Shown in pieces: positions 1 to 64,000 of a stretch of DNA of 64,000 nt. The stretch lies in NCBI RefSeq assembly GCF_040954835.1, contig NC_090704.1, forward strand, positions 35,654,979 through 35,718,978, in the 5' to 3' direction. Positions within the stretch are counted from its first letter, which is position 1; the number at the start of each line of letters is the position of its first letter. Both the position numbers and the translations under genes were made by a program. Under the pieces are notes generated by a model, which ran no database searches, had not been told where the DNA came from, and saw only the letters and a program-made list of their open reading frames with translations. This DNA comes from Lepisosteus oculatus (Eukaryota; Chordata; Actinopteri; Semionotiformes; Lepisosteidae).

Positions 1-14
1 TGCAGTCTGCCCTG

Positions 15-22
15 TATAAATA
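15..22 (+). promoter_or_regulatory. TATA box of ficolin copy 1
   Basis: TATAAATA lies 66 nt before the ATG at 88. The other copies have a similar box at 74-79 nt. Sequence further upstream is outside the window. Confidence 0.7.
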
Positions 23-87
23 CAGCTTTTCCCCTTGGAGAAAACATCCCTTGAATTGAAAGGGCAGCATATTTGATCAGCAACAGA

Positions 88-3000
88 ATGAATTTCCAGA
101 AGGTAACTGAAACCACCCTTGTTCTCTTCTTGTGGCTCACTGTGGTTGCCTTCGCAGAAAGCACCTGTCCAGGTAAGTGCTGACACTTAACGAATGAAGT
201 CCAGTTAGGCTTAATGCAGTTCTGTGTCTAGTATACATTCTAAATCAACTAAACAGGTTTATCTTGCATGCCAAGGAGTACAAAGGTGAAGAGGCTAGAG
301 TAATCCCCTTCTGAACTGCCCTCCCGCATCACTTACAGCTCAGTTTTCCTGTTGATGTGCTCTTCTGTGTCACAGAGGTGAAGGTTGTGGGCCTGAATGA
401 CAAGGACAGACTGACCATCCTTCAGGGCTGCCCAGGACACCCAGGGATACCAGGTACTCCTGGAGCTCCAGGCATGAAGGGAGAACAAGGCCTGCCAGGC
501 CCTCAAGGTATGATCCAGCTTCTCCTCTGCGGGAGTAAATGAGGACCACAACTGTCTTCATTTTTGTGTTTTGTGCAAGTTTTAGCTTAACAAAATAGTT
601 TAACAGCTGTAGTTCAAATGCTGCATTTGCTAAAGGTCATCAGGGGAAGGTTTACAAGCTTTAGTTCTATTGACAAGCTGAGCTTGGAGCTGAGCTTACA
701 AGTTATGGCTCTTAATGTAGTTAAGGTTTGGGGTGACAAAACATAAATTTGTCAGGCCATGGCCAACAACATGAAAGGAAAACAGTATTATTTAGAGACT
801 GTTAGTCATTACTTACAAGTAGTGTTTTTTATTAGCTCATTATTTGTTTTTGATTGTTTTATAACTCAAATAGCATATCTTCACATTATTCAAAGTAGAT
901 TGACAAGACTTTCAGAAACAGTCTTTTCCTTTGCTCTACAAATATCATGCAGAAAATTAGAACTTAGAATCAGTTCCTGCTTGCAGCACTGTATTATAGA
1001 GTTGGCTATTAACATTATCATCAGTTTAAGGCCCAGTGTGTTCATACATTTGTTAATTCTGTAAAACTGGGCTTCGAACTAAAACAAGATGTATTGGCAG
1101 CCCAGGCCAGCATGAACTTCAACTGGAAAACTACCATTCGAGTGGTTAACTCTAGTCAGTTTGACACTTGTAACAGTTTCTTCGGTTGGTAATGACTGGC
1201 CTTTTCTTCTCAGCTGGATTTCTGTATTTTAGGTTTAAAAGGAATAGAAGGAGCTTTTGGGAAGATAGGTCCTGCTGGAGCCAAAGGTAAATAGGGACTG
1301 ATTTTTGTTTTCATTTTTTGTTTATATTTAGTGAAGAAGCGGGACAGATGATTATTCAATCAGTACAATTGAAAATGTGTTGGCAAAAAGATCATATTGC
1401 AGCTTATTCCATTAAAGAAATAACCACTGTATGTTTTGAAACACAACTTTAAGTAAAATAACAGATAGAATAAACTTATAAAGTAATACATCCTAATACA
1501 GCCATAAAGCCCAAAACCTAGAGGAAGCTTGTCTAATATTGAACACTTAATTTCCAGAAACACCACAAGTGTTATGCCTCAAGTTTCTATATGTAATTTA
1601 CCAGCATGTAATAATAAATATTGAATCAGGCTGTGTTTTCTTCATGTGTTGAGTCTTTCATGCATCCATTTTCTAAATGTTTCATCCAATTCAGAGCCGC
1701 AGAGGAGCCACAGCTTGTCCTGGCAAGGCACGGGCTCGAGGCAGGATTCAAAGTGGACAGGACTGTAGTCCATCACAGGGCAGACAGACACAGGCATGCA
1801 CACTCACACCAGGGCAGTTTTCCCAATTAACCTCCCAGTATGTCTTTGGACTGTGGGAGGAGATCAGAGCACCCTGAGGACGCCCATGTGAATGTGGCTA
1901 TAACAGATAAACTCCATGCAGATAACAGCTCGGGAATTTAACCTAGAACCTCAGCTCTGTGAGACAACATTGCTAACCATTGCGCAAGTGCCATCGCACT
2001 TGAGCCTTTCCTCTGTAAGAAATTGGAAAAGCTTCTTCTATCTCTAAGTCCACATTTCCTGCTAAAGGTCAAGGATGTATATAAAGTGTTTTACAGTTTT
2101 TTTCTGATTTCTCTAAAACGTCAATCTGCAAACAAAAGTTCTAGCAGAAAATTCAAGAATCCATTATAATCCACATACATTGCTCTTGAGGAAGTTCTGT
2201 TGAGGTGACAAGGTTGTTTATAGCCCTAAGTCTCAAGGATCACAACTGGGTGGCGCTAATTATCCTGACACATGAGTTAATATCTTGCCATTTATTTCTT
2301 TTTTTCAGGACAGAAAGGAGATCCAGGGAATCAAAGAGACACAGGTACATGTGAGCTGGAAATTAACCAAACTAAAATTAAAAAATACCCATCTGTAGTA
2401 TAAGGCCACAGTCAAACCAGACGTCTGTACATCATTACAAAAAAGGATGATTAAAAATCAGAAATCCATTTAAATTTGGTAGGATTGTTCCGTGTCAAAA
2501 ATAATCAAATAATCTGAGGGTGAGAGGTGTCAGACATTTGGTTTGCTCATGATAGTGCTGTGATCACAGTGTTTCTACAGTTCACACTGTGTATTGTAAA
2601 GGGAGGCATGTGTCTGTTCAGCTGCCTGTGTGATGCCATCGTTCTTCCAGGGGCTCGGAACTGTAAGGAGCTGCTGGACCAGGGGAACTACATCAGCGGC
2701 TGGTACACAGTGAGGACAGAGGGAGACAAAGACATCAGGGTGTTCTGTGACATGGAGACAGACGGGGGCGGCTGGCTTGTGAGTAACACGTTATCTTAAC
2801 ATGAAAGCAGAACAAAAATGTTTTTACCTTCAAAATGTTGTTTTACACTGATACATTGCTGTGTCTGCAGGTATTCCAGAGGAGGACAGATGGGTCAGTA
2901 GATTTTTTCAGAGACTGGGCCTCTTACAAGCGAGGGTTTGGTAACCAGCAGTCAGAGTTCTGGCTGGGGAACGACCACATTCATTCACTGACCAGCTCAG

Positions 3001-4844
3001 GTGAGTCAGGGCTGTGTCAGCACAGGAACTGCAGGAAGCAAATAAGATTATTTAATAAGTCAAAGATGTACTAAGAAAAACTAAACAAAGACATTTTTTC
3101 CATGTGTTTCAATGTGTTTCTCCTTTGTAACTGCACTTAAAAAGTCTTTAGGTTTTTTACAAATGATAATTATAGATAAAGAAACTGAAGTAGTAAAATT
3201 TTAAATATGGGCAGTTTTAATATCCCAGGTTGCTTGGGAAAAAAGTGCCTTCCATGGTGCATTTGTAAGTAAATAAATGCAAACACCTGCCTTGAGAATC
3301 TCAGTCGAATAGTGCCCTTATTGTGAGAGATCAATACATGATTTATTTTCATTCCTGCTTGTAAGGATTGTGAAAATACCTGATGCTTTTAAAGTAAAAG
3401 TAAGTTGACCTTTGTGTTCTGAAAACTGAGCACTTTGGAGCAATGAAACACATAATACATGTACAATTATGGCCATGGGAGATCCATGCCCAGGATTTAC
3501 AACAGTGGACACCAGAAGCTCTTACCCCAGTGTGACCCACCATTTGTGTTCACACTGTCTTGTGTGCCCTTTGTGATCAATGGCAGTGTCAGTGCCCTGT
3601 GCAGTCATTGTCTTTTTTCCTACGTGTTCTCTCTCTCTCCTTTTACACACACACCAGAATCATTGCTCCACAATGCTCAGGTTTTATAAGACAGTTGTTT
3701 AAAGAGGCTAACTCATTTCAAACTGCACCATGTGTACTTTCTGTACCGAACAAATTTAAATTGAGGTCAATGTATTTCGAATGGAAAAGAATGTGACCAG
3801 TTCTCTTTTGTTTTGTAGGAATTTATGAATTAAGAATTGACTTCAGGGATTTTGACAATGTTTCCACTTTTGCAAAATATGAATCCTTCAAGATTCTAGG
3901 AGAATCAGAGAAGTACAAACTCCTTGTGGGAAGATTTGAGGCCGGTAGTGCAGGTGGAGTTTCCTTTCTTTTCCCTCAAGTCACTACTGTAGATAACTGA
4001 AGTACAGCTGAAGCCCGTTACAGACAGAACAGATTACAAAGTACAGTATTTTTTATGGTCCTCCACTGTGCCACTGTGATTTCCATTCTATTGACATAGA
4101 TCCACTAAGATCCGTGCTCCAGCAGAGTTTCAGAAGATGAAGAAAAGATTTCGGATATTTTTAACTTTTCTGTGTAGAAAGCTATCGGGAATTTACATTA
4201 TGCACTTTAAAGTATTTAACTCAAGCAGTTTGCATGTTCTCTTCTTGTGTATATAGGATTTCTCTGGGCGGTCTGGTTTCTACCCACCTTGCACAGCCAT
4301 GCTGGGTATTTCAACTGGTGTCTAACGTGGTGTCTAAAGTATGGGTGGGTGTGTCCTATGTGGACTGGTGTACAATCCAGGATGCTAGGCCCCCTTTTGG
4401 CCTTTAATTTCAGAATGGGCTTCAGGAGCAAAAATTGTTTTATCCAGGGTGTGATTTGATCGTCTTATTTTGCAGTGTCAGGCTTTTTGGAAGTGAATTT
4501 TCTAACTTTATTGTCAAAGCTATTGTTTCCCAGTACTATTGTGTTCTAGTACATAAAAGACTACCTTCTAACAATTCTTTCCTTATCTGTCTTTAGGTGA
4601 TTCCCTATCAGGTCATAATAACCTGCTGTTTTCTACCAAAGATCATGACAATGATATAGATGATCGTGTCTGCACCAATTTGTACAAAGGGAGCTGGTGG
4701 TATGGAAAGTGCCATACGTCCAACCTTAATGGACTCTATCTGGGAGGAGACCATAAAAGCTTTGCTGATGGGATCAACTGGTATTCAGGAAAAGGCTATA
4801 ACTATTCCTACAAGTACTGTGATATGAAAATAAGGCCCCGCTGA
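88..4844 (+). CDS. fcn-like: Ficolin copy 1 (collagen + fibrinogen-related lectin), 8 exons
   Basis: Exons 88-172, 376-507, 1233-1286, 2309-2344, 2651-2778, 2871-3000, 3819-3953 and 4597-4844 join in frame (948 nt, 315 residues), all with GT/AG ends. Residues 1-23 form a signal peptide. Cys27 and Cys47 are the N-terminal cysteines used for multimer bonds in ficolins. Gly-X-Y repeats run about 46-97, with GKIGP at 82-86, the likely MASP-binding Lys. The FReD spans about 103-315: disulphide pairs Cys107/Cys135 and Cys259/Cys272, Ca2+ loop DHDND at 249-253, and the Cys-His of the acetyl pocket at 272-273. An extra Cys308 lies near the C-terminus. Known role of the family: secreted pattern recognition and lectin-pathway complement activation. 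This is the only copy on the + strand, and it converges on copy 2. The ficolin call is firm; the ligand is unknown. Confidence 0.95.
1650..1990 (+). repeat. SINE-like repeat in intron 3 of copy 1
   Basis: Old copy of a dispersed repeat seen several times here. It begins near CATCCATTTTCTAAATG, has a GGACTGTGGGAGGAGA core, and ends near GCTAACCATTGCGCAAG. This layout is very common in fish introns. No coding content. Confidence 0.7.
4225..4430 (-). repeat. Diverged SINE-like copy in intron 7 of copy 1
   Basis: Reads in the opposite sense to the 1650-1990 copy, with recognisable GTTTGCATGTTCTC and GGACTGGTGTACAATCCAGG blocks. Heavily decayed. Confidence 0.5.
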
Positions 4845-5673
4845 GCTGGACAGTGGGGAAAGTGATTGTTGTCAAGGAGTTGTCAAATACTTGCAATAGA
4901 TAAAATACAGACATTTTCATTGTGCTTTTTTTTTTGAGAGTATGTAAGTATGTGTTGTGCTGTATTCCAAGGATTCATTTAAAACTGTTCCATGTGTAGT
5001 GTTTCACTGAGAGCTCTGTCTGTCTGGCACACACTCAAACCCTAGTTATGCTATGAATTTCCAAGTATTTGTGTATTGCAGTACACCAAAATTTGAGCCC
5101 CCTGTTGACCTCTCTTGGGTATTTTTGGGTGCTACAGTATATCACTATAACAGGCTCACACATTGAATAAGACCTGTTATGTATACTTTTGATTAATTTT
5201 GTGTGGTGAGCGAAGGTGAAAATAACAATCTATTTCTGATTCACTTTTCAAGACTGTGAGCTGTAATATTAGACAAAGGTATATCAGGCCTATTTGTTAG
5301 ACACAACATGCTGATTCCAGAGGGAGTCAGATGGAAAGTTCTGTTTCATCCTGGTTTTGATTTTGGAAGGACTGAGTAACATAATACCAAACGGCAACAA
5401 GCTGCCAGAGATGTTTGTCAGTCTATACTAAAGATGTCACAAACCAGAAACAGTGTTGGATCATACACTGATCTGACAATCAGCGTTCAGTCACACTTTA
5501 CCTCTGTACTTCTGACATTGTTTGGACATATAAAAGGTGGCTGATAAATAATCTTTAGTGTTCTGCATTTTTCAGTAGATCAAAAAGAAAAAGTGCCCTG
5601 CACATTTATAGCAGTAAACTCATATTTTGTTGCATTTTCCAGTGTCAAGGTGTGTACTTTTTTCTTGTCAAGA

Positions 5674-5679
5674 AATAAA
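5674..5679 (+). terminator. Likely poly(A) signal of copy 1
   Basis: AATAAA about 830 nt after the stop codon at 4844. No cDNA evidence is available. Confidence 0.4.
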
Positions 5680-5989
5680 CCTATGAGAGACATACAGACT
5701 TTCAAGAATCTGTTGTTCTTCTGTGCATTCTGGGAATGTTCCATTAATATAGCTGGGTGGGGAAAGGCTTAATCCTGTTGAAGAGCATTATTTGAAAAAG
5801 AGTCCCAGTAAACTTTAGGGAAACTTAATATACAGGAGGAGACTAAATTTATTGCTGAGTTTTACAGTGAATTAAAGGCTGCTCCCAAAAGCATGAAAAG
5901 TAACATATTATTAATATATTGCTAGATGCTTTGTATCATTTGCCTGTTGATTTTTGAAAATGCATTTAAGATTAGGGTGACATAGGTAT

Positions 5990-6265
5990 ATGGACGTTGG
6001 CATTGTTAACACACAGCCCAGAGCCCAGAGTGATATTCTGTGACCTTCTGTATGGAGTTTGCACGTTCCTCTATGTTCAAATAGGTTTTTTCAGGTGCTA
6101 TAGTTACAAAGACATTCCATATACACGCTGGGTATTTGAACAAGTAATAGGCTTGTTCCTTGCTGAAAAGAGAAGAAACAAAACATAACATTTTGGCTGT
6201 GGAGCCTTTTTCGGGTGAAAGATAGGGCAGTCAGCAAAGATAATGTAGCATGGGAAAACAAAAGC
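5990..6265. repeat. Fragments of two dispersed repeats
   Basis: A decayed SINE piece (GGAGTTTGCACGTTCC block) is joined to a piece containing AACAAGTAATAGGC and GGCTGTGGAGCC. The second piece is also present at 37364-37562, where its insertion ends are clear. Confidence 0.5.
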
Positions 6266-6820
6266 CTGGAGACAGAGTGGCCAATCAAGTGGTGTGAGGT
6301 CTAGAGAGGTGAGAGGTGGGAAACGAAACCTACAAATGAATAGAGAGAATTTGAAGATAACAAGTCTGTCGTTCAGAGAAGGGGGAAGGTATGAAGCAAG
6401 TTTCAGGATAATTTTAGTTTCTGATGTCTTCCTGCTATAGGAGTTAAGAAACCCTACTTTGAGAACGCAGACGGAGAGATCAGTGTGATCATGGCCGTCA
6501 GAGGAAAAATCAGAGCCATCAGAAATGTGATCAGGCCATGACCACACTTAAGAATGGGACCAACAGACTCCAATATGCATTGACAAAGCATTTATTTATG
6601 AGAAAAATGATAAAGCATCTACATGAGAAAAACCTGACATTTAAAAAAACCACAGTTTTTAGTATTAGTGAAAGGTTATCGGTTCTCTGTGAATTGCTTC
6701 GTAGTATATCACAAGCTTTAAAGGAGATATAAATGTGATTGTTGCACCCATTTTCCCCAATGGAAATTATTAGGGGGATAAAGCATATAATAACAGGAAG
6801 CCACGAAACCTGATGGTTTG

Positions 6821-6826
6821 TTTATT
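6821..6826 (-). terminator. Likely poly(A) signal of copy 2
   Basis: AATAAA on the - strand about 450 nt after the copy 2 stop codon. A second candidate lies near 6591. Confidence 0.35.
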
Positions 6827-7276
6827 GGACATATGCTAAAGAACTGAGGTGAAAAGAATCTATGTTCCAACCTGTTCCACAGCATGAAGCCAATCCAATA
6901 AATATTTAGATTGTATTTCAGTCACTTTTATATTTTACTGAAAATTAATTATTTTTTTCCAGATCACTTTTGCACTTTAGGTCACCATAATAATGATTTA
7001 AAATTGTAAATTGTCCACAGCATAATTGGGTCCAAAAATAGACGACAAAGTGGCAGTCAACATACATTGCTTAGCCCAACACATTAAAAACAACTTTTCT
7101 AATTGTTAATTGTGTTGTCCATAAATAGATACTAAGTATATGCAATAAATCTTTACAAACCCCCAGTATTCTAGTAGCTTCCATCAAAGCAAAAAAGAAA
7201 TCTGTCTCAAATGCAGTGTGTGTTGTCTGGTGATATGTGATGATGAGGGATCTACTTAGAAAGCGGAGGTGAGTTC

Positions 7277-10200
7277 TCAATGAGGTCTTATTTTCATACT
7301 ACAGTACTTATAGGAATAATTGTAGCCTTTGCCAGCTTCCCAGTTGACTCCATTAGCGAAGCTTTCGTGGCTTCCTCCCAGATAGAGACCGTTAAGGTTG
7401 GAACCGTGGCACTTTCCATACCACCAGCCTCCCTTGTACATGCTGCTGCAGTTGCAGTCACAGCTATCATTGTCACGGTCTTTGGTAGAAAAGGGCAGGT
7501 TGTTATGGGATGTAAAGGAATCGCCTGAGGACAGAAAATGAGGAAATTTTGATCAAGTCACAGAGGACGTATCCTTTTGCTCCCTGAACTCTACAAGGTG
7601 AAGTTCTCTTCCTCTAAACCATCATCATAGTTGCACCAAAATATTTTTGCTTTATCATAGGCAAGCCACTTTAAAGGGTGTGGGGGCTGTATAACATTTT
7701 GTGACTGTACTGACAAAATATACAGTACGCTGTATATCTTTTTATTTGTTTCACTGATTTTACTCCGCTTTTGAAATTCCAGTTGTGAAACTCAGTAGCT
7801 TAGACAGACACTCAGGCCTAAGAGATACCTGCTTGTATTTGATGTTAAAATACTGATGCTAGTGTTTTGTCAACTGCAAAGTGAAAATTAAAAGTCACAT
7901 TGACTATGTGTACCTTGACGTTTGATTGTATTATCAGATTCATTCTATAAAAAAAAACCTGTATCTAAAGTTGCCTGATGTCCAGATATCACTGTTGTGG
8001 GCATAGACTGTATCATTAGCCAAATGTGAATGAAATTCCCCAAGTGGCAGGACATACAAATGGCTGTCTGTGTTGGATGGGCTTGAATCCATTTCTTGAC
8101 TTGGCCCTGCAATCCTGCAAGTTATGACATCATTGCTTCTCCTCCAATCATTGTTAAGTCACCTGAAAGCCACCACAGAGCTTGCATCTTAACTAGTGTG
8201 CATCAGAGTGACCATTGCCATTAATGCAGAGTGGTCTGCTACATGACTGACTGGGACTAACCAAGGGTAAAAAAACAAAATTATTGCAAACTCTATTTTA
8301 TAACAAAATCAGAGGTTTTTAGCAGTATGAAGCATTGTTCTTTCAAGACTGCAATACTGATCATACTCATGGGAAAGGAGCCACAATGAGCATTTCTCTG
8401 CATTTGATGGTAGTTAATTTATTTAACCAAAATGATGAGTTATCTTGGTGTTCTACAGAATAGATTGAAGAGATGGGGACTTACCTGCACTACCAGACTC
8501 AAAACTTCCCAGCAGAATCTTATAATTGTCAGATTCCCCCATGATCTTAAAGGACAGGTATTTTGCAAAGGTGTCCACATTATCGAAGTCCTTGAAATCT
8601 ATCCTTAATTCAAAGTTTCCTTTAAAATAAGACCAACAAATCAAACACTCAAAATCACTATAAAGGAGAACGGAGGAGAATGACTGGTTATTATTCTGGC
8701 ACTTTTGCATTCACTTATAACTGCATGTTCCAGAAGACTCAGTGTCATTTATTAAGACGATGTAAGGCTATTTTTCTTACTCTGTTGGCTAGCCTGGGCA
8801 AACAATTCTTGAAGAAGGTCTTCAGTACATTTAAGGAGGGGGAGGGGGGCAAATGTCAATTGGTAGTGTAGATGTCAATCTTCCATCCATCTTTTTTTCT
8901 AACAGCTTTATCCAGTTCAGGGCTATGGGGGCGACAGAGTCAGAGCTTATCCCAGCCAGCAGCTGGGGCAAGGCAAGGCACACTCTTGATAGGACAGCAG
9001 TTCATTGCAGGACACGCTGCAAAACCCCACTTGAACCCGGGCAGAACATACGAACTCCACGTAGGTAGCACCTGAGGTCAGGAAATGAACCTGAGGCCCC
9101 AGATATCTTAAGTTTTTACTCATTTATTATTTATTATTATTTTACTGGAACACTTCCCAATGAAGCACCTTTTGATGTCTCACTTGGGAAATCAGAGACA
9201 TCCTTTTATGAGTCTAGAACCTTTAACTACTGTTCCACACTGCTGCTACATTTTGTAGCCAAATGTTCACTAGAGAGAAAACAAATAAGTATTTCTGATG
9301 TTCATGCAATATGTTCCTACTCTTTGACGTCAATTACTCTTGTTACAGTATGTGAAATGTTTGCTACTAAAAAGACAATTAAGGTCGCTAGTATACGTTA
9401 AATGTACAATTGTCTGCTGTTCCAAATCCTGCAGTTCCTGTAGTTATAGGTTTTAAATGCATTAAAGATGTTCATTAAAATAAGAAAATAACATATTAAA
9501 TAATACAGAAAGTTGAGTGTACTGGATAATCGTGTTTTTGATTCACTTCTTGTTGGCAAAATGTTTCTCTTTGTAATATTATGCAGCTCAATTGTACCAG
9601 CTCATGCAGTTCCTCTGCTGGCAGACTCACCTGAGCTGGTCAGTGAATGAATGTGGTCGTTCCCCAGCCAGAACTCTGACTGCTGGTTACCAAACCCTCG
9701 CTTGTAAGAGGCCCAGTCTCTGAAAAAATCTACTGACCCATCCGTCCTCCTCTGGAATACCTGCAGACACAGCAATGTATCAGTGTAAAACAACATTTTG
9801 AAGGTAAAAACATTTTTGTTCTGACTTCATGTTAAGATAACGTGTTACTCACAAGCCAGCCGCCCCCGTCGGTGTCCATGTCACAGAACACCCTGATGTC
9901 TTTGTCTCCCACTGTCCTCACTGTGTACCAGCCGCTCATGTAATTCCCCTGGTCCAGCAGCTCCTTACAGTTCCGAGCCCCTGGAAAAATTATAACGTCA
10001 CGCTGGCAGCTGAACAGACAGACACATCTCCTTCCTAGTGAGGTGTTATACTTTTTTAAAAGGCAGGAATCTTCAGTTTCTGTAAAGGTGAACTGCATAA
10101 AGACCAATTTATTCATTCATTTTTGTATTTTAAAAAAGGTACTGAAGCAACCTCACAAGCATATTTCCTTTTTTCTGAATAGCATTTTCCTGCATTATAA

Positions 10201-13200
10201 CTATGGAAAAAAAAATTTCCACATTGAAGTTAAACAATTTATATGTGTTGACTTTTTCCAGACAGATGTCTTGGGATCATCTGCAAATGTCTAGGCTCAC
10301 CTTGTCCAGATTTTCCTATTTTAAATGGGTATGCAGCTTTCTGGTTTACTTTCAGCTTTGGTTGCTAGTCTCCATGTAAACAGATTTGCTCAACAATTAC
10401 CCATTTTTGTATATAAAATGTCCTGTTAGAAGGAATGGATTACACAGCTCACCTGTGCCGCTTTGAACTGATGGCTCTCCTTTCTGTCCTAAAAAATGAA
10501 AAAGACACTGTTAACTGTTAACTAGCTCATCACTGCATCAGTGTTGTGATCCTTGAATCTCAGGGCTATTAATTATTTGGCATCTCTGACTCGAGTGTCT
10601 CCACATCAGAAATAGAGCACCAAATAATATCTTCTCCTTCCTGGTGTTTTATCTCTCATTTACCTTTGTAAATTACATTTTTGCTAGTGATTCCCAAACT
10701 GTTATCTTACTTCTTTTCCTTTCTTGCCAAATGTTTCAGAATCACAGCTTCTGCTGAGAAGGTTTCTTCTTTTAAATTGTGCACGTTGGCCTCCATGAGT
10801 TTCATTGTAATGCTCGACTCCTCTCTTGGATATCACTCATTTGAATTTATTTTCTCTCTTTTACCTTTAGCTCCAGCTGGACCAATCTTTCCAAAAACTC
10901 CTGGTTCTCCTTTCATGCCTGAAATGCAGAAATACAGCTGAAAAGAAGATTATCAGTGACTGGATGTTGCTGTTACCTCTGATTAGATGGTTGGACTGAA
11001 TGTTTGAGTCCATTTTAGCTGCCATTGTGGAGGAGAAGTCAAAACATTTTCAACTCACCTTGAGGGCCTGGCAGGCCTTGTTCTCCCTTCATGCCTGGAG
11101 CTCCAGGAGTACCTGGTATCCCTGGGTGTCCTGGGCAGCCCTGAAGGATGGTCAGTCTGTCCTTGTCATTCAGGCCCACAACCTTCACCTCTGTAACACA
11201 GAAGAGTTCAACTTCATCTTGAATACTGAGTGAGAGAGCTGGAAAGAACAGCTTGAGGTAGGAAATACTTTACTTTATTTACTGTTAAATAATGTATTAC
11301 TAGTACTTGAACAAGGTCGTTAATATTTTTCCTACTTTGGGCATTTCATGAAATGCTTCAATTCAATGAATTCAATTAACTGTATGAGATACTGTGGTCT
11401 GATGATTAAGTAAAGATATCGTCCAACACTCACAGTTTTTGAAACTCTATTTTGAAATTTGAAATAGTTCATTCTCATTTTAATAATTTGACAATAAGAT
11501 CAAGAGCAACAAAACTAAATCATGGAAATGTATGATTTCAGTTAATATCCTGTTAGAATGTTTGTAGTTTTCAAAGCCACGAGGAACTGAATAATTTTGT
11601 TCCAATGAGGGAATTACGAAAGCAGACAATACCATAATTAGGCTGACCAGATTAATCATTCCTTAAAATAAGCATTACCCCAAAACTTTAAAAGCCATGA
11701 ATATACCTAAGCAGCTGGCATATTTAGAGCCACCCGAGGTATTTGTTCTTTGGCACAGCTTTAGTGAAAAGAAAAATATAGTAAATTAGGCTCACTGGAT
11801 TAAACAAATATTTAAAGAACACACAACATACACATACAACATATGCATTAGACTGTTTATAAACATCTCGAAAGCCTGCGTCCTAACCAACAAGCAAAAC
11901 CGCTGACTACTGCCAAGTATTCGAATCCTATATTATACCCAACCAGCCCAAAAATAGAGATATACCTGCTTTTTGCCTGTTCCCAATAGAATACAATCTA
12001 ATGTTAAATCTCTCTTTATAAATCCCACTTGCTTTAAAATGAATGGGAACCCACCTCCCTGTTCTAAAAAATGCATCCACTAACCTGAAGAGACTGCTTT
12101 AAACCGAGGGGTTCTTTATACGGGAAATCAGAGTTTCCTTGAAAGGACAGATTGACAAGCGACAAGCTCTCTTAACAAGTTTCAAATACTTAACTTGAAT
12201 CTGGTCTTAAAGGCTGACCTGAACAAGGACCTACCATCTGGCACTGTCTCTTCTCCTCTTCCCTTGTGTCTTCTTGTCTTTTCTCTCGTCCTTCTTTCTC
12301 TCTCTGCCTACTTGTCTGTTTTATCCTCTGTTCCTCAGCTCTTAACCTTTTACCCGGAACTTAATTAACCAGGTAAACCAGATAATTGTTTTGATCAGTG
12401 TTTCTTGGACTCCCTCCTGCTCTGCAAGCATCTCAGTTCCTTCCTTGCTTTGAAGGTCCTAAGAGCAGTAAATGTTGAGCTAACTGGATGTTTGACTATC
12501 CCCCACCTAACTGGCTGTAACAGTGTCTTCCACGTACTGCATAATAAAGAGAATTTCCAATTGTTACTATTTTTCTTTATGAATTTCATTGACACTTTTA
12601 GTTTTTCTTTCCTGTGTTATATGTTATATATATGTATGTTATTAGTGTTTCTGTTAAATTATTTTCTAGACAACTATAAAGGGTTATGGGTAAACCTTCC
12701 ACATTACAACATTACTATTAAAACCAAGCACATTTCCTATATTCAGTTAGCCCCTTTTCCCTACTTTTTTGTATAATAATTTTAGCATGATAAATAAGAA
12801 AATATATTAGATAGTGAGAACACATTTGGCAGAAAATAATAAAATGGGGATAATTCAGTGTATGATATTGAAATAAGAATACAAAGGAAATCACAGAAAG
12901 ATGATGCCTGTAGTTAAAACCTTTATTTTTTTCATTGTGGCATTCACTAAGTAGGACAAAATGATATATTGAAGTCCCTCCTTTCTTTTTGTGAAATGAC
13001 ATAAATCATTTATACAAATGACATACATCTTCGGAGAGATGTGTAGAGCCCAGATCTTAAGTTTTCTGACATTGTTAGTTATCACTGCAAATAATCATTC
13101 TAGGCAACGATGACAAGAAAGAAACACATAACATGTTTAAAATTACAAGGAGGTAATTTTAAAAATAATAGAAAACTGCAACCTTCTACCTATATAAAGA

Positions 13201-13327
13201 AATAATAATCAGAATTGCCAGTTCCTTAGCTGACAGACTTACCTGGACAGGTACGTTCTGAGCTGGTAACCACTGAGAGACACAAGGAGAGAATGAAGGT
13301 GGTTTTAGAAACTGTTTGGAGAATCAT
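7277..13327 (-). CDS. fcn-like: Ficolin copy 2, CxCxC type, 8 exons
   Basis: In transcript order the exons are 13243-13327, 11059-11190, 10865-10918, 10453-10488, 9853-9980, 9631-9760, 8485-8619 and 7277-7524 (948 nt, 315 residues), all in frame. The signal peptide starts [11 protein letters not shown] and the mature end begins near ERTCP. Exon 3 encodes [10 protein letters not shown], the candidate MASP-binding segment. Exon 4 breaks Gly-X-Y as [10 protein letters not shown]. The head keeps the FReD cysteines, but the residues after the DRDND Ca2+ loop read SCDCNC, two more Cys than the usual ficolin loop. It ends YCSMKIRPH. Intron 5 is 92 nt, as in copies 1 and 7. The 5' half and promoter resemble copy 3, while exon 8 resembles copies 7 and 8. 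Role by family: secreted sugar or acetyl-group recognition and complement activation. Confidence 0.95.
8876..9105 (+). repeat. SINE-like repeat in intron 6 of copy 2
   Basis: Same family as 1650-1990: TATCCAGTTCAGGG near the start, then GGCAAGGCACAC and CGAACTCCACGTAGG. Truncated in the middle. Confidence 0.6.
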
Positions 13328-13404
13328 TCTGCTGCTGGTCAAGATACTGTCCTGGCTGCCAGTTTTGTGTTTTAGGGTGTTGACCTGTTTCAGGGGAACA
13401 GCCC

Positions 13405-13414
13405 TATTTATATC
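13405..13414 (-). promoter_or_regulatory. TATA box of copy 2
   Basis: GATATAAATA on the - strand, 78 nt from the ATG. The same spacing and flanks are found in copy 3. Confidence 0.7.
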
Positions 13415-13487
13415 ATCCAGACTTTTCTTTAGCAGCATTTGTAACTGTCGTCACAGGAGGTGGATTTTACGATTCTCAGTTGGTCTC

Positions 13488-13505
13488 TTTCCTCTCTGCA
13501 ATAAA
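13488..13505 (-). promoter_or_regulatory. Conserved upstream promoter motif of copy 2
   Basis: On the - strand it reads TTTATTGCAGAGAGGAAA, about 80 nt upstream of the TATA box. Close matches sit at matching distances in copies 4 and 5, and a variant with GGGGAGGAAAG in copy 3. The GGAA core would suit an ETS factor such as PU.1; that factor is inference. Confidence 0.45.
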
Positions 13506-16500
13506 TCATGTAAGGAGATAAGGAATTCTTCAATAAATTATGATCAGCAGCAACCACAGTAAGGTTTTGTTATATACAATTGATGTGAGAAATGACAAAC
13601 TATCCCTTCACCAAAGTTCAGCTCTAATTCATACAGAAATCTAAAAGAACACCCATTTTGTGTTTCCCAGAATTCGAGTCCCCTTTATACTGTTGTCTGT
13701 TCAAGACTAGAATAACATGTTATTTTAGATTGTCAATATAATATACAACTTTGAGCACAGGTATCCATCCGTTACTATCTGTTATCTGTCTACTATGTGT
13801 TAATCCATCCTTTACTATAAATTGTGTCTGTGTTTATACTCTTCCATAAAATGACCAAAGAAATCAGTGAGCTCATGGGATTTGAAAACACTGTACAATA
13901 GAACTACTCCAGCCGCCTTTCCTCTTCTTCACAGAACATGCTATGGAACTGATTTACATAATCTCTCAGCAACCTTTTAGAATGTGTTTCTGAAGTGTGA
14001 TCTATTGGTAATCATCACACCAGCCCTCTGAAAACACAATCCTTTACAACCCGAATGCAAGATAGCGGTGAGGTTGGTGTGCGTGAATATATATTTATTA
14101 AAACTGATGAGTTAAGTGGGAATAAAAATAAAACAAACAAAAAGACTTATGGGAAGAGTTGAGGAAATGGTTGTAAAGTAACAAATAAGAGATCAAGTAT
14201 ATGGATGATTTTAAGTTATGTTTGCCCAGTTTCCTTCAATCTGAAGCATAACAAAAGTCCTTTTTGCATTCCTTGCCAAGTAATGACCCCACATTTATGA
14301 TCTTGTCTCTGGAGTAGGACATATCTTCTTTTGACTTGAGAATCACCAGGCCTATTTTGTCCATGGCCAAATGGTTTATGGTGGTGCCTGTGGAACTCTG
14401 ATCTCTCGTTCTGGCCTTTGTGAAGCCACAAGGAATAACAAATACCTCATTATGCAGAAATGTAGGCATCCTGACTTATTTGTTTACAAGAAATGAGCAC
14501 ACGTACAGTAAGATCAGAAGTGTGATTTACATGGGGGTTCATGCAGAACCCTGTCAAGCCATCGTTATACAGCAGTTTGTGTCTCTTAGAAACCTTACTC
14601 TTAGCCATCACCATTGTTTACATGATGGACTGCTGTTGGTCTGGGACTCCACTGTTGGCTCAGCACTGGATCAGTGATGCGCCCCAGTCTTGCTTTGTAA
14701 TCCATGACAATTTATGTCCTCCATCTTAATCATCAGTTTTGCTGCCCACTATATCCAGCCTCTAAGATTTCTTACATGGACCATGTGCAACACATATTAT
14801 GCCTGTTTTGAACCCTTTGTGTCCATCTGTCCATGTTTTCCATATGGTGCCCAGCAAGTCCGGAGATTTCTTTTTTGTCATGATTGGAAGCTTACAAGCA
14901 TCTAGCAAGGTCCAGGAATTGCTCTTACAAAGTGAAGATACCCTGGCCAAGTGAAGCCAGTCCTGGTGTAGCTTAGCCAGTTGTGTTCCTTGTCTGAGAA
15001 ATTGTGATAGTACTCACTATAAGACAAAGCCCAGGCTTAACTCACAGATAGTGGACCATAGGATTCAACCTGCAGTCCAGATGTGTTTCTTTACTTGCTG
15101 TGCCTTTTCATAGTCCAACATAAATTTTGATCAACCTTTAAGTTCCAATACCCTCTTCACCTTACCCCCTGCCCAGAACTTGATTGCCATTGGTCAGACA
15201 ACATTAGTTTACATTGGGATAGTAAATTATAACATATTATATTAGTTTAAATTAGTTAGTTGGAAAGCACATGTCTTTTAAGAGCAAAGCCGACGCCAGA
15301 TCACACAGAGCATTATAATGACTAATAATATTCATATTTATGTAAAGCTGTAAATATCTGATCAATATTTAATTTGGTGTATTCTTCTGTTTAATACTTG
15401 TTTTCAATTCATTTTAATTTGTTGAGAATGAAAATAAAGAACATCTTACTGTTGGGAGTTCCTACATACTAGGGGAGGATGTGGGGGAAAGACTTATTGT
15501 GTTAGAAATAATTGTTACTTTTATTATTAAAGCTATTCAAAAGATCTTCCGTGGGCGTCTCTTCTTTGCTATGTTCTTCTGTTTTGATCCTTGCTTAATG
15601 ACAGAAATGTGACATACTTATATATCTGCTGAAAATCAACCTGTGACATTAGTATTGTACTGGAAATAAATCAGCAGCCTCAGAAAACAATGGTGCCAAC
15701 TAACAGTTCCCGTTTACAAAAAAATCTCGTACAAAATCAGAATAAAATTGATACCATATTTTCATTCATCTGAGCCTTCAATTCTCAAAAAAATATTTTG
15801 CATGGTTTGAAGTGGGACATGCTGATGGGCTTGGAGTAATTCAGCATAACTACTGGTCTGACTCATGTACTGTAAGTGACCAGAAGAGGGCATTATGTTT
15901 ATATTATTGCTCTTCTGGTTTGATGTTTTTATTCCTTTTATTCTTGTGGGATTGAGTGGCACCATGGACAGACTGTGATCAGTGTTCAGAGAACAAGGGC
16001 AAAGCAGGGTGAAATCACAGCACTTCAAATGCAACAGAAAAAAAACATTATAAATTAATTTAAAGGACACAACCTTCAGTGCTTCAGAAACCTTTATTTT
16101 AGTACCAAAAGATTGAATTATGTATCATATCCTATGTATTAAAATGATCAAAGTTAAATTGAATTAAGGTAACATTGAATGTAGAATAGAGTTTTAGACA
16201 CAAATATTTAAAATGCAGACCATAACACAGAAAAAGTTTCCCAGAAGCAAGGTACTGAAAATAATTCTGGGAACAATGAGTAGGTTCCAAAGAAAGAGAT
16301 AACCAATACATCTCATTACCTGTGTAGCACAAAAGTTACTTTAATCAACAGATTATTCAAAGTAAAAGTTTGGAATGTGATGGGGTTTTTTTTGTGCAAA
16401 TTGTTGTTACTATTGCATCATGTGCAATATGGTATTTTAGAAAAGCTCTATTTGCTCAACCTGAAGAAGGTTTATCAAACAAGTATTATATAATTTCTCC

Positions 16501-16855
16501 ACGTACAGTATATTACACTAATTGTGTGCTAGTGGTGCTGTACTAGGGTATATTATATTTCACCTTTACCTTATTTTCCTAAATAGATAAACATGTGACA
16601 ATGTATACTTAAAGGGCTCTAATGGATACCCAATGCACAATATTTAATTACAAATACTGACATCTCTTTAAACCTACCAGCTATACTAACAGTGATGAAT
16701 GATGAATGAAAATGTTATACTTGTCTGAAGATAATATTGAGGTTCATAACTAAGCATCAGCTGTTATTGTGCCCTGAAATGTTAAGATTTCTTTATAACA
16801 AAATCATTGAGAAGAATTAGAGATTTCCCGCTGTGCTGCACCACGAGATAATCTC
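13506..16855. other. Intergenic region between copies 2 and 3
   Basis: The 5' flank of copy 2 and 3' flank of copy 3. No gene could be supported. A patch at 14216-14950 has several short - strand open frames in one orientation, covered separately. A - strand AATAAA at 16093-16098 may be the copy 3 poly(A) signal. Otherwise it is AT-rich unique-looking sequence. Confidence 0.5.
14216..14950 (-). other. Unidentified patch with broken open frames
   Basis: On the - strand a 77-codon open frame (14236-14469) and neighbours at 14762-14950 have richer, less AT-biased sequence than the surroundings. I do not recognise the peptides and see no catalytic motif. It could be an old retrocopy or transposon remnant, or chance. 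Confidence 0.25.
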
Positions 16856-19800
16856 TCACCGTGGTCTTATTTTCATATCGCTGTACTTATAGGAATAATT
16901 GTATCCTTTTCCATTGTGCCAGTTGATTCCCGTGGCAAAAGTGTCATGGTGTCCCTTCAGATACAGACCATTAAGGTTGGATTGATGGCAGCTGTTATAC
17001 CACCAGGCTCCTGCATACGTAACTGCACAGTTGTCTGAAGTATGACTATCATTGTCTTGATCTTTGGTAGAGAAGGCTTGGTTGTTGTGGTATGTCAGGG
17101 AATCTCCTGTGGACAGAAAATGTTTATAGAGATCTGAAGGGAGCCATCAGATGGCTCTTCAGTAGTGAACCACAGTGGACAATAGCCAACATTCAGGTCT
17201 ACAACATGCTTCCATTAACAAGCTCCTTCTGGTGACTAAACCCTTCATCTGAGAGCTCAATGACATGTGATGGAGGATCACTGATCACTATAATATTCTT
17301 TTTAGGGAAATCGTGCAATAAATCTGCAGCTTGCTTTTGTTGCCAACCTGAATTAAACGTTAAGGAAATTATTGTCTGTGTGAAAAGATTTTGCCAGATA
17401 TATTTCTGTGTTGGTGATATTGTGCAACGAATGCATCAGTGCACAGATTTTAAAAGGATCGTTCATATTACACAAAAATTATAAATATTTCTGAATATGC
17501 CATATGTGCTCGTTCCATATGAACCCTTATGGTATCATAAAATGATATTATAAATTTCTAGACTATTTTTGTCTGGTCTGCTTTTACTTTACTTTTATTT
17601 TTCAAACATTTTAGACTATGGTCTCATCCTAGAAAGAGATATAGTAAAGAGCTGTTAATTTGTGTTATTTTATACGTATTCAATTTCTGTAATTTGTTGG
17701 TGTCACTGATAATGAGGAGATGTGTCTGGTATTGATTGTCTTGACAGTTTTATGTTGTCATACATGATATTATTTTCAGCCACTTTTACACATTATCCCA
17801 TTAACGTATTTTAAACATATTCTACATGACCTAAAATACCGTACGTGCCTACATTGCGTTCTCCTTACACATCACCAAACCAGGCAGTGAAAAAAAAAAA
17901 GACAACAAAACAAAAAAAAAGAGTGCAAGAAAATGCATGTACTGTAAGGTAAGGTTGCAACTGTGAAATTTGTAGCCGTTCTCGTGTATTTTTTGTCTGT
18001 TTTTTGTTTAATTTGAACATTTGAGGAATAAATGTCCAATGAACTAGCTAATAAAGTGAGCACTGTATAATTGTACAATGTACAATGTATTGAACCTTTC
18101 ATGAGTCTCCTGTAAATTGGAAGGTGATATAGAAACTATTTGGCCTTCCACTGTGCTAGAATACATCTGAAACAAGAATTTCTTAAGGAATTTCACAACA
18201 AAAACTTGTCTAGCAAATGAAAACTAGTAACTGTTCAGGTGAAGTTGTAGCATTTTAAATGTTGCTTATGTGTAATGAAAATGATGAAAAATCATAATAT
18301 TACCTAGATATGTTTCAAGACATATTAAAGTAACCAACGAATAATTGATACCTTCATTTACTCTGCACAATTTTAGTCTATGTAATTAAATATTTTAATT
18401 AATTCTGAAATATTTACACCAATTACATCTTAAGAGGTCAGTGGATGAACGCATAAAAGTGGGAACTTACCTGCGCTACCATCCACGAACTTCCCCAGAA
18501 GGATCTTGTACTTTTCTGATTCTCCCAGAATTTTAAAGGACTGGTATTTTGCAAAAGAACCAACATTATCAAAATCCTTGAAGTCTATCCTTAATTCAAA
18601 GCTCCCTTTAATACAAGACAGATAAAACAAACTTCAGAAAATTAATCACAAGTGTTGTTCTATATTGTTGCCCATTCGTTTTTATTGCATATCATCTCAG
18701 ACATTATTTCTGTTTATTTCTGAAATGTAACATTCCTTTCTTGCTGAACATAGCAAAAACTAATAGTGGAAAACTATTAGAGAAACAATAATGGGAAACA
18801 TTTTACTGCAACAGTGCTTTTCTGAAAGGAACTGTTCTTCATATATTTCTTACCAGAGATGAAGAGCTGCTACTGTATATTGAAATCCAGGTTTATTACA
18901 ACAGATCAGACTTATACTGGTTTACTGGGTGTGTGGTTTAAGGCACTAACTTTGGAATTACATAGCCGACTAACTTTGCTAAGACAGGAAATTTGCCTGA
19001 GCAGCGCCATTTAAAAAAAAAAAGCCTCTGATTGTCAGAAGTGGAGTTATCAGTGGGCTGCTCTAAGTTAAGTCCTTATCTTTTTAAATTCCACTGCAAA
19101 AACATCTGCTTTTTTGTTTTTGTTACTCGCTTTTTGTTATTCTTTCTCAGACTCAGTCCTCAGGTTTTACTCTTTTGAAGATGAAGATCATATCTGCTTC
19201 ATAGTAAGTTGATAAAGACAATATGTTTGAGGTCTTGAATAAAATTAAAGCAGATCCAACCAGAAGAAGACTCTTCTTCTGTGAATATTTAAAATACAAA
19301 TTTAATGTAATTAAAATCATGTCAGAAGTCGTGATTCCTACTTTGAAGGTGGGAACAGGTGGATTGATTCCTATTAACAGCTGCTCAAACAAGAATCGGA
19401 GAGCAACTTTTTAATAAGTAAAGAATATTGAACCCAGTTTCATTTGCTTCATCTACCTTCAGTAGATAACTTACCTTTAGAAACTGTGGAATGAGCAAGA
19501 AAGACATGTTAAAAAGGATAAATCATTAAATCAAATTAAGCTAGAAGATACAAATTCATCTCAGTGATTAAAAATTCAGTTTCAATAAAAACCAGAGACC
19601 AAACACCAGTGGACGTGAAGACTCACCTGAGGCAGTCAGAGCATGAATATTGTCATTCCCCAACCAGAAATCTGTTTGCTGGTTACCAAACCCTCTCTTG
19701 TAGGCATTCCAGTCTCGGTAGAAATCTACAGATCCATCCATTCGCCTCTGGATCACCTGCCACCATAATTTGTTATTTGTTCCTATTTTTCTTTCCATCA

Positions 19801-22800
19801 GATTCTAATGACATTTATTCAATACAGGGCTGCTGGGGAACTGAAACCTATCCCAGTTAGCAACGGGCACGAGGCAGGGTACACCCTGTACATGATTATC
19901 ACACGGCACACACTACCACCAGAGACAGTTTTCCTAGAAATTAATTTGCCTCTTTTTGTTACAGCTATTTTTGTGTTCCATTGTCTTTGGATTGTGGGAG
20001 GACACAGGAGCACCCAGAGGAAACTCACATGAACACAGGGAGAATATATAAACCCCACACAGATACAGTAGCACCCCAGGTCCCGTATTGAATCCAGGGT
20101 CCCAGCACTGTCCAAATCTCAAGACTAGTCTACTGAAAAGCTCTCACACTTTTGCCATGAAATAGCACCATGAGACAAAACAAGAATACTGCACCTAGCA
20201 CCCCAGGAATTGGGCCCTGGGCTATGCCACTATGCTGCTAGCTAAATGTATTAAATACCTAATAAATGAGAGACCAGCATTTGTGTTTTTAACAATGCAA
20301 ATGTACTGCCTTCTGACACATAATCATGACAACTCATGACAACATACTGTACCATATCTTTCAAAGAGATGTCAAAGACACAGACATAATGCCCTCTGTA
20401 GATATTGGAGCAGTGAAGTTGAAATGGATGTTTTTGCTATGTACTCAGGCAAGTTGGATTTGAGATGAAAAGATATATATGTGGCTAAAGTATAGATTGT
20501 CACATTTGTTTCTGAGTATTTCTGTGCTAACATGGTGTACCGTTTTAGAATAATAGCACTTGTTTTTAAGTATTGGGACAATTCGCTTCCAGGTATTTCT
20601 TATTGGTAAGTTGATTTGAGTTGCACACACATAAAAGCTGTAAATGTGTAGTGTTGGATTGAACCTCTGCTCTTCCCTTTGGTGTCTGCCTTTAGAGTCA
20701 GCAGCCCTAAACCAAGAAGACTAGAAAATGGTCTAGGAAAGCAAACCAATGGGTGGGAAGTTTGAGGGTGTATCTGTGTGTATTGCAAGTGCATCTTTCA
20801 GCACATTAATTTAAACACATTTACTTATGTGCATCCAATACTGTTTTGAGAAGTGGACTAATCTGTCCAGAAATGAGCTGCTACACATTCACATGGGTTC
20901 ACTCACAAGCCAGCCGCCCCCGTCTGTCTCCATGTCACAGAAAACACTGATGTCTTTGTCTCCCACTGTCCTCACTGTGTACCAGCCGCTGATGTAGTTC
21001 CCCTGGTCCAGCAGCTCCTTACAGTTCCGAGCGCCTGGAAGAACGATGACGTCATGCTGGCAGCTGAGCAGACAGACACATCTCTTTCCTAATGAGGTGT
21101 TATACTTTTCAACAGACAGGAAATGAAGCACTTTTTGTTCAATCTTCAGTTTCCATAAATGTGTGTTGTAATTCATTCATTCCCTGTTGTATTTGAAAAA
21201 GTTAATGAAGCAAACTATTTTCTCACAAGCTTGTTTTCTGTAATTTTGTTTTGTTAATCTAATTTTCCTGCATCATAACTGTTGCAAAACTAGCAAGTTT
21301 TATTTTTCAGCCCAATTTTTATAGTATCGATAGATATCATCTGTAAACTTCTAGGCTAGAGGTTGGTCTCAACTTGTCTAATTTTGCCAATGTTAAACAA
21401 ATGTGAAGAATGATTTCTGACCAGTTTTCTGGCTTACTTTCTGCTTTGGTTGTTAGTTTCCACGTAAACAGACTTGCTCAACAAATACCCATTTTTGTTT
21501 ACATTTTCCTGTTTGAAAGAAAGGATTACACAGCTCACCTGTGCTGCTTTGAACTGATGGCTCTCCTTTCTGTCCTAAAAAATGAAAAAGACACTGTTAA
21601 CTGTTAACTAGCTCATCACTGCATCAGTGTTGTGTTCCTTGAATCTCAGGGCTATTGAATTTGTGACATCTCTGACTTGAGTGTCTCCACATCAGAAAAA
21701 GAGCACCAAATAATATCTTCTCCTTCCTGGTGTTTTACCTCTCACTCATCTTTGTAAATTACTTTTTTGATAGTGATTCCCAAACTGTTATCTTAATTCT
21801 TTTCCTTCCCTGCCAAATGTTTCAGCATCACAACTTATGCTAAGAAGGTTTCTTCTTTTAAATTGTGCACGTCTGCCTCCATGTTCTTCATTGTAGTGCC
21901 TGACTCCCCTCTTGGATATCACTCATTTGAATTTATTTTCTCTCTTTTACCTTTAGCTCCAGCTGGACCAATCTTTCCAAAAACTCCTGGTTCTCCTTTC
22001 ATGCCTGAAATGCAGAAATACAGCTGAAAAGAAGGTTATCAGTGACTGGATGTTGCCTTACCACTGATTAGATGGTTGGACTGAATGTTTGAGCCCATTT
22101 TAGCTGCCATTTCGGAGGAGAAGTCATAACATCTTTGAACCATACAGCTGCATACAGCTGAGAGGTGTCCTATTTCTGTCTATTTTTAGTTGCTATGACT
22201 TGGGGAGAAGTTAGAACAGCTATCACTTACCTCGAGGGCCTTCTTCTCCCTTCATGCCTGGAGCTCCAGGAGCACCTGGTATCCCTGGGTGTCCTGGGCA
22301 GCCCTGAAGGATGGTCAGCCTGTCCTTGTCATTCAGGCCCACAACCTTCACCTCTGTAACACAGAAGAACTCAACTTCACCTTGAGCACTGGGTGAGAGA
22401 GCTGGAAGAAGCAGCTGCAGGTAGGAGACATTCTACTTCTTTCGCCGTTTAAGAGTGTATTACTAGTAGATCATCAAGGTAATTTATATTTTACCTACTC
22501 TAGACATTTGATGAAATGGCTAATAAAGGGAGTTCAGTTAACCGGATGAGACATGACTGTGTCTGTTAAAATGGCATATCTTATGAAGACATTAGCCAAC
22601 ACACACAGCACCTTCCTTACATGAGAAATTGAAAAATATTGTTACAAATAGGGGGTTACAATATACAGAATACCAGATATAGCATGGGCAGATTAATCAA
22701 TGCTTAAAATAATTATTCATAACCCCCAAATTGTAAAGCTTTTGCCATGAACATACCTGAGTGGTTTCCAATACCATATTATGCCTAAATGTCGCAATAA

Positions 22801-24002
22801 TAGAGATAAACCTGTTTCTGCCCAAACAGAATGCAGCATAATGTTACATCTCCTGCTACAAAATGAATGTGAACCTATTTTCCTTCTAAAAATGCATCCA
22901 CTAAACCGGAGAGACTGTTTTTAATCGAGGGATTCTTTATACAGGAAATTAGAGTTTCCTAGAAACAACAAAATGACAAACTTTCTTAATAAGATTCAAA
23001 TATTTAACTTGAATCTGGTCTTAAAGGCTGATCAGAACAAGGACCTACCATCTGGCACTGTCTCTTCTCCTCTTGCGTTGTGTCTTGTCTTTTCTCTCGT
23101 TCTTCTTTCTCTCTGCCTACCTGCCTGTTTTATCCTCTGTTCCTTGTTTCCTCTTAACCATTTACCCAGAACTTAATTAAACAAGGTGATGATTCCTATG
23201 ATCAATGTGTCTTGGTTTGCCTTATACTCAGCAAACACCTCTATTGCTTCCTTGCCTTGAATGTCCCAAGAACAACAAGTGTTGACACTAGCTTGTTTCA
23301 TGTTTTTAAAGCATAAGTCTTCATGGTCTTTTTTGGGAATTTAAATTTTCAGTTTTTCTAGCCTGTGTTGTGTTATGCTGATTTCATAGTTAACTGTAAA
23401 GGGATGCCATAACACCTTCCACATTACAACACAACTGTTAAACACTTCCCTAACACATTTTCTCATAGTCTGCTTTGAAAAGCTCCTTTTCTATACTTTT
23501 TGTGTGATATTTATAGCATGATAAACATGAATGTAAATTAGATAGAGAACAAATTTGGCTGAAAATGATAAAACAGAGACAATACAGTGTATAACGCGAA
23601 GAAAACAAAGGAACAAAGGAAATAACAGGAAGGTGCTGCCTATAGTAGAAACCTTTAATATTTGTGGTCTTCACTAAGTACAACAAAATGCCTCATTTGT
23701 TTTTTAAAAATCCTTCGGAGGGATGTGTAGAGCCCAGATCTTACGTTTTGCTTTTTTTCTAACACTGTTAGTTATCACAGAAAATAATAATTCTAGACAG
23801 CATTGACAAGAAAGAAAGTGACAATGAAGTAGGACACTAAATAGAAAACTGCCACCTTCTTTTCTATATAAAGACAATGATCATCAGAATTGCCAGTTCA
23901 TTAGATGACAGACTTACCTGGACAGGTGCTTTCTGTGCTGGTAACCACTGTGAGACACAAGCAGATAATGAAGGAGGTTTTGGAAACCGTTTGGAGAATC
24001 AT
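16856..24002 (-). CDS. fcn-like: Ficolin copy 3, canonical head, 8 exons
   Basis: Exons in transcript order: 23918-24002, 22231-22353, 21951-22004, 21539-21574, 20907-21034, 19627-19756, 18471-18605 and 16856-17106 (942 nt, 313 residues). Exon 2 is 9 nt shorter than in copies 1, 2, 7 and 8, removing one Gly-X-Y triplet (GEEGPRG). Exon 8 is one codon longer. Its loop [14 protein letters not shown], then GAWWYNSCH, is the closest here to mammalian ficolins. It lacks both the CxCxC cluster and the C-terminal extra Cys (YSDMKIRPR). The exon 6 peptide also differs ([17 protein letters not shown]). GKIGP is kept in exon 3. Promoter and exons 1-4 are close to copy 2, so the gene looks like a mosaic. 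It is the best candidate for a conventional ficolin ligand site. Confidence 0.95.
19800..20235 (+). repeat. SINE-like repeat in intron 5 of copy 3
   Basis: Contains CCTATCCCAGTTAGCAAC, GAGGCAGGGTACACCCTG and TTTGGATTGTGGGAGGAC blocks in the order of the common fish SINE-like family. An extra insert lies in its middle. It explains much of this 1,150-nt intron. Confidence 0.65.
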
Positions 24003-24079
24003 TCTGTTGCCGGTCAAGATACTGTCCTGGTTGCCAGTTTTGTTTTTTAGGGTGTTGACCTGTTTTAGAAGAACAGCCC

Positions 24080-24089
24080 TATTTATATC
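24080..24089 (-). promoter_or_regulatory. TATA box of copy 3
   Basis: GATATAAATA on the - strand, 78 nt from the ATG. About 80 nt further upstream lies GGGGAGGAAAG (near 24160-24172), the variant of the shared upstream motif. Confidence 0.7.
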
Positions 24090-24886
24090 ATCCAGTCTCC
24101 TCTTCAACAGCTTTTTTAACTGCCGTCACAGGAGGTGGATTTTACGATTCTCGGTTGGTGTCTTTCCTCCCCACATAAATCTTTTCAGGGGGGAAATCTT
24201 CTGAGATAAAAACTGCAATAAATTTGGGTTCTGTTACAAACACAAAGGTTTTATCACAAAATTTGATGTGAGACATGACAATATACCCCTTCACCACAGT
24301 TCAGATCTAATTTATGCAGAAACCAAAAGGAACACTAATTATGTTTCCAACTTATCACTTTAACCCTAAATTAAGTTTTATGTAAAAAAAAAAAGTATAG
24401 ACTCTATATATTCCCATCCAGTGCTAAGGTACAATCAAGAACATGAATGTCCCAAATCTCAGAAGATTGCTCACAAATATTTTTTTTTTTTAACCTACCG
24501 GCATATGAAAAATTCAAAGTTTAACAAGGAGCCTATATTTCAGTGTTAAATCCCTGCTCCCCCTGAAAAATTGTAGTTTTCTGTTTGATTATTCTTTCTG
24601 GTCTTATGATATTGGCTACTCATACTGTATGTCACACTAATTAACTTTCCACCTGCATTTGTTACTGTGAATAACTGGATCTTAATGCAGAAATTATAGG
24701 ATTGTGTTGTATTACAGGCATAGTTTTGTTCCTTTGATGTATATCAATGTTAGTTTGTTCCTTTGGTCTTGAGCTATTCTTTACTGGCAACATGAAGTCT
24801 GGAGGTTCTAGTCTCTTCAGTATCTATACAGTATTCAGTACTTCCTCTTGGAAATAGTATTAATAAATACTTTATTAGTAGTCCTT

Positions 24887-25010
<124 letters not shown>

Positions 25011-25021
25011 ATATTATTGTT

Positions 25022-25130
25022 GTTTACACAGACTGCAGACTGAGTGGCCCATAGTGGCCCCACTAACACCTCTTCCAGCAGGACCTACTGTATATCTATA
25101 CCGCACATATCCAGCACTACAATATTAATA
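25022..25130 (-). repeat. Fragment of 5S-derived SINE body
   Basis: Shares CCCACTAACACCTCTT and flanking words with the long element at 43400-44060. Only part of the body is present. Confidence 0.5.
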
Positions 25131-25321
25131 ATAATACATAATTAGAATAATTGCTGAGCTCTGTTAACTCAGATTGTTTTACAGTATTCATTAGAGCGAA
25201 GCGACTGGTACCAACAGCTGCAATAACAAATGCTCTGCTGCAAGTGTTAAAAGAGGAATATAAACAGATGACGCCATGAACAAGGGAAAACACTGAAAGT
25301 GTCAAGCCAACTACTGCGATC

Positions 25322-25516
25322 TGTTAAAGTGTGAAGTATTGTCGTACCTTTGTTTCCTGTCTGCTGTGTACAGTATATAAGAGTTGGGGAACTCCTTGCA
25401 GTTTGTCTGTTCTGTGGAGCAGACCCAACGTACGTTGTTGTACTTATTGAGACTCAATAAAACTGAATCTGCACAAAACTATGTCCTGCTCCTCTGAAGA
25501 AGACTTTCCCACAACA
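25322..25516 (+). mobile_element. LTR-like fossil, possible solo LTR
   Basis: Begins TGTTAAAG and ends CCACAACA. A TATATAAG box at 25374-25381 is followed about 75 nt later by AATAAA at 25456-25461, the order expected in an LTR. No internal region lies beside it and no flanking duplication was found, so the family and ends are uncertain. Confidence 0.35.
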
Positions 25517-26040
25517 GTACAAAAGGTTACAAACGAGTAACATCACTAGTTGGTTAGTAATAGCTAATATATCCATTGATCTCATCTAGTCATTTCTTGA
25601 AACCAAAAAAGTGAAGAAAAAAAAAGTTAAAAAGGGTCTCCGGTTCTTAGTTTAAATGCACAACCTTATACTTTCCATGTCTGCCCTCTTTATTATAGTC
25701 TTATGTGTTAAATATTAGAAAGATTCAGTTCTTTTAATGTAATATATAATTTTAAGCACAGGAATGCATCTGTTACTGTTTAAAATTGTGTCTGTGTTTA
25801 CAGTATATTCTGCCATATACAGTAATGATGAAAAATCTGTGAATTCATGGGATTCGAAAACGCTATGCCACAGAATGACACCAGTCACAAAAACACATTT
25901 GTTCTTAGCATTCTAAAAAAGGCATAGTTTTGGTGAAAAGAGTAATAAATCAAGCATACAGGGTTAAACAAATATCTATGTATTTACAGTTAAATTGACT
26001 ACAATCTACAGTTAAATCCTTCTCTTTATAAATCTGGATG

Positions 26041-26095
26041 CCAGAAAAGTGCTACATAAGTATAAGGAATTATTAGTATTAGTATTATGTCACTA
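26041..26095 (+). repeat. 3' tail fragment of 5S-derived SINE
   Basis: CAGAAAAGTGCTACATAAG followed by AAGGAATTATTAG matches the usual 3' tail of this SINE type, followed by an ATT-rich stretch. Confidence 0.5.
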
Positions 26096-26730
26096 TTCTA
26101 GAAAAACACTAACCAGGAGAGACCATTTTGCCCTTTTCTTCCTTTTCTCTATACTTGCATTTTTAATTCTGTTTTCCAGGACCCTTTATGACTCTTAATC
26201 ATTTACCCAGAACTTAATTAACCATAGTAAACCTGATGATTCCTTTGAGCAAACTACTCAGCAAACACCTCATTTCCTTTCTTGCTTTGAAGCTGCACTG
26301 AGACACTGAGCCAGGTATTAGATCTGAAAACACCTCAAGAGTCACTTCCAATACTTGTAACAGTGTGTGATTTGTTGCCTCAGTTCATGATCTACTCTCT
26401 CAGATGAAAAAGAAGAAAATAGCTGTTATGCACTATGGGAGAAGAGCATTCTTGCACAAAAGAATTTTAGGTAGGGAGAATTACTAAATGTTGAATCCAA
26501 CATGCGGCCCAGATATGGGCCTTGATATAGACCTTAAGCTTTTTGGAATACATTTTGGCAGAAAAGACTGTGTCCATACAGATGTTTCTCATTGTGTTAA
26601 TATTTTATCTGGCATAACTTCAATTCAGGGGTTACAATTTATTAGTCAAAAAGCTATTAAAACTGAAATGTGCATTAATAAAGCATTTATATATGATACC
26701 GTTTGTGAGAAAATGGTGAGGTAAAGCATT

Positions 26731-27060
26731 TACAGTGCTTTGCAAAAGTATTCACTCCCCTTGGACATTTTCATATTTTATTGTGTTACAGACTGGAACC
26801 ATGATGTATTTAACTGAGGATTTGTGCCACACATGAACACAAAGTACTCCATAAGGTCAAAGTGAAAAAAAATCCAGACATTTTACTAAATTAATTGAAA
26901 ATAAAAAAACTGAAAATAATTGAATGTATAAGTTTTCAGCGCCTTGCTTTGACACACCTAGATTATCTCTGAAGTAACCACCTCTCTTCTTCAAGTCACA
27001 TAATTACTTGACTGGAGTCCACCTGTGTGCAGTTGAAGCTCAGGGAAACTTTAATTGACT
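26731..27060 (+). mobile_element. Tc1/mariner-type transposon end (remnant)
   Basis: Starts at CAGTGCTTTGCAAAAGTATT, the long terminal repeat sequence of a widespread fish Tc1-like family. It continues through ATTTTATTGTGTTACAGACT and GGAGTCCACCTGTGTGCAG. No transposase frame and no second end are visible, so it cannot move by itself. Confidence 0.75.
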
Positions 27061-27284
27061 AATAAGGTTTCTTTATGTTTGCTTGTACTTTGCCAGAAAA
27101 ATTCTCTGGTTATGGGAAATGCCAATGCAAACTGTAACTATCTTATAACAGACCTCCATGCATGATCAGTTTTCATTTTAATAGCCAGAAGATTTCCACA
27201 TAAGGCTGGCATGCATATAATGTTTTTTTCAGACAAAAGGTGAAATTAGACAAGAAGAAATCATATGGGTCTGGAGTCAAATCT

Positions 27285-27290
27285 TTTATT
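27285..27290 (-). terminator. Likely poly(A) signal of copy 4
   Basis: AATAAA on the - strand, 235 nt after the copy 4 stop codon. Confidence 0.45.
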
Positions 27291-27524
27291 TACAGCAGTG
27301 CAAACAGGAGCAAATAGTGTCAATCACTAAAATCGCTGAAATGTACCTCAGCGTGCACACATATCTTTATAAAAATAGTTGCCCTACTGAAATACATGAT
27401 GATGTCACAACACATTCCAAAGTATTCCAGGATCTTGTAATGTATAAAAGAAACTTTAGGACTGTAGCTGAACATATGGCCCTTGTGCTAGCCATACATG
27501 GCCCATGTGTTCTCTTATTCCCAC

Positions 27525-30500
27525 TCAGCGGGGTCTTATTTTCATATCGCAGTACTTATAGGAATACTTTTGGCCTTTCCCAGTCAACCAGTTGATCCCA
27601 TTAGCATGACTTTCATGGCTTCCTCCCAGATAGAGACCATTGAGATTGGCCTGGTGACACTTCCCATACCACCAGCCACCCTTGAACATAGTGCTGCAGC
27701 TGTTATCATGGCTGTCATTGTCCCGATCCTTGGCTGAAAAGGGCATGCTGTTATGATATGAGAAGGAATCACCTGAGGACAGAATACAAGTACTTCATTA
27801 ATAACAAACTTTGTATTCCGCAACAAATCTGTTTGACCCCAACAAAGCAATCAATAAAGTGAAGACCACAGTCCTACTATTGAATCAGTTACAACAGTGT
27901 TACTTTGAGATTTGAGGTACTGCCCAATACTACATTGAATGTGAGATAGATTCTGCTCAAGTCAGCTTTTCCTGGCTTCTATCCCAAAGCAATAGGTGGA
28001 TACTGTCAGAGATTTCTGAATTGTTGAGATTTGTCTCAGGTTGTTTCTTTAGGTATTTAAGAGTAGTGTTCTGAAATACAGTATGTTGTGATGTGAGAGA
28101 GGGAGAAATTAGTCTCCCAACACATATTATTGCTGCAAAAGCAGAGGAGGGAATAAGATCTACAAATCAACAGATGAAGCTCATACAGTTTATACATGGT
28201 TACATAAAAATTGTGAGATATTACTTGCTGTAGGGAATGACTAAATGAACTAATGATCAGAATAGTTAAACCTACTGTAGTTATAAGCACTTTGCATGCA
28301 GGACTTCAAACAATCTCTATCTCAAAGCTGCCCTGTATAAAAAAGCACATACGCTATATTTTTAATTGCAAGGCTTATTGCACTTTCAACAAATAATTTT
28401 AAACAAGACATCTAATGTAACTTGCATGCTTCCACTTTTGAATGGATTCAATTCTGGATCTAGGGAGCTAATTTGCATGTGATTTGCATGCTCTCCCGGT
28501 GTTCTCTGGGGGCTCCAGTTTCTTCTCACAGTCCAAAGCCATTCTGTTAGGTTAAATGGCTGCTGGGAAAATTAACTTTGCTGTGAGTGTGTGCATGTCT
28601 GTGTCTGTCTGCGCTGTGATAGACTGATGACCTGCCTTGCACCCTTTGCTTGCCAGCATAGGCTCTGGCTCCCCCGTGACCCTGTATTGGATGAAGCAGT
28701 TAGAAAAGGATGGATGCATATATACTCTGCCCTCAAATTAACTGCCTATTAATCAGACATGGTGGAATGTTTGCCTTTAGACAGGCAGAGACAAATTATA
28801 ATTGACTGTAATTTAATGTTTTAGTCTGACACCAAGACTGTCTAGTCAACTATGAACTGGAAATAATAGTGACTAAATGGTCAATTCCAAATTGGGAATA
28901 CAAAGAAATATATAAATATATAAGGTGCAGTATTAATACAGCGGGTGAAAATGCAACAAGACCTTACCTGCACTTCCAGCCTCAAAATTCCCCAGCAGAA
29001 GTTTGTAATTCTCCGATTCCCCAGTAACCAGAAAATTACTGTATTTTGCAAAGGTGGCCGCATTGTCAAAATCCTTGAAGTCTATCCTTAATTCATAATC
29101 CCCTTCAAAAGAAAACAAGCAAGACTGCACCTCAGGACATGCATTGCAGATGGTGCTCCTGCAAACCTATGATAAACAGGGCAGACTCGTTTTTATCAAA
29201 AATGCTTTTTGCATAACTTTAAAGCACAATAGGAACAGTTTCCTGTCATTGTACATGTTAATAGTTCCAAATGATTGATCAAAGACAAGTTTTTTTCCTT
29301 TGTCTCTGGCAGCATCTGAAGAGAAGTCAGAAAAGTCCAGTTTGTCCAGTCCAGTTTCTTTCTCTGTGCTGGAGGAACAGAATGGCATTCCATACAACCA
29401 TTGTTCACAGTATTGATAAAATCACTCTGAATGATCACCTTGATGATACAATGGAAAACATAAATGTATAGTTTTGAAACTGAAAGTAGCTGGATGCCAA
29501 TTATTTTAAATAAATTGCATGCAGTAACATTTTGAGGATTATGCTAATTAAGATAATTAAACTAATTTATAGACTAATTCATACTGCCTAATTACTATAT
29601 AACCTCTTTCCGTAAATCTAGTTATCAACTCACAAAGCATCGATCGAAGGAAGGCAAAACTCACCTGAGCTGGTCAGTGAATGAATGTGGTCGTTCCCCA
29701 GCCAGAATTCTGACTGCTGGTTACCAAACCCTCGCTTGTAAGAGGCCCAGTCTCTGTAAAAATCAACTGACCCATCCATCCTTCTCTGGAATACCTGCAA
29801 ATATCCCGGGAAGCAATGAGAAATATGCATAAACTTCTGTGTTGCCTGTAATCCATTTATGTAACAATAGTGTTTAATTATCAATACACATACAGTAGAT
29901 GTAGCTGCTCAGATGGAGACAGAGACTATTTGTAATTGAAGCAATCTGTACATTAGTAACAAAAAGCTATATCTGCTGTGAAGCATTCTGCTATTGCTAC
30001 AGTAAGTATATGTTTTCAAGATAAAAGACGTGAAACATTACTTTCTTCTTTCTTTGTAAAGCTCAAGCAATCAGTGTTTTAGATCTTTGTATTTATGTTC
30101 TGATAATCATAACCAGAGTTACCACTGAGGAGACCATTTGGCCAATCTATCTTATTTGATAGTTAGAAGCTAATTGATATCCACTGTTTTTTTGAAGAAG
30201 CCACGTTTCTGCAGCCTATATGGCGTCGGAAAGTAATTTTTTGGCTACTCACAAGCCAGCCGCCCCCGTCAGTGTCCATGTCACAGAACACCCTGATGTC
30301 TTTGTCTCCCACTGTCCTCACTGTGTACCAGCCGCTGATGTAGTTCCCCTGGTCCAGCAGCTCCTTACAGTTCCGAGCCCCTGGAAGAACGATAACGTCA
30401 CGCTGGCAGCTGAACAGACACATGCCTCCCTTTGCCAGTGTGCAAAGTGCAATCTTGCAGATGGAGACAGAATCTATAGTACATCACTTCTTTTTCTCTT

Positions 30501-32647
30501 CTAATAAACAAAAAAATATGTGTCTTCAACATTTTTCCCATTTGAATTTTCAATTCAGCATCTGATGTGAGGGTGTTCTACATTTATCTCTTTTATTCAG
30601 TGTTCTTTTATTCAAAACTATTGAATTTATTTATTTTCCAGTGTTAAACATTATAAAGGTTTTGTAACAGAGATTTATTTGATTTCTTGGGATATGTTTC
30701 TGACTATTACATCCTGAGTGATACACATTCTCTACATTTAGTTATTCCTGAGGGTGAATTTTATCAATTTGTGGGATTTTGGCTTTCCATTTTCAATGGT
30801 AGTTAGGCAAAATCCAGTAAGTAATAGCTTGTTTTCGGTAGTATGTCAAACGCTCACCTTTGCTTCTTTGATCACCTGGTTCTCCCTTCTGTCCTTCAAA
30901 AGGAATAATAGACAAGTCATTACCTCAAAACTTTTAACACTATAAGCTTATTTTATCATTTGAAAGCTATATAATCTAGGGGCAGTTTATCTTACCTACC
31001 TACATGTATTGTTTGTTATATTTCCTAATGGCATTCAAAAGTTTGTTTGTTTTTACAAGAATTACATTAGCAAAGTCACTCCACAACAGAATGTTTTCTC
31101 TTTTAATTTCTACATTAAAACCTCCTTGCTCCTTTCATTAAATGTGCCTGCCATTCTTCTTCACTGTATGTGATTTGTATTTGAAAATTAGGATCAATTT
31201 CCCAATGCTTACCTTTGTAAAAACAAATAATCACTATTTACCTTTGCTTCCTGCTGGACCAATCTTCCCAAATGCTCCTGGCTCTCCCGCCACACCTAAA
31301 ATGTAGCAATACAGGTGAGGAGGCAGCCTCTATCATCAGTGATGAAGAGGTCTTTGGGTTGAACCATACAGCTGCATACAGCTGAGAGGTGTCCTATTTC
31401 TGTCTATTTATAGTTGCTATGACTTGGGGAGACGTTAGAACAGCTATCACTTACCTCGAGGGCCTTCTCCTCCCTTCATGCCTGGAGCTCCAGGAGCACC
31501 TGGTATCCCCGGGTGTCCTGGGCAGCCCTGAAGGATGGTCAGTCTGTCCTTGTCATTCAGGCCCACAACCTTCAGCTCTGCAATACAAAAGAGCGCAGCT
31601 TCAACAGGAAAACTGGACAAGAGAGGTGGAGGTTTCACATTATGTTTGGGGTCAAACTCTTTATCCATTGCTGGAGAGTCTGTTGTCATGAGCCAAAGGA
31701 CTAGGGCTTCTGTTCTTCTATGGACAGTGGGTGTGGATCCAATGCTTTAATCAAGGTTTTTTGTATTTGAATGGAGGAGATTCTGCCATCTGTCGCACTG
31801 CGATAATTACATAGAATATAATTAAATGCAGTAGACAGTCCAGAACTTTTTCACAGAGAGAGAATCTTACATGAGGCTCATCAGGCAGGAGATTTTCTCA
31901 GACTTTAGAGATGATCCTATTGGGAGGTAAGGGGTTTTCAAAAGATGGAAGAGTTTGTAATACCTCGTTCTTCTTCCTTTAATCCTTACAATTTTTCCCC
32001 TAGCTTGCTTGCTTTCAGGCAAGCAAGGCAAATATTCTGAGATTTCAGAAAATAGTTGCCATACACTTATTTTTATAGTTCAGCCTTCCTGTACACCATC
32101 CTTTCTTGTTTGTTACTAGTCTCCGTGTTTAGATGGCCATAAAAGTAGTTAAAGGATGATGAGAAAATATGACTCCTTATATGTCACTTTGCTCCAGGCA
32201 TAGTAAATCTGCTTCAACAGGCAGATTAGAAACCTGATGTTCATCTGATTTCCACGCTTTCTAAGCACACCTACAGGTAATCTGCTACAGTACCTAAAAC
32301 CTTTCCATAAAATTGTTCACTGATTATTTAATTGAAATGGCAGACTTATGAAAATAGAAAAAGCAGCAGAAAATGACACAAAGTAGTACGCAGGGCACAA
32401 GTAGCAAAGCCAATAACAGGAAAAGACCTTTTTAAATAGAGGTGCAACATGTACAGTGTAATCTGAAACACAAGAAATATACAACAGCACTATCTGCACA
32501 TCTCTATACTGTAAAAACACTGTAAAGGTTTTTCTAGTGTTTCTAGTGAGTCTGATATTTACCTGGACAGGTGTTTTCTCCTCCAGAAGCCACAGTGACA
32601 AACATAGAGACAATGAAGATGGAACCAGAGACTTTGTTAGGCGCCAT
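27525..32647 (-). CDS. fcn-like: Ficolin copy 4, 8 exons
   Basis: Exons in transcript order: 32563-32647, 31455-31577, 31242-31295, 30858-30893, 30253-30380, 29665-29794, 28968-29102 and 27525-27772 (939 nt, 312 residues). The signal peptide is the most divergent ([16 protein letters not shown]). Exon 2 is 123 nt, one Gly-X-Y triplet short as in copy 3, and its intron flank is nearly the same as copy 3 (about 22136-22230 against 31365-31454). Exon 3 reads [19 protein letters not shown], keeping the candidate MASP Lys. The exon 8 loop is [15 protein letters not shown], with no CxCxC, then WWYGKCHQ; it ends YCDMKIRPR with the extra Cys. Family role: secreted lectin of the complement lectin pathway. 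All exons are open. Confidence 0.95.
28440..28725 (-). repeat. SINE-like repeat in intron 7 of copy 4
   Basis: Reverse-sense copy of the common family: GCATGCTCTCCCGGTGTTC, then TCTCACAGTCCAAAGCC, then GATGACCTGCCTTGCACCC, ending near GGATGGATGCAT. Confidence 0.7.
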
Positions 32648-32720
32648 TCTGTTGCTGATCATTCAGATGTCCCTCAGTGTCCACCTCTTCTCTCAGAGTG
32701 GCTTGTTAGGGGAAAAGGCT

Positions 32721-32731
32721 GTTTTTATATT
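32721..32731 (-). promoter_or_regulatory. TATA box of copy 4
   Basis: AATATAAAAAC on the - strand, 74 nt from the ATG. Confidence 0.65.
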
Positions 32732-32817
32732 GTCCAGACCCCTTTCCAAGAGCATCTTAATTACTGTTGTGTTTTGAGGGGAGGGGTGAAGGACATGTGT
32801 ATGTTTTCATTGGGTGT

Positions 32818-32835
32818 CTTTTCTCTCTGCAATAA
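32818..32835 (-). promoter_or_regulatory. Conserved upstream promoter motif of copy 4
   Basis: GTTATTGCAGAGAGAAAAG on the - strand, about 90 nt above the TATA box. It matches the motif of copy 2, though the ETS-like GGAA core has become GAAA. Confidence 0.4.
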
Positions 32836-34568
32836 CTGATGTGCCTGGGAAGTGATCTGTCATTTGTCTCATCCTTGTCCCTCGGGGATAAACACAGATA
32901 TGTATTATGATAAGCACTAATAATACTATAAAATTGTGAACTCAGAGTTGCCAAGATAGTTACGTTGAACCAAAGTATAATATTTTATTTAAGCTACAAA
33001 TGTATTCAGAACTCATGCTTCATGTTTCTTCCCTTTGTATTTTCCCTTTTGAGGATTTCTGCAAAACAAGGAGTCACTGCTTTCTTTGGGGTGAAATAAA
33101 AGTTAGCTTTGATTGGTCTGGAGGCTAGATCATTGTGCCATTCAACAAACTCTTCGCTCACATCACTCAGGGGTTTGAGGTGTCTTTATTGTTTCATTGC
33201 TCGAGGTGGTTTCAAAAACATAAGAAAAAAAGTCACATCTTTTTTTCTAAATGTTCATTCCTGATGAGGGTCTCAGTGGTAACAGGCTTCCCTTTCTCCA
33301 GCAGTTGTGTGTGCTGGGTCTGCCCTGGGGTCTCTTCCCAGTGGGTCTGTCCTGGTATATCTCCAGCAGGAGGCACCCTGGGGGCATCCTTACCAGACGC
33401 CTGAACCACCTCATCTGGCTCCTCTGACTCCTTGGTTGCTTGACCGGTAAGTACAGGTTGCTCCCAGAGCTCCTCACTCTATCATAGAGAGTAAGTTCAG
33501 CAGCCCTATGGAGAAACCTAATTTCCCATGGTCTCATTCTTTCTGTGGCTACCAAAGGTTCATGGCCATAGGCGAGGGCTGGAACGTACTGTAGATCAAC
33601 CAGAAAACCAAGAGCTTTATCTGGACTTCACCACAACGGTTTGGAACATTGTCCGCATTAATGTTAACACTGCACCAAACCACTGGTCTGTGCCTCAATT
33701 CCCTCTACCCTCGCTCATGAACAAGACCCAGAGAACAGGTTTTACCCCTCTAGCCTGAACAGCTGACAATGAACCATTGTGTGGGTTTGCCTCCCACAAG
33801 ACAAAGTATGAGGTTTGGGTGCGATGACTGGGGGCATGAGTAAGCCAGGTCTGGAAAGACTATACCTTGTCAATGGAAACAATGACTAAAAAGTTATATA
33901 GGTACCATCCAGGTTAAATTTAGAATGTTAGGCTTAGTCCCTTTATACAAAATGAGATAATTGGTAAGCTGACAAAATTCTGCTGTGCACATAATGGGCA
34001 AACTGTCATGTAAAATTCTTTTGTCTTTTTTAGAATTTATCAGCAAGACATAGCTATACTTTGACCAGTGAAATGGGCTTCTTTTTGTGCCATCTAGGCG
34101 TATTCTTGCCCCCAATAAATACAATTGGAATAAAATAGAGAAAAATGGATTACAGATTGGATAGTGTCTTGCTTAAAAAATTCTTATGATGTTTTACACT
34201 AAAGATAATATAATCATAAAAACATTGCACAGGGCAGTCGTATTTGTCATACATATGTTTTCATCCATGTAGAATAAAAAATAAAATATTATTTTAGCAT
34301 TGTATTAATCAGTTCTTTATAGCCCTTAGTTGTTATCTTTCATGTAACTCACCAACTATTGATAAATATTTTCAATGCTTTAGCATGTCTCCCTTACAAT
34401 AAACTGTATGATGTGATCTACATAGCCATAGTTTTGACAATGACTTCCATAAACAAGCAAGAGAATGTGTTAAACATAGACTACATGAGACACATCCATT
34501 CTGTACAGTACAGTTAAATGTTTACATTATGTGGGAGTCAAGGATTAACATTAAACCTCTGCTGGGCC
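32836..34568. other. Intergenic region between copies 4 and 5
   Basis: Contains a LINE 3' fragment at about 33240-33770. The rest is AT-rich with no gene or RNA that I can support. Confidence 0.55.
33240..33770 (-). mobile_element. 3' fragment of a non-LTR retrotransposon (LINE)
   Basis: The - strand encodes pieces of the region after the reverse transcriptase in a common fish LINE. Words include ATERMRPWEIRFLHRAAEL, SQRSQMRWFRRLVRMPPG and DRPTGKRPQGRPST, corresponding to the usual RSQLRWFGH-RMPPG and PTGRRPRGRP blocks. The preceding DNA (to about 33770) continues the same protein in other frames. 5' truncated and inactive. The Rex type is my best guess. Confidence 0.75.
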
Positions 34569-35691
34569 TCAAGTGGGTCGTATTTTCATATCACAGTACT
34601 TATAGGAATACTTATGGCCTTTTCCAGACAACCAGTTGATTCCATTGGCATGTGTCTCATGACTCCCTCCCAGATAGAGCCCGTTCAGATTTGAGTGATG
34701 GCAGTCCCCATACCACCAACTTCCTTGAAAAATTTCAGCACAGCTCCTGTCGTAAGTGTCATGGTCACGGTCTTTGGTAGAAAAGGGCCTTGAGTTATGA
34801 TACGATAGGGAATCACCTGGAGATAGAAAATAAATAAGTTTTAACTTGTGGCAGCAGGGGTCTTTACTGAGGTGAATACTTACTTTCTCTCACTGACCAG
34901 CAGCCTTATGAGCGGAGTGGAAAATTAAAGACGGAAGTATAAGGAAAACATGCAGAAATACCAGGCATTACACTATGGACCCAGGGGATGAATAATTTAG
35001 TTTCATATTAGGTATTAATCACTGTGTACTTCTATTCATAACCACAAACCACAAATATGACAGGTTTATGGAAGTATAGTGTGCAAATTAAAATTTAACG
35101 CCAACATAGTGGACCAATAACATCTTAAAGTGAAAAACAAATAATTGCAATTTTGTGGCCTTGCAACTTTGAGGTTTTGTGCAAGTGGACTTATTGAATG
35201 TTTAGAATTCAGTTGGAAAGAATATTTACCCATTCTCAGTCTCAGTACTTTAAGAGAGGTAATCAGTACCATCACAAACTGTATGTTAAAACATTAGATA
35301 TTATTGTATTATCAGGCTGCTCTGTCTTGTTAAAACCAAATTGGAAATCAATAGTAATATAAACATGTGAATGCATCATACTGTACATGCGCAATTGAAT
35401 GGTCAAAAAGAATTTGAGACTAGGTCCCAAATCAGGTTTCGAAAATGGGCAAAATATAATTCGTCTGGCTTCTTACATCGCTCTTGCAAGAAATAAGTCA
35501 GAAATTTGAACCTACCTGCACTTCCACCTTGAAATCCCCCTAGCACAAGTTTGTAATTCTCTGATTCCCCCATAATCATGAAGGACTGGTATTTTGCAAA
35601 AGTAGACACATTGTCAAAATCCTTGAAGTCTATCCTTAATTCATTATTCCCTTAAAAAATAGACACACAAGGATATAGGTTAGAAGCTAAG

Positions 35692-35748
<57 letters not shown>

Positions 35749-38700
35749 TTAATAAACTTTATTTTATATAGCGCCTTTAAAGGTTGCTTCTCAAAGCACT
35801 TTACAGGATGACAATAACAATAAATAAGAAGACTACAACAATAAATAAGAAAATTTCACAAGACAGGACACAATTATAATTACAACAATACAACAATAAC
35901 AAGATACTGTATTCATTCTTTTCCAGAAATGTGTGTTCATCATGTTAGATACTTACCCTTCCTGAAAGCACCTAACTGTATCACTGAACATGACGTGAAG
36001 GGATCATACATTAATCAATTGAGAAAATATTAGAAGAAGGAAACACAACATTCTTTATTACAGTCCATGTAATCATATGCAAAGATCAGAAACCTATTGC
36101 AGTCAATTGTTTTCTTTATTGTGAATGTATGGTTTTCTAAATGTTTGCATAATTAGATTGGTCGTGTCACTTGGTCATGTTTAACAACTCTGACTCTTTC
36201 GGTAAGTGCAAGTGTTCATAGCCTTCAAAATGGCAGGTTTCTAAAACAACTCATCTAATCTAATGACATCAAATCTACCTTTTCATTGTCACAAGAATGA
36301 AAGGGTTTTGATGTTACATTGCCTGGGCTAATTAGTGTCACATACCCATCACTCAAGGTATTCACAAGGTCAGTCTAAACAATTCTTTTGAACTTTTGAA
36401 AGTAAGCAAAGGTTCAAAGATAAGTGTAGAAATTGTGGAAAGGTACTGCACATTTAAAAACAAAAACATGAGGCTGTTTATGGACTATAGCTATTTAAAA
36501 ATAAACTGCACATATACTCTGATAAAGCAAGAGTAATGTGAAATATTATGAGCTCGGATGTGCAACACAGGTGAACAAAATTAATTTATTTTGGCTTTTT
36601 GTGAAGTATACCCAGTATGTGTAGTAAACATGGAAAAACACAAAGTGTTAAATGTACACGGATCCAATGTAAAGACTATACAAACTACTGTACCATGCTT
36701 GGATATTCTGATGTCTAGTAATTACCAAAAAAACAGATTCTAAGTTGAACATAAAGCAGTTGCACTCATTTTAAAACTGGAGAGAAAAATCAAAACTATG
36801 CTTCTCTAGTTGAAGATGATATAAAGTTAAACAAATATTTTTTTTACTGGCTTTTCAACCTTCCCAGTGTAACTCTTCTCATGTTGTCAGAAAATGTCCT
36901 TTTTCCCTGCTGATACTCTACAGCTGATCTGTCTCCTGCAGTTCCTGTGCTGACCCAGCCCTGTGGCCAGGCTGGCAGACTCACCTGAGCTGGTCAGTGT
37001 TTGAATGTGGTCGTTGCCCAGCCAGAACTCTGACTGCTGGTTACCAAACCCTCGCTTGTAAGAGGCCCAGTCTCGTAAAAAATCTATTGATCCATCCAAC
37101 CTCCTCTGGAATACCTGCAACCAGAACACACCAGGGAAGCAGAACCGAATTATCTACAGTATCTTGTTCATTTACCATAGGTTTGGAAGCTTGTAAAGTA
37201 AATCCATCCAACCAATTCCTAACCGCTGTATACAGCACCGGGTCACAGAGGAGCCAAAACCAAGCAATGGGTGCCCATTGCAAGGCACCCACAGACACAA
37301 ACATGTACACTTGCACACCAGGGCCAATATTTCCTAGCACCCAGTTTAACTATCAGTTTAGTAGTTCAAGTACAGTAGGTAGCTGTGTCAGCATGCGTCC
37401 GCTGCCAAGGAACAAGTAATACGCTTATTCCATGTTGAAAAGGAAAGAATAGAAACACAACATTCCGGCTGTGGAGCCTTCTTGACCCAAAAAAGGCTCC
37501 ACAGCTGAAACATTGTGTTTATTTTCTTCTGTTTGCAGTGTGGAATAAACTTTTACTTGTTCCTATCAGTTTAGTATGTTATACCTTTAGACTGTGGAAG
37601 GCAATGGGAGCACCTAGAATAAACCCATGAGAACAAGGGAGAACATATAAATTCAAGGCAGACAGCACCCTAGATCCAGAACTGAACCCAGGGCCTCAGC
37701 CTGCAAGGTAGCAACGATAACCGCTGTACCACCATACTGCCCACCAACAGTAAATAAAGGTTTTGATTATGTTAAATGGAAATGTATTTACTGCTACTTT
37801 CTTTCCAAACAGATGAAGTTGTACAGGTACTTGTGCATAGAATCAGATCTAAGCTGAAATGCACAGACTGTTTTTGTCAGAAATGATTGTTGGTTTATCT
37901 GATCACTCACAAGCCAGCCGCCCCCGTCTGTCTCCATGTCACAGAACACCCTGATGTCTTTGTCTCCCTCTGTCCTCACTGTGTACCAGCCGCTGATGTA
38001 GTTCCCCTGGTCCAGCAGCTCCTTACAGTTACGTGACCCTAAAATGACAAAAGTCTGTCATCAGCAGTTGAACTGAGAATGTAGTGTACTGCTGAAAGAC
38101 TATCCCCATTATACAGTACATGGATATACAGACTTTGTTGAATGCAAACCATTTTCAGTCTCATTATTTTCCAAAAAACATTGTTTAAACATTTGACCTG
38201 AGTATTTTTCCATTTTGAAAACACCTGGAAATGTTTAAACTCTGGAAAGTCTACACTGGAGTTTATTAGTAGAAATATGTTAAGCTGTTTCCAAACAGTG
38301 TTATGATGTGTTGCAATAGAAAAATACAGCCAGGGCTGATGTGAGCTTGGAGGGGGGAGGGTTAAGCAAACTTAAGCTGTTTTTGAGTGGGGTGGGAGAG
38401 TTCTCTTTCTCGTCTGGGTTGTGGGGGTGCCCTTCAGATATGTTTCCACTTTTCATCCCCCTCAGAGGCTGTTTAATCTATTAAACTTCTATTTTCTAAG
38501 GAGGATGGGTTAGGTCTTGGGTGAAACTGTTCCTCTATCCAAGAAAAAAAAGATCATCCTTTGCTTTTTTTGAGGGGGGGAGGTGGGCAATAACAACTTA
38601 GGCCCCCCTAATTTAGGCACTAGTGTCAATCCCAAACACAGCTGATTTTTGGGATAGTTTTCTGACCAACAAGTAGTTTAAATCTATATCTATAGTTTAA

Positions 38701-41700
38701 ACTAGCATAATTTTTCTACTAAATCTGAGTCTGAGCTTGTGCTTGTATCTCTTAAAGTTAGTGTGTTCATGCTTTGCTTACCTGTACCAGCCTGATCCCC
38801 TGGTTCGCCTTTCTGTCCTGAAAAAGAATTTGTTTTCTAAAATTATCACAAGTAAAAGCTTTTTAGTGCAGTTTTTTAATGATTATTGATGTTCAGAGCC
38901 ATAAACAGACTTGTCTACCCACTGCTCAGCAGGTCTGCTCCATTCTTGGATATCATTGATTTCAATTTTATTTTCTCTCTGTTACCTTTAGCTCCAGCTG
39001 GGCCAGTCTTTCCAAAAACTCCTGGTTCTCCTTTCACACCTGAAATAATAATAATAAACTTTATTTTATGTATATACCGCCTTTAAAGGTGGCTTCTCAA
39101 AGCGCTTTTCCGGATGACAATAACAATAAATAAGAAGAATACAAAAATAAATAAGAAGAATACACAAGATAAGATACAATTACAATTACAACAATACAAC
39201 AATAACAATAGAGAAGACCGTGGAAGGTAGTACTAAGAAGAGCAGAGGGGTGAAGAATGGAACCAGTTAAGTAAAGGCTTTTCTGAAGAAGAGGGTTTTG
39301 AGTCTGGATTTGAAGGAATTTAGAGAAGGTGACTCTCTGATAACCTTGGGCAAAGAGTTCCTGTAACGAACAGTTCTTTCCGGACCCTATGCGGACGACA
39401 CAATCCGAAGAAGTGGGGAAACACTGGGGAAACGTCATGCAGGAATACGGGGCTGAAGACAGGGGGGCCAAGGTGCGCTGGTGCACGGGGGAGGTGTGGC
39501 CGAGGCGAACAATCCAAAAGAGTAATCCTTAGAGAGTATCCAAAACAAATGGGTAAGTCCAAAACCAGGAGATCCATCAAAACACGGAATTAAAACCAGA
39601 AGCCGGGTCAGAACCGGCGGACAAGGAAATGGAACGGGAACAGGGCTTGGGGGACAGTAAGGAGGGCAGAATTTGAAGAGCGGAGGTTGCGAGGTGGGGA
39701 GTAGGGCGATAATAGTTCAGACAGGTAATGAAGAAATACAGCTGAAAAGAAGACCCCAATTATCAGTAACTGGATGTGCAGGTACTGTACCACTGATGAA
39801 AACATCTTTAATTACCTTGAGGGCCTGGCATGCCTTGTTCTCCCTTCATGCCTGGAGCTCCATGGGTACCTGGTATTCCTGGGTGTCCTGGGTGTCCTGG
39901 GCAGCCCTGAAGGATGGTCAGTCTGTCCTTGTCATTCAGGCCCACAACCTTCACCTCTGTGACACAGAAGAGCACAGCATTGCCGTAACTACTGGAATGA
40001 GATGAAGTGTCCAATGAAAAGCATTGGCCTTTAAGATAATGTGGGTATTAGGAGTTTTTTCCCCTAATCAAGTGAATTCAAGTACCATCAATCTCTTTAA
40101 TACCAGCATTCAGTGGGTAATCGCTTTGGTGAATTTAGCTTTCATGCACTGCAGCCTTTTTATAAAGATCTGTTTAGACAGTAGTTGAAAAGAATGCGGT
40201 CATGATAGTTTATTTCTGGTTTTACAGATGTGACTGGCTCAAAGTGTGCACTGGATAGTGGGTTGGCAAGCTGAACTGCAAAGTAGTTAAAGTTAATTAC
40301 CAGACAAAATATTGAATCAGTTTTGTTTAGTTGAGGTCACATTTAGTGGTTTGGAGGTTTTGAAACGATGTAGGAAATCGTGCTTTGAAAGTATATTTTA
40401 TACCGTCAGAGACTTACCGTTTTCCTAGCTTGTTTAGTATGTGAGTGCTGTGTGCATTTAGACTGCCATAAAAAGGTCAGGGATGAATGGATGAAAAAGT
40501 GGATACAGATACAGTACATCAGTATTTCGCCACTCAGTATAACTCTGCTTCCTGTGTAGTGTGTGCAACTAATTTCTCCAGCACAGTTTTCACAAGACAT
40601 TTGCTGGCTTATTCTGACAAAATATGGAACACAGTCAAAGGGGTGTCTATTATGGGCCAGGGATATGGTACAGACTCTAACCTCTGTAGCTTTTCTCATT
40701 TAAATTCTGTAGTTCCAGGAGTCAAACCAAATAGTGGGGAAAAAAACTAAATTTCCCAATTTGCCAATGTTACAATCCGGCTATGATTTGTCAACAAAAA
40801 CCTGGTAGCCTGAGGCTGATTTGACACAGTTATGGGAGGATTCTTCAAGAAAGTCTTGTTGGTCTAAAAGAAACAAATCATTCAGAGGAAAGATCTTTTC
40901 TAATTGCATAAAAACTGGAAAATGAATTAACCACCAATTCTTCCAGAGAGTCTCGCAATGTACAGGCAGAACTCTGACAGAAGGGGCAGTCTTCCTTTTA
41001 GTTGTTTAATGTTTTGTAAAAACTAAGGTCTATGGGTTAACTTTGGAGACAAATCACCCAACCAAGAAGCAAATAAAATCCTTTGTTCAATGCAATATCA
41101 CCGTTACTGGCATGCAATCTGGCTGGGGTAACCATCACTCCAAGTTGTTAGAGTTTAATTAAATGGTAAATAAGAAGCTAAGCAAATTCAGAAACAGTGT
41201 ACAAGGCATGACATTAGACAAAGCCTATTTTCTGTAGAAACATACTACAATATAGAATACAGCGAATTAGGAACAAAAAGCCAGCTGTTGCCATTATGTT
41301 TATAAAAATCAATTGATTAATCCAAATGTATTTTATATAGTGCTTATGAAGGATGGCATCCGTTACAAAATGTAGAACAATTACTAAGGAGTTCAAGTTC
41401 TAAAGCAATTATATTTACAGACTGAAAAGTATAAAAAGTAAATAACTCACATTTTCTTTAATAAGAAAGACAAATGGTTGCAAGTTTTGTAATCTTTTAT
41501 GCTCCCTAGCGTATGGCAATTCTCTTGCATAAGGGTGTGTAAGATTAACAGCGACTGTACAAGCCCTGACCTGAGCTCAGGTCTCAGGTCAGCTATAGAC
41601 TTCAACTTCCATGCAGCTGTAGCATTTACCTGGACAGGTGCTTTCTGTGCTGGTGGCTGCAGTGAGGCACAAGGAGAGAAGAAAGGTGGTTTCACAAACC

Positions 41701-41714
41701 ATTTGAAGAATCAT
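34569..41714 (-). CDS. fcn-like: Ficolin copy 5, longest stalk, 8 exons
   Basis: Exons in transcript order: 41630-41714, 39816-39956, 38986-39039, 38782-38817, 37911-38038, 36985-37114, 35516-35650 and 34569-34816 (957 nt, 318 residues). Exon 2 is 141 nt, with one extra Gly-X-Y triplet ([16 protein letters not shown]), the longest stalk of the set. Exon 3 encodes [10 protein letters not shown]. Exon 5 begins GSRNC where the others have GARNC. The exon 6 peptide has HIQTLTSSG where others have HIHSLTSSG. The exon 8 loop is [15 protein letters not shown] (His at the fourth loop position where others have Asn), then [10 protein letters not shown]; it ends YCDMKIRPT. Introns 2, 5 and 6 carry repeats. 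The changed loop suggests altered Ca2+ or ligand binding; that is inference. Confidence 0.94.
35690..35905 (+). repeat. (AAT)n tract plus GCGCC-type dispersed repeat in intron 6 of copy 5
   Basis: About 58 nt of AAT repeats, then TTTATATAGCGCCTTTAAAG and a TAACAATAAATAAGAAG tail. The same unit recurs at 39048-39220, in intron 2 of this gene. Confidence 0.7.
37203..37745 (+). repeat. SINE-like repeat split by a younger insertion
   Basis: The outer element starts at CCATCCAACCAATTCC and ends at ACCGCTGTACCACC. It is interrupted at 37364-37562 by another repeat. The whole lies in intron 5 of copy 5. Confidence 0.7.
37364..37562. mobile_element. 199-nt insertion flanked by a 14-nt target duplication
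   Basis: CTATCAGTTTAGTA occurs at 37350-37363 and again at 37563-37576. Between them is a short non-coding element with an internal inverted repeat (GGCTGTGGAGCC against GGCTCCACAGC). Related pieces lie near 6143 and 42350. Confidence 0.75.
39045..39735 (+). repeat. Composite repeat in intron 2 of copy 5
   Basis: Outer part: the TTTATATAGCGCC-type repeat (here CTTTATTTTATGTATATACC) followed by a longer body (GAGTCTGGATTTGAAGGAAT). The body is interrupted at 39362-39656 and resumes up to about 39730 (TAGTTCAGACAGGTAATG). Confidence 0.6.
39362..39656 (-). mobile_element. LTR-like fossil, possible solo LTR
   Basis: On the - strand it begins TGTCCCCC and ends TTCGTTACA. Its composition is GC-rich compared with the intron, and the CGCATAGGGTCCGG word recalls LTRs of fish Gypsy-type elements. 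No internal region is present and no clear flanking duplication was found. Family assignment is tentative. Confidence 0.4.
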
Positions 41715-41790
41715 TCTGTTGCCAGTCAAGATGCTTTCCTTGTCAGTCTACCTCCTCTGTCAGTGTCATGCATTCTTGTGGAGAACAGCT

Positions 41791-41800
41791 GCCTTTATAC
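41791..41800 (-). promoter_or_regulatory. TATA box of copy 5
   Basis: GTATAAAGGC on the - strand, 77 nt from the ATG. Confidence 0.65.
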
Positions 41801-41912
41801 AGTCTAAGAGTCCAGCCTCCTGTTTAACAGCACTGTAACTGTTATTGAATATGGGTGGAGGCTAGAACAGGAGTCAAAGGAATGTGACTTCATCTGTTCA
41901 ATACCTGTCATT

Positions 41913-41930
41913 CATTCCTCTCTGCAGTAA
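41913..41930 (-). promoter_or_regulatory. Conserved upstream promoter motif of copy 5
   Basis: TTACTGCAGAGAGGAATGAA on the - strand, about 112 nt above the TATA box; related to the motif in copies 2 and 4, with a GGAA core. Confidence 0.4.
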
Positions 41931-42251
41931 AGTGTGTGCATTCAGAGATTCTGATAAGCACAAGGAGGAAAACATCCGGTAAGAGATTTGGGGGTGATAG
42001 ACCACGGTTTTATTACGCTAAAACATATAATTAAATTAAAAAATGAAAATTCAATTTACTGCAATGTTTTGCAAAAGAGAAAGGGTGACAATTTAGAATT
42101 AGAAGACCAAAGCCAGTGCATAACTTCCCCCATATCTCTGGAATCTACTATTTCTGAATCAATTTACTAGACAATCAATTTGCTCCTCAAACCATTTTAA
42201 TAGCTAAATGTGAAGATTACCACTGGAATGTTTATTACTCACACATGGAAC

Positions 42252-42347
<96 letters not shown>

Positions 42348-42590
42348 AGTAGTTCAGGTTGGTAGCTGCATCTGCATGCATAGGATGCAATGGAACAAGT
42401 AATAGGTCAACTGATGAAAATGTGGATGCTGTGCTTTCTGAATTTGCTGCTGGGCAACATTTGCTGAAGCAAGTGTTCAGTGTATCGAAAATAGTCAGCC
42501 TCAAAGGCATGAGCAGACTATTCCTGTATGATAAACTCCTGGGAATGGAGCTGAGAATGGCTCTCTCACTGTGCTGCACATCTTCAGCTC
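41931..42590. other. Short intergenic region between copy 5 and pseudogene 6
   Basis: Holds an (ATT)n tract at 42251-42347 and a piece of the 37364-type repeat near 42350-42430. Nothing else supported. Confidence 0.5.
42251..42347 (+). repeat. (ATT)n microsatellite
   Basis: About 95 nt of ATT repeats with one GTT interruption. Confidence 0.95.
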
Positions 42591-43399
42591 TCATCTAGGC
42601 CTTATTTTCATATCACAATACTTATAGGAATAATGGGCACCTTTTCCCAGATGACCAGTTGATTCAATTGGCACAGCTTTCATGGTGCCCACCCAGATAG
42701 AGACCGTTAAGGTTGTAACTGTGGCACTTTCCATACCACCAGCCTCCCTTGTAGATGTTGCTGCAGGTGCAGTCACAGCTGTCATTGTCACGGTCTTTGG
42801 TAAAAAAAGGCAGATTCTTATGTCCTGTTAGGGAGTCACCTGTGGACAGAATATGGAGAAATTTTGAAGAGGCCTCAAAAAAACCCTAAAGAACTGTTTG
42901 ATCCCTCACTAACAGTGGCAGAGAAGAAAATATAATTTTGAGTAAATAGGGAATCACTTGTAGATACTGTAGAACTCAAAGAGTTTCTGGAAAATAATTT
43001 TTGCAACTTTGAAAAGAGCCTCAAGGAAGAACTATAAATTAATACGAATATCAATGTAGAAACTGCGGTAGTCTTTTACACTGAAAAAAAACTATATTGT
43101 GATGTGATCTCCTTTACTTGGAAAGCTTAAAAGCTTGGAAAGTTCTATTGAGTGCATTACTGTACACACATTCAAAGGAAATATTTACATGCTAAAAATC
43201 TGTGAAATTGTTAATGTTCAGCAGAATGTTCAGCAATTTTCATCAGAACAACTGATGATAGATAATATTTTAGCTCTTTTAAGTAAGAAATATTGTGGAC
43301 AAGATTGTTCTCCCTGTGAAAGGCTGATGCTTACTGGACACAGATAAATCAGAAAGCAGAAGGACACTAAACTACTATAAGTATAATATAAAAGGAAGA

Positions 43400-44060
43400 T
43401 AATAATTCCTTACACTTACATAGCATTTTTCTAGACACTTCACTCAATGCGCTTTACAAAGCTAATGGGGATTCTCCTCCACTAAGACGGCTCTATTTGA
43501 AATTGCTACAATTCAATGTACAATCCTTTTTTCCCAGATTGGGAAAGCCGAGTTTTCAGGATGCAGACAGCTCCTGCTGTTCAACATACATTCTATATAG
43601 GACCCATCTGGATGATGTTATGGCAGCCAAAGTGCACCAATACACTCACCACACATCAGCTGTCAGTAGGGGGGAGAACAGAGTGAAGAAACCAATTCAT
43701 AGGTGGGGATTATTAGGAGGTCCTGAATGTTAAAGGCTAGGGGGAAATGTGGCCAGAATGCCAGGGTAACACTCTTAATATTTTCAAGAAATGACCTGGG
43801 ATTTTTAATGATTCCGGTTTTACATCTCATCCAAAGGATGGTGTCTTTTTTACAGTATAGTGTCCCCATCACTGTCCCCAGTGGGACATTAAGACCTACA
43901 CAGACCTCAGGATGAGTGCCCCATATTGATCCCACTAACACCTCTTTTGGCAGCAACCTTAACTTTTCCAGGAGGTCTCCCATCCAGGTACTGGCCAGGA
44001 TCACACCTGCTTAGTTTTAGTGGGTTACCATTTGTGAGTTGCAGGTTGATATAGCTGCCG
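43400..44060 (-). repeat. 5S rRNA-derived SINE (SINE3-like), nearly full length, in intron 7 of pseudogene 6
   Basis: On the - strand AACTAAGCAGGTGTGATCCT, then CCAGTACCTGGATGGGAGAC, match the internal promoter region of 5S rRNA (about 43970-44018). The body and the 3' tail (AAGTGTAAGGAATTATT type, at 43400-43420) follow. An extra non-matching piece lies near 43495-43570. Not a functional 5S gene. Confidence 0.75.
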
Positions 44061-45343
44061 GATACTGACACACTGAACCACTCACCATTGAGATACACAT
44101 AATTCTGGCTCCTGCTACACAGATTAGTATTACAGTATTTACCTTTAAAAACCTCTAGGTACACAGAACAGGGACCTACCTGCACTTCCAGATACAAATC
44201 CATTTATGTTGAGTTGGTATTTTCTGATTCCCCCAGAATCTTAAAAGACTGAAATTTGGCAAACATTGAGACATTTTCTTGATCCTTAGTTCATAATTAT
44301 CTTTAAAACAAGAGAGACAAGACTTCATCTGAGGAACTCAGTCTTAAAGTATTATTCTGCTGCTTTTGCATCATAGTTCCTCATAATATTTTTTTCATAT
44401 TTCAAGGTAGCTGGCTCTTCATTTTGAGTGATGTGGCGTTTTGAAACATCCTCCAGAAATGTATTCACCATTATTGTTCATTCTGATGTAAACATAAAAA
44501 ATATTTTCCCAACCAAACTGTGAATAAAAACTATACTACTGCACATAAATGTCTTCCTTTCATTGCTGACTTTATGCTGTGATTGTTTCAGCTCACGCAG
44601 TTCCTGTGCTGACACAGCCCTGTGGGCAGGATGACAGACTCACCTGAGCTGGTCAGTGAATGAATGTGGTCGTTCCCCAGCCAGAACTCTGACTGCTGGT
44701 TACCAAACCCTCGCTTGTAAGATGCCAAGTCTCTGTAAAAATCTACTGACCCATCCTTCCTTCTCTGGAATAACTGCAACCAGAAGACGTGGGGTAAGAC
44801 CTTATTGGGGTATAAACCCAGTAAAAGAAATATGTACACTGAATCCTATGTATATTAGTTAAATTCTGCTCTCATTTTTGATAATGCTATTTCATTTTGT
44901 CCTGCAAATACAGCTGATAATGGCAGAATAAAGCTGTTTTAAGCTGAAGTGCATGTCAATAGGACTAATTTGTACACTGAAAAGAAAACACAAGAAAGAA
45001 TATAAAGGTGGTGAACACTGTGAAGATCTCATTTCATGTGTTTTAACTCCTGAATGAGAGTATAAACATCCGTAGCACTTACTAACATTTTGAAGATTTA
45101 ATTTCCGTCAAAAACTGGGAAAGTTTCAAATGCCTGCCTTCTATGTGAGGTGCCTGAAAACAATTATCCTGAGTTCACTCACAAGTCAGCAGCTCTTGTG
45201 TTATTATTTCACAAGTGTTCTGTTCTGCAGATGGTAAAATAATCTGTACTTGGACTCATACATTATGGTAGAGGAACATTTGGTAAATTTATTATTTTAA
45301 GTGAGGATATAGATTTAGATGGCTACTTTCCAGTCAAGTACTG

Positions 45344-45386
45344 GTTCACCAGAACAACAGCTCTTTAATTTGTTGTTCTGGTGAAC
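45344..45386. repeat. Perfect 16-nt inverted repeat (hairpin)
   Basis: GTTCACCAGAACAACA at 45344-45359 is the exact reverse complement of 45371-45386, with an 11-nt loop. It lies in the pseudogene where exons 3 and 4 are missing. Confidence 0.85.
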
Positions 45387-45639
45387 AAGGGAACTGATAC
45401 CTATTAAACCAAGTAGAAGAAAAGTACCTTGAGGGCCTGGCAGGCCTTGTTCTCCCTTCATGCCTGGAGCTCCAGGAGCACCTGGTATCCCTGGGTGTCC
45501 TGGGCAGCCCTGAAGGATGGTCAGTCTGTCCTTGTCAATCAGAGGTTACACCCTTCACCTCTGTAACAGGGAAGGACACAGCATTGCCAAGAACTGGAGG
45601 TGCTACAGGACTAGGGGAGACAGATTCATAGGTGTATAT

Positions 45640-45662
45640 AAAATATATATATATATATATTT
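45640..45662. repeat. Short (AT)n tract
   Basis: About 11 AT dinucleotides in intron 1 of pseudogene 6. Confidence 0.8.
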
Positions 45663-46601
45663 TGCATTAATGAAGAGCTTCTTTCCATGAGCTTGAGGTA
45701 CTTTGAAGTGGTTCATCAAAGGAATGCAACAGCTCCAATGGGATAAATGCAGTCTGTGACAATGAATGACTCGCAGCTGTCACAATAAATGAAGATACTT
45801 GAAAAGGTAGCTGAATGCCGAAAATATTTGAGAAGAATTTTCTGGTAAAATATGTTGTAGCTGTTTTGAATTCACGTCTACAACATGGAACACGACTTTG
45901 CCAAGAAGATCTGAATTACAGATCTGGAGGAACCAGCTTCACGTGATGCAAAACCTTTCTCTACTGCTATCTCAAGGACTAATGATTGAACCTTGTACTG
46001 TAGGCATGTGAATGATAAGGGTGATCAGATTAATTCAAGGACAGTTTACAACAATCAGACTACGTTTCAGTGTGATGTCAGTTGCTCAATCTTGGATCAA
46101 TAGCTGAAAAGAATGTGCTCATGAAATACTCACCAAGCAATTTTGTTTCTGCCAAGGAGATAACATCACAATATACAAATAAAGGTTTCCAGCATCAACA
46201 TGAGGTTTAATTTTTTTTTTATAATTTGCCTTTTCTTATTTGAGTATATACTCATTTCCCATCTTGTTGTGTCAATTTAGGGAGATGAAGGATTAGCACT
46301 GGGATATGAGCTGAACAAGTTTTATCGGGAAAAGACCCATGTCAGTGCAGTGGAGCTTCAGCCCCATTAGACGTGTGAGAAACTACTTTCACAACATGCA
46401 TCCTTCAGGAGCCTTCACAGAACACACACCGGCAGAAGAGAAACTGAAAATCCCAAGGCAGGAGAGAATGACGCACAACATATTGACTTCTGGCTTTTTG
46501 GTGCGAGGAAAAAGATAATCAGAGAGCTTTCTGCTCCATTACCCATGGTGAGACACAGGGAGAGGATGAAGCTAATTTTTAGCAGCCCTTAGAAGAATCA
46601 T

Positions 46602-48014
46602 TCTTGTGCTGTTCAAAATTCTGTTCCTGTCTTTGGTTACTTTCTCTTCTAGGTGATGCTTTCTTCCTCAGAACAGCTAAATTTCTATAATCCAATAGGG
46701 GGGTTATGTCATTTGTTCAAGGGGAGTCTTCCTTTCTGGGATAAACTTGATTAAATCAGAATCTCAAAACAGATGGCACTAAAAAATCAAGACAGAATTT
46801 CCAGGATGATTGAAATTTACCAAAGACTAATAAAGATTCCACTCTTCTTAGAAAATAGATATTGTATTGAGTGGTTTGACTGTAATAGAAGTTAACTTAT
46901 TAACAAATTAACTTTGATTCTTGATTTAATTGCTCAGTAAGTGAACGTGTTTCCTAATGATTGTCTTTAATTTATTTTTTAGTTAAATCTCTTTCTTCTT
47001 CCCATAACTGAAAGCAAACTCATATTAGGTCACTTTCGTCCATGGAACTACGATACTGATTAACTGGTTATTTTAGAAAAAAAGCTCTTACAATGTCATA
47101 CTGGTACTAAGAGTTACCAGCTATCTCCTTGTCAGGTTTTGTTTCCCAAGGTGTTTGTGGAATCTGCAAATATTTTGTCAGAATTTGGGACACTTTCATT
47201 TTAAATTTCTCGCTAGAGTTTTGAAGAAGGGCTAAGATAGGTTCTAGTTTTCATGCACTGTTTGTGGTTTGATTACTGCTCTTACTTATTGGTACACTTA
47301 CCTTTACACAATTTGAATCGAAGGCAAAAATTTTAGCCTCCCGTAAATAGACACGTTTCCATATGTAACATCTTGCTGGGTTTTGCAATACACCTGAGAC
47401 ACACCTGTGGTCTTTTAGATATAATTTTACTGCTGTGTCAGGATGCAGAAAGATGGAGGTTTGAGAGGAAGAGACAGAAAATCAGAGTCTGTAAGCGCAC
47501 AAATCTAGATCCTTTAAAACTTTTTTATTCTTCTTCAAAACAGAACAAAAGGAAAATTAAATCAAAACAGTTTTACATGAGATAAGAAAGCCAGGAAGAT
47601 GGAAAGACTTTCTAAAAACAAAACCGTTAAATAAGACAGTAGTAGAGACAGTTTGACAATGTCTTTGATCTTGATTGTTCGAGATGCAACCATTAGAACA
47701 AGAAGGCTACGTGTGCTCCTCTTGAGTGTAACCTTTTTTACATTCTTATGTATAGAGCTAGTGGCAGACTACAATCTGCCAAGACTCACTGTAGAGATAA
47801 AATGACTACTGTACTGTAGCACTATACTATACTGATAGAGAGGGAGAAAGAGCAGTGTGTGCAGAATTGTGTATGAATGGTGCTTTACATTTGTAGCCAC
47901 TGCACATACTGTAAGTTGTGGGTGCAAGGTAACATTGGAATTTTTCTGGTCATTTTTCTTGAAGTAAGGAATGGTGTACACCTGTGTGACAAGCCCCTGA
48001 TAACTGAATACCTC
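46602..48014. other. Intergenic region between pseudogene 6 and copy 7
   Basis: Remnant promoter side of pseudogene 6 and 3' flank of copy 7. A - strand AATAAA at 47524-47529 lies about 490 nt after the copy 7 stop and may be its poly(A) signal. No gene seen. Confidence 0.5.
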
Positions 48015-51000
48015 TCATCGGGGCCTTATTTTCATATCACAATATTTATAGGAATAATGGGCACCTTTCCCAGTTGTCCAGTTGATTCCGTTGGCATAGC
48101 TTTCATGGTGCCCACCCAGATAGAGACCGTTAAGGTTGGAACCGTGGCACTTTCCATACCACCAGCCTCCCTTGTACATGCTGCTGCAGTTGCAGTCACA
48201 GCTATCATTGTCACGGTCTTTGGTAGAAAAAGGCAGATTCTTATGTCCTGTTAGGGAATCACCTGTGGACAGAATATGGGGAGATTTTCAGGGGACTGAA
48301 GAAACCTAAACAAACAAAAAGGCCCTAAAGAACTGTTTGTCTCTCACTAGCAAATGCTAATGATACAGTTTATACACTAGCATATTGCATAAATAAACTT
48401 ACTTGTCCTTTAATATATTATCTTCCTTCTTATACTGTAGTTTGGTAATTGCTGAGTGATAATCTTCAGGAATATTTCTAAATATCACACTGTCCAGATT
48501 ATTTTAAAGACAGCATCTTCCCTTTAAATTTAATAATCATCTTGAGGTTCATTGAGTACCGTTTCAGCAATAAGATGCCAATTAACATTTTTATTTTTAT
48601 AAATTAGAAATTCGTAGCTTCAGACACAGAATATTAAATTGTATACCGAGTCTGAAAAATAAACACTTGAAAAATTATTCTATATATTCTGCCTTCTTCA
48701 TTCAGAACTAGCAGAAAAAATTATCATAAAATATTTCAAAGCCCTTTTGCTTGAAGAGCAGGGTTGAGAATCTTTTTAAATTGTGTGAACATATTTAAAA
48801 TTTATAATTTTTTAAAATACTTGCATAATTACACCCAAGGAATGTTTATAAAATAGCTGAATTTCTCAAAATTGAGTTTTAACTCTTATTTACAAGGAAT
48901 TATTAGCATTTCACATCACTGGACAGAATTGGGAACATACCTGCATCACCGGCTTGAAATTCCCCAAGAAGAAGTTTGTAATTATCTGATTCTCCCAGAA
49001 TTTTAAAAGATTGGAATTTTGCAAATGTTGCCACATTGTCGAAATCCTTTAAGTCTATTCTTAATTCGTAACTCCCTTAAAAATAAGACAAAGACAACAT
49101 TTTAGAACTGCATCACAACTGTTGCACCCACATGAAGACCGCAAGGTGTGTTTCTGAAACATACTGTATAAGTTGTTACATCTGTTTAAGGTAATCTGAA
49201 GTATATCTATTAACTTGATTTTTAAACCTTTTTCATTATACAAAGCATAGGAGGTCTAAAATAGCACTCCTTTGAATCCTCAAGACTGACAGTTTATTAT
49301 TTTTGTTGTTTTTTTTTGGAACATTTCAAGGTGACTGAAGTACAAGACCCGAGGCAGATTTGAACTAGTAAATCATAGGAAAGAAAAATTCAAAAACTAG
49401 CTGGAATTGATACTGAATACTGTTATCACTGTACCCATAGTAGCTCTTCAGTTTCTGATTACACTCTGAAAGCAATCAGCAGATCCCTAAAGTTAGCTTT
49501 GTATTACGGCCTTTTGTGCATAGCAAGACCATGAATTGTGAAATGAAGCACACCTTGTAATAACTCCAGTTCAATTATTTTCAAAATCTCACTCAGAGCA
49601 ATGAGAGGCAAACAGGGGAGCCAAGCCATTGCGCACAGATGTCTGTAAGAGTGATCTGTGCAGAGGAGCGTAACTCCATTCCTGGAAGGATGCCGTGTCT
49701 GCAGGGCTGCATTCCAGCTCTGCTGTTAATGAGATAATTGTAATAGTAATTGGCTTAGTACTGTAGGAGCTGTTTCTGTCAGCTTTTTCCTGTTTTTATG
49801 GGGCATGCTTCTGAACAATGTAGTGCGGTAAATCTCCTCTTCTTGCTGGACATGTCAAGAAAAGTCGCTAATTTTGTTTTGTTCAGCTGTCCAGTTGCCA
49901 TCTTGACTGAGGGCCTTGGACTTGAAAAATAAAGGTTTAAAAATCATCACATTGTGAAATATAGAAATAAATAACACAGTCTTATTACTTGTAGAAGCAT
50001 GCAGTAATGCTTAACAGCATGTTTTCAGAACCCAAATTCTTTAAAGGTTAAGGACTGGTTATTATGTAGTTACTGTATGTTTGTGTAACTTTAAACAAAA
50101 CTGTATATCTGCAGTTTGCCCAAATTCTGCAGTTTTCCTGTTCTATGTCCTTTAATGTCGCTGCACTAATTGATAAGACAATATGAATGGACCTGTGTGC
50201 AGCAGTGACTATCTTCCCCCAGACATTTGACATTTTCTGACTGGACTTTGAGAACACTCTTCAGAAAATATAAATAAGTCCTGTGTTTTTCCATCCTTGA
50301 GCAGGTTTTAAAATGAAAAGCAAAAACAGTGCTGCATCATAATATTGCATTATTACAACACTGAATCTGCTATCTCTTACAATACATGTCAAAAGAGACA
50401 TGTTTCCTGGTTTGAAAGTTCCGTACAAAAATTAAAAGTCTATAATAATTGAAAAATAATTATATTATTATGTAAAAATAAAGTAATAAAACAGAAGCAT
50501 AGAGAAACATATGGTAAACAAAAAGCTAATATCCTTTTTGCATCCATGTCCTTCTGAGCTGATGGGGTCAGCTCTAGCTCATGCAGTTCCTGTGCTGACC
50601 CAGCCCTGTGGCCAGGCTGGCAGACTCACCTGAGCTGGTCAGTGAATGAATGTGGTCGTTGCCCAGCCAGAACTCTGACTGCTGGTTACCAAACCCTCGC
50701 TTGTAAGAGGCCCAGTCTCTGAAAAAATCTACTGACCCATCCGTCCTCCTCTGGAATACCTGCAGACACAGCAATGTATCAGTGTAAAACAACATTTTGA
50801 AGGTAAAAACATTTTTGTTCTGACTTCATGTTAAGATAACGTGTTACTCACAAGCCAGCCACCCCCGTCGGTGTCCATGTCACAGAACACCCTGATGTCT
50901 TTGTCTCCCACTGTCCTCACTGTGTACCAGCCGCTCATGTAGTTCCCCTGGTCCAGCAGCTCCTTACAGTTCCGAGCCCCTGGAAGAACGATTACATCAC

Positions 51001-54000
51001 ACAGGCAGCTGAACAGACACATGCCTCCCTTTACAATGCACAGTGTGAACTGTAGAAACACTGTGATCAGAGGACTTTCATCATTCAGGACACAAATACT
51101 TTAAATAGCTTGCTACAGAATTAGCAGAAATTATATCTTTATCAGTATGTGTATATAATAATACATGAATAAGTATATTCATATTTTATGGAAGTTCTAG
51201 TTGGAGTTTTAAAAACAAATACATCCACAATATTTTTGTAATACTTAGTTTACAGTCACTCGCTGCAAACTACTACTGTTTGGTACTGTAGATACCATAA
51301 TATACACTACAGCCAAAATATGTATTTTAATTTCATGGCTAATGTTTTTATGGACGTGATACATTAGCACACACACTAAGAAGGCTCTTAGTGTTTTTAT
51401 CTTGTTGGGTTTGTGTTTTAAATTCCTCTTCTAACTGGTAAAAAAATTATCTGAATTTTTCCACTGCACCTTATTTGTCAAAATCTCATTTTATGACACT
51501 TCACTAAACTTCACTCCCCTTTTCCCCATTCAGCATGTTGCTTTGTGCACAGTTTCTTTAAGCTTTTCCAGAGCTATCATTCTTATCTCTCAGGATTTAT
51601 TGGAATAATTCCATACTCCTTGTGCCATTACAATGTCTCTGTGTTTAAAAGACCACACCAATGAATCACACCAGCAAACACTAACATCTTTCTTTTTTAG
51701 AAAAGAAACAGATGTCTGTAAAAGATCGTCATTGTACCTGTGTAACTTAAATCCCCTGGTTCTCCTTTCTGTCCTGAAAGAACAAATGACAAATCTATAA
51801 ATTGTGTGCAGTAAGAGAAGATTTATTAATACTACCATTGTTCTCTGGTCTACCGTCTTCTGGTGTTCTCCTCTCCAAGCAGTTACTGACTAAACCAGCG
51901 ATTGGCTTATTTAATCAAGCCATTGGGACATTTAGACATTGAGCAAAAACCCTGGAAAACAAGGCTGTATAACTCCTCTCTCCTTGGGATACTTTGAGGC
52001 AGAATGTGATTTTAAGTTTTCTTTTGCTACAGTATGTGCAATGCATTTTTCCAATTTCCTGGGACTGATCCAGCTGAATGAGAAACTAATACTTGGTTTT
52101 TCTGATGTAAGAAAAAGTTGTAATTGAATTAGTTTCTAACAACAGCTGGAAGATGAAAGGTGCATGACACACTCGAGACTACGAAGTCAAAATGAGCACC
52201 ATCTCCTCACCATCCGATCCCAAAAAAAAGTACTACCTCTCCCTCTCTTTCAAACCAAAGAATAAGCAAGTTGGTTCAATGTAACTGTACTGGTACAGTG
52301 TCTTGACTATGATTGTATTGCTGTTTTGTTCTTTATTTGATCTAGCAGCTCTAGTACTGGTAAGGATGACTTGATAACCTAAAATATTGCCGCTGATAAT
52401 ATACATACTATACACTGACAAGAGTATATTAAAGACTTTGCTCAGTCTTGGTTATACAGTAGGACACATCTGTACATTGGGCCATGTGTGAAAATACCCA
52501 TCTGATCACTGAGAAAAGCCAGTGATGGGATATATGCTGGGATGCACAGTTTAAAGGAAATTGCTAGATCAGGTTTCAGAAGTATTAGGTCTTACAAAAT
52601 AATATATATAATTAAAATATTTAAATTATTTGCCATTAAAATTCTACATTTTGAAACCTTTAACAACATCATGTGTTGCATCATAAACTGATAAACTGAT
52701 GCTGTCTGCTCATATTTTCAAAGAAGCGGGATAAGATTAATTGCACTACAAGTATATACAGTACATCCATTAATTTCATTTTAAAAGTTTAACATAAACA
52801 GGAGTATGATCTGCATAATCTGTTTAAAAGAAGCTACTACTGCTGAGATTCCTCACAAGTCCTGTCACACACCCCCTTTCTGTTTTAATGGCTTTAAAAA
52901 GTTGGAGAGATTTCTATTTTGATTGTTTCTGGCTCCCTACCTCAGCATTAAAATCGCATTTCCTGATATTTACCTTTGGCTCCATCTGGACCCAGTTTGC
53001 CATATGCTCCTGGTTCTCCTTTCATACCTGTAAAGTTGAAATACAGCTGAAAGGAAGACTTCTATTTTTAAAAATCTAGAATGAGGAGAGTCATTACAAC
53101 TGTTTTAGTGGGTGAATGGATGGGGTTTGGACATAATAACTGTTGAACTTCAATTCCAACTCTAAAAATGACTTAATTGGATAACCAATATTGCATCAAT
53201 GATATGCCAGACCCCCTACCCTTTAACCTTTACAAGATCAAAAATTGTCTTCAATGTCTGAATGCAATAGCTGATCTTAAGATAAATGGAGGCACCTAAT
53301 TTACTTTAATCATGAGCAAGTAATAAGCCCACCCACCTTTGTCACAGATGGTAATAAACACTAAAGAAAAAAGTTGAAGTTACAGACAGTTCTTACATTT
53401 AGTTATATGGGAGAGAACAAACTCAATTCATTGCATGCCTTCTGGGGAGAAGTCAGAACAGCTGGGAATTACAGTACCTTGAGGGCCTGGCAGGCCTTGT
53501 TCTCCCTTCATGCCTGGAGCTCCAGGAGCACCTGGTATCCCTGGGTGTCCTGGGCAGCCCTGAAGGATGGTCAGTCTGTCCTTGTCATTCAGGCCAATAA
53601 CCTTCACCTCTGTAACACAGAAGAGCTCAAATCTGCCTTCTTGAACATTGGGCAAGAGGACCAAAGGAGGTAGTTTAAGGTGTGGAATAAAATCCCTGTT
53701 CACACTGCTGAAGAAAACTAACGATGACGTTTTTGTGCTGCGGACTTTAAAAATCATTGAAGAATCTTTTACAGCAATCTAAATATTGTAGTAAAGTCAG
53801 TCATTCTCGAAAAAAGAGCTTCTAATAAATTGTGAGGCATATGTTTCTGTTTCTATAAGGCTGTCTAAAACATACTGACCACACAGAAAACAAGAGTTTT
53901 ATACTTCATTACAGTAACCAGATGCTGAATCAACGTCAGCATTTCTTTTTTGGTCAGATTGTGGGTTTAAACTTTGTTAAGTTTAAACAAATGTGACAAA

Positions 54001-54744
54001 AGTTGCTTTTTTCTTTTTTCAGCTCTTATTTGTTACATCCTGTGTGTGTGTTAATTCTTATGTTTCAAATGTTTGCAGTGCAACAATTCCCAAGGTGTGA
54101 GCACAGGGAAACATGGTGAAGATGTTATGCCAGTGTTTCACTAGAGTTCTCCACAAGGTAATTCCCATTCTCACAGGATCCATACAAGTTTTTAGCTTTA
54201 AATTTTAGAATACTTTTCCCTTTTGCTACAATTGGTAGTTATAGTGTCAAATGAAAATCTAGGCATTCATAGATGTTATGAACACAATATAGAACACAAC
54301 AGGCAGAAAATTGCAACTTTTTATAGAGACAAAGATCTTCAGTGAGCTATGAAGTACCGAAACTTTTCAAAATATTTATTTTCCAAAATTAACAGAAGCA
54401 AAAGCAAATGAAATCATTGGGAGCTTTCAAAATGTTGAATGAAAAGTTCTGTCCTTTCCTTTTCAGAACACCGATCAGTCGTTAGCTCTCATAATTATTA
54501 AATTTGAGACACTCGATGTGATTAAAAATGAGTTCTGAAATGTATTTCAGAAATGGTATTGTACTTAAAGTGCATAGTATACAGGATAAGAATGGCAAAA
54601 GTAGAAGTCTCTGTTTTTGTGTAAAGATGTTGCACTAGATCTTAAGGCATTGGACTTACCTGGACAGGTGCTTTCTGTGCCAGCTACCACAGTAAGAAAC
54701 AGTGAGAGAATGAGGGTGGATTCCAAATCCTTTTGGCAAATCAT
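48015..54744 (-). CDS. fcn-like: Ficolin copy 7, CxCxC type, 8 exons
   Basis: Exons in transcript order: 54660-54744, 53478-53609, 52974-53027, 51738-51773, 50852-50979, 50630-50759, 48941-49075 and 48015-48262 (948 nt, 315 residues). Exon 2 begins [11 protein letters not shown], as in copy 8. Exon 3 reads [19 protein letters not shown], with Leu in the Lys motif. Exon 4 ends [10 protein letters not shown]. The exon 7 peptide has small changes ([20 protein letters not shown]). Exon 8 carries [15 protein letters not shown] with the extra cysteines, [10 protein letters not shown], and ends YCDMKIRPR. Intron 5 is 92 nt and identical to that of copy 2, a gene-conversion sign. It is the closest intact relative of pseudogene 6. 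Family role: secreted acetyl- or sugar-binding initiator of the lectin pathway. Confidence 0.95.
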
Positions 54745-54820
54745 TCTGCAGCTAATTAAAGACGCTATCCTCTTAACGCCAGCCTCCTCTGTCACGCTGA
54801 TGCGATTTTCTTGCGAGCAG

Positions 54821-54830
54821 GCGTATTTAT
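54821..54830 (-). promoter_or_regulatory. TATA-like box of copy 7
   Basis: ATAAATACGC on the - strand, 77 nt from the ATG, the position of the TATA box in the other copies; a weaker match. Confidence 0.5.
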
Positions 54831-57447
54831 TCACCACAGTAGCTCAGCCTCCTTTCCCGTGATTTAATTGGTGCTCAAGAGAGGTGGTGACAGGTGTAGC
54901 AGTGCATGTGGGTGGTGTGTTTGTGTTTCCCATTTGGTGATGTGCTCCAAGCAATAGTAATGAAATACAGTAAAATAGGAATGAATAGTAAGAATTTATT
55001 TACAGAAAAAGTCATGGGAGTCCAAAACTAGCTACACTATCAGGTTGTTGAAACAGGTAGCTCTGGTATACTACAAGAAAAGCCTTGAAAACCCTTCAGA
55101 TCAATAAACTATCAGCCACTAAATGAACTATATAAGCCAAACAACTTGTTCTTATTTGAGGACATTCTTATGGACTAAAGATTAAGACTAGAGACTTGCC
55201 ATTATAATTATCTTTCGCCCATAACTGCTAGTAAAACTAAATATATTTCAGTACCTAAAATGAGATCATTCACCAGATTTCCTTCAATTTTTAGTTTCTT
55301 TAAAAGAGAAAATTCTGTTAGAACAAAGCAAGCTTAATTGGTTGTTAATACATTTAAACATTATGGAGTTTTGAGAGGAGGCTAAACCCTAGACTCCCAG
55401 ATATCTACCTATGTAAAAACATCAAACTTTTTATTTATTTGGTTGTTTTGTTTTATTTTCTCATCCCTCTGTGTTGAGGGGTGAAATTTTCACCCTTGCA
55501 GCAGCTCCCTGGCTCATTCTTCATTGGAAAGGGTGGGGAGTTCTCATTCTTATGGACAGAATGGTCTGTCTTCTGACAGTAATAATGCTTATGCATACAT
55601 GTGTGTGTACGCAAACACACATAATTGTATAGTATCATTTTAGAAATTACAGGTGTTTTTTATCACCTATAGTACTTGCTAGTTTGCCAGTTTGCCTAAT
55701 ATTGTTCCAGATCTCAGTCTAACCAACTCACACACAATGTCTGTAGAGATTGTGTGCTAACAGGCCAGTTGTGTCTTTGCTTCAGTCTGAACAGTGGAGT
55801 CATGATGTCCATCTGAGGATGGGCAGAAATAATACTGTCAGCCCTGTTGGCTTCCAGACAGCGAGAGGAAACATTGTGACCTGCAAGAGTATCTAACTTA
55901 CTTGTCGGGTACAATATGGCCACTTCAGTAAGTGTCTGGGGCTGTGCTTTGCCGTGAGACTGTCAGGGTGTAGGACTCAACGTTCAGAGGATGAAATGTT
56001 GCTCTTCAGAACTGTTTCATGCAGGCACCACTGATTTAAAGAAACTGACCTGATAACTAGGCATTACACATTTTTGTGTATATTAACAAATAGAGAGAAG
56101 ACAAGATTTCTGGGTTAATCTGATTTACACACGGTAGGGGAGGATGTTTGTGTGAAGGTAAATGTTTTTGGGGATTTCAGTAGTCAGGTACCTGAAGATT
56201 AGGTTTAAAACTTTTAAAAGCAAAATGTATGTGGTATACTGAGCCTTTTTTCCTTTTGAGAGCTGTGAGTTGTAGCTCTCTTGGAAGTACAGAGGTGGAT
56301 GCTGGGTCAGATGACTGATGAGAGCTGACACTGGTGAAAATGTGGGAAACAGGCCAGTGTTAATTATCGGGGGACCTGTCCACATGTTGTTGACTTTGCT
56401 TGTTCCCGTAACATTGCTGCCAGAGTACAAATACTGCGCAAGCCTCTTGTTTAGACTGCAATCGTGGGAAGGAAAAAGGTTATGTGTTCAGTCTTAAGTT
56501 ACTGGACTGCTGACAGATCAGGGTCCTGAAAAGAGGACAAGAAAGTTGCCCCCATTTTTATTCAGGAACCAGACCCCCTTTAACACCACAACACTTGTAG
56601 CGTGCAGAGCGTTGATGACAATGGCTAAATTAAGACAGGAATGCTCCTGTTCTGATTATAAGCATATGGATAGTGGCTTGTTAAAATAGTGCCTGTAGTA
56701 GAAGCAATCAATAATAATTATTGGACGACTGTATTTATTTTAAAGAAATATACAGTATAATGTCTACTCCTGAATTAAAATACAAAACCATAATGGAAAT
56801 ATTTCCTTCTTAGGAATACATTGCTGATGGGTCTCTTTCAATCTAAGTTTAACATAGAACATCCAAAATGCAATATTTATCACAGATTTGGAGAAGAACA
56901 TGCATTAACAATCAGCAAAAAACATCCATTTCCGACGATTGATAAAAAGAGCTAATTTGCTTGCAGTAGTCTTCTAACTAATTTAATACATTGTAATAAC
57001 TTTTCCAAAGCTGTAAAGTCTGGTTATGTTGGACAAAATATTTTAGTAAGGTTTATACAATATTGTTGGAAGTGCATGGTTTTGTTAAGTCACACATTCA
57101 GACACAGTGTAGTAGTCACGAAAGCTTCAGATATTTACATTGTGTTTACATTTTAAAGGATGATTTCAGAAGACATGGGGTTTTTGTTATACAATTTTTT
57201 CTATTTTTTTATATCAGGATTTAAATCACCATGGAACACAGTTTAAGGAAAGGGAAAGGGCCTGTTTTATACACCAGGATATTGTCCTCCATGTTGTGGC
57301 GCTGTACTTTGTGTGAAACCACAAGTTGATATAGAATTTGTTCTTCCAAATGAGTCTCAGTCTTTGAATCAAAACCCAAGATTCCAGCATCACAGACCCT
57401 TGAGAATGGAACAGCTTTCTCTCTGTGCTGCACACTGCCTCGCTATT
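54831..57447. other. Intergenic region between copies 7 and 8
   Basis: The longest stretch (2.6 kb) in which I recognise neither a gene nor a known repeat. Short open frames on both strands show no domain. The start is the copy 7 promoter flank and the end is the copy 8 3' flank. Confidence 0.45.
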
Positions 57448-60400
57448 TCAACGAGGTCTTATTTTCATAGCACAATACTTATAGGAATAATTGTGACCTT
57501 TCCCAGAATACCAATTAACTCCATTGGCGTAACTTTCATGGTGCCCACCCAGATAGAGACCGTTAAGGTTGGAACTGTGACACTTTCCATACCACCAGCC
57601 TCCCTTGTACATGCTGCTGCAGTTGCAGTCACAGACGTCGTTGTCACGGTCTTTTGCAGAAAAGGAAAGATTATTATGACCTGATAGGGAATCACCTGTG
57701 AACAGAATTTAAAGAAACAATGGTGAAGACACTGGGATTTTCCCTAATTCGCTCCATTATAATGTAAACAACAGCATAATTCGCTTTCCTTTACTCCTCC
57801 AGAAAGAAAGAAAAAATCACTCTGATTACACAGCCTTCCTGGACTCTAAATGCTGTAAAATAAAAGTTTAGTAAACGTTATTGAAGGTTTTACTTTAAAT
57901 AGAAAATAAAACCTTAACTTAAAAATTGTATTAACTTTAAAAGTATTGTACTATTCTAAATTGGTTGAAAAACAAACAAAACATTTGTAGTATGAACAAT
58001 TTGCCATCAGATCACTGAAAAATGTTTTTGTACTTTTTCAAAATCCAGGGCAAAGACGAGTCAAAACTAAAGTTATATAAGTTATTAAGAATTAAACAAA
58101 CTAAATGTGCCATCCTCTGACACAGGAATAATCTCTTAACGTTAATAAACTGAGTGAACACAACAGGAAACTTACCAGCACTTCCATCCTGAAATCCACC
58201 CAGAATCAATCGGTAATTCTCAGCTTCCCCCAGGATCTTAAAAGGCAGGTATTTTGCAAAAGTGGAGGCATTGTCAAAGTCCCTGAAATCTATCATTAGT
58301 TCATAATTCCCTTCAAAACAGAATAGACAACACTACATGTCAGAAGCAGTCGCAAATGTGTCCTGTTGCTTTCATAGAAGTTTAAGGTTGTAGTTGTATT
58401 TCCCGGTTGTTTTCTGGATGACACACTGGGGTTCTGGGTTCAATTCTAGACCTGGGGGGCTATCTGTGTGGAGTGTGTATGCTTGCCCTGTGTTTACATG
58501 GGTTTCCACCCGGTGCTCCAGTTTCCTCCCACAGTCCAAAACCATACTGTAAGTTTGATTGTCTTTTAGGAAAATTGGCCCTGGTGTGAGTGTCTGTGTG
58601 CCTGCCCTGTGCTGGACTGGTGTCGTATCCAGGTTGTATCCTGCCTTGCGTTCAATGCTTGCTAAGCTCCAGTTCCCCGATAACCCTGAACTGGAAGAAG
58701 CGGTTAGAAGCTGGATAGATGGTTGTCTTCTGAAATCATAAGAAAGTGAATGCAACTGAATAACAATCCATCAGTCTTATTACTTCAGCGAAGTGTGCTA
58801 CTGCGCAGGGGAGGAACTTCAATGTTGAACACTTTAATTGGCTACACAGTGTATGCATATTTGCTGTATACTGTATGTATGTGCAACATTGCTATGTTTC
58901 CCTGTGCCACTTCCTCTCATTTTGTTTCTTTAAAAAATAGTGAGGTGTACAAAAAGATGAAAAAAAAATCTTTACACGAAATAATTGTTGGGAAACAAAT
59001 GGAAAAGAGCAATTCATATAGAATAAACATGCGCTGTGTATTGTACTTGACATTCTCGACCTTGGGATACTCAAAATATTCTACATTGTTCCATCAGTAA
59101 GGTCTGAAAGATCTGTGCAAGAAATGATTATGGCATAATACCAAAGTGAACTTGGTCTGAGAATGTGGCTCTGTGCCTTGTAGGCTCTCATAATCAAGAG
59201 AGACAGACAAGAGACAAGAACAGCTAAGGAAACAATTCCAGTAAGAGCAAGAAAAGAAATGGCCTCTAGAGATGAAAATTGCACAATTAGGGTATCATTA
59301 AAAATTTAATGTTTCATCCATTCTGAATTTAACAATGGTACTGGTGATTCAGGGGACAGAAAGGGGTTCTTAGCAGATAATATACAGTATTAATAATGAA
59401 AAATAAAAAAGTCCATTCAACATTATTTGATTTGGACCAGGATTACTTCTTTGGCAAAATATCAGGTATAGAAAGGAAATCACATACTGTAGGTCCTTAT
59501 TAAAAATGTCAAATAAATACTAAAATATTTTTATTTGTAAAGCAGATTAATACATTTCTGATTTACAGATACAACTGTAAAGAAAGATGTTAAAGTTAAA
59601 AATGTTGCCGATTTGGGTGAAGAAAAACGAGTCGTCTTCTTAAAATAAAATATTCAGTTTTGTGTTTTGTTTTGCCTTTGTGCAGTGATTATGTTCATGC
59701 AGTTCCTGTGCTGACCCAGCCCTGTGGCCAGGCTGGCAGACTCACCTGAGCTGGTCAGTGAATGAATGTGGTCGTTCCCCAGCCAGAACTCTGACTGCTG
59801 GTTACCAAACCCTCGCTTGTAAGAGGCCCAGTCTCTGTAAAAATCTAATGATCCATCCACCCTCCTCTGGAATACCTGAAAAAGGAAGATTCAAGGAAGA
59901 AAAAAGAAATCTGTGATGCACTAAAATGATATGCAGTAAGTACTGTACATGCATTATATACTGTACAGCAGTTTTAGCTTGAAGCAATTTATTTGTTTAT
60001 ACTCTGGCTATTCCTAACATGGTAAGTTGCTTTGGAAGAGTGAAACATGATCTATACATGGATAGAAAAAAGCCTAGTTAACCTTCTGTTATGAAACAAA
60101 ATGTCAAACACCTTCTCTGTTTTCCTAAATGCTACATAGTTCTGCTTTCTCCATTATGCCCCAGAAAGGCAATATTTATAGTTTCCCTCACAAGCCAGCC
60201 GCCTCCATCTGTCTCCATGTCACAGAACACCCTGATGTCTTTGTCTCCCTCTGTCCTCACTGTGTACCAGCCGCTGATGTAGTTCCCCTGGTCCAGCAGC
60301 TCCTTACAGTTCCGAGCCCCTGGAAGAATGATGACATCATGCTGGCAGCTGCCGAACCACCTCCTCATTCACTACTATGCAGTATGTGCAAGACAAATAC

Positions 60401-63388
60401 TGTAGCTGAATTGCTTTGAAATATACTAAAGTATCTTAATAATAGTTTGCCAGAGTATTTGTGCAGAAACAACATTTTACGCTTGAGGTAATTAGTGAAA
60501 ACTACATTGTTGTAACACTGTAGCTTATTAGTATGTTTTTTTAAGTCAAACAATGTCACCTGTACTTGTAACTATGAATATACTGTAATAGACAACATTG
60601 CGTTCCCACATAGAATATAGTTAATTCAATTGTTCCCCCTTGTGCTATATTAGCTACAAAGAATTTAATAAAAGTTATCATGGCAAATTTGGGAGCTTGC
60701 TATTTTTGTTCCTGAGCATTTAGGCAACATTTGAGCAGTAGTGGACCTAGGATCTATTTAAATAGAGCTTTTTTATTTCTGAATACTTTTTCTGAAAAGC
60801 AAAATACATGTGTATCCAGAGTTTGAATGGATTAAATTGATTTTCTTGACATCCAACTTGCATAAAGTTAGCTATCATGCAAATAAACCTATTAAATCAT
60901 TTTTTTCCTGCAAGTGAGTGTGCTGGACCTTATACAGTAATCATTGTACCTGTGCTTCTCTGATCCCCTGGTTCTCCTTTCTGTCCTGTAAAAGGATAAA
61001 CACATCTGTAACTAATTTTTGCTGGCAAGTATAGATTTATCAGTACTTTTTGTGATTTTTCAGGCCCGATGCTAAAAACAAACTTGTGTATCCTGTACTG
61101 GTGAGTTGCTCCACAGCAAGAATAAAGGAAAAGGTAATAGCTCTCTCTTCCTGCTGTTTAATGTCTTTCCTCCTTATAAGTATAAAACATTTTCTTCCCC
61201 TTAAGTAGCTTAATCTTCTTTATTTGATAACTTCTATTGTAACAAAAACAAAGTAAACATCCCATAAAGTTCACTTAAAATAATCAGGGAAGGAGTGTCT
61301 GACTACATATAGGCAAATTAACTATCTAAAAGGTTTTGTGTTTTTCTTTCCCTATTTGTTATCTTTTTATTACCTTTTCAAAACTCTCATCTTTCAAAGA
61401 TGTCATTGTGCTAGGCTGTATGATACGTGTTTAAATGAAATATTGACTGCTCTGCACATGATCAATGTTACAGAGTCTTGTCTTGCAGATCATTTGTTTC
61501 CAGCTATTTCACCCTACAATGAGCAAATTGCTGATTATCACCTAGAGAGCAGGCATTGTATAGTATTGGAAACGTACCTTTGGATCCAATAGGGCCAATC
61601 TTTCCAAAAGCTCCTGGTTCACCTTTCACACCTGAAATGTAAAATACAATTGAGACAAAGAGCCCAGTAGCGTCAGACCAGTGGGCACTGATAAGAGTAA
61701 ACCATGCTAATCAGGAATTAATAGTTTGAGTCCAGGCTGTCAGCCATTTTTGCTTTCCAAACTTGTGAAGAAAGCAAAAGACAATAGGAGAATATGAAGG
61801 GCTCAAAAATTTTTTTGAAGGGCCTTTTTAATTTTGAAGCATATTACTCCAATTACTAAACTACTGATGTGTGTGATCTGCATATCTTTAAGCAGTGAAT
61901 AGCTTTAAGTCTTTCAAAGCCTATGACTGATCACGACTACAAAAATGGCAGCTTTGGTTTAGAGAATTCTAGTTAATATTGAAATGTGGGGGGAATCTAC
62001 TTTGAAATCACATACTTATTAGTAAGATGCTGAATCAATGCAGTTCTTACCTTGAGGGCCTGGCAGGCCTTGTTCTCCCTTCATGCCTGGGGCTCCAGGA
62101 GTACCTGGTATCCCTGGGTGTCCTGGGCAGCCCTGAAGGATGGTCAGTCTGTCCTTGTCATTCAGGCCAATAACCTTCACCTCTGTAACACAGAAGAGCT
62201 CAACTTCACTAGGAAATCATGAGGAGGACAAGGATTAGAGGAGACAGATTAAAGCAGTGGGACAAACCCATTTTGTGCTGATGAAAAGTTGGCTGTTATG
62301 AACATAAAATGGCTCATTAAAGGACTGTTACAGTCCCACTGGGATAGATAATAATAATAATATCACTTTATTAACCCTTTATAATTTCTTGCATTAGGAA
62401 CTTGTCTTTTTGCATACCCCAGCTTGCTCTCCATGAGACACACAGATAGGGAGAGAAGCCTGGGGTCAGAGCACAGGTTCAGCCATTATACAGCACCCCT
62501 GGAGCAATTGGGGTTAAGAGCCTTACTCAGGGGCCCAACAGAGTAGGATTCCTCCACCAACTGCAGGACTTGAACCAGCAACCTTCCAGCCACAGGTGCA
62601 GAGCCTTAGCCACCGCTCCACCCCAAATCAGGCATGTGCCTGGGTGGGCTCAAACCACCAACCTTTTAGTTAACAGCCAAACACGCTAACCGATTGCGCC
62701 ACAGAGACGCGCGAGATGTTAAAGTCTGTAACAATGAATCAACCACTGTAAGTATTGGTGTAAAGACTGAATGTTTAATGCTTAAAACAGTCGAGAAGAA
62801 TTCATTGGTAAAATGAGATGTGGATAGTTGAACCAAGTTTTTGAAATAGTCTGTCGGTTCATCACAGCAAAACAATCTTCCATCTACTTCAGGTTTAACA
62901 TTTCATTGTTAACTAGATTAAGTAAGATTCTTATTTCTAGGGTTCAAAAGTGAAACAAGCAAAAAACACCTGATGTAAGGCATGCTTTGAAAAGGTCTTC
63001 TGATACTTGCCCTTTTCCATAGTCTTTCATTTGTCATTCTCATATAAGGTGTGTGTATCAATGTCACAATTGTTATTTCTTAATTTTATTTTGGAGGTCT
63101 GATGGAATCTCATTTCCACCACATTCCTACTACACTTTATACAATCAAACTAAAGATATCTTTTCATTATAGGTTTTCATTAATTGTAGCACAAACAACA
63201 ACAGGTGATAATATCTAATAATGCACAGTGTAGAATATCATAATAACAAATGTACAATAGTTTTTACAAAAAAATACAAATAATCTTAATCTGTTTTACT
63301 TACCTGGACAGGTGTTCTCTGCACCAGAGACCACAGTGAAACACAAGGAGAGAACAAAGATGGTTTCACGAGCCTTTTGGAGAATCAT
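57448..63388 (-). CDS. fcn-like: Ficolin copy 8, CxCxC type, 8 exons
   Basis: Exons in transcript order: 63304-63388, 62051-62182, 61578-61631, 60950-60985, 60192-60319, 59746-59875, 58176-58310 and 57448-57695 (948 nt, 315 residues). The signal peptide starts [15 protein letters not shown] and the mature end begins near AENTCPG. Exon 3 encodes [19 protein letters not shown]. Exon 4 ends [10 protein letters not shown]. Exon 6 reads [16 protein letters not shown]. Exon 7 has [11 protein letters not shown], with Met where all others have Arg. The exon 8 loop [15 protein letters not shown] has the extra Cys pair, then [10 protein letters not shown]; it ends YCAMKIRPR. All exons are open with GT/AG ends. 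It is the last complete gene in the window; its promoter faces the right edge. Confidence 0.95.
58375..58735 (-). repeat. SINE-like repeat in intron 6 of copy 8
   Basis: Well-preserved reverse-sense copy of the common family: GGTTCAATTCTAGACCTG, TCCTCCCACAGTCCAAA, GGCCCTGGTGTGAGTGTC, ending near GGATAGATGG. Confidence 0.75.
62347..62624 (-). repeat. tRNA-derived fish SINE in intron 1 of copy 8
   Basis: On the - strand it has a tRNA-like head with a GGTTCAAGTCC B box, the common SINE core GAGTAAGGCTCTTAACCCC, a LINE-like tail, and an ATT-rich 3' end. Confidence 0.7.
62635..62708 (-). tRNA. Decayed tRNA-Asn (GTT) sequence next to the SINE
   Basis: The - strand begins GTCTCTGTGGCGCAATCGG and has the anticodon loop CTGTTAA (anticodon GTT), close to vertebrate tRNA-Asn. 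The T loop has TTTGA for TTCGA and the acceptor stem has a C-C mismatch (GTCTCTG against CAGGCAC). It is probably a pseudogene or SINE-linked copy, not a working tRNA gene. Confidence 0.6.
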
Positions 63389-63466
63389 TCTTCTGACAGT
63401 CAAGATTTTGTCCTCGCTCTGTCTATCTCCTCTGTCAGGGTGATGTCATCTTGCGACGGACAGCTG

Positions 63467-63477
63467 TATTTATATAG
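63467..63477 (-). promoter_or_regulatory. TATA box of copy 8
   Basis: CTATATAAATA on the - strand, 79 nt from the ATG. Confidence 0.7.
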
Positions 63478-64000
63478 TCCAGTAGTCCAGCCTCCTGCTC
63501 AACAGCAGTTTAACTGTTGTTACGGAGGAAGGCGGGAGTTGTGTGTTTGTGTTGCTTTACTCTGTTCAGTGGGTTTCTTTCATTCACGCTAAATCACTTG
63601 AGGAAAAGTGGTAAAAAATAAGGTCTTGGATTTACCAAAATGGTACTCTTCTCCTGACCACAAGTTTTATAATTCATGTAAGCTAAAAATTTTGCAGCAA
63701 CTGCATAACTGTTGGCTGTTGGGTTTGCTGTTAACCCACAGAAGAGTCAGTCCCTGCTAGGAGGCCAAAGTGTGTTGAGATTTGAGAAGCTACCACGTGG
63801 CTCAAATGCAGTCAAGAGAGCGGCAATAATGTAGAAGGGAGAATGTTATGTACAGTAAGTGAGAGTTCTCAGTTGTCTCCTCCTCAGCTGTTTCAGTTGT
63901 TGTTCATACAAAAGAAGATTCTCATGATGCCTTGACTTATCTGTTTTAGAACTTGGTGAACCATTGAATTTCCTTCTTATTTAGAGTCACTGTTTAGTTT
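63478..64000. other. 5' flank of copy 8 to window edge
   Basis: Promoter-side sequence. No further ficolin exon, RNA or repeat is seen before the edge. Confidence 0.5.

Follow-up and report, generated by a model that had tools for sequence, protein, structure and literature searches.

A putative angiopoietin-type cysteine pair at the Ca2+ loop of clustered ficolins in Lepisosteus oculatus

Introduction

A group of ficolin genes within 64,000 nucleotides of Lepisosteus oculatus DNA (the whole stretch analysed, hereafter the window) raises the question why some of its members carry two additional cysteines behind the DND motif of the Ca2+ loop, and how these residues might act on a lectin domain whose acetyl pocket is connected to that loop. 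A sequence-only reading had proposed that the cysteines could rewire the loop disulphide, bind a metal or reshape the acetyl pocket. Here, the gene models of the cluster, the loops of related genes in the same genome and structural precedents from other fibrinogen-related proteins are brought together to weigh these possibilities, along with the origin of the motif.

Ficolin genes of the window

Eight ficolin copies are found, the first on the plus strand and copies 2 to 8 on the minus strand (Table 1). In seven of them (copies 1, 2, 3, 4, 5, 7 and 8), seven exons with AG acceptor and GT donor sites join into an open frame, which has 301-306 residues in copies 1, 3, 4, 5, 7 and 8 and is equally open in copy 2. 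Of copy 6 there are only remains, with further exon pieces near 44773 and 45554. With seven coding exons per gene, the motif lies in the seventh and last exon, which had been labelled exon 8.

Table 1. Positions of ficolin genes, exons and CxCxC motifs in the window
Feature	Position	Strand	Remarks
Copy 1 gene	88..4844	+	IDDRVC, no CxCxC, 303 aa
Copy 2 gene	7277..13327	-	open reading frame without interruption
Copy 2 exons	13243-13327, 11059-11190, 10865-10918, 9853-9980, 9631-9760, 8485-8619, 7277-7524	-	
Copy 2 last exon	7277..7524	-	end of fibrinogen-related domain, CxCxC; AG acceptor, open to stop
Copy 2 motif	7448..7480	-	Ca2+ loop with CxCxC; DND loop, then SCDCNC
Copy 3 gene	16856..24002	-	SHTSDNC, neither CxCxC nor the YKYC cysteine, 301 aa
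Copy 4 gene	27525..32662	-	SHDNSC, no CxCxC, 305 aa
Copy 5 gene	34569..41714	-	TYDRSC, no CxCxC, 306 aa
Pseudogene copy 6 last exon	about 42590..42839	-	in-frame TGA and one-base insertion
Pseudogene copy 6 motif	42763..42795	-	SCDCTC, not SCDCNC
Copy 7 gene	48015..54744	-	303 aa
Copy 7 exons	54660-54744, 53478-53609, 52974-53027, 50852-50979, 50630-50759, 48941-49075, 48015-48262	-	
Copy 7 last exon	48015-48262	-	AG acceptor, frame open to stop
Copy 7 motif	48186..48218	-	SCDCNC
Copy 8 gene	57448..63388	-	303 aa
Copy 8 exons	63304-63388, 62051-62182, 61578-61631, 60192-60319, 59746-59875, 58176-58310, 57448-57695	-	
Copy 8 last exon	57448-57695	-	AG acceptor, frame open to stop
Copy 8 motif	57619..57651	-	VCDCNC

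All seven intact copies encode a signal peptide, as predicted by a hydrophobicity rule, and an N-terminal cysteine, with the first exon ending between P and E of TCPE. Their seven translations contain 14-16 G-x-y collagen triplets per copy, and the predicted collagen regions all include GKxGP, the putative MASP-binding motif of ficolins, preceded by F or Y rather than P. In copy 8, the sole copy scanned, Pfam Collagen scores 36.7 bits (cut-off 27.2) and Fibrinogen_C 247.2 bits; its fibrinogen-related domain matches ficolin-1 with 312.8 bits versus 185.5 bits for angiopoietin-2, and ficolins fill the first 12 places among its PDB matches. Judged by their predicted products, copies 2, 7 and 8 are otherwise ficolins with intact gene models. 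An NCBIfam scan was set aside: apart from collagen-like adhesins far below their cut-offs, its sole hit was the model of a bacterial fibrinogen-like domain (41.6 bits). Relatives of the seven window domains were also sought in viral contigs, where 49 stretches matched the search pattern and none was a relative.

The CxCxC motif and its distribution in the genome

The pattern DxDxDxCxCxC has four matches in the window, all on the minus strand, and none in any of 100 dinucleotide-preserving shuffles. As the sequence-only reading had noted, copies 2, 7 and 8 and pseudogene 6 carry two added cysteines next to the Ca2+ loop, ahead of the one that takes part in the loop disulphide; the spelling SCDCNC or VCDCNC given there fits the three intact copies, and not the pseudogene. 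CxCxC is absent from copies 1, 3, 4 and 5, of which copy 3 (SHTSDNC) has a spacer longer by one residue. The length of the spacer in the motif equals that in human ficolin-1 (DNDVSSSNC) and ficolin-2 (DNDLNTGNC). Since neither VSSSNC nor LNTGNC or LNNGNC contains an extra cysteine, the claim that usual ficolins possess a Cys-free spacer holds for ficolin-1 and ficolin-2, the human loops compared. CxCxC is thus a real and, for a ficolin, unusual feature.

The species' own genome (1.20 Gb, 813 contigs) yielded at least 96 matches to the copy 8 domain and at least 32 to the last exon of copy 2. Altogether, 36 fibrinogen-type loops were read, eight of them from the window copies and the other 28 from the rest of the genome; those of L018, L019, L020 and L022 were read by eye across two exons. 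CxCxC occurs in 8 of the 36, namely in window copies 2, 6, 7 and 8 and in four angiopoietin-type genes with the loops NCICKC (contig C10), NCLCKC (C16), KCICKC (C17) and KCSCKC (C11). The suggested search of fish ficolins for the motif, conducted in this one fish genome, returned it, among the loops read, from the four window copies and otherwise from angiopoietin-type genes. The gene on C11 (L034, C11:1559500-1565500) is the fourth of its type besides those on C10, C16 and C17. A further ficolin on C9 (L009), 0.77 Mb away, reads SYGGGNC, a ficolin-like gene on C27 (L010) reads ASDSNC, the loop of L036 has lost its aspartates, and no loop was seen in the L041 and L042 stretches. A partial match at C9:36478146 lies outside the set of loops read. 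The same region varies differently in the fibrinogen-type L021 (C28, 1111-1605), whose other extra cysteines form KCVDDC in the loop and NCC after the Trp, and extra loop cysteines also occur in L037 and L038.

According to an excerpt of PMC6795676, no ficolin has been identified in any cartilaginous fish. Titles and abstract openings of the open-licence literature name no ficolin with CxCxC, which is no proof of its absence from print. Two further observations in the same genome point to a probable non-teleost ray-finned fish: a rhodopsin match consists of a single exon with a 359-residue open frame (79% identity) and has an intron-bearing relative 6.6 Mb away on the same contig, a mark of ray-finned fishes, and Hox-type homeobox matches lie mainly in four clusters (C1, C10, C12 and C31), without the teleost duplication.

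Role of the added cysteines

A plausible role for the two residues is suggested by their location. In FIBCD1, Asp393 and Asp395 bind the Ca2+ ion together with two water molecules and the main-chain carbonyls of residues Ser397 and Asn399, and the Cys401-Cys414 disulphide joins this site to the acetyl pocket (PMC3908420, excerpt). In the alignment, the two carbonyl positions, four and two residues before Cys401, coincide with the new cysteines of copies 2, 7 and 8, which correspond to M-ficolin positions 266 and 268 when counted back from the loop cysteine. Both Ca2+ aspartates, Cys283 and His284 are kept in these copies. Human angiopoietin-1 (DNDNCMCKC) and angiopoietin-2 (DNDKCICKC) display the identical DND-x-C-x-C-x-C spacing, and the consulted part of PMC5928061, a paper on Angptl3 and Angptl4, describes their third cysteine pair (C435-C437 in Ang1, C433-C435 in Ang2) as part of the Ca2+ site, for which it suggests a structural role. 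By this analogy, the loop of copies 2, 7 and 8 is of the angiopoietin type, from which we infer the CxC bond in the ficolins. Given the same spacing and the position of the angiopoietin pair at the Ca2+ site, the motif most likely represents a CxC disulphide that staples the Ca2+ loop, rather than an additional site for a metal or a change in the pairing of the loop disulphide. The excerpt of PMC5928061 also ascribes three conserved disulphides to ficolins, a remark that was set aside as the aligned human ficolin-1 domain shows four cysteines. No mention of the CxC pair was found in the accessible portion of PMC4609988. An AlphaFold2 model of copy 8, based on an alignment of the seven window domains, was unusable for geometry (pLDDT 33.4, pTM 0.28).

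The cysteine inventory of the domain bears on the alternatives. The domain of copy 3 has four cysteines, those of copies 1, 4 and 5 have five each, and those of copies 2, 7 and 8 have seven. The extra cysteine of copies 1, 2, 4, 5, 7 and 8 belongs to YKYC near the C terminus, at a position occupied by Ser in human ficolin-1 and -2 and two residues before a Met of the final strand, and is probably buried. It is missing from copy 3 and the C9 ficolin, and renders the number of domain cysteines odd. As YKYC is present without CxC in copies 1, 4 and 5, its cysteine is independent of the motif.

Conceivably, one of the new cysteines could pair with Cys270, Cys283 or the YKYC cysteine and thereby alter both the loop and the acetyl pocket. 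Because the count of seven in copies 2, 7 and 8 is odd, it does not prescribe the pairing and leaves room for such arrangements. Nevertheless, rewiring as envisaged by the sequence-only reading is unlikely: in angiopoietin-1 and -2, cysteines of the same spacing form a third pair of their own (PMC5928061, excerpt), none of the seven intact copies has lost either partner of the Cys270-Cys283 bond, and in copies 1, 4 and 5 CxC is not the partner of YKYC. The odd number would also be compatible with a covalent link between subunits or to partner proteins via the CxC or YKYC cysteines, and ficolins do oligomerise via disulphides, though N-terminal ones (PMC7858579, excerpt). This is very improbable, as the corresponding angiopoietin cysteines pair inside the loop (PMC5928061, excerpt) and the Ca2+ ion would keep both carbonyls side by side. 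A thiolate site for Zn, Cu or Fe, which CxCxC could in principle build together with a nearby His, is hardly credible in a protein with a predicted signal peptide for secretion, whose third motif cysteine is that of the loop disulphide and whose angiopoietin equivalent is a cysteine pair belonging to the existing Ca2+ site (PMC5928061, excerpt).

Among the pocket residues listed for M-ficolin in an excerpt of PMC3088710, Cys283, His284 and Ala301 are kept in 7/7 intact copies. Positions 300/312 (M-ficolin numbering) read F/Y in copies 1, 2 and 3, H/Q in copy 4, H/H in copy 5, Y/A in copy 7 and Y/H in copy 8. This variation suggests that the paralogues may bind different ligands. The motif itself might reshape the pocket, as the sequence-only reading had considered, though indirectly, through the retained cysteine pair that corresponds to Cys401-Cys414 of FIBCD1.

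Origin of the CxC pair

When the last-exon tree is given the C9 gene as its root, one group (100/100) unites copies 1, 2, 4, 5, 6, 7 and 8 and leaves copy 3 outside, and the CxC copies nest among those without the motif. Copies 2, 6, 7 and 8 group together with weak support (SH-aLRT 9.6, UFBoot 37), within which 6+7+8 (90.5/77) and 6+7 (96.6/99) are better resolved. Last-exon identity amounts to 84-87% among copies 2, 7 and 8 and to at most 79% between these and copies 1, 3, 4 and 5. At the positions of the motif, a single base change separates a Cys codon from the Tyr codons found in copy 5 and L009, and likewise from the Arg codon found in copy 1.

The presence of four angiopoietin-type genes with the motif in the genome could point to a transfer into the ficolins by gene conversion. 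Such a transfer might find support in the 15-base spacer, where copies 2, 7 and 8 match these genes at 7-10/15 bases versus 2-6/15 in copies 1, 4 and 5. Yet, the rise is confined to the spacer with its two added Cys codons and does not extend into the flanks, where likeness to the four genes is 16-17/27 and 9-11/24 bases for copies 2, 7 and 8 and 13-18/27 and 8-16/24 for copies 1, 4 and 5 (copy 3 left out). Moreover, the cysteines are encoded by TGT-TGC-TGC versus TGC-TGC-TGT in all four angiopoietin-type genes, so that the first and third codons differ. The exon structures appear to differ as well: as deduced from the reading frames, an exon of the four angiopoietin-type genes apparently ends about seven codons past the motif, while the last exon of the ficolins continues past it without a boundary. 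Transfer from an angiopoietin gene is hence most improbable. Taken together, the closer likeness to ficolin-1 than to angiopoietin-2, flanks that are no more angiopoietin-like than those of other copies and the differing Cys codons make an independent, convergent gain of CxC within the ficolin cluster the best-supported origin.

Exchange between the copies and selection

The copies seem to have exchanged sequence among themselves. All 21 pairs share 93.7-98.4% identity in the exon encoding GWYT; for the following exon, the values are 90.7-99.2% where copy 3 is not involved (15 pairs) and 76.7-79.1% where it is (six pairs). For copies 2, 7 and 8, synonymous distances are 0.08-0.17 in the GWYT exon and 0.04-0.08 in the next, 0.82 or too large to be estimated in the penultimate exon, and 0.47-0.61 in the last exon, where dN/dS is 0.17-0.20. 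Introns align mostly in short pieces; the exceptions are copies 2 and 3 in their 5' halves and, in copies 1, 2 and 7, the short intron that separates the GWYT exon from its successor. In the latter three, the exons near 2651-3000, 9631-9980 and 50630-50979 including the intron between them are 94-98% identical, and the last two exons are far more diverged, which looks like a recent exchange of an exon cassette. Likewise, copies 2 and 3 share 82% identity over 1.2 kb of their 5' halves including introns (9847-11054 and 20901-22140), with strongly diverged 3' halves, so that copy 2 looks like a mosaic.

The motif itself lies inside a 54-base run that is identical in copies 2, 7 and 8 (p = 5e-5 when all variable sites are shuffled, 0.049 with synonymous sites only). 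The longest run of unchanged degenerate codons is 14 at the motif versus 3-5 in four other trios of copies. Short-tract conversion would fit this run, and so would constraint; lying within it, selection on the cysteines is inseparable from conversion. In the 200 bases of the upstream intron, similarity z-scores are 8.3 (copies 6-7), 5.8 (2-6), 5.0 (2-8), 4.6 (6-8), 3.5 (2-7) and 2.2 (7-8), and also reach 5.5 in a pair with a non-CxC member (2-5). This retained similarity counts against an exchange of the exon alone. A rough neutral estimate of the probability that the two Cys codons stay unchanged among copies 2, 7 and 8 (P about 0.016, tree length 0.78) presupposes that no conversion took place and is not relied on.

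Proposed explanation

Copies 2, 7 and 8 are, with good probability, ordinary secreted ficolins that acquired a CxC pair of the angiopoietin type in their Ca2+ loop, independently of the angiopoietins. The encoded proteins would comprise a signal peptide, an N-terminal cysteine, about 15 collagen triplets and a fibrinogen-related domain. Here, the new cysteines would replace residues 266 and 268, with the positions taken from the alignment and the role as backbone-carbonyl ligands from FIBCD1. As in angiopoietin-1 and -2, they would most likely be joined to one another, so that both the Cys270-Cys283 loop disulphide and the Ca2+ ion would be preserved and the Ca2+ loop presumably stiffened. Through Cys270-Cys283, which joins this loop to the acetyl pocket, the staple could reduce the pocket's dependence on Ca2+ or conformation. 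The CxC pair would have arisen within the ficolin cluster, and the tract containing it may later have passed among the copies by gene conversion. Retention of the added cysteines in pseudogene 6 counts against this explanation.

A more far-reaching and decidedly unlikely extension is that CxC acts as a redox- or Ca2+-sensitive allosteric staple, in which opening and closing of the ring would alter how Ca2+ is held and thus switch acetyl-ligand binding via Cys270-Cys283 and its cis peptide bond. Spread of the tract by gene conversion, with positions 300/312 diverging, could then provide one shared switch for different ligands.

Comparison with known systems

With human FCN1 and FCN2, the window proteins share the domain order, the Ca2+ aspartates, Cys270-Cys283, His284 and the best PDB matches, but the human proteins have no cysteine at 266 or 268. 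In FIBCD1 and tachylectin-5A, a single disulphide links a homologous Ca2+ site with the acetyl pocket (PMC3908420, excerpt), but the residues that supply the two carbonyls in FIBCD1 are Ser397 and Asn399. The closest parallel to the motif is offered by angiopoietin-1 and -2, with the same DND-x-C-x-C-x-C spacing and window cysteines at the positions of the Ca2+ carbonyl ligands. In contrast to the angiopoietins, which have a coiled-coil stalk, no collagen and read DACGPSNLNG at the pocket, the window proteins have a collagen stalk and keep the pocket His284; copy 8 scores 127 bits better against ficolin-1 than against angiopoietin-2, and the window ficolins lack the exon boundary that appears to follow the motif in angiopoietin-type genes. 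If correct, the proposed explanation would mean that an immune lectin acquired the Ca2+-loop staple of the angiopoietins by convergence. As paralogues with and without CxC coexist in one cluster, the effect of the staple on Ca2+ holding and ligand binding is testable. By analogy, the motif can be explained by a known structural element of the angiopoietins.
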